Assembly: GCA_003151335.1 (NCBI GenBank)
Contig: PLXE01000075.1
Span: 1 to 57,255, forward strand
Direction of reading: 5' to 3'
From: Acidobacteriaceae bacterium
GTDB lineage: Bacteria > Acidobacteriota > Terriglobia > Terriglobales > Acidobacteriaceae
Length of the DNA: 57,255 nt
The translations under genes were made by a program, and so were the position numbers. The notes beneath the pieces were generated by a model that made no database searches, was not told the DNA's origin, and saw nothing but the letters and a program-made list of their open reading frames with translations. This document shows positions 1 to 57,255 of this stretch, in pieces (position 1 is the stretch's first letter; each line of letters begins with the position of its first letter).

Positions 1-2548
1 CTCCGCTGTGCCCGCCTCCGCCGCCACCGGAGGAGTGCGACGCCCCGCCGCCACCGGAGGAGCGCGACGCCCCGCCACCACCGCCTGAGGAGCTATACCC
101 GCTGCCGCCGCCCGAGGAGCGCGGCGCCGAGTAAGCCGGGGCTGCGCTACGGCCGCTGTAACCCGGGCTCGATCCATAGCTGCGGCCCGCGCCGTAGCCG
201 GAAGCTGACGGATACGACCCGCGACTGTTTCCTCCACCGTAGCCACTTGCTGAGCCAGCCGATCCATATCGCGAAGAAGGCGAGTACGCCGGCGCTGCGT
301 GATAGGCGTATCCAGCAGGCGGCCTGGTTGACGCCGACCCTGTGGTGCGGGGCGCCGGGCCAGAGTTGTTGTACGCGCTGCCGCCATGAGGGTTGTTGCC
401 TTGCGAACCGCCCCGCGAATTACCTTGCGGAGCGGCATGTTGCGACGGTGCCGCTTGACGCGATGGAGCCGAGCGCTGCGCCGATCCGCTGGGCGGGCGA
501 TACGTATAGTTCGCGGGCGGCCGTGGCACCTGGGAGTTGCGCGCCGTCGCCTGGCCTTGCGGACCGTGGTTCGTCGTCGCGCCTTGCGGCGGGCGGTTCA
601 TCGTCGGGCCGTTGTTCGCGCGATTTGCATTGCCGCGCGCAAAGCTGTCGTTGCCTGCGGGAGGCCGAGGCACATTGTGCGTAGCCAGGTTCGACGGAGG
701 ATTGCCCCGCGCAACCTGATTATTGGCCGCTCCGCCGGCCGACGGCGGCCGCGGTACGTTGCGCGCGGCATTTCCCTGATTTGCGCTTGGGGGCACACCA
801 GCTCCGCGCGTGGTGTTCCGATTGCCCTGCGTCGAAGCAGCACCGTTCCCTCTCGCCGTCGCGGATTGATTCCCGTTGAAGTGGGCCGGAGGAGTCGCGT
901 GGGTCACGACGCTGCGGTTGGTCGCCGAAGCCGGGGGAATTCCATGAGTTGCAGGCGTGCGTCCGCCAAGCACGGATTGCTTGGTCGGAGTCACATTGGC
1001 CGTACCGACAAGCTGTCCCCGGCCGAGTGCTGACTTGGGAACAACTGTGCCCACCCGATTGATCGCGGCTCCAGAAGTAAATGCAGATTTTGGAGCGGCC
1101 GTGACCGCGCCCGCCGTGTTGCGGAAGGCGTAGTGCGTCCCGGCAAAATTGTTGTTGTGGTAGTTGTTGGCAATGTGGTTGAAGTTCGAAATGTGCGTAT
1201 TGGTGACGTTGACATTGCGCAGATAGCCGTTGCTCACGTTACCGCCGTGATGCCCCCATCCACCGCCATGCCCCCAGCCACCGTGTCCCCAGCCACCACG
1301 TCCCCAGCCACCGTATCCCCAGCCACCTCCCCAGCCACAATAGAAGGGATAGAATGGTTCACCCCAGCCCAGCGGGAACCAGCCAAAGCCGCCGCCTATG
1401 CCCCAGCCGCCACCGAATCCAAAGCCGATGCCGAAGTCGTCTCCTCCGATCCAGCCCACCAAGGCCGGAGCGTAGTAGGGATTCCAGTATCCGACGGGTC
1501 CGGGGGCCCAGCCCCAGCCGCCGTTCCAATCGACCCAGCGTCCATAGTGGGAAGGCGCAAATCCCCAGGGAGCATCATCCACCCAAGTCCATCCCCAAGG
1601 TTCGATCCACGCCCAGTGACCATCGCGGTAAGGCGCCCAACCCGGTTGCACCGAAGTTGGCACCCACACCGAGCCATACTCGGGAGAGGTCTGCCAAGTG
1701 CCGTAGGCGTCGAGGTCCTGATAACCAATCACGCCCGGCGAGACATAGCGCGCCGACACAGAATTTTCGAGTTGCTTGTCGCGCACCTGCGCCCAGTCGT
1801 CGAAACCATCGCGGGCCGGCGCGCCCTGGGCTGTGTGCGTCAAGGAATTGCTGCCGCTGAAGCGGACCTGTTGCCCGGAGTTGACTCGTACCGCACTTCC
1901 CTTGCCTGTGGCCTCGCCGTATCCGCTTCTGACGGTGACCAGGGTCTGATCGCCAGTGGGATCAACGTCGAAACGATAAACGCCCGACTTCATCGCCGTG
2001 AAGGCTAGATTGGGGGTGTCAATTTCGTAGATTTCTCCGCGTTCCAAGTGGCGCACCGTGACTTCCAACACACCCTGGTCAAGTTCGAGTTGGACCGTAT
2101 TGTCGCCAACATTACTGAGCGTCAGGCTGGTCTCGGAATTCATGCGGATGAAACCATCGCCCACGTTCAACTCGGCACGCGAACTCTTGTCCGTCCAAAC
2201 CCGGTCAGCCGTTGTGAGTGGCCGATTCTGGCTGGCTGCGACCCAATCGTTCACTCCGCCGGGCTGCATAGAGACTTCGCCGGACATATATTGCACACGC
2301 GCCACGCGTCCGGGAGGGTCCTGCACTTGCTGTGCGGGAGCGTTGTCCGGCGCGGAAGCGTTGTTGTCGTACGGCCCATTGTTGTCGTACGGCCCAGGAG
2401 CGTTGTTGTCGGGAGCCGTGTTCTGCACCGACTCGTTGGCCGGTAGCTGAGCGTTCTGCTGGTCCTGGTCCTGCGCCAGAATTGCGCCCATCGAACTCGT
2501 AACCAGGAACAGCGCCGCGAGTATCCATCCAAGCCGCCGTGATTTCAT
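1..2548 (-). CDS. FecR-domain / DUF6600-type Gly-Trp-rich secreted protein (3' end outside window)
   Basis: The frame is open for 849 codons from an ATG at 2548 to the window edge, so the C-terminus is missing. A signal peptide (residues 1-25, hydrophobic stretch ending near AILAQ) is followed by a disordered Asn/Gln/Pro linker, then a FecR-like beta domain (about residues 75-225, with the family-like GDGFIRMNSETSL and DQGVLEVTVR). A Trp/Gly-rich block follows (about 260-420, repeats of the type PWGWTWVDDAPWGFAPSHYGR) that matches DUF6600 proteins, and then a very long Asn/Pro/Gly/Ser low-complexity tail. Proteins of this type are common in Acidobacteriota; I infer a cell-surface or extracytoplasmic location. 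FecR domains in iron systems sense through sigma factors, but no sigma factor is beside this gene, so no signalling role is claimed. Confidence 0.8.
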   Translation of the reverse strand, partial: MKSRRLGWILAALFLVTSSMGAILAQDQDQQNAQLPANESVQNTAPDNNAPGPYDNNGPYDNNASAPDNAPAQQVQDPPGRVARVQYMSGEVSMQPGGVNDWVAASQNRPLTTADRVWTDKSSRAELNVGDGFIRMNSETSLTLSNVGDNTVQLELDQGVLEVTVRHLERGEIYEIDTPNLAFTAMKSGVYRFDVDPTGDQTLVTVRSGYGEATGKGSAVRVNSGQQVRFSGSNSLTHTAQGAPARDGFDDWAQVRDKQLENSVSARYVSPGVIGYQDLDAYGTWQTSPEYGSVWVPTSVQPGWAPYRDGHWAWIEPWGWTWVDDAPWGFAPSHYGRWVDWNGGWGWAPGPVGYWNPYYAPALVGWIGGDDFGIGFGFGGGWGIGGGFGWFPLGWGEPFYPFYCGWGGGWGYGGWGRGGWGHGGWGHGGGWGHHGGNVSNGYLRNVNVTNTHISNFNHIANNYHNNNFAGTHYAFRNTAGAVTAAPKSAFTSGAAINRVGTVVPKSALGRGQLVGTANVTPTKQSVLGGRTPATHGIPPASATNRSVVTHATPPAHFNGNQSATARGNGAASTQGNRNTTRGAGVPPSANQGNAARNVPRPPSAGGAANNQVARGNPPSNLATHNVPRPPAGNDSFARGNANRANNGPTMNRPPQGATTNHGPQGQATARNSQVPRPPANYTYRPPSGSAQRSAPSRQAAPSQHAAPQGNSRGGSQGNNPHGGSAYNNSGPAPRTTGSASTRPPAGYAYHAAPAYSPSSRYGSAGSASGYGGGNSRGSYPSASGYGAGRSYGSSPGYSGRSAAPAYSAPRSSGGGSGYSSSGGGGGASRSSGGGGASHSSGGGGGGHSG

Positions 2549-2786
2549 TTTGAGACTCCTTCCGCCTCCGAGCCCTTGTTTCTGTCCCTTTCAGAGGCGA
2601 ACTTCCTGCTAACCGCAGCACGCCAGAACTAACGTGACTGACATCCATTTAAACCCGAAGTGTGCACCGTTGTTTCGGAGTCTGTTAATACATTGGATGC
2701 CGCAGCCACGTTAGCGGCGCTACGGTCCCGAAGCTGAAGCCAACCTTAAAAATCGGTCCTTTCGTGATGGGTTACAGGCCCGCGCT

Positions 2787-3632
2787 CTACGGCGTTACCG
2801 GGGTGGGCGCGGTCTTGGGAGTTGCCAGATACCCAGTGATGGTATTTTTGCCAGCGGTAAATATCACGACTTCATAGAGCATCCGGTCGCGCCCGGTATA
2901 GAACTGCAGGGGCTCGCCAATCGTGCGGTCCTTCTTCTCGATGGTACGATCGTCGGCCATCACGTCCAGCGTGAACTTGCTCTTCTTGGGATCCACCTTC
3001 TTCAATTGCAGGCTGATGGTGGAGACGGGAGTGCGCGCGCCCTTGGAGAGCGTGAAGTCATAGTAGTTACGGTCGCCCTTGCGCTTGAGGGCCTCGAGCT
3101 CCGCTGCGGTGTGCGCGATGAGTCCGCTCTGCACCCCGAGGTCGCCAATGGTGCGCTCCAGTTTGGCATTGGTGGCGGCAAGGTCGGTCTGCGTTCTCTG
3201 GATATCGGTTTTGGCCGTGCCCACGTCGGTCTTAACTCCACTGACCTCGCCACTGACGGCTGCAATTTGCTTTCCCTGCTGGCTCTGCGCGGCGGCAAGC
3301 TTGGCGGCCGCAGCCTTCTGCTGGCGATCCAATTCGGCGGCCCGCTGGGCCAGCTCCTGCTTGGTCATGCCCACTTCCGAGCTCAGGGCTTCTTTGAACT
3401 GCGACGATGTCTCGTGAATGCGATCGCCGAGTGCGACTTGGGCGACCTCCAGCGCTTGCTGCTTCTTTTCCATCGCCGCCAGACGTGTCCTCATGCCGTA
3501 TATGAGGTACAGGGACACAATCACATAAATAACGACGACGCCGATCAGGACGTACAGGAGAATTTCGCTTCGGCGTGAGGGCGGAGGAACGTAGGCGTGT
3601 TCGGGAGAATTACTATCAGCGTCCAGTAGCAT
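2787..3632 (-). CDS. Membrane-anchored coiled-coil protein of unknown function
   Basis: The 281-residue product has a Pro-rich N-terminus, one membrane helix (about residues 23-44, LLYVLIGVVVIYVIVSLYLI) and a long Ala/Gln/Lys/Glu-rich coiled coil (about 50-185). A small C-terminal beta-type domain (about 195-281) follows. I chose the ATG at 3632 because AGGAAAGG lies eight bases upstream; a TTG nine codons earlier has no such site. The topology suggests a short cytoplasmic tail with the coiled coil and C-terminal domain outside the membrane. It is not recognised as a named family. The next gene upstream, thiO, is divergent, so this is probably a single-gene unit. Confidence 0.72.
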   Translation of the reverse strand: MLLDADSNSPEHAYVPPPSRRSEILLYVLIGVVVIYVIVSLYLIYGMRTRLAAMEKKQQALEVAQVALGDRIHETSSQFKEALSSEVGMTKQELAQRAAELDRQQKAAAAKLAAAQSQQGKQIAAVSGEVSGVKTDVGTAKTDIQRTQTDLAATNAKLERTIGDLGVQSGLIAHTAAELEALKRKGDRNYYDFTLSKGARTPVSTISLQLKKVDPKKSKFTLDVMADDRTIEKKDRTIGEPLQFYTGRDRMLYEVVIFTAGKNTITGYLATPKTAPTPVTP

Positions 3633-3814
3633 CAATAAGTCCTTTCCTGCTATTGCCAATTCTCGGAGAGTAAGAAGGCCCTGTCAATCAGCATCTTGTG
3701 AACGTCATTCCACCCTAGACAACAGCAGATTGCTCGCTTCGCTCGTAATGACAACTCCAATGACAATTCCCGAGGCGAACTGTCGCGGCTCTCCCCCTCC
3801 ACTACAATCGAATC

Positions 3815-4900
3815 GTGAAGACTTGGGACGTTGTGATCGTCGGCGGAGGTGTCATTGGACTGTCGCTGGCGTGGCGCTTGCGCCGCGACGGCGCCAGCGT
3901 GCTGATCGTCGAGAAAAGCGAGCCGGCGCGCGAAGCAACCCATGCGGCGGCAGGCATGATCGCGCACTGCGATCCTCACAACCCGCCGGCGCTGGCTGAG
4001 CTGATCGCTGCCAGCGCTCGCATGTATCCGGAGTTCGTCCGCGAGCTGCGCGAGGAATCGTTCGAGTCGCCCGACCTGAGAAGCGCCGGCACCATCGCAT
4101 TCTTTGGGGAGGATGAGTCGCCAGGCTGTGCAGGGGCCCGTGCCATCACAGATGACGAGCTCGCGCGGATCGAGCCGCTTGTCGATCTGCGTGGACGGAC
4201 CTACTTCTTGCCGGAGAGCAGCCTCGATCCTCGAAAATTGGGCAGCGCGCTGGAGAAAACCTTGCGACATTCCGGCGTGGACTTCGTCACAGGCTCGCCC
4301 GTCATCGAGGTGGCTGTGCTGGCAGGCCGCGCCGCCGGTGTGCGCACCGCGAAATCTTTTTACGCCGGCGATGCTGTCGTAAATTGCGCGGGCGCGTGGG
4401 CCTCGATGATTCAACCCTTCGGCGTGCCCACTCGTCCGGTGAAAGGACAGATGGTCTGCGTGGTGCCGCGACCGGGAGCGCATCGTCCCGGGCCGCTCAT
4501 CCAGCACGTTGTCCGCACGCCCGAGGTGTACATCGTTCCACGCAGCGACGGGCGCATTCTCCTGGGCGCTACCGTGGAAGAGGCTGGCTTCGACAAGCGC
4601 GGCGATCCCGACACGGTCCAGCGATTGCACCAGGCCGCTGCCAATGTGGCGCCCGCGATCGGCGAGATGCGCATCCACGAAGTCTGGGCCGGGCTGCGTC
4701 CGGGTTCGCCCGACGACCTGCCCATTCTCGGGCCAACCGCGCTGCCAGGATATTTCGCGGCCACAGGTCACTATCGCGATGGAATTCTGCTGGCGCCGAT
4801 CACCGCGGTAGTCATGAACCAGCTATTGCGGGGACGCAAGCCAGACTTTGATTTGCAGCCATTCTCGCCGTTGCGGTTCGCGGCGAATGCTGATGGTTAA
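3815..4900 (+). CDS. thiO: Glycine oxidase ThiO (FAD-dependent)
   Basis: This 361-residue FAD/NAD(P)-binding oxidoreductase of the DAO family has an N-terminal dinucleotide motif, VVIVGGGVIGLSLAWRLRR (residues 6-24), followed by the acidic end of the Rossmann fold (VEKSE). The C-terminal signature WAGLRPGSPDDLPILGP and the GYFAATGHYRDGILLAP segment are typical of ThiO. ThiO oxidises glycine to iminoglycine, which feeds thiazole synthesis for thiamine. The start is GTG at 3815. No other thiamine gene is near, so a more general amino-acid oxidase role cannot be excluded. A 60-bp piece resembling the 3' end of this gene occurs again at 45283-45342. Confidence 0.85.
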   Translation: MKTWDVVIVGGGVIGLSLAWRLRRDGASVLIVEKSEPAREATHAAAGMIAHCDPHNPPALAELIAASARMYPEFVRELREESFESPDLRSAGTIAFFGEDESPGCAGARAITDDELARIEPLVDLRGRTYFLPESSLDPRKLGSALEKTLRHSGVDFVTGSPVIEVAVLAGRAAGVRTAKSFYAGDAVVNCAGAWASMIQPFGVPTRPVKGQMVCVVPRPGAHRPGPLIQHVVRTPEVYIVPRSDGRILLGATVEEAGFDKRGDPDTVQRLHQAAANVAPAIGEMRIHEVWAGLRPGSPDDLPILGPTALPGYFAATGHYRDGILLAPITAVVMNQLLRGRKPDFDLQPFSPLRFAANADG

Positions 4901-4945
4901 GTTGCTAACCTGAATTATTCATAAATATTGATGTCATCCTGTCTG

Positions 4946-5288
4946 TAACGACGTTGGCGTTGTCAAGCGAGACGAGTCCCCAAGGCGGCATTGCCCATCC
5001 ACAGCTCGTGCCCCATCTCCGCCAGCATCTGCTCGAACCATTGCGTCTTGCCGCAAGCTTCCAGGCCCACCAGCACCAGTCCCGCTAAAGCCGCGTAAAA
5101 CGCGCGCGCCTCCTCGGGATGCTGCAGCCGCCGATGGCTGATCTCTCTGCTCGTACGGTCAAAAATCGCAACTGGCTGAAAGCCGACATGAAAATCACAG
5201 CCTATAATCCACATAATTGGCTCCTTCCACGGCTCTCTGGTCGTGTTGCAACACCAGAATACCCGGCCGGACGGAGCCAACGTCGTTA
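4946..5288. repeat. 13-bp perfect inverted repeat bracketing an IS110 relic
   Basis: The sequence TAACGACGTTGGC at 4946-4958 is repeated exactly in inverted orientation at 5276-5288. The two arms enclose the truncated transposase start at 4963-5214. The 343-bp unit could be an internally deleted, MITE-like derivative, although IS110 elements usually lack long terminal inverted repeats. Confidence 0.6.
4963..5214 (-). pseudogene. IS110-family transposase, N-terminal relic
   Basis: The reading frame gives the start of an IS110 (DEDD-type) transposase: IIGCDFHVGFQPVAIFD, then RAFYAALAGLVLVGLEACGK and WFEQMLAEMGHELWMGNA. These match the conserved beginning of the RuvC-like domain, including its first Asp in GCDFH. 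Homology stops at about 75 residues, whereas intact enzymes have 300-400 residues, so it is a remnant. The ATG at 5214 keeps a strong ribosome-binding site (GGAAGGAG), which suggests the truncation was recent. No second half of the transposase is visible nearby. Confidence 0.75.
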
Positions 5289-5301
5289 TGAAATCAAGCG
5301 A

Positions 5302-5355
5302 CTAGTCTGGTCGCCGTGCGACCGGACTAGGAGTCGAAGGATCCCTATTTCCAGT
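5302..5355. repeat. REP-type palindrome
   Basis: A 12-bp stem with one G-T type mismatch (5302-5313 with 5319-5330, loop of five) is followed by GAGTCGAAGGATCCCTAT. That tail is shared with the other repeats at about 21.5, 23.3, 41.6 and 49.8 kb. Confidence 0.6.
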
Positions 5356-5408
5356 CTGAAGTTGCGCGGCCGACATTCTCCTCATGTTGCTACCCGTTAA
5401 CCTCAACC

Positions 5409-7502
5409 CTACGGGTGCGCCATGCTGACCGTGACCGCATCGGCCGACTCGATCACGATCGAGTCAGGCTGTTGTGAAACCCAGTCCACGGGCATGGCCA
5501 GCAAGCGAAGCTGCGTGATCGCCGGGCGCGTTGCGGTGCGCCACTGCATCTCGTCGGCGCCGAAATAATGCGCTAGGTCCGGTTCGTTCCAGGGATAAAT
5601 CCAAACGTCCGACAACCCATTCGGCTCCACGACGAACGCTCTCACATCGTGACTGCCATCGGCGCGGGTGATCTCCAGTTGCAAGCGTTCCGGCTTGCGC
5701 AACTTCAACAGCGGCCCATAGTGAACCTTGACGCGTAACCGCAGGAAATCGCCGCCCTCGACGGGCCATGCGGGGTCGCCGAGATCCAGCAAAGAACTGC
5801 GGTCGTGAATCGCAAAGCCTTTCGCTGCCACCAGGAGCGGCCGCGCCTGCATGGAGATTCTGCTCGCGCGCGAATCGTCTCTCTGCAACCCGAAAACGCC
5901 GGGGATAATCTCTTCTTGCGAGCGATAGTGGCGCAACATCCAAAACCAGACATCGGGAGTGCGGGTAAAGTGACTCACCTCATCGATCGGAAAACTCAGA
6001 GGCCCGTCGGGAAAATAGAGGCCAACAGGAGCCGGCGCTTGTTCCATTCCCGCGATAGCAACCTGCGACAAGTACGGCCCGCTGGCCAGATTCGCCTGCA
6101 TCACGCCGCTGGCCACGTTGCGGCCCGACGCCATTCCCATTATGTATTGGTAGGGGAAAATCGCCACTGAATCCTTCGCATCGCTGTGCTGCTGCACATA
6201 GGCAGAAACCGTTTGCAACATACCGGTAAAGTCCGCCGGAAAACAGGCGCGATCGAATTCCCGGAAGCCCGGGGGACAAGACGTAAGAGGATTTTGCAAC
6301 TGCTCAAGGCGGAACCGAACCATCGATGGCCGGAACACGGCATTGGGCTGGGTGAACAGCACGGAACATACGACCATCGCTAACGCCGCACCGGCGGACA
6401 GGATGAACGAGTCGAAGGAAAACAAAATCGCGCTGGCGAAAAACACCATGGGAAAGATGGCGAAGACGATGTGCTGGTCATCAGACCGCACCAGCCCGCT
6501 TTGCATGGTAACCACGGCAAAGGCGAATGCGCTAAGCAGAAATCCGCTGCGAGCTGTGATCCCCTTGCCGGGCACTATGCGGCGCAGAAGAAAAACAACG
6601 CCCCCCGCAATTAAGGTGGCCAATAACCGGATCCTGCCATCCTCCGTCATCGGCGCTGGTTCCTTCCAGCGGTGCAAGTTCACGATTGCCACTGAGCTTT
6701 TCCAGTAGCGGAAGTCGAGCGGCTTGGTCATGGCGGCGTTGATGGCGAAAACCAGCGCAACCGAAAGCGCAGCAAACACCAGCAGAGCGACGGCGTACCG
6801 CCGAAAGGCCTGCGACGCCCACCGGCCTTCCCATGCCACTCCGGCGAGTGCCAGCAATAAGGCTGCGATCGCATAGATACCGGCGTCGGCCGAATATAGA
6901 AACGCGGCCGCACACAGCACCGCCGAGGTGCAACCTAGCACCACCGGCTTAAACTGCCCCTCGCGCACTCCATACCAGCCCTTCAGGAACAACACGAAGA
7001 GAAAGATGTTGAGAATCGTCCGTCCGTCCCAGGGCAGCCAAAAGACAGGGAGCAGTATTAGCAGAAGAAATCGCTTCCACGCTGGTTGTTCCCTCAGCAG
7101 CATCCGCAGCGTGAAGTACAGCAGCACCAGACTGAACCACAGCAGCGATGTGTCCTTCCAGGTGGCATAGACAGTACCCATAGAAAGACCCATCCAGCGT
7201 GCGGGCGCAGTCCAAATCCATTGAAATAGCGGACCATACTGGAAGATGATGCCGGAGCCGAACCAGATCCCGCGCGAGGCTGCGAAGGCGCTATCCAGGA
7301 CCCAGTTGTAGTCGAAGGCCATGGGACGCGTAACCACGATGAGCGTGCGCGGAGAAAGCCATGGCAAAGGGATGGCGATAAGCGCCAACAGCACAATCGC
7401 CAGCGCGTCCCAGTGTCGCCGGAAGCGCAGCATCGAAATCTTCGAGACCGGCGCTTGAGTTTGCGAGCCTGGCTTGCTCACCGCAACGTCGAGCTTCTCC
7501 AT
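5409..7502 (-). CDS. Large polytopic membrane protein, possible lipid-linked sugar transferase
   Basis: The 697-residue product has a cytoplasmic N-terminus of about 30 residues and then roughly ten to twelve hydrophobic helices up to about residue 385 (for example ALAIVLLALIAIPLPWL and FLLSAFAFAVVTM). A soluble domain of about 300 residues follows, probably outside the membrane. The shape (many helices plus a C-terminal extracytoplasmic domain) resembles GT-C glycosyltransferases, but I do not see a diagnostic motif, so the function is open. It is divergent from the glycosyltransferase gene at 7652, with 149 bp between the start codons. The neighbourhood (glycosyltransferase, ugd, MBOAT set) makes a role in surface polysaccharide assembly plausible. 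Confidence 0.7.
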   Translation of the reverse strand: MEKLDVAVSKPGSQTQAPVSKISMLRFRRHWDALAIVLLALIAIPLPWLSPRTLIVVTRPMAFDYNWVLDSAFAASRGIWFGSGIIFQYGPLFQWIWTAPARWMGLSMGTVYATWKDTSLLWFSLVLLYFTLRMLLREQPAWKRFLLLILLPVFWLPWDGRTILNIFLFVLFLKGWYGVREGQFKPVVLGCTSAVLCAAAFLYSADAGIYAIAALLLALAGVAWEGRWASQAFRRYAVALLVFAALSVALVFAINAAMTKPLDFRYWKSSVAIVNLHRWKEPAPMTEDGRIRLLATLIAGGVVFLLRRIVPGKGITARSGFLLSAFAFAVVTMQSGLVRSDDQHIVFAIFPMVFFASAILFSFDSFILSAGAALAMVVCSVLFTQPNAVFRPSMVRFRLEQLQNPLTSCPPGFREFDRACFPADFTGMLQTVSAYVQQHSDAKDSVAIFPYQYIMGMASGRNVASGVMQANLASGPYLSQVAIAGMEQAPAPVGLYFPDGPLSFPIDEVSHFTRTPDVWFWMLRHYRSQEEIIPGVFGLQRDDSRASRISMQARPLLVAAKGFAIHDRSSLLDLGDPAWPVEGGDFLRLRVKVHYGPLLKLRKPERLQLEITRADGSHDVRAFVVEPNGLSDVWIYPWNEPDLAHYFGADEMQWRTATRPAITQLRLLAMPVDWVSQQPDSIVIESADAVTVSMAHP

Positions 7503-7651
7503 AGAGGTATGCCATTCTCCCCACAGCCGTCACCGTTGCAGCTCTCGGCCCTCAGTGAAAAACTGGCTGCGCCATTGTATATTGTACGGAGACACGCTCA
7601 GGGGCAGCACCAGTCGTTCGGGAAGCGAAGACACATACCCAGGTTTGCGCC

Positions 7652-8665
7652 ATGCACATCGTCATCGTCATGCCCGTTTATGAGGATTGGGACGCGGCCT
7701 TAAAACTCTGCCGCAATATCGACGTGGTCCTTCGCGAGCAGAGTTCGCTGCGCGCCAGCGTGCTCCTCATTGACGACGGCAGTGCGCTCACGAGCTATCC
7801 GCGCGAACTTCCTTTTCGACTTGAAGCTATCGATCATGTCTCGGTATTGACCCTGCGCCGCAACCTGGGTCATCAAAGGGCGCTGGCGGTCGGGTTTGCT
7901 TACCTCCAGCAACACAGGAAGGGCGACGCGGTCGTGGTGATGGATGCCGATGGAGAGGACCGGCCCGAGGACATTCCCCGACTCCTGGAGGCCATGGGAA
8001 ATGCGGGGCATCCGACCGCGGTCTTTGCCGAACGCGGCCGCCGGCTTGAGGGTTTGACCTTCCGGCTTATGTACCGTTGCTACTCGCTGCTGCATAGATT
8101 GTTCACCGGCCGCGACATTCGCTTCGGGAACTTTAGCGTTCTGCCCTGGTCATATCTCGACAGCCTGGTCGTGTGTCCCGAGCTGTGGAACCATTACTCT
8201 GCCACATTTCTGAAGTCGCGCCTTCCCTATACTCGGGTGCGTTGCGATCGTGGACGGCGCCTGGCGGGCGAGTCGCGCATGAATTTTGTAAGCCTGGTCA
8301 TCCATGGAATGTCGGCCTTGTTTGCGAATCAGGAGGTGGTAGGCACGCGTCTGTTGCTGATGGCCGTGTTTACTACCTTGATGTTGCTGCTGCTGTTGGG
8401 CATTGGGGTGGGAATCAAGCTTTTCACCCATGCATGGATTCCCGCTTGGGCCGCGGTTGCCGTAGGTATTCTATTCATCCTCGGCGGTCAGTTTCTACTT
8501 GGCTGTTTCATGCTGGTTTTTTCCGCCATGATGACTCGCAGTCACCTTGGCTTTCTCCCGATACGCGACTATTCCTTCTTTGTGGCCCACGAAACCGAAC
8601 TTCACTCCATGGCTAGCACTCCTCAGCTAACCTCCATTCCCGCAACCGCCGGGCGTTCCAGTTAG
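7652..8665 (+). CDS. Family-2 glycosyltransferase, DPM1/GtrB/ArnC type
   Basis: The 337-residue product starts with a GT-A fold (IVIVMPVYEDWDAAL). It carries the early Asp pair (LLIDDGS, about residue 41), the NLGHQRALAVGF helix and the metal/nucleotide-binding DAD (residues 98-100) in VMDADGEDRPED. Two C-terminal membrane helices (about 233-257 and 263-291) are typical of enzymes that move a sugar from a nucleotide donor to polyprenyl phosphate at the inner face of the membrane. The ugd gene 215 bp downstream makes UDP-glucuronate, so a uronate-derived donor is a reasonable guess. The substrate cannot be read from the sequence. Confidence 0.82.
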   Translation: MHIVIVMPVYEDWDAALKLCRNIDVVLREQSSLRASVLLIDDGSALTSYPRELPFRLEAIDHVSVLTLRRNLGHQRALAVGFAYLQQHRKGDAVVVMDADGEDRPEDIPRLLEAMGNAGHPTAVFAERGRRLEGLTFRLMYRCYSLLHRLFTGRDIRFGNFSVLPWSYLDSLVVCPELWNHYSATFLKSRLPYTRVRCDRGRRLAGESRMNFVSLVIHGMSALFANQEVVGTRLLLMAVFTTLMLLLLLGIGVGIKLFTHAWIPAWAAVAVGILFILGGQFLLGCFMLVFSAMMTRSHLGFLPIRDYSFFVAHETELHSMASTPQLTSIPATAGRSS

Positions 8666-8880
8666 GATCCCCGTCCAGTAGTTCTGCCCTTTCTTGACCG
8701 CATACGGCGCGGCAATGAACGCTCGCGATGACCGTCAAGGAATGGTCAGTCGCGCCCATTCCCCGACCTCCTAAAGCCAGCCCGCATGTACAATAAGTAA
8801 CTTATTATCCTGCATCAGCAGCACCGCCAAACAAGGTCGCCGGAAGACGGCTATTAGGCTGTTGTCGTCTGGAGTTATTC

Positions 8881-10332
8881 ATGCGAATTGCAGTAATCGG
8901 GTCCGGGCACGTGGGGTTGGTCTCGGGAGCCTGCTTTGCCGAGTTAGGCCACGATGTCATCCTGGTCGACAACGATCCCGTGAAGTATGCAGCCCTGCAA
9001 CAAGGCGAATGCCCAATTCACGAGAAGCACGTGCCAGAGTTGTTCCAGCGTCACCGTGGCACCAGGCTCCTGTTTTCCGATGCGCTCGCTGATTCGGTCA
9101 GCAAAGCTGAGGCGATCTTCATCGCAGTCGGCACGCCGCCCGACATCAATGGCGAGGCCGATCTTTCCTACGTTGAATCGGTCGCGCGCGAAATTGCGTC
9201 TGTCATCAAGGAGTACAAAATCATCGTTGGTAAGAGCACCGTGCCTGTGTACACCAGTGAATGGGTGCGCAAGGTCATGCTGCTCAACGGCGCTTCCGCC
9301 AGCCTGTTCGATGTTGCCTCCAATCCTGAGTTCTTGCGCGAAGGCACGGCGGTCACCGATTTCCTCTATCCTGATCGCATCGTAATTGGCACCGACAACG
9401 ACGCCTGCGCGGAACGTCTGCGCCTTATTTATCAGCCGTTGCTCGACGGAAGCTACTATCGGCGGGTTGATTCCCTGTTCCCGCACAAACTGGTCAAGTC
9501 CCCGCCTCCCTTCCTTGTGACCACCGCCAAGAGCGCTGAATTGATTAAGTACGCCTCCAATGCCTTCCTGGCGATGAAGATCAGTTTCATCAACGCGGTC
9601 GCTGCTATTTGTGAATCCGTGGGTGCCGATGTGGACCAGGTGCGCGAAGGTATCGGTTCCGATTCGCGCATAGGGCGGCAGTTTCTAAGTCCCGGCATCG
9701 GCTACGGCGGCTCGTGTTTTCCCAAGGACCTGTCTGCCTATCGCGCCGTGGCTCGAGAATGTGGTTACGATTTTCGCCTGCTCGAGGAAGTCATGCGCAT
9801 TAACAACGAGCAGCGTGAGCGTTTTCTGCGCAAAGTGCGGAGTGTGCTGTGGACCTTGAAAGGCAAACGGCTCGCCGTATTAGGGCTGGCATTCAAAGGC
9901 GGCACTGACGATGTCAGAGAATCCCCAGCCGTCTCGGTGGTGCGTTCGCTCCTGGACGAGGGCTGCAAGATTCAAGCCTACGATCCGGCCGCAGCCCAGA
10001 ATGCGCGTGAGTTGCTGGGCACGCAAAACATCCAATACGCAACCTCAGCCATGGAAGCTGCCAGGGACGCCGACGCGTTGCTGGTGCTCACCGACTGGGA
10101 AGAATTTCGCACAATTGATCTCGATCGCTTGCGTGAATTGTTGAGATACCCGATCGTGATTGACGGACGCAATCTGTTCAGCCCGGCCACGATGGCAGAG
10201 CATGGATTCACTTACACCAGCGTAGGTCGTGGCGATGTGTACCACCAGGCCGGCAGCGCTCAAAAGTCGCCGGCTGCCGCCAAGAAGTCCGTGGACGCAC
10301 AGCCAGACGCGGATGCCGTTAAGACGCCTTAG
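8881..10332 (+). CDS. ugd: UDP-glucose 6-dehydrogenase
   Basis: This NAD-dependent enzyme oxidises UDP-glucose twice to UDP-glucuronate. The 483-residue product has the N-terminal Rossmann motif VIGSGHVGLVSG and the VGTPPDINGEADLSYV and NPEFLREGTAV segments. Its catalytic Cys279 sits in GYGGSCFPKDL, and a C-terminal UDP-binding domain has GLAFKGGTDDVRESPA. The last 30 residues are an Ala/Lys/Pro-rich tail beyond the usual family length. The ATG at 8881 is preceded by GGAG at a good distance. With pgm at 15.3 kb it could complete a glucose-6-P to glucose-1-P to UDP-glucose to UDP-glucuronate route, the UTP-glucose pyrophosphorylase being elsewhere. Confidence 0.95.
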   Translation: MRIAVIGSGHVGLVSGACFAELGHDVILVDNDPVKYAALQQGECPIHEKHVPELFQRHRGTRLLFSDALADSVSKAEAIFIAVGTPPDINGEADLSYVESVAREIASVIKEYKIIVGKSTVPVYTSEWVRKVMLLNGASASLFDVASNPEFLREGTAVTDFLYPDRIVIGTDNDACAERLRLIYQPLLDGSYYRRVDSLFPHKLVKSPPPFLVTTAKSAELIKYASNAFLAMKISFINAVAAICESVGADVDQVREGIGSDSRIGRQFLSPGIGYGGSCFPKDLSAYRAVARECGYDFRLLEEVMRINNEQRERFLRKVRSVLWTLKGKRLAVLGLAFKGGTDDVRESPAVSVVRSLLDEGCKIQAYDPAAAQNARELLGTQNIQYATSAMEAARDADALLVLTDWEEFRTIDLDRLRELLRYPIVIDGRNLFSPATMAEHGFTYTSVGRGDVYHQAGSAQKSPAAAKKSVDAQPDADAVKTP

Positions 10333-10354
10333 AGCCTGCTTTGTAGTGCCCGCG

Positions 10355-11800
10355 TCAAAAGAACCGGTACATGAATACGTTGGCCGCACCGCTCTGACGT
10401 TCCATCATGATGACGACAAGCAGTGACGCGGCCGCCCACATGGGCGCTACCCACACCCACCGCTCTCTCACCATCACTTCCAAAATCTCGGAGCGGGTTC
10501 TCAGGCGCTCTGCGTAGCGGTTGAGCGAGTTGATCACGAACAACACCGCCGCGTATGCGATGGCCAGACTCGCGACCAGCAGATACAGGCTTCGGGGGAG
10601 GGCGTGATCAGCGTAGCTTGCTGGTGACGCAACCGCCGCCAGCATCTGAGTCGCTTGCGGCAGTGAATTGGCCCGGAACAAGATCCATCCCGCGCTGATG
10701 AGCGTTATGGTCGCCAGCCACGATATTGGCGTCCAAATCGCGGCGGGCGGTTCCCATTTCAACCTGTGCTGCAAGGCTTGCCATTGCCGGTGCAAAACTA
10801 AAAGTATTCCTTGATAGCTTCCCCATAAAATAAACAAAATACTTCCTTTGTGCCACAACGCAAATATGACCATCGAGATGATCAGCGCCAGGTTCCGCCA
10901 CCACACTTCCCTTCGCAAGACTGCCAGGGGAAGGAACACGTAGTCGCGAATCCAAAACGAAAGCGACATGTGCCAGCGGGTCCAGAAGATCGAGGGCGTG
11001 GTGGAGGCGAACGGCCGGGCAAAGTTTTCCGGCACGGTGAAGCCCAGCATCTGCGCGGCCCCAATGGCGACGTGCGAGTAGCCGGCGAAATCGAAGAACA
11101 GCTGCAAGCCGTAACCAAATGTCAGGCACCAGACGTCGAGCCCGCTCCAGCGAGTCAGATGGTCGAAGCCGCCGTTGATTCCCTCTCCGCCGAGGATGCC
11201 CTTGCCCAGGAGCTGGGCCAACTGCATCATCAGCACCCCGGTCGCAACGCGACACAGCCCACGTCCGATGTCGTGCCTTGAAACAGATTTCTCGGAGCGA
11301 AACTGCGGCAACATTTCCGGCATGCGGCAGATTGGGCCGGAGATCGTGACCGGGAAGAACGCCATGTATAACGCGAACTCCACGAATGACGGATCCAGTT
11401 CCTCTCCGCGATACAGGTCGAGCAGGTAGCTCATCGCCTGAAAAGTCCAGAACGAGATGCCCAGCGGCAGAGCCAGATGAGAAAACTTCTGCAAGGTCGC
11501 AACTGGAATCGAAACTGCGATTCCGGGGATGTACTTGAAGACCGCTAACAGGGCCAGGTTGAACGCGAGGCCGGCCCACAATACCGCCGCCGTAGGTTGC
11601 CGCTTCAGCCATCGGCCCACCAGGAAATTCATCACCGTGGAGACCAGCAGCACCGCCCCGAACCACACGCCCCACGTGAGGTACAGCGCGTAGCTGGCGA
11701 CAAGAAGAACGGCTTGCCGCACTCGGAACGAGCGCATCTTCGCGAATACCAAAAGCAAGATGAGCAGTGCGGCGCCGTACAGCAATCCTGTCAGCAGCAT
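10355..11800 (-). CDS. MBOAT-family membrane O-acyltransferase (AlgI/DltB-like)
   Basis: The 481-residue integral membrane protein has about eleven to twelve helices. The MBOAT core is clear: ALPLGISFWTFQAMSYLLD, FPVTISGPICR, FFDFAGYSHVAIGAAQMLGF, FWTRWHMSLSFWIRDYVFLPL in two parts, and the invariant active-site His317 in FALWHKGS. The family moves an acyl group from a carrier across or into the membrane onto a polysaccharide, teichoic acid or protein. I chose ATG 11800 (MLLTGLLYG) with GAGGG upstream; it lies 10 bp after the SGNH gene stop. It is the last gene of the acyl-AMP ligase, carrier protein, SGNH, MBOAT series and converges on ugd. Confidence 0.88.
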   Translation of the reverse strand: MLLTGLLYGAALLILLLVFAKMRSFRVRQAVLLVASYALYLTWGVWFGAVLLVSTVMNFLVGRWLKRQPTAAVLWAGLAFNLALLAVFKYIPGIAVSIPVATLQKFSHLALPLGISFWTFQAMSYLLDLYRGEELDPSFVEFALYMAFFPVTISGPICRMPEMLPQFRSEKSVSRHDIGRGLCRVATGVLMMQLAQLLGKGILGGEGINGGFDHLTRWSGLDVWCLTFGYGLQLFFDFAGYSHVAIGAAQMLGFTVPENFARPFASTTPSIFWTRWHMSLSFWIRDYVFLPLAVLRREVWWRNLALIISMVIFALWHKGSILFILWGSYQGILLVLHRQWQALQHRLKWEPPAAIWTPISWLATITLISAGWILFRANSLPQATQMLAAVASPASYADHALPRSLYLLVASLAIAYAAVLFVINSLNRYAERLRTRSEILEVMVRERWVWVAPMWAAASLLVVIMMERQSGAANVFMYRFF

Positions 11801-11810
11801 CCCAAATCCC

Positions 11811-13031
11811 TCATGATGGACCGCCCGGATGTTTCGTAGAGCGTTCCGGCCCTTTAGGTTGCTCAGCGGAATCCTGGCTGGAACCCTGCGCTTGACGTTT
11901 TGACACTGGCTTTTCCGCAAGGCTGTCAGCGATGACGCCGGCAGCGATAGCGTCGCCTGCCGAGTTGTAATGCGTGTCCCCGAAGATGAAATGACTCAGG
12001 TACCAGCAGCCGGGCTGAGTCCGCGGGCACTGCTCCTTCACCGCAAACAAAGCCGGAAACAGAGTAATGAAGCGCCGGCACTTGCCTTCACACCATTCGC
12101 GCCAGATGCGCACCTGCCGCGAATCCGCCGAGTCATGCGCGATCTGCGCAGGCCAGGGATAGACAACCACGCTGATCGGAATGTTGCGCTTGGCAAGCTC
12201 CTGCCAGAGCAGGTCCATCTTTGCCTTCTCCCGGGCAATGCCGCCTTCCAATCCCAGCGGCGCATAGCCGGTTTCATAGGGATCGCTATCGGAAACCTTG
12301 CGATACGTCCAGGCCGAGCGCTCCAGGTCGAATTCGTTGCCCCCGTGTCCCAGATCAAGGTGATACCAGCCGAGCCGGACAAGGTTTCGCTCGAAAAACT
12401 CGAAGACGTCATTGGTGAGCAACAGGTGGTCGTTGATACTCCGCCGCAGGCTGGAGTACCAGTTCCCTTTTGTGAGTTTCTGTTTAGTCGTGGCTACCGC
12501 GCCCGACGAATCCACATCATGAAAAAATGCCGCCTCATCCTGCGCATCGGAGAGGTCGATGAAAACAATCGCTTCGTCAAACTCGATGCCGTCGTCGATC
12601 AGCTTTCGCGCTGTGTTGAGGTAGTTAGAGGGCGAGTAACCCTCGACACTGCTATTCAGGAATTCGTATTGCGGGAACGTTGCCGCCACTCGTCCGATGA
12701 AGCTGTCCTGCCAGGCGGTCATTCCCTCCGGGGCAGAGTCGCCTAGGATGAGGACCCGCGGCCGGGCGCTGGTGGCCGGCACATCTCTGGTTCGCTCGTC
12801 GCGGAAGCCTAGACTATTGGTGTTGAACTCGTAAGAGTTTCCCAGCCACGGACGGATACAAGAGCAGTTAGGCTGAAAGGCGAAGCTGCGCACGGGATCG
12901 CGGGCAAAACAAAAACCGTGCGGTCCCCCCGACACGGCTGACCCCAAAATTGTTGCGGTGTAGAAATAATCGAAAGTGACGAATGCGGCAGCGCTGATAA
13001 CCAGAGACGCCAGAAACAAGAGAACCTTCAT
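11811..13031 (-). CDS. SGNH/GDSL-fold membrane-anchored protein partnered with MBOAT (DltD/AlgX-like role)
   Basis: A signal anchor (residues 1-20, MKVLLFLASLVISAAAFVTF) places the rest outside the cytoplasmic membrane. The SGNH fold is indicated by LILGDSAPEG (nucleophile Ser99) near the start of the domain and by DTHYNSAGDAIAAG near the end, which supplies the catalytic Asp and His. An Asn in NSSVEGYSPSNYL suits the oxyanion block. SGNH proteins encoded beside MBOAT genes (DltD, AlgX/AlgJ, PatB) finish or assist acyl transfer in the periplasm. ATG 13031 was chosen because the signal anchor begins there; an ATG at 13142, 5 bp after the carrier-protein stop, would add 37 polar residues and remains possible. 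Confidence 0.78.
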   Translation of the reverse strand: MKVLLFLASLVISAAAFVTFDYFYTATILGSAVSGGPHGFCFARDPVRSFAFQPNCSCIRPWLGNSYEFNTNSLGFRDERTRDVPATSARPRVLILGDSAPEGMTAWQDSFIGRVAATFPQYEFLNSSVEGYSPSNYLNTARKLIDDGIEFDEAIVFIDLSDAQDEAAFFHDVDSSGAVATTKQKLTKGNWYSSLRRSINDHLLLTNDVFEFFERNLVRLGWYHLDLGHGGNEFDLERSAWTYRKVSDSDPYETGYAPLGLEGGIAREKAKMDLLWQELAKRNIPISVVVYPWPAQIAHDSADSRQVRIWREWCEGKCRRFITLFPALFAVKEQCPRTQPGCWYLSHFIFGDTHYNSAGDAIAAGVIADSLAEKPVSKRQAQGSSQDSAEQPKGPERSTKHPGGPS

Positions 13032-13147
13032 CTCGTGTTGCCCGCCAGGGTGCTTCGAAGGTGAATCCACTTGACCCGCAGTCTGAACCGTGCTCAACGT
13101 CTGCCCTCTTCCCAGTTTCGCTTCGAAGTCCGTGCGTTCCATGGATG

Positions 13148-13399
13148 CTATTTGCGCGGCCGTCCTACACGCTGCGCAGTGGCAAACATCAGCGTAACGG
13201 TGTCCATGTCCTTGGGCTGCACTTTTCCAGGCGGGATGCGCATTTTTGTCAGCTCTTCCAGCTTGAGCAACAAATCCACCAGTGCCATAGAGTCGACAAG
13301 TCCTGAAGATACCAGGGGCGTAGTTTCGTCAATCTCGATTCCCGGCTTGCGGATGACGTAGATGACGTGCTCAATCATCTGTTGCGCTTGCTCAGTCAC
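13148..13399 (-). CDS. Acyl carrier protein
   Basis: This stand-alone 83-residue carrier protein has the phosphopantetheine attachment motif LVSSGLVDSMALVDLLLKLEE split over residues 29-49, with Ser37 as the modified residue. Its ATG overlaps the stop codon of the ligase gene by four bases (ATGA), so the two are translationally coupled and probably work as a ligase/carrier pair. The C-terminus is basic (GRPRK), unlike the very acidic housekeeping AcpP, which supports a dedicated role in the cassette. It resembles DltC in size and position, but the acyl group carried is not known. Confidence 0.88.
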   Translation of the reverse strand: MTEQAQQMIEHVIYVIRKPGIEIDETTPLVSSGLVDSMALVDLLLKLEELTKMRIPPGKVQPKDMDTVTLMFATAQRVGRPRK

Positions 13400-15117
13400 C
13401 GATTGGCTTTCTCCTCTTGCCCTGGATTAAGTTCGGGATGCTCCTTCAGCAACTTCTCCCGGGTGGCGAAGCGGGCTGGCTTCCCCGCCGTGCTCTTTAC
13501 GATCCATTTCGGCGGCTTCAGAAGAATGGTTCGAACGGCCACGCCACTGCTCGCCACCACCCGGCTGCGGATCTCGCGTTCAAGGGCAACCGCAGTTTCG
13601 AGCAGCTCTTCCCGCTCCACTTCCGCCACCACGATGATCTCCTCCGTGCCAAGATCAGGATTGTACAGGCCCAGCGCGACCGCTCGTCCGTCATGAATCG
13701 CGGGGTGGCTGCACACGGCTTCTTCGATATCTTGCGGATAAATGTTTTCACCCCCGATGATGAGCAGGTCCTTCTTGCGGCCAACCACATAGAGTTCGCC
13801 GTCAAGCGAGAAACCCAGGTCGCCCGAGTGGTACCAGCCATCCACGATCGCCTTGGAGGTGAGGTCCGGGCGGTTGTAGTAGCCCTCGAACATACAATCG
13901 GATTTTATGAGAATCTCGCTGACCCCGCCTTGAGGAAGGAGCGCACCGGTATCCGAGATGATACGCACTTCATGGTTGGGCAACAGACGGCCCGAGGATA
14001 CGAACGACAATGCGCCGGGAGCTTCTTCCGTGACCGGCGCGATAAAGTGTTCGGCGCGAAACCGCAACCCATCCGCCCAAATGCGCTCGGGAGGGCGATG
14101 GATGTCCGACTGCGTCACCGCAAAGACGTTTTCCGCCATTGCGTAAGACGATTGCAGCGCCTCACGTTTCAACCCAATCGAAGCAAAAGCGCGATAGAAC
14201 TCGTCCATGCTAGCGGCCCGCACCGGTTCCGAGCAATTGATCAGCGCGCGCGCCGATGAGAGGTCGTACTGCGGCCAGCGGCTTGGCGATGTTCGGCGAG
14301 GAACGAACTGAAAGGCGAAGTTGGGCAGCCAGGCCAGCGTGCACTTGTACTCGCTGAGGATCTGCAACATGGTTTCCGGGTGCATTACCCAGTCCAACGG
14401 CGACTGCATCACGACGGGCATATGGCAGACCATGGGCAGGATGAAACAGGCAATCAACCCCATGTCATGGTAAAGCGGCAGCCAGCTATAAACGCGGTCG
14501 TTACCACCGTCGATCTTCAGCACCTCGGCGAGAGATCTCAGTTGGCGCAGCACGGCAGCGTGGGTCAGCGCCACGCCCTTCTGCAGGCCGGTCGTGCCCG
14601 CCGAATGTTGGATGAACGCGAGGCTCTCGGGCTGATTCCCCGCGTCGGGCAACTCGTCATCTCTGCCATCTGCCGTGGTATCGCCAGCGCGGACCAGCGT
14701 TGTCCCCTCGCCGAGTGCGACGTGCCCGAGCATCTCTTCGGGAAACTCTTGATCGATGACGACCACGCGCGCCCTGAGGTTTGCCGTCACGCCGGCAAGC
14801 CCGAAGCTATATTTTGCCGGCTCAACCTTGAAGTTGGGATAGGCAAGGATGGCCGGCACCGCGCCCAGCATCATCGCCCCCACGAAGATGGTCATCGTTG
14901 GAATGCCCTGCGACATGATGACCACCACGCGATCGCCCGCTCTTACCCCATGATCGCGGAGCAGTGCGGCGTGTAAGCGGGCGCGGCGGCGAAACTCGCC
15001 AAAGGTCACGGTTTCGCGCGTGTCTTCGTCAAGCCATGCGGTGACGAAGGGACGGCTCGCGGGAGCGCAGTTGAGGGCGTCGATGAGAGTGCGGTATTCG
15101 GTCGCAATCATGCCCAT
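13396..15117 (-). CDS. Acyl-AMP ligase (FAAL / FadD-like, ANL superfamily)
   Basis: About 573 residues. It activates a carboxylic acid as acyl-AMP and, from context, loads it on the neighbouring carrier protein. Visible ANL motifs are FIQHSAGTTGLQKGVALTH (phosphate loop), WLPLYHDMGLI, SSYAMAENVFAV, GWYHSGDLGF, GRKKDLLIIGGENIYPQDIE and the C-terminal catalytic Lys region VKSTAGKPAR. WLPLYHDMGLI and the overall pattern are typical of fatty-acyl-AMP ligases rather than of D-alanine ligases such as DltA. The start is ATG 15117 or ATG 15111; a longer in-frame extension to 15186 has no better support. It begins the minus-strand cassette and is about 160 bp downstream of pgm. Confidence 0.85.
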   Translation of the reverse strand: MGMIATEYRTLIDALNCAPASRPFVTAWLDEDTRETVTFGEFRRRARLHAALLRDHGVRAGDRVVVIMSQGIPTMTIFVGAMMLGAVPAILAYPNFKVEPAKYSFGLAGVTANLRARVVVIDQEFPEEMLGHVALGEGTTLVRAGDTTADGRDDELPDAGNQPESLAFIQHSAGTTGLQKGVALTHAAVLRQLRSLAEVLKIDGGNDRVYSWLPLYHDMGLIACFILPMVCHMPVVMQSPLDWVMHPETMLQILSEYKCTLAWLPNFAFQFVPRRTSPSRWPQYDLSSARALINCSEPVRAASMDEFYRAFASIGLKREALQSSYAMAENVFAVTQSDIHRPPERIWADGLRFRAEHFIAPVTEEAPGALSFVSSGRLLPNHEVRIISDTGALLPQGGVSEILIKSDCMFEGYYNRPDLTSKAIVDGWYHSGDLGFSLDGELYVVGRKKDLLIIGGENIYPQDIEEAVCSHPAIHDGRAVALGLYNPDLGTEEIIVVAEVEREELLETAVALEREIRSRVVASSGVAVRTILLKPPKWIVKSTAGKPARFATREKLLKEHPELNPGQEEKANR

Positions 15118-15278
15118 CTCAAAATTGGCAACACGCAAGGATCTCCGGCGCTGCAAGTGCGTTTTGCTGACTGACGAGCTGCGCACCAGCGGCGTAAATC
15201 ATCCTGCTAAGTTTATCTGATCGTCGAATTGATTCCGAGATCGTCGGCTGGGTCGATTGCAGAACTCTGCGGCTCAGA

Positions 15279-16943
15279 TCACACCAGTGCGTTATTCACC
15301 ATCTGCTGGGCTTCTTGCACGATCGCGTCCAGGTGGGTTTGGTCTTTGAAACTCTCCGCGTAGATCTTGTAAATGTTCTCCGTCCCGGAGGGCCGGGCGG
15401 CAAACCATCCGTTGGCAGCGACAACTTTCAGCCCGCCAATTGGGGCGTTGTTGCCGGGAGCGCGCGTTAGCTTTGCGATGATGGGCTCGCCCGCCAGGTA
15501 CAGTTCCTTTACCGACTCGGGTGAAAGTTTTTCCAGCGTGGCCTTCTGCTGAGGTGTCGCCGGTGCGTCAATGCGCGTGTAAAGCGCTGAGCCGAACTCC
15601 GCCGTCAGTTCGCGATAATGTTCGCCCGGATCTTTGCCGGTGCGGGCGGTGATTTCAGCGGCCAGCAAGTTCATGATCAGACCGTCCTTGTCGGTCGTCC
15701 ACACAGTGCCGTCGCGCCGCAGGAAGCTTGCACCTGCGCTCTCTTCTCCGCCAAAACAGAACGAACCGTCGAACAGCCCCGGCGCGAACCACTTGAAGCC
15801 CACCGGGGTTTCGCACAGGCGACGGCCAAGCCTGTTCACCACGCGATCGATCATGCTACTGCTGACCAGGGTTTTGCCGACCGCGGCATCCGCTGCCCAG
15901 CGCTCGCGATGGGTGAGCAGGTATTGAATCGCAACCGCCAGGTAGTGATTCGGATTCATCAATCCGGCAGCGGGCGTGACGATGCCGTACCGGTCCGAAT
16001 CAGGGTCGTTGGCGAAGGCCACCTGGTACCGATCTTTGAGGCCGACGAGCCCCGCCATCGCGTACGGGCTGGAGCAGTCCATGCGAATCTTGCCGTCGTG
16101 GTCCACGGTCATGAACGAAAACGTTGGATCAAGCTTCGGATTTACGACGTCAATGTGCAGTCCATAGACCGCATTAATCGGCTCCCAGTAAGGCCCAGCG
16201 GCGCCGCCGAGTGGATCGACGCCCAACTTCAGATCAGCCGAGCGAATCGCCTCCATATCGATGACGTTGTGCAAATCCTCGACATAAGGCAGCACGAAGT
16301 CTTGCTGGTGTGTCGTAGCAGCCTTGAGGGCCGCAGAGGACGGCACACGCTTCACACCGGAATTCGAGGCCCGCAACAACTCATTGGCGCGGTCTTCGAC
16401 CCAACTCGTAATGTCTGTATCCGCCGGCCCGCCGTTGGTCGGATTGTACTTGAAACCTCCATCCTCCGGTGGATTGTGCGACGGGGTGACAACAATGCCA
16501 TCGGCCAAGTGTTCCTTGCGACCTCGGTTTTGAACCAGAATGGCATGAGAAATGGAGGGCGTCGGAGTAACACCGTCGTCGCACTGGATTATTGTTTCGA
16601 CATTGTTGGCGGCCAGAACTTCAAGCGCGGTGCGTTGTGCTGGCGCCGACAGCGCATGTGTGTCCTTGCCCATATAGAGCCGGCCATCGATTCCCCGGCT
16701 GCGACGATAGTCGCAAATGGCCTGAGTGATGGCCAGGATGTGCGCCTCGGTGAAGGTTCCGTGGAGCGATGACCCTCGGTGGCCGCTAGTCCCGAAGCTG
16801 ACCATCTGGGTGGGATCGCTTACGTCGGGCTTACGCTCAAAGTATTCCGCTTCGAGCCGGGCGACATCGACGAGGATCTCCTTCGGCGCCGGCTTGCCTG
16901 CCAGTGGGGAGATCGTCACCCGCCTGTTTGATTCACCAGTCAT
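15279..16943 (-). CDS. pgm: Phosphoglucomutase (alpha-D-glucose phosphate-specific)
   Basis: This 554-residue enzyme interconverts glucose 6-phosphate and glucose 1-phosphate. It has the N-terminal [13 protein letters not shown], the phosphoserine loop [13 protein letters not shown] (Ser155), the metal loop [12 protein letters not shown], the sugar-specificity loop [11 protein letters not shown] and the C-terminal phosphate-binding [16 protein letters not shown]. The length is normal for the bacterial Pgm type. The ATG at 16943 overlaps the pgl stop by four bases, giving tight coupling of pgl and pgm. Glucose 1-phosphate supply fits the envelope sugar genes nearby. Confidence 0.95.
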
Positions 16944-17656
16944 TCGTCTATCAGTTCCGCTATCGACTTCACGTTAGCTGCGGCCGCGCGATCGGCGAGC
17001 ACCACTGCCTGGTCGCGGCTGATGCGGCCGGCGGGAATGGTGGTGTCGCCTTCGAGCAAACGCGGCAACATCGCAACCTTATCACTGCCGGTCATCAACC
17101 ATAAGATGTGTCGCGAGCGATTCAGAACGGGATAGGTCAACGTCATGCGACGCCTGCCCATGTACACACCGGTCAGCCCAACGTCAGCATCGGTGATGTC
17201 GAGAACAGGGTCTCCAGGCACGAGCGAGGCCGTGTGGCCGTCGGGTCCCATGCCCAGGTGCGCCAGATCCAGTACCGGCGGCGATCCGGCAACCTGCCCC
17301 AGGGTTCGCGCATATTGTTTGGCAGCCGCCTCCAGGTCGGGCGATTCCACCGGCATGGCATAGATTTGCTGCGGAGGCAGGGGCGCGTGTTCCAGCAGGC
17401 TGGCGCTCAGATGCGCCAAGTTGCGATCCGGATCTCCGGCAGGTGCAATGCGTTCGTCAACCTGGAAGACATGCACGTCTCTCCAGGGCACCTCTTCGCC
17501 CGCGAGTGCGCGCAACATGATCCATGGCGTCTTGCCGCCACTGACCGCCATGATAAAGCGCCCACGGGCAGCAACCGCAGCGCGCGCATCTGCCGCAATG
17601 ACCGCCGCCGCGGCCCGTGCCACCGCCTCGGCATCCGCAAACACTTCCAGCCTCAT
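16940..17656 (-). CDS. pgl: 6-phosphogluconolactonase
   Basis: The 238-residue protein belongs to the Pgl/NagB-like (DevB) family, which hydrolyses 6-phosphogluconolactone in the oxidative pentose phosphate pathway. Family segments are ALSGG-type [38 protein letters not shown] and the catalytic-region [15 protein letters not shown]. It uses the ATG at 17656 and overlaps pgm by four bases. No zwf or gnd gene is in the window. The pair probably forms one transcription unit that may read on into the acyl-transfer cassette. Confidence 0.93.
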
Positions 17657-17790
17657 TCAGCTTCTCCATGGTGAGTTACAGACAAGCGCAGGAACATACC
17701 AACCTGAGTGGCTGCACGCTGCAAATCGCCAACCGCATTCTATTATCTCTGCGGTTGCGACGGAGAAGGGGAACGATGATCTTTAAGATC

Positions 17791-17827
17791 AAAAAAACTC
17801 CTGCCGCAGCGTTTGCCACGGCAGGAG
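17791..17827 (-). terminator. Rho-independent terminator of glnA
   Basis: A perfect 9-bp stem (17798-17806 with 17819-17827, CTCCTGCCG and its complement) is followed, in the minus direction, by seven T residues (17791-17797). It lies 74 bp after the glnA stop and before pgl, so it separates the two units. Confidence 0.85.
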
Positions 17828-17900
17828 CCATACTAGTTTTGCACACGGCTCGCACGCGCACGAAAGTACGCCAACGCAAGCTCCCCTCCGAAGGTCCAAA

Positions 17901-19325
17901 CTAGATGTCGTAGTACATCTGAAACTCGTAGGGATGCGGACGCAGCCGCATGGCGTTCACTTCCTTCTCGCGCTTGTAGTCGATGTACGTGTTCAGCATC
18001 TCCTCGGTGAAAACGTCGCCCTTGAGCAGGAACTGATAATCGCGCGCCAGCGCGTCCAATGCGTTTTCCAGCGATCCCGGCATGGACGGGACCTTCGCCA
18101 GTTCCTCCGGACCCAGATCGTAGATGTCCTTATCCAGCGGCTGACCCGGATCGATCTTATTCTCGATGCCATCGAGGCCCGCCATCAGCATCGCCGAGAA
18201 GGCGAGGTACGGATTGCAACTGGGATCGGGCGGCCGGAACTCCACGCGCTTGGCTTTGGGTGAAGCGGAATACATCGGAATGCGACACGCCGCCGAACGA
18301 TTGCGACGGGAATAGGCCAGGTTCACCGGGGCCTCAAAGCCCGGCACCAGACGTTTGTAGGAGTTAGTGGTGGGCGCAATGATGGCCGACAAGGCCGGCC
18401 CGTGCTTGATCAGTCCGCCGATGTACCACAACGCCATCTGCGACAAGCCCGCATAGCCGTCCCCGGCGAACAGCGGCTTGCCTGCCTTCCACAGCGACTG
18501 GTGGGTGTGCATGCCGCTGCCGTTGTCCTGAAAGAGCGGCTTGGGCATGAAGGTCACCGTCTTGCCGTATTGGTTGGCGACGTTCTTCACGATGTACTTA
18601 TAGAGCATCATGGCATCGGCCGACTTGATCAGCGAATCGAACTGCAGATCGATTTCGGTCTGCCCGCCGGTGGCAACCTCATGATGATGGCACTCCACCG
18701 TGAGGCCGCAGTTCTGCATGGTCATCGCCATCTCGGTGCGCAGGTCCTGATAGTGGTCGGTCGGAGGCACCGGGAAGTAGCCTTCCTTGTAGCGTGGGCG
18801 GTAGCCCAGGTTGTTCTCGACGCGTCCGGAATTCCAGCGGCCTTCTTCGGCGTCGATGAAGTAATAGCCCTCGTGTTCGTTCTGGTCGAAGCGCACGTTG
18901 TCGAAGATGAAGAACTCCGCTTCGGCGCCGAAGTAGGCGGTATCGGCAAGGCCAGTGGAAGCCAGATACATCTCGGCCTTGGTGGCGATGTAGCGCGGAT
19001 CACGGTCGTAGCGTTGCTTGGTGACGGGATCGATCACGTCGCACACCATCACCATGGTCGGGACCTCGGTGAAGGGATCGAGTATGTACTTGCTGGCATC
19101 GGGAATGAGCAGCATGTCGCTCTCATGAATGGCCGCCCAGCCGCGGATCGACGAGCCGTCCATGCCAAAGCCTTCCTCAAACGACGATTCGCTCAGTTGG
19201 CCGATAGGATAAGAGACGTGATGCCACAGTCCGGGGAGATCGGTGAAGCGCAGATCGAGCACTTGCACGTTGTTCTCCTTGACAAATGCCAGGACTGCTT
19301 TCGGATCAGGCTTGGTATCAGCCAT
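17901..19325 (-). CDS. glnA: Glutamine synthetase, type I
   Basis: The 474-residue enzyme condenses glutamate and ammonia with ATP. Family signatures include [28 protein letters not shown], the EAEFFIFD metal-binding segment, [15 protein letters not shown], the [16 protein letters not shown] region and [11 protein letters not shown] chose ATG 19325 because AAGGAG is nine bases upstream; the frame is open 72 codons further but without family similarity. A LysR regulator is divergent, and the 477-bp space between them is the likely control region. A strong terminator follows the gene. Confidence 0.95.
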
Positions 19326-19802
19326 TCGGACTCTCCTTATTCGTCGCTCGGCCAGAGGCGCACCCGCGTGCGTCGTACGAGGACGGCGGTTGTATTGCGG
19401 TGAAGACTTTGCGGAACGACCTGCACACGCTTGCGCCAGCTTGCCCGGCGGAGCGGTGCGGCCTTCCGGATTAAGAATTCGGAACTGCGAACTGCATTGG
19501 TTAAGAAATTGGTGTGGCTTCGGGCTGCACCCGAAGCGCACAGAGAAAGCATACGCGCCGCCGCAACCCGTGGCTCATACAATGTTTTTATGGCCGGCAT
19601 AACGCGAGTTTATGCGACGCAAATACCTGATTCTGCTGACGAAAGGCGTCGCGCTCCCGTAGAATCGAGGTTGCCCCGATGAAATTCAAGATGCAAGGGG
19701 GCCTTGTCCACTGCACAGAAGTGAGCCCCGGCCGTTGTGATTGCGCACACTGAGTGCTGAATGCTAATGGCTAGTTGCTAATTGCTAATTGCTGCTTTTC
19801 TC
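19326..19802. promoter_or_regulatory. Divergent intergenic region between glnA and the LysR gene
   Basis: These 477 bp must hold the promoters of both genes; I do not see a clear -35/-10 pair. A possible 24-residue Cys-containing peptide (ATG 19679, stop 19753, GAGG eight bases upstream) is present but unsupported. The LysR-proximal end holds a 7-bp tandem repeat at about 19756-19798 (GCTAATT-type units). Confidence 0.4.
19756..19798. repeat. Heptamer tandem repeat (GCTAATT type)
   Basis: Five to six degenerate 7-bp units (GCTAATG, GCTAGTT, GCTAATT twice, GCTGCTT) lie just before the LysR start codon. The period equals that of the AGCTGTC and CAGTAGT repeats at 49.4-49.6 and 54.8-55.7 kb. 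Confidence 0.6.
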
Positions 19803-20711
19803 ATGGACTTCGATCAGCTCGAGACATTTCTGGAGGTCGCACGGCTCAGCAGCTTCTCGCGAGCGGCCGAGCGCCGCTTTCGCACCCAGCCGGCGATCTC
19901 GTCGCAGATTCGCGCCTTGGAAGAAGAAGTCGGGGCCAAGCTACTGGACCGCAGCGGCGGTAAGGTGGCCGTGACCGGGCCGGGCAAAGTCTTCCAGAAG
20001 TACGCCGAAGACGTGTTGGAGCAGCGCCGCGTCATGCTGGTGGCGCTGGCAGAGATGCATCGCGTGCCTCGCGGCGAGCTGGTCGTCTCCGCCAATGAAG
20101 GCACCTGCCTGCACATCCTGCCGGAAGTTTTCGCCGAGTTTAAGCGGCAGTACCCCAGCGTCGCGGTCAGCGTGAAGCGGCTGGAGCACAACAAGATTCT
20201 GGAGGCGATCATCGAGAACTCGTGTGACTTCGGAGTCGTGTCCATGCCGGTGCCCGACAAGCGCCTGACGGTGGTGCCCATCCATCGCGACGAACTGATC
20301 GTGATCACGCCGCCGCATCATCCCCTGGCTGGACAGAATAAAGCGAGCGTAGCGGAGGTTGTGGAGTATCCGCTGCTGCTGCCCAAGGTGGGCCGCACAC
20401 GCGACGCGCTGGAAATGCTCTTCCACGAACGCAAATTGAAGCCGAGGATATCCATGGAGCTGGACTCCAGCGAATTGCTGAAGCGCTTCGTCGCCGCCGA
20501 CGTGGGAATCGGGTTCATCCCGCGTTCCCACGTGGCCGAGGACCTGCAAGCCAACGCGCTGGCTGCGCTCACTCTGGCCGACGCCAGCATTCAACGCGAC
20601 CTGGCCCTGGTCTTCCGCAAAGACAAGGCGCTCAGCCGCGCCGCGCTGGCCTTCATCGACATTGCGGTGAAGCTGAAGGCCGCGCTGCCCGCGGCGATCA
20701 CGGTCCGATGA
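19803..20711 (+). CDS. LysR-family transcriptional regulator
   Basis: The 302-residue protein has an N-terminal winged helix-turn-helix (residues 1-60, FLEVARLSSFSRAAERRF then TQPAISSQIRALEEEVGAKL) and a C-terminal periplasmic-binding-like effector domain (about 90-295). The start at ATG 19803 (MDFDQLETF) fits the family; a start seven codons earlier is also open. It is divergent from glnA and upstream of the arginine decarboxylase gene by 112 bp, so it could control either. The effector is unknown. Confidence 0.88.
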   Translation: MDFDQLETFLEVARLSSFSRAAERRFRTQPAISSQIRALEEEVGAKLLDRSGGKVAVTGPGKVFQKYAEDVLEQRRVMLVALAEMHRVPRGELVVSANEGTCLHILPEVFAEFKRQYPSVAVSVKRLEHNKILEAIIENSCDFGVVSMPVPDKRLTVVPIHRDELIVITPPHHPLAGQNKASVAEVVEYPLLLPKVGRTRDALEMLFHERKLKPRISMELDSSELLKRFVAADVGIGFIPRSHVAEDLQANALAALTLADASIQRDLALVFRKDKALSRAALAFIDIAVKLKAALPAAITVR

Positions 20712-20823
20712 GCCATCCCGACATTTTTCTCATTTCTTATTGTTGTTTTCACACAATCGTCACGTTCTCGTGTGTTATTTTTGACGATCCGCTTACAACT
20801 ATCTCTGCTTTGGAGAATATACA

Positions 20824-21381
20824 TTGGCGAAAGACATGGTCCCCAAGCGCATCTTCCTCACCAAGGGCGTGGGGAAACACAGGGAGCGGCTCACCTCCTT
20901 CGAATTAGCACTGCGCGATGCTGGCATTGCCGCCCAGAACCTGGTGCGGGTGTCGTCCATCTTCCCTCCCAACTGCAAGCTTATTCCGCGCAAGGACGGA
21001 CTGCCGTACCTCTCGCCGGGAGAGGTCACGTTCGCGGTGGTGGCGGAGAACTCCACGCGCGAGCCGCACCGCCTGACGGCCGCCTCGATTGGACTGGCGA
21101 TTCCGGCTGACCGCAGTACCTATGGCTATTTGAGCGAGCATCACTCCTTCGGCGAGACTGACGACGTGGCCGGAGACTATGCCGAAGAGCTTGCCGCCGA
21201 GATGCTTGCCACCACGCTCGACGTGGAGTTTGACGCTGACAAGTCATGGGACGAGAAGAAAGAGGTCTATCGCCTGTCGAACAAGATCGTGCGCACCGCT
21301 AACATCACGCAGAGCGCCGTCGGTGACAAGCGTGGGCGCTGGACGACGGTGATCGCGGCTGCAATATTGATCTTCGAGTAG
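20824..21381 (+). CDS. pdaD: Pyruvoyl-dependent arginine decarboxylase
   Basis: The 185-residue proenzyme of the PvlArgDC family decarboxylates arginine to agmatine, the first step of a polyamine route. The self-cleavage site is visible in [12 protein letters not shown]: cleavage between Ser44 and Ser45 converts Ser45 to the pyruvoyl group. Other family segments are [13 protein letters not shown] and [20 protein letters not shown]. The start is TTG, with GGAG seven bases upstream (TTTGGAGAATATACA). A following hairpin at 21416-21441 probably ends the transcript. No agmatine-processing gene is in the window. Confidence 0.9.
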
Positions 21382-21407
21382 ATTCACCACAGAGACACAG
21401 CGGCACA

Positions 21408-21445
21408 GAGAAAAACAAAGGCGCGACTGCTCGCGCCTTTGTATC
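21408..21445. terminator. Hairpin terminator between convergent pdaD and M28 peptidase genes
   Basis: A perfect 11-bp stem (21416-21426 with 21431-21441, CAAAGGCGCGA, loop CTGC) lies between the two convergent genes. On the minus strand it is followed by TTTGTTTTTC, so it ends the peptidase transcript best and may serve both directions. Confidence 0.75.
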
Positions 21446-21450
21446 CATGC

Positions 21451-21500
21451 ATTGTCATCCTGAGCGAGCCCGCCGCGGGCGAGTCGAAGGATCTGCGGTT
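21451..21500. repeat. REP-type repeat (GTCATCCTGAGCGAG / GAGTCGAAGGATC)
   Basis: A single arm of the palindromic repeat family: GTCATCCTGAGCGAG, a GC hairpin core (CCCGCCGCGGGCG) and GAGTCGAAGGATC. Full two-armed copies are at 23315-23449 and 41564-41693. Confidence 0.7.
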
Positions 21501-21546
21501 CGCTGGCACGCAGACTCCTTCGTCTCAGCCTGCTAACTGCCAGCTG

Positions 21547-23241
21547 CTACTTGCTTCCCTTCGCCTTCGCGAACTCGTCGCCCGGCTGCCAACTTACTGT
21601 TGCCGGCTGATTTGCGGCCTGCCATCCCAGGGCGATTCCGAATTGCGCCATCACCGCGTCGCCGCGGAAATCCATCTCCGGATAGTACTCGTCGCTGGGC
21701 TGGTGATAGTGCTTGGTGACGTAGTCGCGGGCCTGCTGCTTGCCCCACTCCGCGTCATGACCCTGGTACTTATCGCCTTCGTTAAGGGAGAACGCCGGCA
21801 CTCCCGCGCGCGCGAAACTGAAATGATCGGAGCGATAATAGTGCCCTGCGCCGGGTTGCGAGTCAGGCACAATCGCCAAGCCGAACTCTTTGGCGGTACG
21901 TTCGACCGTGGGATAAAAAGTGGTGCGCTCCGCGCCTGAAACGTTCACTTGCTCCGGCACTCCGAGCGGAGGCAAGTCATCATAATTCAGGTCGAGCGAA
22001 ATCTCCTTCGCCGGGATCGGGGGATGCAAGCCCAGATACTCGGAGCCACGCAACCCCTGCTCTTCCGCCGTGACCGAAGCGAAGTACACGGAACGCCTGG
22101 GCGACTGCGGCGCTTCCGCAAAGGCGCGCGCTATCTCCAGCAGAATGCCGACACCCGTGCCATTGTCCTGCGCGCCGTTATAGATGTTGTCGCCCGCCAT
22201 GCCGGGCACGATTCCCAGGTGATCGTAATGCGCGCTGTAGATGACGGCCCCGGCCTTCAGCTTAGGATCGGAACCCTCGCGCTTGGCGATTACATTGCTC
22301 GACTCAAACGGCCGTACTGTGCTGACGATGTGGAGCTTCAGCTTGGCCGGCAACGTGACCGCCTTGAAGCCCGGCTTCTGCGCTGCCGCCATCATCTCGT
22401 CCAGGTTCATGCCGCAAGCCGCGGCAAGTTTGGCGGCGACGTCGAGCTGAATCCATGAGGCGACCTTCAACTTGGGAGCCTGGTCGTCACGCAGATACGC
22501 GCGCTCGCCCGACCACGAGTTGCGCACCACGTTCCAACCGTAGCTGGCCATCTCGGTCTTATGAATGAGGATGACACCCGCCGCTCCCATGCGCGCCGCC
22601 TGTTCGTACTTATAGGTCCAACGGCCGTAGTACGTGAGGGCCTTGCCGCCGCCGAAAAACTTGGGATCGTCCGACGGCGGCTGGTTGACCATCATGAGCA
22701 GCACCTTGCCCTTCACGTCGACGTCCTTGTAGTCGTTCCAGTTGAACTCGGGCGCGTCGATGCCGTAGCCCATCCACACGATGGGAGCGTCCACGTCGTC
22801 CACCGTCCTGCTGGTTTCGTCCATGGCGACGACGTCCACGCGGTTGCGCAGGTTCATGGGCTCGCCCTTCTCGGGCACGAGAGCGAACGTGGAGTCATCC
22901 TGGGTGGCAATGCCCAGCATCGCCACCTTCTGCAGATAGCTGCCGTTGTCGCCGGCAGGCTGCAGTCCGTACAACGCAAACTGCGTGGCAATGTACTCGG
23001 CAGCGATATCGCCGCCACGCGCGCCGGTGCCGCGGCCCTCCAGCAGATCGCTGGCCAGAAACTTCACGTGCGCGCGAATCTTCTCCGGATCGACGGAGGC
23101 CATGGCCTGTTCCGCCGCCGGAGAAAGCGCAGCGACATGCGGTACGGGCAGTGTGGCTTTCGTGGAACTCTGAGGCGCCTGGGCCAGCAAAAGAGCGGCG
23201 GTGAGTGGAAGGATGAGGGCAATCAGTGTTGGTCTGCGCAT
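21547..23241 (-). CDS. Secreted M28-family zinc aminopeptidase with PA domain
   Basis: The 564-residue protein has a signal peptide (residues 1-20), an N-terminal helical segment (HVKFLASDLLEGRGTGARGG), a protease-associated (PA) insert (about 140-290) and a C-terminal M28 peptidase domain. The di-zinc ligands can be placed in YSAHYDHLG, GAQDNGTG, TAEEQGLRGSEY (catalytic Glu region) and YRSDHFSFARAGVPAF. The family removes N-terminal residues from peptides outside the cytoplasm. It converges with pdaD, with a shared hairpin terminator region. Together with the M13 pair it suggests peptide scavenging. Confidence 0.9.
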   Translation of the reverse strand: MRRPTLIALILPLTAALLLAQAPQSSTKATLPVPHVAALSPAAEQAMASVDPEKIRAHVKFLASDLLEGRGTGARGGDIAAEYIATQFALYGLQPAGDNGSYLQKVAMLGIATQDDSTFALVPEKGEPMNLRNRVDVVAMDETSRTVDDVDAPIVWMGYGIDAPEFNWNDYKDVDVKGKVLLMMVNQPPSDDPKFFGGGKALTYYGRWTYKYEQAARMGAAGVILIHKTEMASYGWNVVRNSWSGERAYLRDDQAPKLKVASWIQLDVAAKLAAACGMNLDEMMAAAQKPGFKAVTLPAKLKLHIVSTVRPFESSNVIAKREGSDPKLKAGAVIYSAHYDHLGIVPGMAGDNIYNGAQDNGTGVGILLEIARAFAEAPQSPRRSVYFASVTAEEQGLRGSEYLGLHPPIPAKEISLDLNYDDLPPLGVPEQVNVSGAERTTFYPTVERTAKEFGLAIVPDSQPGAGHYYRSDHFSFARAGVPAFSLNEGDKYQGHDAEWGKQQARDYVTKHYHQPSDEYYPEMDFRGDAVMAQFGIALGWQAANQPATVSWQPGDEFAKAKGSK

Positions 23242-23314
23242 AAAAGGAAGTCTCCAGTGGAGTTAGGGATGAGAGCAGAAACTCATCATTCTACGCGAAA
23301 GGGAGAGAGTAAGT

Positions 23315-23449
23315 GTCATGCTGAGCGAGCGTTCGCCGGGGTCAGCGGACGCGAGTCGAAGCATCCCTACAGCACAGCCTATTTTCGTGGCAGCTATAGG
23401 GGTCCTTCGACTCGTCGGTCGCCGCGGCGACCTCCTCGCTCAGGATGAC
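23315..23449. repeat. Two-armed REP palindrome
   Basis: A 135-bp imperfect inverted repeat. The left arm runs from GTCATGCTGAGCGAG to GAGTCGAAGCATCCCTA; the right arm runs from TATAGGGGTCCTTCGACTC to CTCGCTCAGGATGAC. It lies between the M28 peptidase promoter and the PEP-CTERM gene end. Confidence 0.8.
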
Positions 23450-23503
23450 CGCTTTAAGGCGCCATGCTCAGCCAGTTTCTGGTTGATGCCTTCGACGTCG
23501 TTA

Positions 23504-24178
23504 TCAGGTGTTCAGCTTACGACGCAGAAGGCCCGCAAGCCCCACTAGTCCCGAACCGAACAGCAGGATGCTGCCGGGTTCCGGGGTGGTTCCGCTGCCG
23601 CTGCCGCCAATGGTGAAATCCTCCGAAGGAATCGTGCCCAGGGTGTTTTCATAGGCGATCGACGGGCAGCCCGCGGAGTGGCAGCCAACGCCGCTATTCT
23701 CGTCCCAGTAAACGGGCTCAAGGGGCTGGACCGTAGTAGCGTTGGCCAGAGTCAGGTAGTACCCTTGGCCGCCTATTTCCGGTACGTTGAGGTTCGACAC
23801 CGTGATCAGATCGATCTGGTAGCCAAAGTTGTTAATGAACAGAAATTGGTCGGTCAGGTTGCTGCCGGTGGCCGTACCGAAGCCCACAATCGTTCCGCAA
23901 CCACTGCCGGGATCGGAGCACGGACCAGTGCTGAGGATCCAGTCCACTCCGTTGACCACGGTTCCCGGGATAACCCGCACGCCAAACTCAAAACCGTTAA
24001 CCGACGTACCCGCAGCCAGGTAGCTGTCACTGACCGTAAATCCGAAGTTGATGGTCCAAGCGTCGACGTTGCCGTTGATTGGACCGTTTTCGTACGTCCA
24101 ACTCCCGGCCCAGGCCGGCAGCGCAGCCAACGCCAGACAGAAAATAGTGAGCAAAGCGATACGAATTTTCACAGGCAC
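23504..24178 (-). CDS. PEP-CTERM sorting-signal exoprotein
   Basis: The 224-residue secreted protein has a signal peptide (residues 1-25, ending ALPAWA) and a C-terminal PEP-CTERM tripartite signal: TPEPGS, a hydrophobic helix (ILLFGSGLVGLAGLL) and a basic end (RRKLNT). These proteins are thought to be cut and anchored by exosortase and are usually linked to exopolysaccharide. Four Cys residues in two pairs (PCSDPGSGC and CHSAGC) suggest disulfides. The middle shows no known domain. The start is GTG at 24178 behind GGAGGAGGG. No exosortase gene is in the window. Confidence 0.88.
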   Translation of the reverse strand: MPVKIRIALLTIFCLALAALPAWAGSWTYENGPINGNVDAWTINFGFTVSDSYLAAGTSVNGFEFGVRVIPGTVVNGVDWILSTGPCSDPGSGCGTIVGFGTATGSNLTDQFLFINNFGYQIDLITVSNLNVPEIGGQGYYLTLANATTVQPLEPVYWDENSGVGCHSAGCPSIAYENTLGTIPSEDFTIGGSGSGTTPEPGSILLFGSGLVGLAGLLRRKLNT

Positions 24179-24265
24179 TGAACCCTCCTCCGAGTTTCGA
24201 GTGCCGAGTATTTAATCCCGACCGGCCCCGCGAGTCAATGCAATTGTGTTTGGGACGGACGTCAT

Positions 24266-24343
24266 TTACCACGGAGACACCGCGGACACGGGGTTTTGGT
24301 TTCTATCGAGTTTCCTCTGTGATCTCCGTGCCTCCGTGGTTAA
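24266..24343. repeat. CCACGGAG-type inverted repeat
   Basis: TTACCACGGAGACACCGCGGAC on one side (24266 onward) faces its imperfect complement ending CCTCCGTGGTTAA at 24343. A second, longer member is at 48141-48293. It sits between an M13 gene end and the PEP-CTERM gene start and may act in transcript ending. Confidence 0.6.
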
Positions 24344-24378
24344 TCTTCTTCCTGTGGGTGGGCCGCAGGCCGTGTGTG

Positions 24379-26424
24379 CTACCAGACCCGGCAAGTCGGT
24401 TTGCGCACCATGGGCGCATCGGGCTTGCAGTTGTAGGCCTTCTGGAACTCGGGCATGTTTCCGACCACGCCGTTGACCCGGAATTTGCCCGGCGAGTGCT
24501 CATTGACTCCGGCCATCATGCGGGCGAACTCAGGACGGTCATTCTCGCACCAGACCTGGCCCCAGCCGACGAACAGACGCTGCTCGGGAGTGAAGCCGTC
24601 AATGGACTTTTGCGGAGCATTGCCCAGCACGTCCAGCAGCGCCATGTCGGCAATGCGCAGCCCGCCGTTGTCGGCCGTATTTTCGCCCAGCGTTAGCTGT
24701 CCGCGAACGTGAACGTCATCCACTGCGACGAAGCTGTCGTACTCCTGGACGACGCACCCCTCCAACTTGTCGAACTGTTCGCGGTCCTTGGGAGTCCACC
24801 AGTTGCGCAGATTTCCCTGGGCATCAAACTGGCTGCCTGAATCGTCAAACCCGTGCGTGAGTTCATGGCCGATGACCGCGCCAATGGCGCCGAAGTTCAC
24901 CGCATCGTCAACTTTGGGATCGTAGAATGGCGGCTGTAGAATGCCCGCCGGGAAGTTAATGTTGTTCTCCTGCGGATTGTAATAGGCGTTGACCGTGGGC
25001 GGTGTCATGCCCCATTCGCTGCGGTCCACCGGCTTGCCGATCTTGTTCAACTGCCGCTTGAACTCGAATTGATTGGCACGCTGTCCATTGCCCAGCGCGT
25101 CGCCGCGGACGATGGTCAGCGTACTGTAATCGCGCCATTTGTCGGGATACCCGATCTTGTTCTCGATGTGCGCCAGTTTGTCGAGCGCCTGCTTCTTGGT
25201 GTCGTCGGTCATCCACGACAGCTCGGTGATGTCGGCCTTGAGCGCAGCCTCGAGTTCATGGACCATCTTCAGAGTGGCGGCCTTGCTCTCAGGAGGAAAT
25301 TCTTCGGCGACATACGCCTTGCCCAGGGCCTCTCCCAAATCTCCGTTGGTAAGCTGCACGCAGCGTTTCCAGCGGGGACGAAGCTCCTTGGCTCCTGTAA
25401 GGACCTTTCCGTAGAAGGCGAAGTTTTCGTTGACAAAGGCAGTTGGCAGCAACGGCGCGGCATGATGTGCCGTCTGCCAGCGAAGATAAGTCTTGATGTC
25501 TTCCACATTGCTGGTCGCCACCAGCTGGTTCATGCCCTTCACGAAATCGGGCACGGATACATCGAGGCTATCGAAGCCGGGGCTGGCAACGCTAACGAAA
25601 TACTCTTTCCAGGCAAAAGCGGGACTCAGTTGTTGAAGCTGAACGGTGGTCATCTTGTGATAGACCTTGTTGGGATCGCGCCGCTCCACTCGATCCATCG
25701 CGGCCTTCGCCAGCTCGCTCTCGAGGGTCAGGACAGTCTTGGCATCGGCGGCAGCCTTCAGCGGCGGCTCGCCCAGCAACTGGAACATGTTGGTCACGTG
25801 CTGGACATACTGGTTGCGCAGTTCGACTGACTTCGCATCCGTCTTCAGGTAGTAGTCGCGATCAGGAAGGCCCAGCCCACCCTGATCGGTGCCGGCAATT
25901 TCCATCATGGAGTCTTTGGCGTCCGGCTCGGAGCCGAAATCAAACAGCACATGGACGCCATTGTTGTGCAGCTCGCCGATGAGCACCGGCAATTGCGTTT
26001 TGTCCTTGAGCGCAGCAATGCGTTCCAGCATCGGCTTCAGCGGGGCCGTCCCCTTGGCGTCGATGCCGGTCTCGTCCATGCAGGAGTGGTAATAGTCGCC
26101 GATCTTCTGGTCGTTGGACGAACGGCCGGGATTGTCGGTCGAGGTCTTATCGAGAATATTGCGCAGGATCAACTGATTGCGTTCGTGCAGTTCGTTGAAC
26201 CGGCCCCATTCCGGTTGGTCCGCCGGAATGGAATTGTTCTTGATCCAGTTGCCGCAGGCGTATTGGTAGAAATCGACGCAAGGGTCGGCGGACTTGTCCA
26301 TCGCATTCAGATCGAAGCTAGGGACGTTTTTAATTTGCTCAGTGGAGGAGCTGGCCGGGCTTTGCGCCTGCGCCGCGATTCCAACAAGCAACAGCACGCA
26401 AGCGATCAGAGAGAGATGTCGCAT
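24379..26424 (-). CDS. M13-family zinc metallopeptidase (neprilysin/PepO-like), copy A
   Basis: The 681-residue secreted endopeptidase has the M13_N domain beginning at about residue 40 (DPCVDFYQYACGNWIKNN) and the catalytic M13 domain at the C-terminus. The zinc site VIGHELTHGF supplies His520, Glu521 and His524, the third ligand is Glu581 in GENTADNGG, and the end KPTCRVW is the usual family terminus. The signal peptide starts at ATG 26424 (MRHLSLIACVLLL), behind GAGG six bases upstream; a longer open frame up to 26688 overlaps a terminator region and is not used. The paralogue at 26594-28654 is directly upstream but separated by a terminator. Confidence 0.93.
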   Translation of the reverse strand: MRHLSLIACVLLLVGIAAQAQSPASSSTEQIKNVPSFDLNAMDKSADPCVDFYQYACGNWIKNNSIPADQPEWGRFNELHERNQLILRNILDKTSTDNPGRSSNDQKIGDYYHSCMDETGIDAKGTAPLKPMLERIAALKDKTQLPVLIGELHNNGVHVLFDFGSEPDAKDSMMEIAGTDQGGLGLPDRDYYLKTDAKSVELRNQYVQHVTNMFQLLGEPPLKAAADAKTVLTLESELAKAAMDRVERRDPNKVYHKMTTVQLQQLSPAFAWKEYFVSVASPGFDSLDVSVPDFVKGMNQLVATSNVEDIKTYLRWQTAHHAAPLLPTAFVNENFAFYGKVLTGAKELRPRWKRCVQLTNGDLGEALGKAYVAEEFPPESKAATLKMVHELEAALKADITELSWMTDDTKKQALDKLAHIENKIGYPDKWRDYSTLTIVRGDALGNGQRANQFEFKRQLNKIGKPVDRSEWGMTPPTVNAYYNPQENNINFPAGILQPPFYDPKVDDAVNFGAIGAVIGHELTHGFDDSGSQFDAQGNLRNWWTPKDREQFDKLEGCVVQEYDSFVAVDDVHVRGQLTLGENTADNGGLRIADMALLDVLGNAPQKSIDGFTPEQRLFVGWGQVWCENDRPEFARMMAGVNEHSPGKFRVNGVVGNMPEFQKAYNCKPDAPMVRKPTCRVW

Positions 26425-26540
26425 GTATGACCTCATTTTGAAGTTAAGTGCCAAAGTTTGTACCCCAAGAATAACCTGAGCACGAACCAAGGAGTCCTGA
26501 CGCATAGGATGGGCCAACCGTGGATACGTACTGATCAACG

Positions 26541-26574
26541 CAAAAGTTCGGCAGGAACCGAAAGCCTGCCGAAC
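26541..26574 (-). terminator. Rho-independent terminator after M13 copy B
   Basis: A perfect 10-bp stem (26546-26555 with 26565-26574, GTTCGGCAGG) is followed on the minus strand by TTTTG. It lies 20 bp after the stop of copy B and 117 bp before the start of copy A, so the two peptidases are probably separate units. Confidence 0.75.
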
Positions 26575-26593
26575 ATCTGAGTGCGCTATAGCG

Positions 26594-28654
26594 CTACCAG
26601 ACCCGGCAGGCGTTCTGGCGCACCATCGGCTGGGCCGCCTTGCAACCGAACGCCTCCTCGAAAGCAGCCGAATTCTGCACCGCCCCATTGACCCGCCAGC
26701 GTCCAGGTGAGTGCGGGTCCGTGATGGCCAACACTCGGGCCTGCTGGTCGGTCACGTTCTGGCACCAGATCTGGCCATAGGCCAGGAAGAAGCGCTGCTG
26801 TGGCGTGTAACCGTCAATGGGCTTCACCGGCGTGTTGCCGATGATATTCATCAGTGCCATGTAGGCCAGCTTAATGCCACCGTTATCGGCGGTGTTCTCG
26901 CCGAGGGTGAGTTTGCCGTTGACGTGCACCTCGCCTTTGTCGTCCTTCACCGCGACGAAGCTGGAATATTCATCGGCGGTGCAGCTCGCACGTTCCTCGA
27001 AGGCCTTGCCGTCCTGCGCCGTCCACCAGTCCTTCAGGTTCCCCTGAGCATCGTACTTGCGGCCCTGATCGTCGAAGCCGTGGGTCAGCTCGTGGCCGAT
27101 GACGACCCCGATGCCGCCATAGTTCACCGCGTCGTCCATGTTCATGCCGTAGAACGGCGGTTGCAGAATGCCGGCAGGAAAGTTGATGTCGTTCATCGGC
27201 GGACGGTAATAGGCATTCACCGTCGGCGGCGTCATCGACCAGTCTTTGCGGTCCGTGGGCTTCTCCATCTTGTTGTACTGGCGACGGGTCTCGAACGCGG
27301 CAGCGCGAGTCGCGTTGCCGGCGTAATCGTCGCGTTTGACGATCACCGTGCTGTAATCCCGCCAGGTATCGGGATAGCCGATGTTGTTGACGATGGCGGC
27401 CAGCTTTACGTACGCCTGCTGCTTGGTGGTGTCAGACATCCAGGTTAACTGCCCGATGTCGCTGTGCATGGCCTGCTCTATGGCTTGCACCATTTTGACG
27501 GTGCGCACCTTATTGTCCGAGCCAAATACCTTGTCCACATAGAGCTGGCCCAAGGCCATGCCGAGGTTGTGGTCGGTGGACCGGATGCAACGCTTCCAGC
27601 GCGGCTCAATTTCCTTTTGCCCGGCCATGTACTGGCGATTGAACTGAAAGTCTTCGTCCACGAATGCCTTGGGCAGCAACGGTGCGTAGCTGGCGAGCAC
27701 GTGCCACCGTAGATAGGTCTTCCAGTCGTCGAGTGCCACCGCGTTGAGCTGCTGATTCACTGCCTTGAAGAAATCCGGATTGCCGACGTTCAGGCTGGCG
27801 AACTTGGGCGAGCCGTTATCGGCGAAATATCGGGTGAGATCCAAGTTCGGGGCGAGAGCAGCGATCTCCGTCGTCGGCATCATGTGGTCGCGCGTCTTGG
27901 GATCGCGGCGCACGGTCCGATCCATGGCGGCCTTCGCCAGCTCGGTTTCGACGGCAAGCACCGTCTTGGCTTCGGCGGCGGCGGCCTCCGGTTTATCGCC
28001 TGCCAGCTCGAACATCTTCTGCACGTGCTCTTGATACTTTTGCCGCGTCTCCACCGACTTGGCATCGTCTTTGAGGTAGTAGTCGCGATCGGGCAGCGTG
28101 ATTCCACCCTGATCGAGGTTCGGGATGGTCAAACTGGAATCGTGCATGTCGGGCATGGGATAGAAACTGAACAGCACCGGGATGCCCTGGCTATGCATGT
28201 AGGCGACCTGCGGAATGATTTCCTGCTTGGTCTTGATGGCGGCGATGCGCTCCATCTCGGACTGCAGCGGTGCAGTCCCCTTTTTCTCGACCGTGCTCTC
28301 GTCCATGCACGCAGCATAATAGTCGCCAACTTTCTGCTGGATGGCGCTGTGCTTTCCGTTCGCCTGAGCCTGGTCGAGGATGTCGCGCAGGACATAGAGA
28401 TTGTGTTCATCCAGCGCATTGAAGCGTCCCCATCTTGTCTTGTCCGCCGGAATGGGATTGTTCTTCATCCAATTTCCGCACGAATATTGGTAGAAATCCA
28501 CGCAGGGATCGACGGTCTTGTCGATGGCCGTCAGGTCGAAGTTGGGGATTTGCTGGGGTAGCTCGGAGGAAGAAGAAGTAGTAGGCGCTGTCTGGGCCAC
28601 GGAAAGTGCGGTAGCCAGCAGCAGTGGGAGAACGGCGAGAGAACGGATCCGCAT
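26594..28654 (-). CDS. M13-family zinc metallopeptidase, copy B
   Basis: The 686-residue paralogue of the downstream gene has the same order: signal peptide (MRIRSLAVLPLLLATALSVA), M13_N domain (DPCVDFYQYSCGNWMKNN) and catalytic domain with VIGHELTHGFDDQG (His521 onward) and GENTADNGGI, ending QNACRVW. The ATG at 28654 has GAGG five bases upstream. M13 enzymes cut peptides of limited size outside the cytoplasm. The two copies are clearly homologous throughout but differ a good deal, so the duplication is not recent. Confidence 0.93.
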   Translation of the reverse strand: MRIRSLAVLPLLLATALSVAQTAPTTSSSSELPQQIPNFDLTAIDKTVDPCVDFYQYSCGNWMKNNPIPADKTRWGRFNALDEHNLYVLRDILDQAQANGKHSAIQQKVGDYYAACMDESTVEKKGTAPLQSEMERIAAIKTKQEIIPQVAYMHSQGIPVLFSFYPMPDMHDSSLTIPNLDQGGITLPDRDYYLKDDAKSVETRQKYQEHVQKMFELAGDKPEAAAAEAKTVLAVETELAKAAMDRTVRRDPKTRDHMMPTTEIAALAPNLDLTRYFADNGSPKFASLNVGNPDFFKAVNQQLNAVALDDWKTYLRWHVLASYAPLLPKAFVDEDFQFNRQYMAGQKEIEPRWKRCIRSTDHNLGMALGQLYVDKVFGSDNKVRTVKMVQAIEQAMHSDIGQLTWMSDTTKQQAYVKLAAIVNNIGYPDTWRDYSTVIVKRDDYAGNATRAAAFETRRQYNKMEKPTDRKDWSMTPPTVNAYYRPPMNDINFPAGILQPPFYGMNMDDAVNYGGIGVVIGHELTHGFDDQGRKYDAQGNLKDWWTAQDGKAFEERASCTADEYSSFVAVKDDKGEVHVNGKLTLGENTADNGGIKLAYMALMNIIGNTPVKPIDGYTPQQRFFLAYGQIWCQNVTDQQARVLAITDPHSPGRWRVNGAVQNSAAFEEAFGCKAAQPMVRQNACRVW

Positions 28655-28835
28655 GTTTGCCTCGTGTATGAATTGGCGCTCCACGGCAAGCCAGCCAGCT
28701 TGCGAGGCGCGCTGACAAAAGATAGGGCCAAGTGCGTCTTGCGGAGACGAAGAAGATCTCCACAAGAAACACTACTACAACGGCTATTAGACTGGGAAAT
28801 TAGTGCCGGGTGAGCGGGAATAAAGTGGCAGCTTC

Positions 28836-29915
28836 TTAGAACAGCTTCAGGTGGATGGTCAGATACTTCTTGGGATCCTGGCGGACGGCCTTGATGAGGT
28901 CGCGCGTCTCTACCAGCAGCTTGTTGGTATTGTCGTACATCGAAGGATCTTTCAGGAACTTGCCGGCGCTGCCCTCGCCCTTGTCCAGCCGGTCAGCAAT
29001 GCTGTTTAGGCGAGTGATGGTGTCGTCGAGCTTGCGCGCCAGTTCCTCGTCCTTGGCAAACTTGCCCAGCGTGCCCTTTCCGGCGTTGATACCGGAGATA
29101 AGCTCGTTGGATTGAGCGACAGCTTTGTTGGCGTTGTCATAGAGAGTGGGGTCTTTGAGGAACTTGCCGATGGTTCCCTTGCCACTATTGACCTCATCGA
29201 TGATCTTGTTGAGGTTGTCGATGGAGGCGTTGGCCTTCTGATAGAGTTCGTCGCTATTGATGAGCTTGCCGATCGTCCCGTTAGGCGAGTTGATCTGGGC
29301 CACAACCTGCTGCAACTGGTTCAGCATGTCGTTCGCTCGATTGAACAGCGAGGGGTCGTAAATGACCTTGCCGATTGAGCCTTGTCCGCTCTGGATGTAG
29401 GTAAGAATGCTGTCCAGCCGCTTCACCAGAGTGTCGACATTTTCCAGCGTGCCCTGGCTGGCGCGCACCACGTCCTGCAGTTGCGGTACATCCTTGGTGG
29501 GCAGCTCAACGCCATTTCGCATAGGGCTGCCCTGCGCCTGGCGGCAATCCATATCCACAAAAACCTCACCTAAAACACCGGCGGTGGTTAGCTCAACCTG
29601 GCAATCGCTGCGCATTGTGTCGGCGTACTTGGTGGTGATTTTCATGGTCACTTCCACCGGCGCCAAGCGGCGCTTGGGATCGGCAACCACGCGAATTCCA
29701 GTGGCGTTGCCGATGTCCACGCCTTCCAGGCGCACCGGGGCGCCCACCCGCAGGCCACCCGCGTTGTCCACATAAGCACGAACTACAATTTTCTTGGTGA
29801 AGAGGCCGGTGGTGCCGGTCATAACGAAGATGAGAACGGCGAGGGTCACGAGGGCGACAAGCACGGTCAGTCCCACTCGGAGCTGCGACCATTTCACCTG
29901 TTTTTCGCTTGGCAC
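28836..29915 (-). CDS. MCE/MlaD-family lipid-transport protein with C-terminal repeats
   Basis: One N-terminal membrane helix (about residues 17-36, VLVALVTLAVLIFVMTG) is followed by an MCE domain (about 42-125, VVRAYVDNAGGLRVGAPVRL and VELTTAGVLGEVFVDM). A C-terminal half then holds five repeats of the form GxGTIGKFLKDPxLYDNAN (starting near QGSIGKVIYDP, NGTIGKLI, KGTIGKFLKDP, KGTLGKFAKDE and EGSAGKFLKDP). MlaD-type proteins form hexameric rings that move phospholipids with an MlaE/MlaF transporter. No transporter genes are adjacent. The start is GTG at 29915. Confidence 0.88.
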   Translation of the reverse strand: MPSEKQVKWSQLRVGLTVLVALVTLAVLIFVMTGTTGLFTKKIVVRAYVDNAGGLRVGAPVRLEGVDIGNATGIRVVADPKRRLAPVEVTMKITTKYADTMRSDCQVELTTAGVLGEVFVDMDCRQAQGSPMRNGVELPTKDVPQLQDVVRASQGTLENVDTLVKRLDSILTYIQSGQGSIGKVIYDPSLFNRANDMLNQLQQVVAQINSPNGTIGKLINSDELYQKANASIDNLNKIIDEVNSGKGTIGKFLKDPTLYDNANKAVAQSNELISGINAGKGTLGKFAKDEELARKLDDTITRLNSIADRLDKGEGSAGKFLKDPSMYDNTNKLLVETRDLIKAVRQDPKKYLTIHLKLF

Positions 29916-30062
29916 GTTCTGCTAATCGCCCCTTGTACGCGCCTGCCGCACCGCGGCAACCGCTGCCGATTGCACTTCTGCAAGCTCCCGATCATAACAT
30001 GGCAGCCAAGAGCGCCATGATACAGGAGTCGCGCACAGTTTATTCGGGTATCGCCTACCTGT

Positions 30063-32822
30063 CTACAGTTCCAGCTCGGCCCGGATGGCGTTGTCTTCCA
30101 GGCTGGAGAACAGCTTGAACCCGTGCTTGACGCACACCGCCCTCATTTCGTGGTTCTCGGGAAGCATGGTGGAGACGACCCGTGTAAGTTTCGCGTCGCG
30201 AGCCAATTCGATCAGGCGGCGATACAGCTCTGTTCCCAGACCCTTGTGCTGAGCGGCATCCGTGGCCACGGCGGCCAGTTCGGCTTCATCCCGGCCATGC
30301 AGTTTGCTAAGCCGGCCGACCGCCAGGATCTCGGCCTCACCCGCTTCGTTCTTGCGTTCCGCCACCAGGGCCATCTCGCGGTTGTAGTCAATAAAACACG
30401 TGCGGGTCAAGCGCTCGTGGGCGGTACGCTGCGTCAGCTTCAACGGCTGGAAGTAGCGCAGATACACACTTCTTTCCGACAGCTTTTTGTGGAACTCAAT
30501 CATCAGGGGCTCGTCTTCCGGACGGATAGGCCGGATCACCACGTCCCCCCCGTCCTTCATTTTCCATGGTCTGACCAGGTGAATCGGATAGGGACGAATG
30601 GCGGTGGTGGGCAGTTTGTCTTCCGTCATTTCCAGACCATGGACCACCACCCGCGCGTCCAACGCGACGATGCGTTCCGGGGAAGCCAGCAGCGGGTTGA
30701 TGTCAATTTCCTTGATCCACGGCTGCTCAACGACAAGCTGACTGCAACGCACCAGAAGATCTTCCAGCGCCGCCAAATCCACCGGCTTGCGCCCGCGAAC
30801 TCCTTTCAGCGCTTTGAGGATGTTGGTCTGCTCCATCATGCGCAGGGCGAGCGTGGAATTCAAAGGCGGCAGGGCCAGGGCGCGGTCTTGGAAGACCTCT
30901 ACCAGTTGCCCGCCCGCTCCGAACAGCATGACCGGACCGAACTGCGCATCCAGACTGCTGCCGACGATCAACTCGTAGCCATCCAGCTTCACCATAGGCT
31001 GCACCGTAACCCCCTGGAAGTGCTCGGCGCCAAGTTTTTCGGTGACTGACTGCTGGATGGCTTGGAAGGCGGTCTTCACCGCTGCCGCATCGCGCAGGTT
31101 CAACTGCACCCCGCCCACGTCCGTCTTGTGGGTCACGGTAAGCGAGTACAGCTTCAGCACGACGGGATAGCCAACCTCCTCGGCAGCTTGCAGCGCTTCC
31201 AGTTCGGTAATGGCTATGCGGGTATCGACGGTTGGAATGTCGTAGGCCTTGAGCAACTGCTTCGATTCATACTCCGTCAGCATGGTGCGGCCCGACTGAC
31301 GGGCCTGCTGGATGATGTGTTCGGCTTTTTCGCGTTGCAGCGCGGCGTCCTCATGCTGCGGCAACGCCGGAGTTTCATACAACCCCTTCAGGTTGTAGGA
31401 ATAACGCCACATGTAGTTGAAGGCGCGCACCGCGCTATCGGGAAACTGGAAGGTCGGAATGCCGGCCTGGTTCAGGATTTGCTCGCCCGCAGCGACTTCG
31501 GCGCCACCCATCCAGCTGGCCAGCACTGGCTTGCCAAGTCCTTTGGCATAGGGCTTCAGCTTCTCGGCAATCTGGGTCGGGTTGGTCATGTCCTGCGGGG
31601 TCAGCACCACCAGCATGCCGTCAATGCCGGGATCCTTGGCGGCGATCTCCAGCGATTTCGCATAACGCTCAGGTTCGGCGTCGCCGAGGATATCCACCGG
31701 GTTGTTGTGGCTCCATTGAGGGGGAAGAATTTCGTCGAATGCCTTGAGCGTCTCGGGCGACAATTCGGCCAACTCGCCTCCCCCCGCAACCAACGCGTCG
31801 GTAGCCAGCACACCGGGGCCGCCCGCATTGGTCAGGATGCACAGCCGCTTGCCCCGCGGCCGTGGCTGTTTGGCCAACACGTCGGACATGAAGAAAATGT
31901 CGGCGATGCTGTTCACCCGCAGTACACCGCAACGCCGGAATGCGGCATCGAGCACTTCGTCGCTGCCGGTGAGCGCTCCGGTGTGGGAAGCCGCCGCTTT
32001 GGCCGCCGCCGCCGTGCGTCCTGCCTTGATCACAATGACCGGCTTGGTCAAGGAAACCTCGCGTGCGGCGGACAGGAACGAGCGCGCGTCGCCAATCGAC
32101 TCCATGTAGATCACGATGCTATGAGTGCGCGCATCGCTGCCGAAGTAGTCCACCAGGTCGCCCCAGTTCACGTCGAGCATGGAGCCGACGGAAACGAACG
32201 CGCTGAAGCCCACATTCTCGCGCAGGCTCCAGTCCAGCACGGCCGTGCATAATGCGCCGCTCTGGCTGATGAAAGCCACATTTCCCGGCCGTGCCACCGC
32301 GCGCGCAAAGGTGGCATTGAAGCCGCGAATGGGATTCATGACTCCCAGGCAATTGGGGCCAATCAGGCGCATCTTGCCGCGAATAATCTGCGCGATCTGG
32401 CGCTCCAACTCTTGCCCGTGCTCCCCATGCTCCCTGAACCCGGCGGAGATCACAATGGCCGCGGGGATGCCTAGCTCCACCGACTCGGCAATGAGGCCGG
32501 GCACGCTATCGGCCGGGGTGGTGAGCACTACCAAGTCCACTTTGTCGGGAAGGTCGCGGACGCTGGGATAGGCCTTGATACCCAGCACATTGGGACGCTT
32601 GGCATTCACCGGGAACACCGTGCCGCCGAATGGGCTGCTAAGCAGGTTCCACAGCACCGAACGGCCTACGCTGCCCGCCCGTTCCGACGCGCCGATTACC
32701 GCGACGCTTTGGGGAAAAAACAGGGGATCGAGAGGATGGCTTTCCGAGCGGTAAACGTCGGAAGAAGGATCGCCCTTGATGACGCTTGAACTTGCGGGTT
32801 TGGCGGCAGAAATCGTGGTCAT
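30063..32822 (-). CDS. ADP-forming acyl-CoA synthetase fused to a GNAT acetyltransferase domain
   Basis: The 919-residue protein has, in order, a CoA-binding Rossmann domain (about residues 30-160, [21 protein letters not shown]), succinyl-CoA-ligase-like domains (about 170-470, [13 protein letters not shown] and [18 protein letters not shown]), an ATP-grasp domain (about 500-715, [21 protein letters not shown]) and a C-terminal GNAT domain (about 755-919, [20 protein letters not shown] and [16 protein letters not shown]). The same fusion occurs in bacterial Pat-type lysine acetyltransferases, where the synthetase-like part is often regulatory. The ligase His, in SHTG, appears present, so catalysis is possible. 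The ATG at 32822 has GAGG upstream. Confidence 0.9.
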
Positions 32823-33142
32823 GCTTGCCTCACAGGATTAAATTCCAGTTTAAGCCTTGGCGGATTGCGCCGGGAGCCACTTGCCACAAAAAGTCGTGCT
32901 GCGGACCGCAAAATTTCCCGTATTGCGCCTTGCGAGAAAATGGATCGGGGATGGTGTCTTCAGCCGTGAAATGCGCGGTGGGCCTGCGTCTGCGCTCCCA
33001 ATGCTGTGGCTTAACTGCTTTGCCTCCTTCCTCCTCCGCGCCGCAAACGCCTATCACAGCCCACACAAAACGCGGAATGATACAATGCCTGTTCCCGCGA
33101 GAAAATCTGCGGCGATGCGCCCTCTGAACTGGATCCCAACTC

Positions 33143-34195
33143 TTGGCACAACAGACGACAGAAACCCGGACCATCACGTACGCCGACGCGGGCGTGGACA
33201 TCGAGCGCGCCAATCGCACCAAGCAGCGCATCAAGTATCTCGCCCATAAGACCTTCAATCGCGGAGTGTTGAGCGAGATTGGCGGCTTTGGCGGGCTCTT
33301 CGCCATCGACAAGAAGAAGTACCTGGACCCGGTCCTGGTTTCCAGCGTGGACGGGGTCGGTACCAAGCTGAAGATCGCCTTTGAAATGAACCTGCACCAC
33401 ACCATCGGCGCCGATCTGGTAAACCACTGCGTGAACGACATCGCGGTGCAGGGCGCCACGCCCATGTTCTTCATGGACTACTTCGCCACCGGCAAGCTGC
33501 AGTCGGAAATCGCCGAAAAAGTGGTGGCGGGCATCGCCGATGCCTGCAAGCAGAACGGGTGCGCGCTCATTGGCGGCGAGACCGCCGAAATGCCCGGCTT
33601 TTACCCCGACGGCGAGTACGATTTGGCGGGATTCATCGTCGGCGTCGCGAACCGCGACAAACTCATCACCGGCAAAGCGGTGCAAGCCGGCGATGTACTG
33701 ATCGGCCTGCCTTCCACCGGACTGCACACCAACGGCTATTCCCTGGCCCGCAAGCTGTTCTTCTCGGTGGCGCATTACACGCCCGATTCTTATGTCAACG
33801 AGATCAAGGGCAAAGTCGGTACCGAGTTGATGAAGACCCACAAGAGCTACTGGCCGATCATGCGGCGCATGATCGAAGCCGATGCGGTTTCTGCCATGGC
33901 GCACATCACCGGCGGTGGCATCACCGAGAACGTGCCGCGGGTCCTGCCCAAGGGCGTGGGCGCGATTGTCGAGATCAATTCCTGGCCGGTGCCGCCCATC
34001 TTCGAACACCTGCAAAAGATCGGCAATGTTCCCCGAGACGAGATGCTGCGCACCTTCAATATGGGGATCGGCATGGTCCTCGTTGTCCCCGCCAAGAAGT
34101 TCAAAAAGGTGCAAGTCATCCTGGAGCGCTGCAGCGAGAAGGGCTATACCATCGGCCGCATCGTGAAGGGTGAAAAGCGGGTCACCTACCAGTAG
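33143..34195 (+). CDS. purM: Phosphoribosylformylglycinamidine cyclo-ligase (AIR synthetase)
   Basis: The 350-residue enzyme of purine synthesis converts FGAM to AIR with ATP. Family motifs: TYADAGVDIERAN at the start, LVSSVDGVGTKLKIA, HCVNDIAVQGATPMFFMDY, LIGGETAEMPGFY, GLPSTGLHTNGYSLAR and AHITGGGITENVPRV. The start is a TTG at 33143 in front of GCACAACAG; no ATG upstream fits. It is divergent from the acyl-CoA synthetase gene and has no other pur gene beside it. Confidence 0.95.
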   Translation: MAQQTTETRTITYADAGVDIERANRTKQRIKYLAHKTFNRGVLSEIGGFGGLFAIDKKKYLDPVLVSSVDGVGTKLKIAFEMNLHHTIGADLVNHCVNDIAVQGATPMFFMDYFATGKLQSEIAEKVVAGIADACKQNGCALIGGETAEMPGFYPDGEYDLAGFIVGVANRDKLITGKAVQAGDVLIGLPSTGLHTNGYSLARKLFFSVAHYTPDSYVNEIKGKVGTELMKTHKSYWPIMRRMIEADAVSAMAHITGGGITENVPRVLPKGVGAIVEINSWPVPPIFEHLQKIGNVPRDEMLRTFNMGIGMVLVVPAKKFKKVQVILERCSEKGYTIGRIVKGEKRVTYQ

Positions 34196-34251
34196 GAAGC
34201 AGCTAGCAATCAGCAGTTAGTAGCTGTCTAGCCACCCTTATATGCCGTCTT

Positions 34252-34395
34252 GTATCAGGACATGGCTTCAGCCGTGCCGCAACTTGTCAACAATGACTTG
34301 GGCTTCAGCCCCTGAGCATCTGTTTTTTCAGGGGCTTAAAGCTCTGACCTTCGCTGGGCTTCGCTCGGCACGACATCGTGCCCTGATACCGGAAC
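34252..34395. repeat. REP/BIME-like element
   Basis: An imperfect inverted pair (TATCAGGACATGGC and GTGCCG at the left, CGGCACGACATCG and CCCTGATA at the right) encloses a second hairpin made of GGGCTTCAGCCCCTGA and TCAGGGGCTTAAAG. A half copy, CAGGGCACGACTTCAGTCGTGCC, split over its centre, is at about 44750-44772. Confidence 0.6.
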
Positions 34396-34419
34396 GAAAG
34401 CCGTGCTCCCATTCCACAG

Positions 34420-34460
34420 GCAACTATTCTCGGCCCGGATCACTTGTGAAATGGCGATTT
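34420..34460. repeat. Direct repeat A downstream of a hypothetical gene
   Basis: This 41-bp stretch (GCAACTATTCTCGGCCCGGA onward, ending ATGGCGATTT) matches 33 of 41 positions at 35331-35371. Each copy lies 8-14 bp past the 3' end of one of two consecutive minus-strand genes. Confidence 0.55.
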
Positions 34461-34468
34461 ATCGCCAG

Positions 34469-35245
34469 CTACGGCTGAGATGGACCGCGCGTTCCGAATT
34501 GCATGGAGTCTCGCGACGCCTCGTAATCTGCCCAGGCGGATGGAGCAAGCCCTCGAAAATCAACACAACCCCGTAAGACTGCCGTTAGGCAATCGAGGTG
34601 AATATCGAAGGCGCGTTTCCACGCTCCCGATGGCTTTGGCACTGTCCATACTTGTAATACATCAGTCGGACCGCCAGTCACATGAGGACGAGTCACGGCA
34701 TAATCGCTTCCTGGATATTCTGCATCCGAATAGGGTGTTGCCGTGCGGTCGGTGTCCACGCTGTAACTAATCAGGATTAGTCCGCTGTAGTCCCCTGACC
34801 TACCTATCCGTTCCTGTTCAACCGTCGTTCGGCTGTGCTGCAGAGAGCCATCTCTTACAGTAAATGTTACCGTCACCATCCACGGATGAAATCCAAGATA
34901 CTGCCCCGTGAGGTCCAGTGCTCGCAGAAAGCGCTTTTGGTCACGCAGCAATCTTGTTTCAGCGGGCAGTATGGAGACTTCGAATTCGCAGTCGCGAGGC
35001 GTGCAAGTGCTCGACACTTGCTCTAGGTTGCTACGAATCGGTCCGCCGCCATGTCGAAGTGTAATGTCTCGTACCAGCGCAAAGTCCGCGGTTGCGAACG
35101 GGAACACAATCAAATCAGAGAGCACTTGCTCGGCTCTTCGGCGCTGGCGAACGGAATCGAAGTAGAGGTACAGCCACACAACGCAAAGAACCGCTGTAAT
35201 ACCCATCAGCGCCCACTTCGTTCGGAATGAACCCCGCTTCGGCAT
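34469..35245 (-). CDS. Membrane-anchored hypothetical protein
   Basis: The 258-residue product has an N-terminal membrane helix (about residues 11-29, WALMGITAVLCVVWLYLYF) and a soluble domain of about 220 residues, probably outside the membrane. It holds four Cys, two in a TCTPRDC pair and two near the C-terminus (LDCLTAVLRGC), which may form disulfides. I recognise no family. The ATG at 35245 has AAGGA nine bases upstream. Base composition is slightly less GC-rich than its neighbours. The gene lies between two diverged copies of a 41-bp direct repeat. Confidence 0.6.
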   Translation of the reverse strand: MPKRGSFRTKWALMGITAVLCVVWLYLYFDSVRQRRRAEQVLSDLIVFPFATADFALVRDITLRHGGGPIRSNLEQVSSTCTPRDCEFEVSILPAETRLLRDQKRFLRALDLTGQYLGFHPWMVTVTFTVRDGSLQHSRTTVEQERIGRSGDYSGLILISYSVDTDRTATPYSDAEYPGSDYAVTRPHVTGGPTDVLQVWTVPKPSGAWKRAFDIHLDCLTAVLRGCVDFRGLAPSAWADYEASRDSMQFGTRGPSQP

Positions 35246-35330
35246 AACTCAATTCCTTCAGATATACAGACCCCAACGGCCCGCACTCTGTTCCTTGCGA
35301 GATACTTGGCGTAATCAGGCGATTTCACAA

Positions 35331-35371
35331 GCAATCGTTCTCGGCGCGGAGCGCTTGCGAGATGGCGATTT
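35331..35371. repeat. Direct repeat B
   Basis: The second copy of the 41-bp repeat (GCAATCGTTCTCGGCGCGGA onward) begins 15 bp beyond the 3' end of the exported protein gene at 35386. Confidence 0.55.
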
Positions 35372-35385
35372 CTCTGGTGAATTTC

Positions 35386-36189
35386 CTAGTGTCGATCCGC
35401 CTGGTTTGGCCAGACCGGGCTTTCCAGTTCAATTTGCCAGATCGGACCCCCAGGATAAAGAGGGCCTCTTGACTTTACGAACGCTGGGGCCTCCCCGCGC
35501 AAAACCCAAACATGGATATCGGGGGGCTGCTTCCCCAGCAACGGGGCCACTAATCCAGTGACACCCCCGATCTCTATTTTTACGATGTAATGCGTGGCCT
35601 TGCGCTGGTTGCCGCCGACTACGAACATATCTTCACCTTGGGCGGAAATCGCCAGCTTCACCAGCCGCGGCTTGGGCGTGGTGACGACCATCGATGCCTT
35701 TGCCTCTCCGCTTTCGGGCGCGATGTTCTTCAGTAGCGTGAAAATCATGCCATTGGCGAGGTCCGGAGGTAGTTTCATGTGCTCGGTCTTGACTTGCTCC
35801 TTGCCATCATCGCCGGTGTAGCGAACCGTGACTTGCCCCGAGAGCGCGTCGATCAACACGTCCTCTGGATGCGGGAAGGATGGGCCCTTCTGTACCAAAT
35901 GCCCCCGCAAGAGCCGGAAATTTCGGAGTTCAGAATAGATCGTAGTCTCGTCGTACACCGAACCATCTTTGAAGTGGAATACCAGGTGGGCGGTCACGCG
36001 ATTTCCGTGCGCCACCTGGATCAGGTCGCCATGGGCCAGGGCTTCGCCCTCCGCACTTCGCAGCACCAGAAAGCCATGGACCAATCCTTCGCTGTTGTGC
36101 ACGGCAACCTGTCCACTGGCCGGCCAGCAGGAAAAGAAAATGGTGCACGCCAAAACCAGGCGGAGCGTCTTTGAGCTAATGTTCATCAT
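35386..36189 (-). CDS. Exported hypothetical protein
   Basis: The 267-residue protein has a signal peptide (residues 1-26, TLRLVLACTIFFSCWPASG). The mature part is mostly beta-type and shows segments such as LVFHFKDGSVYDETTIYSE and TVRYTGDDGKEQVKTEHMKL, which resemble acidobacterial secreted proteins of unknown function. The C-terminal part (FVVGGNQRKATHYIVKIEIG) describes a second beta sheet. Two adjacent ATGs at 36189 and 36186 are possible starts, neither with a strong ribosome-binding site. No function can be assigned. Confidence 0.68.
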   Translation of the reverse strand: MMNISSKTLRLVLACTIFFSCWPASGQVAVHNSEGLVHGFLVLRSAEGEALAHGDLIQVAHGNRVTAHLVFHFKDGSVYDETTIYSELRNFRLLRGHLVQKGPSFPHPEDVLIDALSGQVTVRYTGDDGKEQVKTEHMKLPPDLANGMIFTLLKNIAPESGEAKASMVVTTPKPRLVKLAISAQGEDMFVVGGNQRKATHYIVKIEIGGVTGLVAPLLGKQPPDIHVWVLRGEAPAFVKSRGPLYPGGPIWQIELESPVWPNQADRH

Positions 36190-36369
36190 ACAGTCAGTAT
36201 ATTTACATAACGGCAATCCCTACGGTGTGAAGAACGAGGAGAGCGAAGACCATCCCGACATTTTTGTGTGTGGTGGTCCGCGCAAGACCTGGCCTGAGTT
36301 CTGGAAAGATGACCAGAGGTTTGGCTGAAGCTCCCAGTCACTCTTCCGGCGATCTCAGGATTGCGTCGC

Positions 36370-39300
36370 CTATACCTCGCCGGCCGGAAGCGTAGGTGGA
36401 TTTGCCGAGCCTGCCGTCGCGGCTGGGTTCTTGCCGGCGCTAGGGCTGCTATTGCGAACGGAGGCTACACGGGTGAAGAACGTGGCTATGTCGCACCCGA
36501 CCGGTGCTGGTGGTACGTTCTTAGGTGCATTCTCGAAGTAAGACGAGATCATCCACGACCCCAGGTGGCGATAGCTTTCGAATTGCGCTTCGTTGAAGAA
36601 CTGGTTGGATGTGGCCTCATGAGGGAAAGTCTGATGGGAAGAGGCGTAAGCGCGAATGTCCGGCGGTTCGCTTCCGTTCAGCATCGGCTTGATGAACAGC
36701 AGTTCGCCCTGGGGCGCATGGCTGTCGATGCAGTCATACTGGATCGTTCCGCGAACGCAGTAGCTGTTCAGAGGTTTAACTCCCTTTTCCATCGGCAGTC
36801 CCTCCGGAAAGTCGGGAAAGGTGATGGGAATACCGAGGTCAATCTCGATTTTGCGAATCGCATTGCCCAAGTCTTCAAACTGAAATTCGCTGTCCGCATC
36901 GGCGTCCACCACCATGATGTACCGGCAACGCCGCAAGACCATCTCGTAAAGCCCCAGATTTTCGAAATGGCCACCGTCGGATAGCTCGACCCACTTGTAG
37001 GAGTCGTCGGTGTTCCCCAGCGCTTCATTCAGCAAGGGCATCAAAGCCCACTTCGGGCCGTTTCTTGCGAGGTAGCTACGCTTTTTTTTGCTATCGGCGG
37101 GCCATTTCCGCAGCTGGGGCCAAATGGGATTGGGAAGCCACCAACCCAATCGAGCATTGAAGAAGGTCATTAAGAGCGTCACCAGCGGCGAAGAATTGTA
37201 GCCCATGTTGGGATTGAAGGCAGCCCCGCTGATCGCCATCGCTGTACCAACGGTTACTCCCTTGCTGCCGCCGTAATCCTTCGTGGGCAAGTATCCAAGG
37301 CGCCAGCCTCCCACGCTGATCGGGCTGAAGGTGAAGGGTTCAGCCTTGCGCTGCTGCCAGGCCATGTTTCGTGTTGCTACCACGTTTAATGCAGTGTTGA
37401 TGATGTGCAGGGGCGCGTCGGCGCGCGCCATATCGGCTTCGTACATGTTGTCACTGCTGTCGAAGTTGGTGAAGGCATCGGGATGGCGAGCAAAGTTTGA
37501 GGCGCCCAGGTACGAGCGCGTGAGCCGCATACGGTACATCCCATGCAACGAAAAAGTATTGATGTTGATGAACATGTTGGCGAAAAGCGCCAAGAGGCAA
37601 ACCGCCGCAAACACGACGAAGGTGGCGAGCGCGTCGACCTTCAGCTGGTCAACTGTCCCGACCCAGAGAGCTTTCTTCCCGACATGAACTGTCATCCCAA
37701 GATAGCGCAACAAGGAGTGCTGCAAGATGCTTGACTCCGGCGACAGCACCACCGCCATCAAGCGGTCGTGGAGTTGTACGCGCAGCCAGCTGGTAAGCGC
37801 TGCCAGCATCAGGGCGAGACACAGCAGGGCGATGCCGGACGCTACGGGCGCAATCAGTTCATGCTTGTTCAGGAACTTCTCGAAAGTCGTAAGCTGCTCG
37901 GCCTTCACCCGCTTGAGGCCGGAGCTGGTGGCCGCACTTAGCCCCGCCGCGCTGCCGATGTAACCCGCGCCCAGGCCCGCCGCTCCCAGGATCGAGGCGC
38001 TCATGAAGTGTAACCAGTCCTTGGCGAAGAACGCGACGCTGTTCAAGGCCAGCCAACACAACAGGCAGGAAAACAGCAGACCTCCCGCGCGTGCCCACCA
38101 TTCCCGTTCTTCTTCCCGTTCGATCTGGGTCAACAATCCTGTCAGCACGGTCGAACCCAGCATCATTACCACGAGCACGATGGGGACGACCAGGACCACA
38201 AAGTTCTGGCCGATCACAGGATGCCAGCGGCCGGTTTCCACCAATCGGCCACCCACTCGCAGGGCGCACTCGGCCAGCAGCAAGGCTGCTAGCGCCGCCA
38301 CGATCAGCGGTGCGACGAACGACCAAACCAGTCTTCCCCAGTGCACCTGCCCGCTGCCCTCGTGTTTGCGGAAGGGATTGGGCAACTGCTCGCCATCGTT
38401 GTGCCAAAGCAAGCTCGCACGAACCGCCGCCATGGACAAGGGTGGAAGGGCAGTGTACGCCATCAGCCACAGGGTCAAATGCAGGACAGACCACCCGTGC
38501 AAAGCGTTGCTAACGTAAGCTCGTGCGGAAGCCTCACCGACCAGCCATGCACTCAGCAGGATCGGCAGGGCGAAGAACCAAAGCTCGACCGAGGTGCTAC
38601 CCTCCGTCTGCGAACCGGTTGTCCCCAACTGGTACGTAGGTCGCGCCATTCGCCAAACCGCAGTCGCGGACGCAATTACGACACCCATGACGGCGAGGGC
38701 CATCACTACAACGAACCAGGCTTGACCGGAATGCGCGCTCTCAAACGCCCAGCCGTACGAGAAGTCATAGAGGAACTGGGGCAGGCAGAATAGCGCCACC
38801 ACGAGTGGCACAAGAATCAGCCAGTTCAGCATCATGTTGCGCATCACAATGGACAACAGCGTCAGCGTGTCCAGGGTGAAGCCGTAGCGCGGCGAAAGAT
38901 AGCTGGTGTACTCGCGCAGGTGGCGGATGGGCTGCGGCTCGGGATCGCCCGAGGTCGGCGCTGGGGCGGCCAAATGGTCGATAACCTGACGGTAGTCGCT
39001 TCTCTGCGACCAAGCCATCAGCCAACTGCCAATGTAGCCCCCGCCGGAAACGGTAGATAGGTAGTCCAGCGTATCCAGGAGGGGCCGCTGCTTCTCGGCG
39101 CACGCCGCGCGCCGGCTGAATCGTGCCAGTCCTTCCAGAATGCCCAGGGAAAAACTCGCACTGCGAATGCCACCGCCGGAGAGGCACACGGCCGTACCTT
39201 CCATGGCGTAGAGAATGGATTTCAGCGGCTCATCCTGAAACTGGCAACGACTTTCCGCCAGTAGTACTCGCTGGTAGGCTTCGGCGAGTTTCTTCTTGAG

Positions 39301-39747
39301 GTCCTCAGCTGGTTCTCTACGCGTTTGCCGCTGGCTTTGCAAACGTTCTTTTTCATGTCCCAAGTCGCAGTACGCTTGCTCAGACTTGGTGATGTCGGCA
39401 TCGAGCCTCGTCCACACCCTGGCAAGGTCTTGCGGGGTCAGTTTTAACTTCAGAATGTGCTTCGCCACGACGGTGGCAAGGTCCCCAGGCGTATGCTGCG
39501 ATTTCAGAATGTGCGTGGCTACTGCTTCGGCGAGATCTTCCAGACTACGCGCCGATTTCAGAAAGTCCGCCAGCGCTGCATTGCCGAGGTCTTCTGGAAT
39601 ACGCTCCGGCTTCAGAATATCCTCCAGCACCTTGTCGGCAAGGTCCTGCGGGTGCCGCACACGGTATTCGCCGAAGATGGTGCGGAAAGGGAGCGCATGC
39701 GGATGCGCCGGATAGGTCGTCCAAGTGTCCCAACTCAAGTCCGCCAC
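36370..39747 (-). CDS. Giant polytopic patatin-like phospholipase with N-terminal 19-residue repeats
   Basis: 1125 residues. The patatin acyl-hydrolase is split: CLSGGGIRSASFSLGILEGL (about residue 190, oxyanion Gly-rich loop) and LSTVSGGGYIGSW (nucleophile Ser) lie before a block of about eight to ten membrane helices (about 300-730). The catalytic Asp in LSDGGHFENLGLYE is near residue 940. The N-terminal 115 residues carry about five degenerate 19-residue helical repeats (PEDLGNAALADFLKSARS, LEDLAEAVATHILKSQHT and PGDLATVVAKHILKLKLT), followed by a coiled coil. Patatins hydrolyse membrane lipids; this membrane-embedded form is far larger than typical bacterial ones. The start is GTG at 39747. 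Confidence 0.85.
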   Translation of the reverse strand: MADLSWDTWTTYPAHPHALPFRTIFGEYRVRHPQDLADKVLEDILKPERIPEDLGNAALADFLKSARSLEDLAEAVATHILKSQHTPGDLATVVAKHILKLKLTPQDLARVWTRLDADITKSEQAYCDLGHEKERLQSQRQTRREPAEDLKKKLAEAYQRVLLAESRCQFQDEPLKSILYAMEGTAVCLSGGGIRSASFSLGILEGLARFSRRAACAEKQRPLLDTLDYLSTVSGGGYIGSWLMAWSQRSDYRQVIDHLAAPAPTSGDPEPQPIRHLREYTSYLSPRYGFTLDTLTLLSIVMRNMMLNWLILVPLVVALFCLPQFLYDFSYGWAFESAHSGQAWFVVVMALAVMGVVIASATAVWRMARPTYQLGTTGSQTEGSTSVELWFFALPILLSAWLVGEASARAYVSNALHGWSVLHLTLWLMAYTALPPLSMAAVRASLLWHNDGEQLPNPFRKHEGSGQVHWGRLVWSFVAPLIVAALAALLLAECALRVGGRLVETGRWHPVIGQNFVVLVVPIVLVVMMLGSTVLTGLLTQIEREEEREWWARAGGLLFSCLLCWLALNSVAFFAKDWLHFMSASILGAAGLGAGYIGSAAGLSAATSSGLKRVKAEQLTTFEKFLNKHELIAPVASGIALLCLALMLAALTSWLRVQLHDRLMAVVLSPESSILQHSLLRYLGMTVHVGKKALWVGTVDQLKVDALATFVVFAAVCLLALFANMFININTFSLHGMYRMRLTRSYLGASNFARHPDAFTNFDSSDNMYEADMARADAPLHIINTALNVVATRNMAWQQRKAEPFTFSPISVGGWRLGYLPTKDYGGSKGVTVGTAMAISGAAFNPNMGYNSSPLVTLLMTFFNARLGWWLPNPIWPQLRKWPADSKKKRSYLARNGPKWALMPLLNEALGNTDDSYKWVELSDGGHFENLGLYEMVLRRCRYIMVVDADADSEFQFEDLGNAIRKIEIDLGIPITFPDFPEGLPMEKGVKPLNSYCVRGTIQYDCIDSHAPQGELLFIKPMLNGSEPPDIRAYASSHQTFPHEATSNQFFNEAQFESYRHLGSWMISSYFENAPKNVPPAPVGCDIATFFTRVASVRNSSPSAGKNPAATAGSANPPTLPAGEV

Positions 39748-39999
39748 CTCTCAAAATGGGTTGCCATTGCGGCCAACAACTGCCCGGTCCCTGAAACTGG
39801 ATTCATGTTTACCATAGGTCAGAAACAGGGTCGTGGGCCGTATGGTCAAGAAACTCATCTTCGCTTCCGAGAAGTTTACAAGACCGGAGGCTCATGCCGC
39901 TTCCCGCTCATAGTACTTCAGCAGACCATCCAGTCATTCCCTGCAACGCACAATTCCTGTCCCCCGCTCGCCCTTCAGTCCTTCGGTTGAAGGCGCCCA
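39748..39999. other. Intergenic region without recognised content
   Basis: These 252 bp separate the patatin start from the end of the ArsR gene. I see no convincing gene, hairpin terminator or known repeat; the region should hold the patatin promoter. Confidence 0.4.
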
Positions 40000-40347
40000 T
40001 CACTCTTCGACGAACGACTTTAGCCTAGACAGCGCCTGGTCCCACTGCTCGGAGACGGAATCGAGGTATTCCTTGATTCCTTCGATTGGCTGCGGAACGA
40101 ATTCGAATCGGCTCTCGCGCCCCTTACGGACGCTGCGCACGATTCCTACACTCTCCAACACCCGAAGATGCTTGGTGATCGCCTGCCGGGTCAGCTTGGA
40201 ACCCTGCGTTAGCTGAGAGATCGAATAACGCTGCCCGCCACAGAGCTTCGCCACCAGCGATAGCCGCGTTTCGTCGCCCAGCGCGGCAAACACCGGTGCA
40301 CGGGTCCGCCGTTTGGCGACCATGCGGCTACGACCTTGGTGCGACAT
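40000..40347 (-). CDS. ArsR-family transcriptional regulator
   Basis: This 115-residue winged helix-turn-helix protein (or 107 residues from ATG 40323) has VFAALGDETRLSLVAKLCGG, then SISQLTQGSKLTRQAITKHL (recognition helix) and the wing VRSVRKGRESRF. No metal-binding Cys pair is present, so it belongs to the metal-independent ArsR group commonly encoded with AHSA1/SRPBCC proteins. It overlaps the AHSA1 gene by 20 bp if the first ATG is used, or follows it by 4 bp if the second is used; co-transcription is likely. Confidence 0.88.
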   Translation of the reverse strand: MSHQGRSRMVAKRRTRAPVFAALGDETRLSLVAKLCGGQRYSISQLTQGSKLTRQAITKHLRVLESVGIVRSVRKGRESRFEFVPQPIEGIKEYLDSVSEQWDQALSRLKSFVEE

Positions 40348-40780
40348 GCTTCTCGATGTTCTTCATTTGCTCTGTCCAACCGCCCTCATTCCTGCGGAAC
40401 GCTTCGGCACGGCGGTCGCTGGGGACCTTGTCGAAGCCGGACTCCGTGAGTACAAGCAGGGTGCCGCTTGTGGTCTTCTCCAGCCTGAATTCGACGAGGG
40501 TGGGCGTCTCCTTCGAATAATCTGTTTTGGGATCGACGGAATAAGGATGCCAGGTAAACGAAAAGAGCCGTTCGGGCTCCATTTTCTGCACGACAGCCTC
40601 CCATTTCAAGTGCTCGTAGCCAGGATGGGTAATCTGGCCACGCGAGACCTGGCCCGGTACGAATGGGCCCTCCAGTCTTACGCGAAACCACTCGCCAAAC
40701 TCGCGGTAATCCGTCAGCGCACGCCAGACCCGCGAAACCGACGCCTTGAGTTCAATGCGCTTCTCAATACGGTCATTCAT
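40328..40780 (-). CDS. SRPBCC / AHSA1-domain protein
   Basis: This 150-residue START-like protein has the AHSA1 pattern: RIELKASVSRVWRALTDYRE at the N-terminus, FVPGQVSRGQITHPGY in the middle and LTESGFDKVPSDRRAEAFRR before the last helix (GGWTEQMKNIEKHV). Such proteins bind hydrophobic ligands and are regularly encoded next to ArsR regulators; the ligand is not known. ATG 40780 was chosen because GGAGG lies nine bases upstream; the TTG at 40789 would sit directly on that site. Confidence 0.87.
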   Translation of the reverse strand: MNDRIEKRIELKASVSRVWRALTDYREFGEWFRVRLEGPFVPGQVSRGQITHPGYEHLKWEAVVQKMEPERLFSFTWHPYSVDPKTDYSKETPTLVEFRLEKTTSGTLLVLTESGFDKVPSDRRAEAFRRNEGGWTEQMKNIEKHVAPRS

Positions 40781-40998
40781 CTTAAGCAACCTCCAGGTTG
40801 CATATTAGGTTAGGGGCGACCCAAAAAGCAACTCTATGGTTGCATTTTTAGCTGGCCCTTGGCTTCGATCGAGCTTGGATCTCTGCGCCCTCCCTTTTTC
40901 ATCAAACTGAAACAACACCCAGCGGCTACGACTTGCTCCTCAAGCAGCATGGCTTCTAGAATCGCTGGTTGCATCGAACCAGTACCTGGAGGCAAGAA

Positions 40999-41484
40999 AT
41001 GGCAAACCTGAACATCGGCGATGAAGTGCCGGATTTCGAACTGCCGGCGGTCTTGGGCAATATCAAGCAGCAATTCAAGCTGAGCGATTACCGCGGAAAG
41101 AAGAACGTGGTCCTGGCTTTCTACCCTGCCGATTGGACGCCGGTGTGCGCCTCGCAATTGCCCTCTCTGAGCGCGGAAACGGAGAGGTTCGCCGGCTACG
41201 ACGCCCAGGTCGTGGCCATCAGCGCCGACTCCATTCCCAGCCACACTGCCTGGCAGAAGAAAGAGATCGGCACCATGAGCTTTCCTATGGCCAGCGATTT
41301 TTATCCGCACGGAGCAGTGGCCAAAATTTTCGGGATTCAGCGCGAGGGAGATCCGCTCCCCGGGGTCAATGAGCGCGCCGTATTCATCGTGGACAAAAAT
41401 GGCAAGCTGGCCTTCGCCAAGATTTATCCCCTCGGCCAGATACCCAGCAATGAGGACATATTTGAAGTGTTGAAAAAGCTGTAG
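40999..41484 (+). CDS. Peroxiredoxin (AhpC/TSA family, 1-Cys type)
   Basis: This 161-residue thioredoxin-fold peroxidase has DEVPDFELPAVLG at the start, the peroxidatic Cys50 in FYPADWTPVCASQLP and the ERAVFIVDKNGKLAFAKIYP strand pair. Cys50 is the only Cys in the protein, so the resolving thiol must come from another molecule. It is most like the peroxiredoxins annotated as AhpC/TSA redoxin-domain proteins. ATG 40999 was chosen behind GGAGG (CTGGAGGCAAGAA). It stands alone on the plus strand. Confidence 0.9.
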   Translation: MANLNIGDEVPDFELPAVLGNIKQQFKLSDYRGKKNVVLAFYPADWTPVCASQLPSLSAETERFAGYDAQVVAISADSIPSHTAWQKKEIGTMSFPMASDFYPHGAVAKIFGIQREGDPLPGVNERAVFIVDKNGKLAFAKIYPLGQIPSNEDIFEVLKKL

Positions 41485-41563
41485 ATGGCTTTCAGCATTG
41501 ATGTAGTGGACAACTATGGCGCCTCCCTAAGGTGAGATTCAGAAGCGCAGGTATTTCTTCCAC

Positions 41564-41693
41564 GTGTCATCCTGAGCGAGGAGCGAAGCGACGAGTCGAA
41601 GGAACCCTATAGCTACCACAAACATTGGCTCAGCTATAGGGGTGCTTCGACTCGCGTTCGCTAGCCCCGGCGAACACTCGCTCAGCATGACAC
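41564..41693. repeat. Two-armed REP palindrome
   Basis: A 130-bp inverted repeat of the same family as 23315-23449: GTGTCATCCTGAGCGAG at the left faces CTCGCTCAGCATGACAC at the right, with inner arms GAGTCGAAGGAACCCTATAG and CTATAGGGGTGCTTCGACTC. It separates the convergent peroxiredoxin and TetR genes. Confidence 0.8.
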
Positions 41694-41740
41694 TCTTGCT
41701 ATCGCGGACGCTCGGCCCTGGCCCTACCCGGCTGTGCAGC

Positions 41741-42409
41741 TCAGCAGATGCTGGTCGTTTGCTCGTTGACTACTTTCGGCGACTGCGCCTGCTCCTCACG
41801 GAAGCCCGAGACCAGGATTTCCAGGACCTTTCTGACATCGTCAAAATTGTAATTGGCGACAAACTCAGACCGTTTCGCCACCACTTGGTCGCGCAACAGG
41901 CCTTCCGTCATCCCGATGAAGGCGGCGCGCACCGCTTGCAGGTTCACATCCGAGCGGACCTGGCCGCGCTCCCTCATCTCGCTCAGGATTCCGTCCACCA
42001 CCTCGGCAAACCGGTGATATCCCTGGCTCAGCAGCACATCCCGGTTGTCTTTGCGCACACGCCAAGCCTCGAGCAGCATGATTTCCTTCAGCTCGCAATC
42101 ATTGTCCAGTTCCACCGCAATGGCCTCCAGCGCTCCGAAGAGCCTTTGCGAAAGCGAGGCATTCTTTTGGGCCATTTGCACACGCTCGGCAATCGTCGCC
42201 CAACCGCGATCGAGAATAGCAGCCAACAGACCTTGCTTGCTGCCGAAATGCTTCATCATCTGCGATTCGCTGGTGCCGGCTTCGCGGGAAATGGCCACCG
42301 TGCTGGTGTTTTCGTAGCCGTTGCGCGCGAACAAGCGCTTGCCCGCCATCAGAATGCGCTCGCGGGAAGACAGGGGAGGCATGGACTCTGCCGTAGTTTT
42401 GTCGGGCAT
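41741..42409 (-). CDS. TetR-family transcriptional regulator
   Basis: The 222-residue protein has an N-terminal TetR helix-turn-helix (residues 15-62, RILMAGKRLFARNGYENTST then AISREAGTSESQMMKHFGSK) and a C-terminal ligand-binding helical domain with no recognised specificity. The ATG is at 42409. It lies between the peroxiredoxin (convergent) and the DsbA-like gene terminator, and its target is not evident. Confidence 0.87.
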   Translation of the reverse strand: MPDKTTAESMPPLSSRERILMAGKRLFARNGYENTSTVAISREAGTSESQMMKHFGSKQGLLAAILDRGWATIAERVQMAQKNASLSQRLFGALEAIAVELDNDCELKEIMLLEAWRVRKDNRDVLLSQGYHRFAEVVDGILSEMRERGQVRSDVNLQAVRAAFIGMTEGLLRDQVVAKRSEFVANYNFDDVRKVLEILVSGFREEQAQSPKVVNEQTTSIC

Positions 42410-42490
42410 AGGGATTCGATCATAGCAACCCGATGGGGGACTCAGAGTTCCGTCGCCGTCCTGGAGTAGCCGGAACTTGCGACCCTAAAG

Positions 42491-42517
42491 AAAAAAGCTC
42501 GCCATCGCGGCGAGCTT
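42491..42517 (-). terminator. Rho-independent terminator of the DsbA-like gene
   Basis: A perfect 9-bp stem (42495-42503 with 42509-42517, AAGCTCGCC, loop of five) is followed on the minus strand by a run of T (42491-42496). It lies 27 bp past the stop codon at 42544. Confidence 0.88.
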
Positions 42518-42543
42518 CCCGGCGCCACGCAATCATTAAATGA

Positions 42544-43197
42544 TTACGGAGCGTGCCCAGCCTTATGGGTGTTGGCCGTCTTCTTCACCGCCGGGCTGCT
42601 CCCGGTTTCCTTGATCACCTGCTCAATCAGTTGATAGAGCTTGGTCCGGTCCACGACTTCGATGAAGGGCTGCCCGCGCACCGTATCGCTCACGATGTAG
42701 ATGGTGGGAGTGTGATCGAGAGGAATGCGCTGCCCCAGTTGATAATCAGCCTTGACTTTGGCGGCGAGCTCTCCGTTCGTATCCATCACGAACGGCAGTG
42801 CAACTTTGTGCTCGTCGGCAAATCGCTCGGTCATGCCGCGCAGATTCTGCTTGGTAATTTGCAGCTGGTTCTGAAAGATGTACGAACGATAATCGTCGCC
42901 CAGCTTCGCCGATTTCGTGTCGAAGAAGCGGGCATTCACCGCGGCATCAAATGACCAGGGGTGCATGGGCAGAGGAAAATCACGCTGCACCAGCGGGATG
43001 TTGTATTGCTTGGCCGCCTCATGCAGCAGCGGCGCTGCCCGGGCGCAGTCGGGGCATTCCAGATCTTCAAAAACGATGATGGCGACCTTGGCTCCCTTGG
43101 GAGGCCGCAGCATGGAGGTGTCGGCGCCCCAGGCTGCCATGCTGCCCAACAGCACAGTCGCAATCAAAGCGAACTGCCGAATCAGAGTACGTTTCAT
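42544..43197 (-). CDS. Periplasmic DsbA/DsbG-type thioredoxin-fold protein
   Basis: The 217-residue product has a signal peptide (residues 1-24, ending AAWGA) and a DsbA-like fold with the active site CPDC (Cys48, Cys51) in FEDLECPDCARAAP. The cis-Pro loop is in PLDHTPTIYIV. It resembles the thioredoxin_4/DsbA family that oxidises or isomerises disulfides, or supplies vitamin K epoxide reductase systems. The start is ATG 43197, where the signal peptide begins; the frame is open upstream without support. A strong terminator follows. Confidence 0.85.
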   Translation of the reverse strand: MKRTLIRQFALIATVLLGSMAAWGADTSMLRPPKGAKVAIIVFEDLECPDCARAAPLLHEAAKQYNIPLVQRDFPLPMHPWSFDAAVNARFFDTKSAKLGDDYRSYIFQNQLQITKQNLRGMTERFADEHKVALPFVMDTNGELAAKVKADYQLGQRIPLDHTPTIYIVSDTVRGQPFIEVVDRTKLYQLIEQVIKETGSSPAVKKTANTHKAGHAP

Positions 43198-43432
43198 TCC
43201 AGCTTTTTCCTCATGTTGCCCCGAACCGGCGGCAAACGTTAGACGATTTCCTGTCGCTATAGTAACGGATAGCGGACTCGCGAGTCTCGCCTTGATCTGC
43301 AGCCGTTCTCGCCGCTGCGGTTTAGGTGAGCCGGTTTCCACTGCTCACTTGCCTATACTGGGTACTGCTTCAGTCCCAGTTTCAAAAGAACCGAAAATGA
43401 ACTAGCATAGCCATTTTAGGCGTCACACCATC

Positions 43433-43930
43433 ATGCCAAAAGAACGGCAGTTGATCGCCCAGCCCGGCCGCAGCATTGTGGTGCAGGGCCTGTCCTTCGT
43501 CGAGGATGTTGTTTACATCGGTCTCGGCGTTCTGCTTACGATTGCTTCGGTCACGCTGCTATGGGTTGCCGCGAAGACGTTTGTTCTCGCGATTGTGACG
43601 CGCCAGCTCCAGGGTCAGGTCGTCGGCCTGCTCGACCAAATCCTTCTCATCCTGCTGATCGTTGAGTTGCTGTACACGGTGCAGGTTTCGTTTCGGGCCC
43701 ACGGCTTGCTGGCCGAACCGTTCCTGGTGGTGGCGCTGATCGCCGTCATCCGCCGGATACTGGTGCTCACCGCCGAGGTCCCCAAACTTCAGGAGGCAGG
43801 CGACGTCATCTTTCGCCATACCTTGCTCGAGTTGTCTCTGCTGACGGTGATGGTCCTGGTGCTGGTGGGATCGCTGATCCTGTTGCAAAAGTATTCCCAC
43901 AAAGCCAGTGAAAGCGCGTTGGACACCTAG
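43433..43930 (+). CDS. PsiE-like (phosphate-starvation-inducible) membrane protein
   Basis: The 165-residue product has four membrane helices (about residues 22-48, 63-85, 92-112 and 131-153) and resembles the PsiE/DUF2127-like family: DQILLILLIVELLYTVQVSF followed by EPFLVVALIAVIRRILVLTAE. The family was named for phosphate starvation in E. coli but its action is unknown. It is divergent from the DsbA-like gene and convergent with the TetR gene at 44025. Confidence 0.82.
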   Translation: MPKERQLIAQPGRSIVVQGLSFVEDVVYIGLGVLLTIASVTLLWVAAKTFVLAIVTRQLQGQVVGLLDQILLILLIVELLYTVQVSFRAHGLLAEPFLVVALIAVIRRILVLTAEVPKLQEAGDVIFRHTLLELSLLTVMVLVLVGSLILLQKYSHKASESALDT

Positions 43931-44024
43931 CCACGCTCGAAACGGACCCTTCCGAAATTGTGATTCTGCAACCTCGCCCAAGGACCGGGGCGCAACCTGG
44001 GGCACCAGGCAGTTGCGGTGAAAC

Positions 44025-44702
44025 TCACTTGCCGGAGAACAAGTATCCCGCCAGCATCTTCTTCGTCTCGCCGATGACGACATCGCGCTCCTCGCGGGTG
44101 GGCTGCTCGTAGGCGTAAGCAATGAGGCGCTCGCCGCCCTCGCTGGCCACGTTCAGCGTGAGCTCGAGCTCGGGCGTAAAGCGGAAGCGCAGGCGCTCGA
44201 CCATGAAGGTGGTGAGCATGGCGGGAAGACCGGTGCGGGGCGAGGCCTGGCGTGCCTTGGTGGCGGCGCTGATGTGGCGCCCGAAAGAGATGGTGCGGAA
44301 GTCGGGATGGGCGTCGAGATACAGGACGTAGGCGTCGATCATGCGATCGAGCACCACGCTGGGATCTCCGCCGAAGGCGGACAGATGCTGGCGTTGCTGC
44401 AACAGCGGCCGCATGACGTCCTTATCCACCATAGAGCGAAATTGCAGGACGTGGCCGACGGCAATGGCGTCGATGATGGACTGCCCGTCAGGGAAGAAGC
44501 GGTAAACCGCGCCAACCGAGAGCCCGGGTTCGGACGCAATGCGCCTGGTGGTAACGTCCTCGAGCGGCATTTGGGTGAGCAGCGAGCTGGCCGCGTCCAG
44601 AATGCGTGCCACGGTGCGAAGGCTGCGGTCCTGGGCGGGCTGGCGGCGATTCGCCGCGATAGCCGCACCGACCAGGGAATCAATGGAAGGTTGGTTAGAC
44701 AT
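44025..44702 (-). CDS. TetR-family regulator (paralogue of 49936-50637)
   Basis: The 225-residue protein has the helix-turn-helix RILDAASSLLTQMPLEDVTT then RIASEPGLSVGAVYRFFPDG, and a C-terminal domain of the TetR_C type with LYLDAHPDFRTISFGRHIS and GERLIAYAYEQPTREERD. The gene at 49936 on the other strand shares these segments almost word for word, so the two are paralogues that flank the STAND/hpnH segment in inverted orientation. The ATG is at 44702. Confidence 0.87.
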   Translation of the reverse strand: MSNQPSIDSLVGAAIAANRRQPAQDRSLRTVARILDAASSLLTQMPLEDVTTRRIASEPGLSVGAVYRFFPDGQSIIDAIAVGHVLQFRSMVDKDVMRPLLQQRQHLSAFGGDPSVVLDRMIDAYVLYLDAHPDFRTISFGRHISAATKARQASPRTGLPAMLTTFMVERLRFRFTPELELTLNVASEGGERLIAYAYEQPTREERDVVIGETKKMLAGYLFSGK

Positions 44703-44785
44703 GGCTTCACAGGCTGCTGAAAAACTCGAACAGCGCACGGTTTGTGTCAGGGCACGACTTCAGTCGTGCCGATAAGTAGTTTGTT

Positions 44786-44880
44786 TTTGTCATCCCGAGC
44801 GGGCGAACAGGGATCCCCAACGAGCGCCGTTTTTGCGCTTGTTGGGGTAAAGTTCAGCCCGCGAGGGATCTGCTTTTCCG
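44786..44880. repeat. REP hairpin of the CCCCAACGAGCGC family
   Basis: A 13-bp stem with one mismatch (44815-44827 with 44835-44847: CCCCAACGAGCGC and GCGCTTGTTGGGG) stands within a GTCATCCCGAGC / GAGGGATCTGC repeat. A related, longer hairpin is at 51658-51718. Both are beside RAYT transposase relics. Confidence 0.72.
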
Positions 44881-45027
44881 ATTTTTCCAGCAACCTCCAG
44901 AGTCGGGCGAATGCGGCGGGTGCCCCGGGGCTCGCGCTGTTCGAGACCCGGGAAGTCCGTCATCGATCACTTGCATAGTGTGCTCGCAATCACAGCACGA
45001 GGCAACCGTTGGTTCTGGCTGGGGTGG

Positions 45028-45156
45028 AAGCCGGTGAAGCGTGGTCTGGTGGAAGCGCCGGAACTGTGGCGTTGGAGCAGCTTCCGCGCCTATGCCTACC
45101 AGGAGCCAGGACTGGTTCGGGTGAACGATTGGAGCGTGCAAGAGCTGAAGCTCAGA
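45028..45156 (+). pseudogene. REP-associated tyrosine transposase (RAYT, IS200-like) relic, C-terminal part
   Basis: The frame gives KPVKRGLVEAPELWRWSSFR followed by AYAYQEPGLVRVNDW, which matches the conserved C-terminal part of Y1-type RAYT proteins (usual form NPVKRGLV.RPE.W.WSS). Everything upstream of it, including the catalytic Tyr and HUH motif, is gone or scrambled. It is preceded by the REP hairpin at 44815-44847. Confidence 0.72.
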
Positions 45157-45282
45157 AGGGCGACAACTTTTCCCCAGTCATGATACTCACCCGGGTCTCG
45201 AAAAGCGCGAGACCCGGGGCACCCGCAAATACTTGATTCGCGGCAAACGAAAAACCATGTACGGGAGACGTGGGCCACCCGC

Positions 45283-45342
45283 CTGAGTGGCCGCAAGCCA
45301 GATTTCGATCTCGCGCCGTTCTCGCCGCTGCGATTTGGGTGA
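45283..45342 (+). pseudogene. thiO 3'-end relic
   Basis: Nineteen codons plus stop read LSGRKPDFDLAPFSPLRFG, nearly identical to the last part of the intact ThiO at 3815-4900 (LRGRKPDFDLQPFSPLRFA). No upstream thiO sequence is present, so this is an isolated fragment of a second copy. Confidence 0.72.
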
Positions 45343-45524
45343 GGTTCGCCACGCAGACACAGAGAGCACGGAGCGGCTGGGAACGCCGCTGCGGGTGAAG
45401 GTCACGGAATATCCCACCCAAGCGAAACCGGCTTCGGTGAGCACCCTCATCATGATAGGCTGGGCCTCAGCCCGAGTTTGCGTGGAAGACGCGCCACTAT
45501 AGAAGGCGATGACATGAGGGATCT

Positions 45525-47588
45525 GTGAGCGAGATGCAAACGGCCAAGCTGCGCAGGTTGGCAGCCACGTATTGGAAGCCCGTACTAGCTTTGGCGGCCG
45601 GCATTCCAGCAGCCCTAAATGGGCTCAAGTCGGCGGGCGTGCCTATTGATAGGTTTGTGCTTTCGACTCCGGCGGGCCGATATACGCTCATCGGCCTAGG
45701 AGTTAGCGCATTGATCATCGTGCGTTTTCCCCGGATTGCGATTGCCCTCACTCGGTGGATTCTTGGTCCACCACCGACGCCGACGAACGTGTCGAGGATA
45801 TTTCGCGGTCCACGGCCGTACGGACCCCAGGAGAGAGCGGTCTTTCCGGGACGAAAGGCCGAGACCGAGGATTGTTGGGAAGCCCTGCAGGAGCATGCGT
45901 TCCTTATTCTGGAAGGCGAATCAGGAAGCGGAAAGTCTTCATTCCTGAATGCAGCTCTTCTTCCCCGGCTGCGTGAAACAATGTGGGTTTTTGACTGTCG
46001 CATCAATGATGATCCGTTTGGCAAGCTTCGCAGCGCGTTGATGCTGGAACCTTATCGACCTGACAACACAGGCAGCGAAATAGAAGCTTTGGTTACCGCC
46101 TTTTCGGCTGCCCGCGACAGGTGTGCAAGGAGCTCGGACCTGAACACGCCACGACATATCCTTGTGTGCATCGATCAGTTCGAAGAGTTGTTCGTCACCG
46201 TACATACCGAAATCCGCATCGCGTTCCTGGATGCACTGAAGAGAGCTGTCGAAGACGGTGGCTTTCATTTGATCGTGGCCATTCGAAGCGACTTTACTGA
46301 CCTGCTTACTCGACTTGCGCGCGAGGTTGATCCAAAGCAACGCGTACTGGATTTGGGAAGCTACTACACCCTTCGCGCATTCACCCCAGACCAGGCAGCG
46401 GCTGTACTCGATCAGATGCTGGCCCCGATTGCAGACGATGACCCTGTTCTGAAGTTGCAGATCGGCGACTTCTCGCAGGCCCTTGTTCGCGAGTTGCTGC
46501 AACCATCGCGAGACAAGCGTTTGTACCAAGGTGACGCGATGAGTGTTTTACCGATCGACCTACAGACAGTCGGAACGGTCATCGAGTCCCTTGGCATCAA
46601 GTATTTCTCACCAGCAGGACTACGACAGCTTGGGGGCAAAGCAGGGCTTCTTAGAGCCTACATCGAAGATGCAAAGACTTTCGTTTGGCGCAAGACGGGT
46701 GTCCCTGGCGATCAGGCGCTACTCATGCTTCGGCAACTGGTTTCGCCTGCCGGCACCAAGTGGAGCCAGACCGCGGAGTCTGTAGGCGCAACATTAAACT
46801 GTTCTCCTGCTGAAGTTGCAGCAGTTCTCGATGCGTTTGCAGAGAAGTACCTCGTGTCTCGGCTAGCAACAGATTCCGAAGGTCCGCGCCTTGGATCAGC
46901 CGGCCGGTATGAGTTGATGCACGAGCATTTGGTACAGATTCTCACTGAGTCACCAGTACCGCTCCTGCAAAAAGCTAAGGATGCCGAGGAGCGTTTGGAT
47001 TACTGGCTCCGTCGAACGAGGAGGGCACAGGAAGGTCGCAGTCTCCATCGAACACCCGACCTAATCAGTGCTTTGGCGGCTCAGCCGATACCGATCAGTG
47101 AAAATATTCAGTTGTGGCGTTTTGCCCGCGGAGCTGCCGAACGGGAAATGTTAAAGCACAACCTCCGCGGGTTCTTTGTGCGTATCACCCCAATCCTGCT
47201 GCTCACATTGATCGGCATCTCTTGGGCTTATAAAAAAGAAGTAAAGTCAGGAACTCAAGAGTGGCAAATTGTCGGACAAGTCTCTGCGCCTAATCAGTTC
47301 AGCCTCGCCCAAAGCCCTCCTGAATATTACATCGCTCCTGATGGATCTTTTAGGAAGGTCGTTGTCGTACGGCCCGGCCCTAGCGGAGAGTTGGAGTTCC
47401 CGTATATCACTGTTTTTGCCCCCGGTTACGCTCCAGTTCTTATAAAGCTGACCAGAGATAGTCAGGCGACGTCTTTTGACTATAAGGCGAGACGAATCAC
47501 GATTACGCCCATCGCGCTCCAAAAACTACCTCCCTACAGCGCTAGTTACCTACAACCATTACAACCCGTCGAAGTTCCTCCTTATTGA
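45525..47588 (+). CDS. Membrane-bound STAND-type NTPase (nSTAND1-like)
   Basis: 687 residues, GTG start behind GAGGG. Two N-terminal hydrophobic segments (about residues 18-36 and 52-76) precede an NTPase with Walker A GESGSGKSS (131-139) and Walker B HILVCIDQFEELF (Asp217). IVAIRSDFTDLL (arginine-bearing, sensor-like) and the helical extension typical of nSTAND1 proteins (LGGKAGLLRAYIEDA, then RYELMHEHLVQILTE) follow. Another membrane helix (about 549-567, ITPILLLTLIGISWAY) leads to a C-terminal beta domain of about 115 residues (QIVGQVSAPNQFSL, VFAPGYAPVLIKLT) like carboxypeptidase-regulatory domains. STAND NTPases sense signals and switch on effectors; here no effector domain is recognised. 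Codon use is less GC-rich than in the neighbours. Confidence 0.8.
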   Translation: MSEMQTAKLRRLAATYWKPVLALAAGIPAALNGLKSAGVPIDRFVLSTPAGRYTLIGLGVSALIIVRFPRIAIALTRWILGPPPTPTNVSRIFRGPRPYGPQERAVFPGRKAETEDCWEALQEHAFLILEGESGSGKSSFLNAALLPRLRETMWVFDCRINDDPFGKLRSALMLEPYRPDNTGSEIEALVTAFSAARDRCARSSDLNTPRHILVCIDQFEELFVTVHTEIRIAFLDALKRAVEDGGFHLIVAIRSDFTDLLTRLAREVDPKQRVLDLGSYYTLRAFTPDQAAAVLDQMLAPIADDDPVLKLQIGDFSQALVRELLQPSRDKRLYQGDAMSVLPIDLQTVGTVIESLGIKYFSPAGLRQLGGKAGLLRAYIEDAKTFVWRKTGVPGDQALLMLRQLVSPAGTKWSQTAESVGATLNCSPAEVAAVLDAFAEKYLVSRLATDSEGPRLGSAGRYELMHEHLVQILTESPVPLLQKAKDAEERLDYWLRRTRRAQEGRSLHRTPDLISALAAQPIPISENIQLWRFARGAAEREMLKHNLRGFFVRITPILLLTLIGISWAYKKEVKSGTQEWQIVGQVSAPNQFSLAQSPPEYYIAPDGSFRKVVVVRPGPSGELEFPYITVFAPGYAPVLIKLTRDSQATSFDYKARRITITPIALQKLPPYSASYLQPLQPVEVPPY

Positions 47589-47605
47589 GGAATCAGCCAA
47601 ATACT

Positions 47606-47636
47606 CCAGCCTTCGCCTGTACTTGGCGAAGGCTGG
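47606..47636. terminator. Perfect 12-bp hairpin after the STAND gene
   Basis: CCAGCCTTCGCC (47606-47617) pairs exactly with 47625-47636 across a 7-base loop. It lies 17 bp past the STAND stop and 45 bp from the end of the convergent gene at 47681. There is no clear T tract, so termination is probable from position rather than proven. Confidence 0.6.
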
Positions 47637-47680
47637 TAAAAATATTCTGGACTTTCGAGCCCAGCGGGTAAGAGAAACAA

Positions 47681-48100
47681 TTACTCTAGCTTCTCCGGCT
47701 CCAGCGCGATGTGCTTTTCGCCGGCGGCCTTCTTCTCCCAATACTTGCGGACCCAGGCTTCCCAGCTTTTGCCGGCGGCGGTGTCGCGTCCGCTGAACGC
47801 CAGGGCGGCGATATCGGAATAAGCGATGGAAATCTTCTGCGAGGAATTCTGCGTAATGAGGCGCACGATTGAGGCGTCGAGCGTCGGGCCGTTGCGGCGG
47901 TCGAAAAGGTAGCCTTCCACGCGCGATCCGTCCTTGCGCGTGATAGTCACGTCGCCGCGATAGTCGAAGGCTTTCTCCAGCGCGTCGCGCAACTCGGCTT
48001 CAGTCGCCAGCTCGGGAATCCAGCCTTCCATCTTTTCGTGGTCGCGTCCGTCAACGACTTCCAATGCGTCAACGGTTAAATTGCGCTGCGGCTCGCTCAT
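47681..48100 (-). CDS. Hypothetical protein upstream-linked to hopanoid gene region
   Basis: The 139-residue soluble protein starts MSEPQRNLTVDALEVVDG. An N-terminal helix-rich part (ELATEAELRDALEKAFDYRG) is followed by a small Sm-like or beta-barrel stretch (DVTITRKDGSRVEGYLFDRR and SSQKISIAYSDIAALAFSGR) and a charged C-terminal helix. The beta part resembles proteins that bind or modify a surface through an Sm/LSm-like fold, but I cannot name the family. The start at ATG 48100 is preferred over one 16 codons upstream. It is on the same strand as hpnH, 201 bp downstream of it, with the inverted repeat 48141-48293 between them. Confidence 0.65.
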   Translation of the reverse strand: MSEPQRNLTVDALEVVDGRDHEKMEGWIPELATEAELRDALEKAFDYRGDVTITRKDGSRVEGYLFDRRNGPTLDASIVRLITQNSSQKISIAYSDIAALAFSGRDTAAGKSWEAWVRKYWEKKAAGEKHIALEPEKLE

Positions 48101-48140
48101 GATTTCGCTTGTCGCCTTTCGCTCTTCGCCAAAGTCTCTA

Positions 48141-48293
48141 TTCACCACGGAGGCACGGAGAACACGGAGGAGTTCCTATGTTTTAAACCCGCGTTGAGAT
48201 TGCTCTAACAAACCAAAAAAGGATGCCTGTAAACAGGAAACTACCCGGAAATTCGTTTGGTTTCCTCCGTGCTCTCCGTGTCTTCGTGGTGAA
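48141..48293. repeat. CCACGGAG-type inverted repeat
   Basis: The 31-bp arms (48141-48171 and 48263-48293) match at 28 positions when inverted; the left arm begins TTCACCACGGAGGCACGGAG. It lies between hpnH and the hypothetical gene, so it may act on the hpnH transcript end. A shorter relative is at 24266-24343. Confidence 0.7.
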
Positions 48294-48301
48294 AATATTG
48301 C

Positions 48302-49408
48302 CTAGGAATTCACATTCCCGATCTGCACCAGCGGATCGTAAGCGCGCACCGGATGGGTCGTCTCCTTCAGCATGGCCAGCGCTTCGTCGTCTTTGTATTT
48401 GCTGGAGAACGTGGCGCGCACCGTCCCCAGAAATCCACGCAGCGAGCCGAAGGTATCGTGCACCGCGGAAGCTTCGTATCCGCTATGCACCATGCAATTG
48501 GCGCATTGCGGATTGCCCGACTCGGTGCCGTACTTGTGCCATTCGGTCTCGCGCATCAACTCTTCGAAGGTGTCGGCGTAGCCGTCCTGCAGCAGGTAAC
48601 ACGGCTTCTGCCAGCCGAACATGTTGAAGGTCGGCATGCCCCACGGCGTACACGGATAGTCGCGCTTGCCCATCAGGAATTCCAGAAACAGAGGCGACTG
48701 GTTGAACACCCACTTGGCTTTGCGGTTCGACAACATGGCGCGGAACAGCCGCCGCGTGCGGGCGCGTCCCAGGAAGTGTTTCTGGTCGGGAGCTTTGTCG
48801 TACGAGTACCCGGGCGAGAGCATCATGCCCTCGACCCCGAGGTCCATCATCTCGTCGAAGAAGTCGCGAACGCTGTTGGGATCGGCGCCGTCGAAGAGCG
48901 TGGTGTTCGTGGTAACGCGGAAGCCGCGCTGCAAGGCGGCCCTCATGCCATCGAGGGCGATGTCGAATCCGCCTTCGCGGCAGACCGAAAAGTCGTGGTG
49001 CTCGCGCTCGCCGTCCACGTGCACCGAGAACGTCAGATACTTGCTGGGCTTGAACAGGTCAATCTTCTCTTTGAGCAGCAAGGCGTTGGTGCACAGGTAA
49101 ATGTACTTCTTGCGCGCGACCAGGCCGTCCACAATCTCGGCGATCTGCGGATGCATCAGCGGCTCGCCGCCGGGGATCGACACCATCGGCGCACCGCATT
49201 CGTCCACCGCGCGGAAACATTCCTCGGGCGAAAGGTTGTGCTTGAGCACGTGCGCGGGATACTGGATCTTGCCGCAGCCGGCGCAAGCCAGGTTGCAACG
49301 GAACAGCGGCTCCAGCATCAGCACCAGCGGATAGCGCTTGCGGCCTTTGATCTTCTGTTTCAGGACGTACGTGGCGACCGTCCACATCTGCGAAACCGGA
49401 ACACCCAT
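48302..49408 (-). CDS. hpnH: Hopanoid biosynthesis radical SAM protein HpnH (adenosylhopane synthase)
   Basis: This 368-residue radical S-adenosylmethionine enzyme adds adenosine to diploptene, the first step to extended hopanoids. The [4Fe-4S] motif CNLACAGC is CxxxCxxC (Cys38, Cys42, Cys45), followed by the SAM-binding [10 protein letters not shown]. Cys-containing [17 protein letters not shown] and [15 protein letters not shown] near the end match the HpnH family. It ends at 48302. The ATG at 49408 and its leader (GAGG ten bases upstream) lie in a tandem duplication, so an identical start region is repeated 114 bp upstream. No other hopanoid gene is in the window. Confidence 0.93.
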
Positions 49409-49643
49409 GCGGTAAAAACCTCGTTAGAGCTTAAGAGCTGTCAGCTGTCAGCTATCAGCCGTCAGCTATCAATTCGTTCTTCGCGCGTTGCTCTTCGCTG
49501 TCTGCGAAACCGGAACACCCATGCGGTAAAAACCTCGTTAGAGCTTAAGAGCTGTCAGCTGTCAGCTGTCAGCTGTCAGCTGTCAGCTGTCAGCTATCGG
49601 CCGTCAGCTATCAATATCGTTCTTCGCGCGTTGCTCTTCGCTG
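49387..49643. repeat. Tandem duplication of the hpnH leader with expanded heptamers
   Basis: Unit 1 (49387-49500, 114 bp) and unit 2 (49501-49643, 143 bp) both run from TCTGCGAAACCGGAACACCC to TTGCTCTTCGCTG. They differ mainly in the number of AGCTGTC heptamers: two in unit 1, six in unit 2. Further copies of TCGCGCGTTGCTCTTCGCTG continue to about 49690. Confidence 0.88.
49469..49522 (-). other. Possible upstream ORF from the duplicated hpnH start
   Basis: The second copy of the hpnH start codon (ATG 49522, with the same GAGG site) reads MGVPVSQTAKSNARRTN and then stops at 49469. The first seven residues equal the HpnH N-terminus. If the promoter is upstream, ribosomes may engage this short frame before the true gene. 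Confidence 0.45.
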
Positions 49644-49935
49644 TTCGCTTTTCGCGCGTTGCTCTTCGCTGTTCGCGCGTTGCTTTTCGGCTTCGGACCG
49701 AGCACAATTTCAACTGTCATCCGGGCTGGCCCATTCCGTGTCATCCCGAACGCAGGTGGCTGAGTCTGTTTGTCGTCCTGCGCGACGAGGTCGCGGTGGC
49801 GACCGAGGCGTCGAAGGACCCCTATCCTGCCTACCTATCGGCGCATAACAAGAACGCGAATTCTGTTTCGTTTTTACAGGATTTGTGGCATTATGTCAAG
49901 GAGCGAAACCGTAGCCTAGCTGTTGCACGAACAAG

Positions 49936-50637
49936 ATGCCCTTTAGAAATCAACTCGATGCACCTCTAGTTGAAAGCCAAGTTTCGACCGCCGCTCGGCG
50001 TCGGCGCCACCCAGTCCAATACCGCAGTGTACGAACCGTGCAGCGGGTGCTGGACGCCGCCAGTTCCCTGCTGGAGCAGATGCCGCTGGAAGATGTAACC
50101 ACCACCCGCATTGCCACGGAGGCGGGGCTGTCGATCGGCGCGCTCTACCGATTTTTCCCCGACAAGCAGACCATCATTGATGCCATCGCGGTGCGCCACG
50201 TCGTTGAGTTTCGCGCTTCGCTGGATGCCACAGTATTTCAACCCTTGAGGCGCGAGCTCGTCAATCTGAAGACCTTCGATCCGGCCACTGTGCTGGACAG
50301 GATGGTTGACGAGTACACCCTCTACCTCGACGCCCATCCCGACTTCCGCACCATCTCCTTCGGACGCTATATTAGCGCGCCCACCAAACTACGTGAGGCG
50401 TCGCCCACCGCCGGGGTCCCCGCCATGCTGGCCAGCTTCATGGTCGTGCGCCTGGGCCTTCCTTATACCGACGAGCTCGACCTGATGTTGCGCGTGGTCA
50501 GCGAGGCGGGCGAGCGGCTCATCGCCTATGCCTACGAGCAGCCGACTCGCGAAGATCGCGGCCGCGTGATCTCGGAGATGAAACGCATGTTGTCGAGCTA
50601 CCTGTTCCCGCCTGGAACGACAGCAAGCAGAATTTAG
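49936..50637 (+). CDS. TetR-family regulator (paralogue of 44025-44702)
   Basis: The 233-residue protein has the helix-turn-helix RVLDAASSLLEQMPLEDVTT then RIATEAGLSIGALYRFFPDK and the C-terminal GERLIAYAYEQPTREDRG. It shares most of its length with the minus-strand TetR at 44025. The Ser/Arg-rich first 30 residues differ between the two. A 31-codon copy of its own C-terminal coding region follows directly (50646-50738), evidence of a former tandem gene copy. The ligand and target are unknown. Confidence 0.87.
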   Translation: MPFRNQLDAPLVESQVSTAARRRRHPVQYRSVRTVQRVLDAASSLLEQMPLEDVTTTRIATEAGLSIGALYRFFPDKQTIIDAIAVRHVVEFRASLDATVFQPLRRELVNLKTFDPATVLDRMVDEYTLYLDAHPDFRTISFGRYISAPTKLREASPTAGVPAMLASFMVVRLGLPYTDELDLMLRVVSEAGERLIAYAYEQPTREDRGRVISEMKRMLSSYLFPPGTTASRI

Positions 50638-50645
50638 CGCTGAAC

Positions 50646-50738
50646 TACGAGCAGCCGACTCGCGAAGATCGCGAGCGCGTGATCACGGAGATGAAACGCA
50701 TGTTGGCCAGTTATCTCTTCCCCGCCACAAGCTGCTAG
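50646..50738 (+). pseudogene. TetR 3'-end relic (tandem copy)
   Basis: The frame reads YEQPTREDRERVITEMKRML then ASYLFPATSC and stop. It aligns with the end of the intact gene (YEQPTREDRGRVISEMKRML, SSYLFPPG). Only the last 30 codons remain, 8 bp after the intact stop codon. Confidence 0.8.
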
Positions 50739-50759
50739 TGTCACCGGCGCACTGGTCTT

Positions 50760-51071
50760 CTAATCCCCGACTTGGGATAATGCGGCCATGACCTGCCGGC
50801 TTTGGGAGTTCAGAACGGCTTGCGCCAAGCGGCGCATCTCGGTGGCAATGTTGGCATCTGCGACCCGCTCCGCGTGCACGACCAAGCTGGCGGCGAGGTT
50901 GAGCTGGCCCATAACCTCGGGGTCCCACGGGGGCACACGTTTAATATGCAACTTCCCGTCATGCCCGGGATAAATGATGAAGCCTCCTCCGTCATAGAAA
51001 ATACCCCCGAAATAAGTTGCTCCGATAGGGGTCTTCCCATGGCTCTTCGGCAGTTTCACTTTCGGTCCCAT
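50760..51071 (-). CDS. Small hypothetical protein
   Basis: The 103-residue protein begins MGPKVKLPKSHGKTPIGATY and has a Gly-rich beta part (FGGIFYDGGGFIIYPGHDGK) and a helical C-terminal half. The ATG at 51071 has a near-perfect ribosome-binding site (AAGGAGG), which rules out the longer open frame to 51179. No family is recognised. It lies alone among relics of transposases and a hydantoinase gene. Confidence 0.65.
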   Translation of the reverse strand: MGPKVKLPKSHGKTPIGATYFGGIFYDGGGFIIYPGHDGKLHIKRVPPWDPEVMGQLNLAASLVVHAERVADANIATEMRRLAQAVLNSQSRQVMAALSQVGD

Positions 51072-51307
51072 GATGATCCTCCTTCTGGGTTCGCCATTGC
51101 GTGGACGACAGCGCAGCCCGTAGAAGCACGCTACGCGGTGGCGGAGCGATCGCCGCTCCAAACAGGCGTATGGTATCACGCGACGGACAGTGGATATTTA
51201 TGCCGATCGCCCTCGCGGACAGACTGGTATCGTCCCGCATTGAAGCAGCCCACGCGCGAGGAACGCCACTGGATGCTTGCCGATCAAGCAGGCGCCTGGT
51301 GCCCCAG

Positions 51308-51520
51308 ACGACGGTGACGTTGCTCGCTGACCGGCGCAAGTCTCGACCGTACGGTCTCGCGAGCGGCGAGGACGGAGCGCCGGGCCGGACCGAGATACTT
51401 CGCGCCGATGGTTCCACCGATCTCATGCCCAGCAAGGGCAGCACGCGCCTGCGCCGCGGCGAACGCGTTCGCATCGAAACTCCCGGCGGCGGCGGCTGGG
51501 GCCCAGCGCGAGAGGACTGA
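51308..51520 (+). pseudogene. Hydantoinase B/oxoprolinase C-terminal relic
   Basis: The last 70 codons of an open frame read TTVTLLADRRKSRPYGLASG, then GEDGAPGRTEILRADGS and RGERVRIETPGGGGWGPARE. The end RxRIETPGGGGWG is the hallmark of the HyuB family C-terminus. Intact proteins have over 500 residues, so this is a fragment; the preceding codons do not match HyuB. Confidence 0.75.
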
Positions 51521-51657
51521 GGAGTCTGTGTGAGAACGGAACTTGGAATTTACTCGTGGACGTTCCTGCCGAAAATTCAGCCCCGCGGGGGCGAAAGAGT
51601 TTAGCCCAGCTCGCAGCCGCAGGCGGAGTGCTGGGTATAGGTGGGAAATAGATCCGA

Positions 51658-51718
51658 GTCCCTCAACCACCCCAACGAGCGCCCCGCCGTGGCGGGCTTG
51701 TTGGGGTGGTTGAGGGAC
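51658..51718. repeat. Long REP hairpin of the CCCCAACGAGCGC family
   Basis: A perfect 19-bp outer stem (51658-51676 with 51700-51718) encloses GAGCGCCCCGCC and GGCGGGCTT. It shares the CCCCAAC-GAGCGC core with the hairpin at 44815-44847 and is followed 120 bp later by a RAYT relic. Confidence 0.75.
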
Positions 51719-51837
51719 GGGACACTTCGTTCAAGAGTCCAGGTCAGCCCCGGGATTTTGCGGTCCCCGGCGCTAAAGCGCACGATCAAAAGACGATCTT
51801 TTTCCCCCGCATAAATGCGGGGGCTCCCACCAACAAC

Positions 51838-51912
51838 TGCGCTTTCCGGGAGAACGGAGTGGTGGAGATCGAATCGGAGTGGACGGCCAGAGATCGTGAG
51901 TTGAAAATGTTT
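51838..51912 (+). pseudogene. RAYT transposase C-terminal tail relic
   Basis: The frame reads CAFRENGVVEIESEWTARDREL, split here for length at WTARDREL; the stretch VVEIESEWTARxRE is the usual C-terminus of acidobacterial RAYT transposases. No other part of the gene is visible. Confidence 0.68.
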
Positions 51913-52008
51913 GGTGGGCCGGCCCGGACCTTCCTCTGCCCAGGTTAACGTCCAAAACACGGACGCGAACCTAGGGCACCAGGCTGGTTCATCAGACTCG
52001 GAGGGCGT

Positions 52009-54216
52009 ATGATGCCTCTCCGGGGGTTGGTGATGGGGAAAGTTAAGATCGAACTTGAAAACTGCTACGGAATCAGAAAGTTACAGTACGATTTCAATTT
52101 TTTACAAAAACGCGTCTATGCCATATATGCTCCGAATGGGGCCATGAAAACATCCTTGGCTCAAACATTCAAGGATATGGCCGATGGGGTTGACTCTAGA
52201 GATCGAATATTTCCCTCGCGTGTGAATGTCAGAAAGATTACCGATGAGAATGGCCACGCCTTACCGAAGGAAAGCGTACTCGTTCTTCCTCCTTATGACG
52301 AATTCTTCGGTCACACAGAGAAAACGTCGACCCTCCTAGTGAACAACAAATTGCGAAAGGAGTTTGAGAAGTTAAATGCAGACCTAGAACACTCCAAGGA
52401 AGTGTTTCTTGATGCGATGAAGACCCAGTCCCACTCCAGGAAGAAGGGGCTGGATAAGGAAATCGCCTCGGCCATTATGTACATCGACACTGAGGAAGCC
52501 TTTTATCAGGCACTTGACCGCGTAAAGAACGAAGTGGCAGAGCAAAAGGATGCCCCATTTTCCCAGATCGAGTACGATGCCATCTTTGACGAGAAGGTGT
52601 TGGCTGCCTTGGGAGCGAAGGATGTCGCAACGGCAATTAACGCCTATATCACAAAATATAATGAACTACTAGCCGCCTCCACCTATTTCAAGGGAGGCAT
52701 ATTTGAGTATTACAACGCAAGCCAAATCGCCAAGGCCCTAGCCGACAATGGTTTCTTCGCTGCAAAACACACTATTACGCTTAACGCTAGCAAGAAACTA
52801 GAAATCAGTACCCCAAAGCAGCTAGAAGACGTCGTTGCCAAAGAATTGGACAACATCACAAATGATAAGGATTTCAAGAAAACGTTCGCCGAGCTTAAGA
52901 AACTACTTGAAAGAAATGTAACAGTTCGGGATTTCCATAAATATCTGTGCGACCACGAACTCCTGTTACCGCATTTGGCAAACATCGACTTTTTCAAAGT
53001 CCAAATCTGGAAGTCGTATTTTAAGGCGAATGAAGGTCTTTACAATGATTTACTCGACAAATATAGAAAGGTGAAAGAAAGAAGAAAGGAAATACAGGAT
53101 ACTGCTCTTAAAGAGCACACACTGTGGGAGGCCGCGATAGACCTGTTCAATGATCGCTTCTTTGTACCGTTTACGCTGGAAGCGACAAATAAGGCAGCCG
53201 TCGTCCTGGACAACGATGCCATACTTGATCTTGGTTACACGTTTAAAGATGAGAACGATTCGGCTCCGGTGGTGAAAGACACGTTGATGAAGTCCTTAAG
53301 CCAAGGCGAGAAAAAGGCTCTTTATATCCTGAATATCATCTTCGAGGTTGAGGTCAGGCGGCATGAAAAGACGGAGACCATCTTCATCGTTGATGACATA
53401 GCGGACTCCTTCGATTACCGCAATAAATATGCAATCGTTCAATACCTGAAGGACATCAGCGAAGACCCACTTTTCAAGCAAATTATAATGACCCATAACT
53501 TCGACTTCTTCCGTACTCTAGAGAGTAGGGGGGTTGCTAACTATGGGTGCTGCTTGATGGCGGCAAGAAATGACGACGGTACAATTGCGCTTGAAAAAGC
53601 CGCCGGAATAAGAAATGTATTCCTCAATGATTTGAAGGATAACTTTTTTGTAGACGAGATAAAGAAAGTGGCATGTATTCCATTTATCAGAAACATTCTG
53701 GAACTGACTAAAAATATCCAAGATCCTCAGTATATAAAGCTTACGTCTCTGTTGCATTGGAAATCTGATTCCGCAACGATTACAGAAGATGACCTAGACA
53801 CCATCTATAGGTCAGTGTTTGCTGCCGTTGGGCCTACCTCGTCCAATGGAACGAGACTAATGGTTGATATGATAGACGACCAGGCAAAGGCATGCTTAAC
53901 AGCACCAGCAGGCGTCAACTTCGAGAACAAGATTGTGTTGTCTATTGCCATACGCTTGGCATCTGAGAAATTTATGGTGGGAAAGATAAACGACAACAAC
54001 TTCGTGAATGCCATTACGGCGCATCAGACATCTGTTTTAGTGGACAGGTTCAAACAAGCGTTTCCCGCCGAGACTGCGAGCATCGAACTATTGGAAAGCG
54101 TGGCGCTCATGACCCCAGAAAATATCCATCTCAATTCGTTCATGTACGAACCGATTGTGGATATGTCGGATGAGCATCTGAGAAAGCTATACAAGAACGT
54201 GCTGAATTTGCAATAA
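52009..54216 (+). CDS. AAA/ABC-type ATPase of the PrrC/phage-infection-protein-like group, AT-rich
   Basis: 735 residues with an ABC-class ATPase split by a long coiled-coil insertion. The Walker A region is YAPNGAMKTSLAQTF (residues 40-54), lacking the two usual Gly of GxxxxGK but keeping Lys47-Thr48. The signature is LSQGEKKALYIL (430-441), Walker B TIFIVDDIADSFDYR (Asp462, Asp463) and the H-loop IIMTHNFDFF (His496). The C-terminal 200 residues show no nuclease or toxin motif I can name. Such stand-alone ATPases occur among anti-phage proteins (for example PrrC/RloC-like). The sequence is much AT-richer than its surroundings, so transfer is likely. The ATG at 52009 or 52012 follows GGAGGG. 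The octapeptide-repeat gene follows by 66 bp. Confidence 0.82.
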   Translation: MMPLRGLVMGKVKIELENCYGIRKLQYDFNFLQKRVYAIYAPNGAMKTSLAQTFKDMADGVDSRDRIFPSRVNVRKITDENGHALPKESVLVLPPYDEFFGHTEKTSTLLVNNKLRKEFEKLNADLEHSKEVFLDAMKTQSHSRKKGLDKEIASAIMYIDTEEAFYQALDRVKNEVAEQKDAPFSQIEYDAIFDEKVLAALGAKDVATAINAYITKYNELLAASTYFKGGIFEYYNASQIAKALADNGFFAAKHTITLNASKKLEISTPKQLEDVVAKELDNITNDKDFKKTFAELKKLLERNVTVRDFHKYLCDHELLLPHLANIDFFKVQIWKSYFKANEGLYNDLLDKYRKVKERRKEIQDTALKEHTLWEAAIDLFNDRFFVPFTLEATNKAAVVLDNDAILDLGYTFKDENDSAPVVKDTLMKSLSQGEKKALYILNIIFEVEVRRHEKTETIFIVDDIADSFDYRNKYAIVQYLKDISEDPLFKQIIMTHNFDFFRTLESRGVANYGCCLMAARNDDGTIALEKAAGIRNVFLNDLKDNFFVDEIKKVACIPFIRNILELTKNIQDPQYIKLTSLLHWKSDSATITEDDLDTIYRSVFAAVGPTSSNGTRLMVDMIDDQAKACLTAPAGVNFENKIVLSIAIRLASEKFMVGKINDNNFVNAITAHQTSVLVDRFKQAFPAETASIELLESVALMTPENIHLNSFMYEPIVDMSDEHLRKLYKNVLNLQ

Positions 54217-54282
54217 AATGGTGACCAATGAAACATTCCGCCGAGTGCCAGAAATTCAGAAAGCCCGGTGCTCCAGGCAATT

Positions 54283-54714
54283 ATGAGAGACACCAAAACT
54301 GAACCTGGATGGCCTCGGGATAGCTACACTGGACCGTGTGGCGGTTTGTATACGGGTCCGGGCGGGGGACTTTACACTGGCCCAGGGGGCGGGGCATACA
54401 CCGGTCCTGGTGGTGGTCTCTACACCGGCCCCGGTGGGGGATGGTATACCGGTCCGGGTGGAGGATTATATACAGGTCCTGGCGGTGGACTTTACACCGG
54501 CCCCGGTGGGGGATTGTATACCGGTCCGGGTGGAGCTCTCTACACGGGACCTAGTGGTGGCCTCTATTCAGGACCAGGTGGCGGCTTATACACGGGACGT
54601 TCGCAAAATCCTTATCGCAATAATTGGCCGCCCAGGGCGGTGTTTCTTCAGTGCCTGCTAGAACGCGAACTTGAAAGGCAGTATCAGATTCTGAAAGAGG
54701 CTTGGAGAATGTGA
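54283..54714 (+). CDS. YTGPGGGL octapeptide-repeat protein with conserved-looking C-terminus
   Basis: 143 residues. After a short polar start (MRDTKTEPGWPRDS), eleven octapeptides of the form YTGPGGGL follow (variants C, A, W, S at single positions), then a degenerate twelfth (YTGRSQNP). A non-repeat tail follows: YRNNWPPRAVFLQCLLEREL plus ERQYQILKEAWRM, which is helical and amphipathic. The repeat should form a regular beta or polyproline-like rod, with Tyr every eight residues. I have an impression that small proteins with such repeats and a YRxNWPP tail recur in other bacteria, but cannot check it. The start is ATG 54283 (AGG five bases upstream); a GTG at 54268 is possible. It is probably co-transcribed with the ATPase. 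Confidence 0.78.
   Translation: MRDTKTEPGWPRDSYTGPCGGLYTGPGGGLYTGPGGGAYTGPGGGLYTGPGGGWYTGPGGGLYTGPGGGLYTGPGGGLYTGPGGALYTGPSGGLYSGPGGGLYTGRSQNPYRNNWPPRAVFLQCLLERELERQYQILKEAWRM
54325..54612 (+). repeat. 24-bp tandem repeat encoding YTGPGGGL
   Basis: Twelve in-frame 24-bp units begin at 54325. Codons vary at third positions (TACACTGGCCC, TATACCGGTCC, TACACCGGCCC), so the peptide is conserved while the DNA has drifted, which points to selection on the protein. Confidence 0.9.
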
Positions 54715-54802
54715 TTCTCCCTTTTCGGCACGAACCCTTGGATCACTGGGCGGGTGCCCACCCTAACACCTGACATTCCCAAACCTCGGGTGCCCTAAAA
54801 AC

Positions 54803-54893
54803 AGTTGTCAGTAGCCAGTAGCCAGTTGTCAGTAAAGGCAACCGCAGATCCTTCGACTCGGTCGCCGCGGCGACCTCGCTGGGGATACAAACA
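54803..54893. repeat. CAGTAGC/CAGTTGT heptamers plus REP arm
   Basis: Five heptamer units (CAGTTGT, CAGTAGC twice, CAGTTGT, CAGTAAA) at 54803-54837 are followed by a REP arm (GCAGATCCTTCGACTCGGTC, 54844 onward, GCCGCGGCGAC core). No gene is seen between 54715 and 55175. Confidence 0.7.
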
Positions 54894-55175
54894 GCAATGG
54901 GTGACATTTTGCGTCGGCGACCCGGAAGAGGGTAAGGGCTGGCCAGGCTGCGCGCAGAAGCGGTCATGAGGCGGGTCATCGCTTTCAGGAAGGGGGCTGG
55001 CACCTTGCCAAATTTCTCGTCAGAGCGTCGCTCCTGCAAAGCGCAAACACGATTTCAACGTGTTCTTCCTTCGTGAGTCAGTCAAGTGTTCCGGGATGAG
55101 TTGGTTCAACCCCAAGCGTTCATCTGACTCTCGCACACTGGTGCGCCGCAGGTGGCGAGAACAGAGAGCGAAAAA

Positions 55176-55436
55176 CTAGATGGTCGCGTCGTCCTTTCCG
55201 CGGAAGACAATCACCGCCACCGCGATAACAACGACCATGAGGATGATCCCTACTCCCTGTACTCCTAATGATGAGAGGACGGATGAAACGAACTTCGAGC
55301 CAGGGAAATGGAGAACGCCCACGGTATTTTGGACCATCTCGGCCCCACTGTCATAGCCGAGGAGCGTCACTAAGCCCGCCGCTAACACCACCAAGGTAAT
55401 CAGAATCTTTCGTTTCACAATGAAAGTGTAATCCAA
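55176..55436 (-). CDS. Small two-helix membrane protein
   Basis: 86 residues with two membrane helices: ILITLVVLAAGLVTLLGY (about residues 11-28) and GVGIILMVVVIAVAVIVF (about 61-78), joined by a loop of about 30 residues. The end GKDDATI is charged. The start is TTG at 55436 (AGG five bases upstream) or GTG at 55418. No family is recognised. It lies alone in a repeat-rich segment, so it may be a small stand-alone gene or a chance frame; the membrane pattern favours a gene. Confidence 0.55.
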   Translation of the reverse strand: MDYTFIVKRKILITLVVLAAGLVTLLGYDSGAEMVQNTVGVLHFPGSKFVSSVLSSLGVQGVGIILMVVVIAVAVIVFRGKDDATI

Positions 55437-55502
55437 GTAAGCCTGTTGGTGCTACCCGCATCTTGGCAAGGTTACACTAAGGTGGTGGAGAATTGGGGCA
55501 GA

Positions 55503-55775
55503 CGTCAGTAGTCAGTAGTCAGTAGCCAGTAGGCAGTAGTCAGTTATCAGTGAAAAGCAGGTCCCTCGACTGCGCTCGCTGCGCTCACTCCGCTCGGGAT
55601 GACAAGAACAGTTGTCAGTTGCCAGTTGCTGGTTGTCAGGGAGGGCAACCGCAGATCCTTCGACTGCGGCGGCGCAACATCGGCGCCGCCTCCGCTCAGG
55701 ATGACAAACAGCAGTTGTCAGTAGTCAGTCAAAAAGCAGGTCCCTCGCCGGCTAAAGCCGGCTCGTGATGACAAG
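55503..55775. repeat. Cluster of heptamer repeats and REP arms
   Basis: Heptamers of CAGTAGT/CAGTTGC type at 55505-55552, 55609-55637 and 55711-55730 alternate with REP arms at 55558-55604, 55652-55704 and 55736-55773 (TCCTTCGACTGCG, core hairpins such as CCGGCTAAAGCCGG, then GGATGACA). No gene is visible from 55437 to 55980. Confidence 0.75.
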
Positions 55776-55980
55776 AACAAGGAGATCAGCGGCGCACCTA
55801 AAGGTGCGCCCCCTCAAGGCAGCGGCTCAACCCTACTCTTTCAGCAGGCTGTAAAGTCCTGGCAGCGTGCGGCGCAGCATGACGCTCAGCAGCGCATTTG
55901 CTAAACTGAAAGCGCTGCCCCTGTCTTGTCGCCCGTCGAAGACCGAGGCAGCGGACCTACAATTCGGTTGCCGTTGATGC

Positions 55981-56070
55981 GGAGAGGTGCGTGAGTGGTT
56001 GAAACGAGCCGCCTCGAAAGCGGCCATACCTTGACGGGTATCGGGGGTTCGAATCCCTCCCTCTCCGCCA
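55981..56070 (+). tRNA. tRNA-Ser (anticodon CGA)
   Basis: A 90-nt cloverleaf with acceptor stem GGAGAGG (55981-55987) and CCTCTCC (56060-56066), then encoded GCCA. The anticodon stem GCCGC/GCGGC encloses loop CTCGAAA with anticodon CGA. A long variable arm (TACC-TTGAC-GGGTA region) and the T arm GGGTTCGAATCCC are as expected for serine tRNA. Confidence 0.93.
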
Positions 56071-56082
56071 TGATTTCAGCAG
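56047..56082 (+). repeat. tRNA 3'-end direct repeat, copy 1
   Basis: The 36 bp from GTTCGAATCCCTCCC through CCGCCATGATTTCAGCAG, comprising the T arm, acceptor 3' strand and 12 bp beyond, recur at 56160-56195 with one mismatch. Confidence 0.85.
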
Positions 56083-56159
56083 AGTTTTTACAGCTAGAGA
56101 GGTCCCTCGCTGCGCTCGGGATTTCGCCTGCGGGCTCAGACGCCCGCAAAACAGCTCAA

Positions 56160-56195
56160 GTTCGAATCCCTCCCGCTCCGCCATGATTTCAGCAG
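56160..56195 (+). repeat. tRNA 3'-end direct repeat, copy 2 (possible att-like site)
   Basis: This copy differs from the tRNA only by T to G in the acceptor strand. The 77 bp between the copies hold a REP arm (GAGGTCCCTCGCTGCGCTCG) and a GCGGGC/GCCCGC stem. The pattern resembles attachment sites left by tRNA-targeting integrases. Confidence 0.7.
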
Positions 56196-56346
56196 CCGCG
56201 AACCACGCTTGTCGAGTTCACCGGTTGAGTGAGGTAGCGACTCCGCTTCTGGCCGTCTCGGTCAGTTCCGATTCTCCGCGAAGCGGATCGCTTTAGGTTG
56301 CGCAGGGCACTTGTTTAGGACACTGTCGTCTCGGTTTGTAGACCGC

Positions 56347-57255
56347 CTAAGGCGAGATGCTAACTGCAACCCCCGGGCTGTCAGGATACATGCGGTTGTA
56401 CAGGTAATACCCGTCATCAGAGTATGCGACGTAAACATCATCGGTTTGGTACCAGGTGTCTCCCCAGTTTTCCGGATACGGATCAATCATACTGAACCAA
56501 TGGCCTCCGTACTGGAAGCGCGGATACCCGCCCTCCACACTGAAGGGGAGGCTGGAGACGCGGAAATAGTGATCCGGACCATAGTAGCTGCCGTAAGAAT
56601 CGTCAGGAACGCGATAGCCGTTGTAGCCGCCGCGCTGCTGCCAATTGCGGTGCTCAGATTGCCAGTTCTGAGCGCGATACCGCTGCCAGTCACCTTGCTG
56701 TTGCGGAATGGGCCCTAGCTGTGCCTGCTCATTGTTCTGGCTTTCAAACGGGATGCTAATTGCAATCCCCGGCCGGTTAGCATACCGGCGGTTGTACAGG
56801 TAATACCCATCACCGGAGTATGCGACGTAGACATCGTCGGTCTGGTACCAGTTCCTACCCCAGTATTCCGGATACGGATCAATCATACTGAACCAATAGC
56901 CACCGTACTGGAAGCGCGGATACCCGCCCACCACCATGAAGGGTTCGTTGTAGACGCGGAACGAATGACCCTGGCCATAGTAGCTGCCGTAATAGTTGTC
57001 AGGAATGCGGTAGCCGTTGTAGCCGCCGCGCTGCTGCCAATTGCGGTGTTCAGACTGCCAGTTCTGAGCGCGATGCTGCTGCCAGGTTGTCTGCTGTTGC
57101 TGCTGATAGGCATGCTGCTGTTGCTGCGTGGGCCGTAGCTGAGCAGGTCTAATGGCCTGCTGCTGAGCAGCCTGCTGCCGGCTCTGCCTCTGCTGCTGCT
57201 GCTGCGCCTGCTGCTTGTTCTGGCTCTGCTGCTGCTGGGCATGCTGTTGTTGCTG
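56347..57255 (-). CDS. Gln-rich protein with duplicated Tyr/Trp-rich domain (5' end outside window)
   Basis: The frame is open from the window edge to a stop at 56347 (302 codons), so the N-terminus is missing. The first 58 codons are almost pure Gln with Ala, His and Arg. Two copies of a domain of about 105-120 residues follow; each has RAQNWQSEHRNWQQRGGYNGYR, split as RAQNWQSEHRNWQQ and RGGYNGYR, then GGYPRFQYGG, WFSMIDPYPE and WYQTDDVYVAYS. I take it to be an exported surface protein of acidobacterial type, but no signal peptide can be seen in the window. The function is not known. Confidence 0.75.
   Translation of the reverse strand, partial: QQQQHAQQQQSQNKQQAQQQQQRQSRQQAAQQQAIRPAQLRPTQQQQHAYQQQQQTTWQQHRAQNWQSEHRNWQQRGGYNGYRIPDNYYGSYYGQGHSFRVYNEPFMVVGGYPRFQYGGYWFSMIDPYPEYWGRNWYQTDDVYVAYSGDGYYLYNRRYANRPGIAISIPFESQNNEQAQLGPIPQQQGDWQRYRAQNWQSEHRNWQQRGGYNGYRVPDDSYGSYYGPDHYFRVSSLPFSVEGGYPRFQYGGHWFSMIDPYPENWGDTWYQTDDVYVAYSDDGYYLYNRMYPDSPGVAVSISP

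Follow-up and report, generated by a model that had tools for sequence, protein, structure and literature searches.

An ATPase gene and an octapeptide-repeat gene that lie next to each other in the window (the whole stretch of 57,255 nucleotides analyzed here) are most probably two independent pieces of foreign cargo, side by side at a variable, defense-bearing site, and not the parts of a functional module. According to this explanation, both genes would be separately mobile and would have landed between a TetR-type gene and a tRNA-Ser(CGA), the ATPase being a stand-alone protein of the PDC-S46 family and the repeat gene a complete one-gene unit. With the doubtful two-gene defense module dropped, two separate leads remain, the PDC-S46 ATPase and the repeat family.

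Composition and genomic site of the two genes

As described in the initial annotation, two adjacent ORFs are located on the plus strand, the ATPase at 52009 to 54216 and the repeat gene at 54283 to 54714, with a gap of 66 bp if the ATG at 54283, preferred over a GTG at 54268, is taken as the start of the second. Their AT-rich, transferred appearance was confirmed by comparison with the rest of the window: two 1-kb bins within the ATPase have a GC content of 43-45%, being 54-69% in the remaining bins, and the GC3 of both genes (ATPase 0.54, repeat gene 0.47) lies under that of 27 other long ORFs (0.72, s.d. 0.075). By composition, then, both genes look foreign.

The variable site is delimited on the left by a TetR-type regulator, named by eye and matched in L202, L203, and L204 (49936 to 50637, plus strand), and on the right by the tRNA-Ser(CGA) found in the window (55981 to 56070, plus strand), both genes lying between these edges. 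The site comparison involves mainly one relative, the same-genus genome G403, where the content of the site is different, with HsdM-, HsdS-, and HsdR-type (Type I restriction-modification) and PIN-type genes. A tRNA-linked island was also considered and rejected because the 3' end of the tRNA recurs as a 36-nt repeat on the downstream side, leaving the two genes unbracketed.

The octapeptide-repeat gene and its family

The repeat gene, as delimited by its ORF and the family alignment, encodes 143 amino acids on the plus strand, starting with an N-terminal cap, WPRDS (54310 to 54324), whose W10 is present in at least 90% of the family and whose R12 is invariant. Repeat analysis places twelve 24-bp units at 54325 to 54612; eleven are full, in agreement with the number of YTGPGGGL-type units first proposed (five of them exact), and the twelfth is degenerate (YTGRSQNP). 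The tail (54613 to 54711), defined by the family alignment and AlphaFold, begins with the expected YRNNWPPR and continues with two predicted helices where one had been described. Moreover, codon differences over the 55 pairs of the eleven units, pairs that are not independent, amount to 274 synonymous and 58 non-synonymous, with a pN/pS of 0.13 among the units. This synonymous excess and low ratio confirm protein-level selection on the array, bearing out the earlier claim that the repeat is maintained as protein. Units 5 and 8 differ by a single base, suggesting local duplication or conversion.

No match to the repeat family is found in Pfam, NCBIfam, PADLOC, or PHROGs. Its layout comprises a W-x-R-[ND] cap, the octapeptide array, and a two-helix, PP-containing tail, with the window protein presenting the cap, 12 units, and the PP-containing tail. 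A pattern search gave 131 repeat loci, the genome-scan part of this count being a lower bound. The family is present in many bacterial phyla and its array mostly retains 12 octapeptides even though the DNA has diverged. One array length is strongly preferred: 76 of the 91 measurable copies have 12 units, whereas seven differ by one and eight by 3 to 8 units. Also, unit 3 terminates in Ala in 66 of 69 copies. This preferred number disfavors an expandable silk-like rod; a three-unit solenoid turn, suggested by the 72-bp period that TRF reports in the array, was discarded since the arrays that depart from 12 show no preference for three.

The AlphaFold model of the repeat protein has a mean pLDDT of 53, with array blocks of 30-62 and no confident array fold, and a PDB fold search with this low-confidence model returned 0 matches. 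When the family profile was compared with the PDB, three matches were obtained: 9ygj_A, a chain of rhoptry neck protein 2, over 63 positions at E 6.4e-8, and two chains of dispase autolysis-inducing protein at E ~0.09. These probably reflect common composition. A Pfam scan of six tails alone gave a single weak match, FUBP_C, under its cut-off.

The repeat family occurs on mobile elements. In E. coli, relatives are present in 18 of 5,426 genomes, and the four inspected all adjoin a prophage integrase; in plasmids, a DNA search with an enterobacterial relative identified 22 of 72,556 records, including pJY33, of only 2,365 bp, whose one other annotated gene is rep. A search of 50,697 phage records with the same DNA query found nothing. 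Neither did a protein tblastn of the repeat against plasmids, and given the 22 records recovered there with DNA, the low-complexity filter probably masks the family. In the phylum sample, 3 of 396 genomes carry the repeat, one of them weakly (G374). In the E. coli and plasmid records inspected, the gene is labeled "hypothetical protein" or is unannotated. A family present on prophages and even on a very small plasmid poses both a structural and a functional question.

For the window protein and its relatives, we favor a reading in which the octapeptides between the N-terminal cap and the two-helix tail would constitute one discrete fold instead of an extendable rod, the protein acting as a single-protein accessory factor for mobile elements. 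A role in exclusion or interference between mobile elements is plausible, at somewhat worse than even chances. In its broadest and slightly more tentative form, the repeat gene might represent an accessory system of phages and plasmids that has not been described before, consists of a single gene, and extends across the bacteria; its product, with a capped or closed 12-octapeptide fold and cytoplasmic and secreted forms, would act in mobile-element conflict, perhaps as an exclusion factor or as a bait that neighboring effectors (M78-Fic or TIR proteins, for example) monitor. Mobility, short repeats, a single gene, and an end cap are also features of the Qnr/MfpA group of pentapeptide-repeat proteins. 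This likeness would be one of analogy only, since repeat length and residues differ from those of the octapeptide family and there is no sequence or structure match.

The genes beside the repeat genes are for the most part diverse, and the neighbor that recurs most strongly comes from one cluster of similar proteins. A Fic-motif gene is located directly upstream in 9 of 123 loci, overlapping in 8; the one examined with Pfam encodes an M78-Fic fusion and is preceded by an HTH gene. Moreover, PADLOC models of RmrA, from RosmerTA-type systems, match up to 11 of 135 neighbors. These associations, together with a plasmid on which rep is the sole companion, would be expected if the repeat gene served plasmid or phage maintenance, as an addiction or toxin-antitoxin accessory, rather than defense. 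However, no partner is family-wide, and a lone protein is not an addiction pair, so this alternative is unlikely. In the part of the RosmerTA description considered here (PMC10440598), RmrA proteins are ImmA-type protease antitoxins and a repeat protein is not mentioned. In the window, no Fic-motif or M78-Fic gene adjoins the repeat gene, and neither of the two genes matches an RmrA or M78 profile. A modified-peptide precursor was rejected as well: no modifying enzyme is prominent among the top 25 neighbor families listed, and pJY33 lists only rep besides the repeat gene.

A polymer-like role for the array, whether structural, at the surface, or extracellular, is less probable still. It would account for the secreted-looking subfamily (16 copies, with cysteines close to the array ends), for the 9ygj_A match if this were more than composition, and for the likeness of the units to GPGGX, a spider-silk motif. 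Nonetheless, in both the cytoplasmic-type and the secreted-looking subfamilies most measured copies have 12 units, unlike length-variable fibrous repeats. The surface location that had been suggested is unlikely for the window copy, whose N-terminus by eye is not signal-like, though secreted relatives exist.

The PDC-S46 ATPase and its Walker A loop

The ATPase ORF encodes 735 amino acids on the plus strand, the family most likely using the in-frame ATG at 52033, where relatives begin. The PADLOC profile of PDC-S46 (PDLC05023) aligns residues 9-734 with positions 1-718 of 719 (E 4.2e-258), and phrog_38705 is also a full-length profile match (E 1e-176). By sequence, then, this is an ordinary-looking, full-length member of a candidate anti-phage family, consistent with the anti-phage type first assigned to it; the "S" of the name presumably stands for single-gene. 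A literature search under the name PDC-S46 found no paper, and a PDB sequence search gave no match at E 0.01. The AlphaFold model (pLDDT 82) places SMC and Rad50 heads first in Foldseek, and this predicted head fold, together with the signature LSQGEK (53296 to 53313, plus strand, residues 430-435), the Walker B FIVDDIADS, and the H-loop THN, all reported earlier as intact, supports an ABC/SMC-type ATPase.

The Walker A motif, YAPNGAMKT (52126 to 52152, plus strand, residues 40-48), had been considered degenerate. Relative to GxxxxGK[ST], it does have G-to-A and G-to-M replacements, retaining the Lys and the Ser/Thr; if two missing glycines meant decay, the ATPase would be inactive. However, the alignment gives a family consensus Y-[AS]-x-N-G-x-M-K-[ST], N-G-x-M-K-[ST] being present in 18 of 19 relatives with F replacing M in the other (L016, split by tblastn, is excluded, and L167 and L168 are apparently the same sequence). 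With the variant shared by the family, the other motifs conserved, and the reading frame unbroken, decay was rejected and an inactive enzyme is very improbable; by alignment, the odd Walker A is a PDC-S46 signature. A conserved, non-canonical loop with Met (once Phe) at the last Gly raises a directly testable question, whether it can drive ATP-dependent signaling.

The C-terminal domain (53521 to 54213, plus strand, about residues 505-735) is mostly helical and contains R-N-x-x-E, the Glu being followed 18 residues later by a His. The anticodon nucleases PrrC and RloC have an R-x3-E ... H active site behind an ABC ATPase. The window ATPase may be likened to them by this pattern, although the spacing to the His differs from theirs and no family so named appears among its profile-library matches. 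Septu PtuA and the retron-associated SMC-like ATPases (Ec83, retron I-A, and Eco7) are Foldseek matches of the model (E 4e-5 to ~1e-3), ranking under the best SMC and Rad50 heads with TM-scores of 0.17-0.25 by query length; unlike in Septu and retrons, no PtuB or reverse transcriptase is seen beside the window ATPase.

For the stand-alone ATPase, a defense role is reasonably probable; the literature searched yielded no defense test of either family. We infer every biochemical step of the explanation, here as for the repeat protein: the SMC/Rad50-like heads, using the variant Walker A to bind ATP, would dimerize in response to a phage-derived cue, and the dimerized heads would activate the C-terminal helical domain as effector.

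Neighborhoods of the two genes

ATPase relatives were detected in 25 of 72,556 plasmid records at E 1e-20. The nine inspected have varied neighbors, sometimes Fic/VbhA, MazF, a restriction endonuclease, or transposases, none of them common to all by eye. A scan of viral contigs with the family alignment gave 10 further relatives, whereas the window sequence alone gave none. In the phylum sample, the ATPase is present in 2 of 396 genomes.

The pairing is absent from the sample examined. No repeat gene is found in the flanking DNA examined of 20 ATPase relatives (9 plasmid records and 10 viral-contig relatives among them), which covered at least 774 bp downstream for 19 and 3 bp for one; conversely, none of the 131 repeat loci has the ATPase nearby. 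This is the outcome, ATPase homologues never beside the repeat gene, that the initial annotation itself had named as contradicting its module. The shared strand, the 66-bp gap, and the absence of any plus-strand promoter-like match in the promoter scan of the region, the gap included, suggest that the two may be co-transcribed here. These features and the low GC3 of both genes favor a transferred module with the repeat protein serving the ATPase as sensor, rod, or partner, but such a module is rejected on these neighborhoods as extremely improbable. In G403, moreover, the ATPase persists as a remnant with no match to the repeat gene, and among the 396 phylum genomes both genes occur together only in G000.

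Pairing of the ATPase and the repeat gene

Both plus-strand frames described in the initial annotation are present. The ATPase frame spans 52009-54216 (+), the start shared with its relatives being ATG 52033, and the repeat gene (54283-54714, +) follows after a gap of 66 bp, with ATG 54283 as its best start and an array of eleven complete octapeptide units followed by a twelfth, degenerate one. The proposal that the array is kept as protein holds. The 55 pairs that can be formed from the eleven units, which are not independent, show 274 synonymous versus 58 non-synonymous codon differences (pN/pS 0.13), and despite this non-independence the synonymous excess argues for maintenance at the protein level. 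The ATPase has a GC content of 44% and a GC3 of 0.54; the GC3 of the repeat gene is 0.47. Across 27 other long ORFs of the window, GC3 averages 0.72 (s.d. 0.075; lowest value, 0.53), a rough mean because the choice of ORFs was mechanical and took in at least one (48353-49966) that overlaps a gene on the opposite strand (48302-49408).

The idea that the two genes travel as a module is not supported by the comparison with their relatives, since the pairing is absent from the 20 ATPase relatives and the 131 repeat loci examined. Outside the genus, none of these ATPase relatives (nine plasmid loci, locus L011, and ten viral loci) has a repeat gene beside it in the DNA examined, which extends at least 774 bp downstream in 19 of them and only 3 bp in one. 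The 131 repeat loci, a lower bound, comprise at least 117 stretches of the genome collection recovered with a two-unit DNA pattern and 14 more from viral contigs, and no ATPase match (E 1e-5) was obtained in any of them; at least 700 bp of upstream DNA was available in 113 of the 123 loci where the repeat ORF could be parsed. Thirteen further repeat loci, 12 of them with a detected array, likewise gave no ATPase match. In a sample of 396 genomes from one phylum, which we take to be Acidobacteriota, the ATPase is present in two, and a single genome (G000) carries both genes; the repeat match in another, G374, is weak (E 3.7e-12), and a motif search found no array there. Within the genus, PDC-S46 occurs in two of nine genomes and the repeat gene in one. 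Of the second ATPase only the C-terminal part is left, as a frame of 214 aa at a different place and without the repeat. The ATPase and the repeat gene are thus most likely two independent foreign cargo genes in a variable, defence-bearing site.

The ATPase and its probable insertion site

The ATPase is most likely an ordinary member of PDC-S46, a candidate anti-phage family of PADLOC. This profile covers the whole protein (E 4.2e-258), PHROG phrog_38705 also matches it (E 1e-176), and Pfam and NCBIfam give weak matches only, led by SMC_N and RecF. Relatives were detected in 25 of 72,556 plasmid records (E 1e-20); a scan of viral contigs with the window ATPase alone returned none, and a ten-row ATPase alignment used as query returned ten. 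No paper on PDC-S46 was found in the open-licence literature, an absence that is weak evidence. The Walker A motif, previously called degenerate, is better described as a conserved family variant because the same motif, Y-[AS]-x-N-G-x-M-K-[ST], recurs in 18 of 19 relatives, the most distant one having F for M; this count omits L016, a locus split by tblastn, and two of its loci, L167 and L168, look alike.

An AlphaFold model built from the window ATPase and nine viral-contig relatives has a mean pLDDT of 82. In a Foldseek search with this model, SMC and Rad50 heads rank first and Septu PtuA and retron ATPases come after them, all with low TM-scores. Of 19 relatives, 18 share R-N-x-x-E in the C-terminal domain, and a conserved His lies 18 residues after its Glu. 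This arrangement may resemble the active sites of PrrC and RloC, a likeness with no profile match behind it.

The two genes lie between a TetR-type gene (49936-50637) and tRNA-Ser(CGA) (55981-56070). The same-genus relative G403 has both edges on one contig: the left flank (matching window 47681-50727) and, 6.5 kb away, the tRNA-Ser (97% to window 55892-56070). The interval between them (4042-9767 of the fetched locus, L203) holds HsdM-, HsdS-, and HsdR-type (Type I restriction-modification) and PIN genes. The intervals of G000 and G403 therefore differ in content between common flanks, and if PDC-S46 is a defence family, both intervals have contained defence genes. Beyond the left flank of G396 come different genes, one of them transposase-like by eye, with no tRNA within the 9 kb fetched. 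In the DNA fetched, G397 matches the right flank only, save for one 67-bp piece, and G400 the left flank only.

Several repeats were also noted in the window. A 36-nt direct repeat (97%; 56047-56082 and 56160-56195, 113 bp apart) comprises the 3' end of tRNA-Ser(CGA) and the following bases, and resembles a scar left by the integration of an element. A 78-nt duplication (50532-50609 and 50645-50722; 90%) affects the 3' end of the TetR-type gene, and a second TetR-type ORF is found at 44028-44702. Two inverted 28-nt arms flank a 5-nt loop at 51658-51718, in the stretch from the TetR-type gene to the ATPase. Arrays of 7-nt units (AGCTGTC, GTCAGTA) with scattered related copies occupy 49436-49613 and 54802-55730, the latter intergenic. 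Finally, a 396-bp duplication (56356-57085) lies within a minus-strand gene for a Gln-rich protein, its nearest relative found being in G397 (96%).

Architecture of the repeat family

The repeat gene, the more interesting of the two, most likely belongs, as an orphan, to a large family without a name. Among the 80 matches listed, carriers belong to Pseudomonadota, Bacillota, Bacteroidota, Planctomycetota, Chloroflexi, Myxococcus, Paceibacterota, and others, phylum names that in part we assume from general taxonomy. Searches of the open-licence literature for YTGPGGG, GPGGGLYTG, YTGPGG, and GPGGGLY found no paper, again weak evidence, and "tandem octapeptide repeats" gave only titles on prion and other subjects.

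In its common form, the protein starts with M-W-[PVI]-R-[ND]-x, continues with the array and P-Y-x-S-N-x-P-P, and ends in two predicted helices. Among the 91 of 123 parsed copies with both array ends measurable, 76 have 12 units, six have 11, one has 13, and eight have 4 to 9. Ala ends the third unit in 66 of 69 full-length copies, defined as those with at least 10 well-formed units among the first eleven. A second subfamily, whose cysteine pattern picks out 16 copies, has a signal-peptide-like start in most members, cysteines near the array ends, and a W-N-R-P tail in 14; the distance from array start to tail motif is 99 residues in 12 of the 16. The preferred unit number common to both subfamilies argues, at the level of sequence, for one discrete fold. 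AlphaFold gives the array blocks a pLDDT of 30-62, the tail alone being confident. In the secreted-looking subfamily (L021, L040, L138, and others), the cysteines occur solely near both array ends, a placement that would be compatible with the two ends of the chain coming together. The tail nearest to that of the window copy, among 99 tails, comes from a Paceibacterota bin (23 of 31 residues identical).

Mobile carriage and neighbors of the repeat gene

With a copy from Silvania as query, the repeat gene was found in 18 of 5,426 Escherichia coli genomes, in 22 of 72,556 plasmid records by DNA similarity (eight of the 22 examined), and in none of 50,697 phage records. All four E. coli copies examined are beside an integrase and near the CI repressor of a prophage judged from annotation to be P2-type. 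An AAA ATPase and DUF4276 pair lies between CI and the integrase in three of these prophages (L152, L154, and L162); the last, E. coli NZ_JBRERL010000005.1, is labelled a plasmid, yet chromosomal rcdA to deoR adjoin the prophage. On one viral contig (L150), a phage portal gene adjoins the repeat gene. The stretch between the replication and portal genes of P2-like phages is described as a defence hotspot in PMC9122126.

On the 2,365-bp Weissella plasmid pJY33 (L155), the only other annotated gene is for replication. The frame of the repeat gene is intact from 208 to 609 and is preceded by the ribosome-binding-site-like AAGGAGGGG; the distributed annotation starts late, at 343. The plasmid is reportedly the subject of Park and others 2015.

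Of 168 genes that flank the repeat gene and encode 110 aa or more, 135 were scanned. Among the matches listed, Pfam gives Peptidase_M78 in 10, Fic in nine, phage integrase in seven, and TIR_2 in two, and PADLOC models of RmrA, the ImmA-type protease antitoxin of RosmerTA, match up to 11 of the 135; enrichment among these neighbors is an impression. In nine loci, a same-strand gene for a Fic-motif protein immediately precedes the repeat gene, with which it overlaps in eight and from which it is 2 bp away in one. In L028, the sole one of the nine checked with Pfam, this protein has M78 and Fic domains and an HTH gene precedes it; L028 and the eight further loci possibly represent a three-gene RosmerTA-like operon. 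The nine proteins are alike in length and start, proteins of this kind are among those of a 14-locus BLAST cluster, and the nine loci count as few events. Two other upstream neighbors (L116 794-1489 and L092 6423-7085) begin, by eye, like proteasome-type Ntn hydrolases, the one in L116 having no Pfam match at E 1e-5. In Pseudomonas oleovorans, a ThsB-type TIR protein (L022 5906-6601) is encoded 80 bp upstream of the repeat gene.
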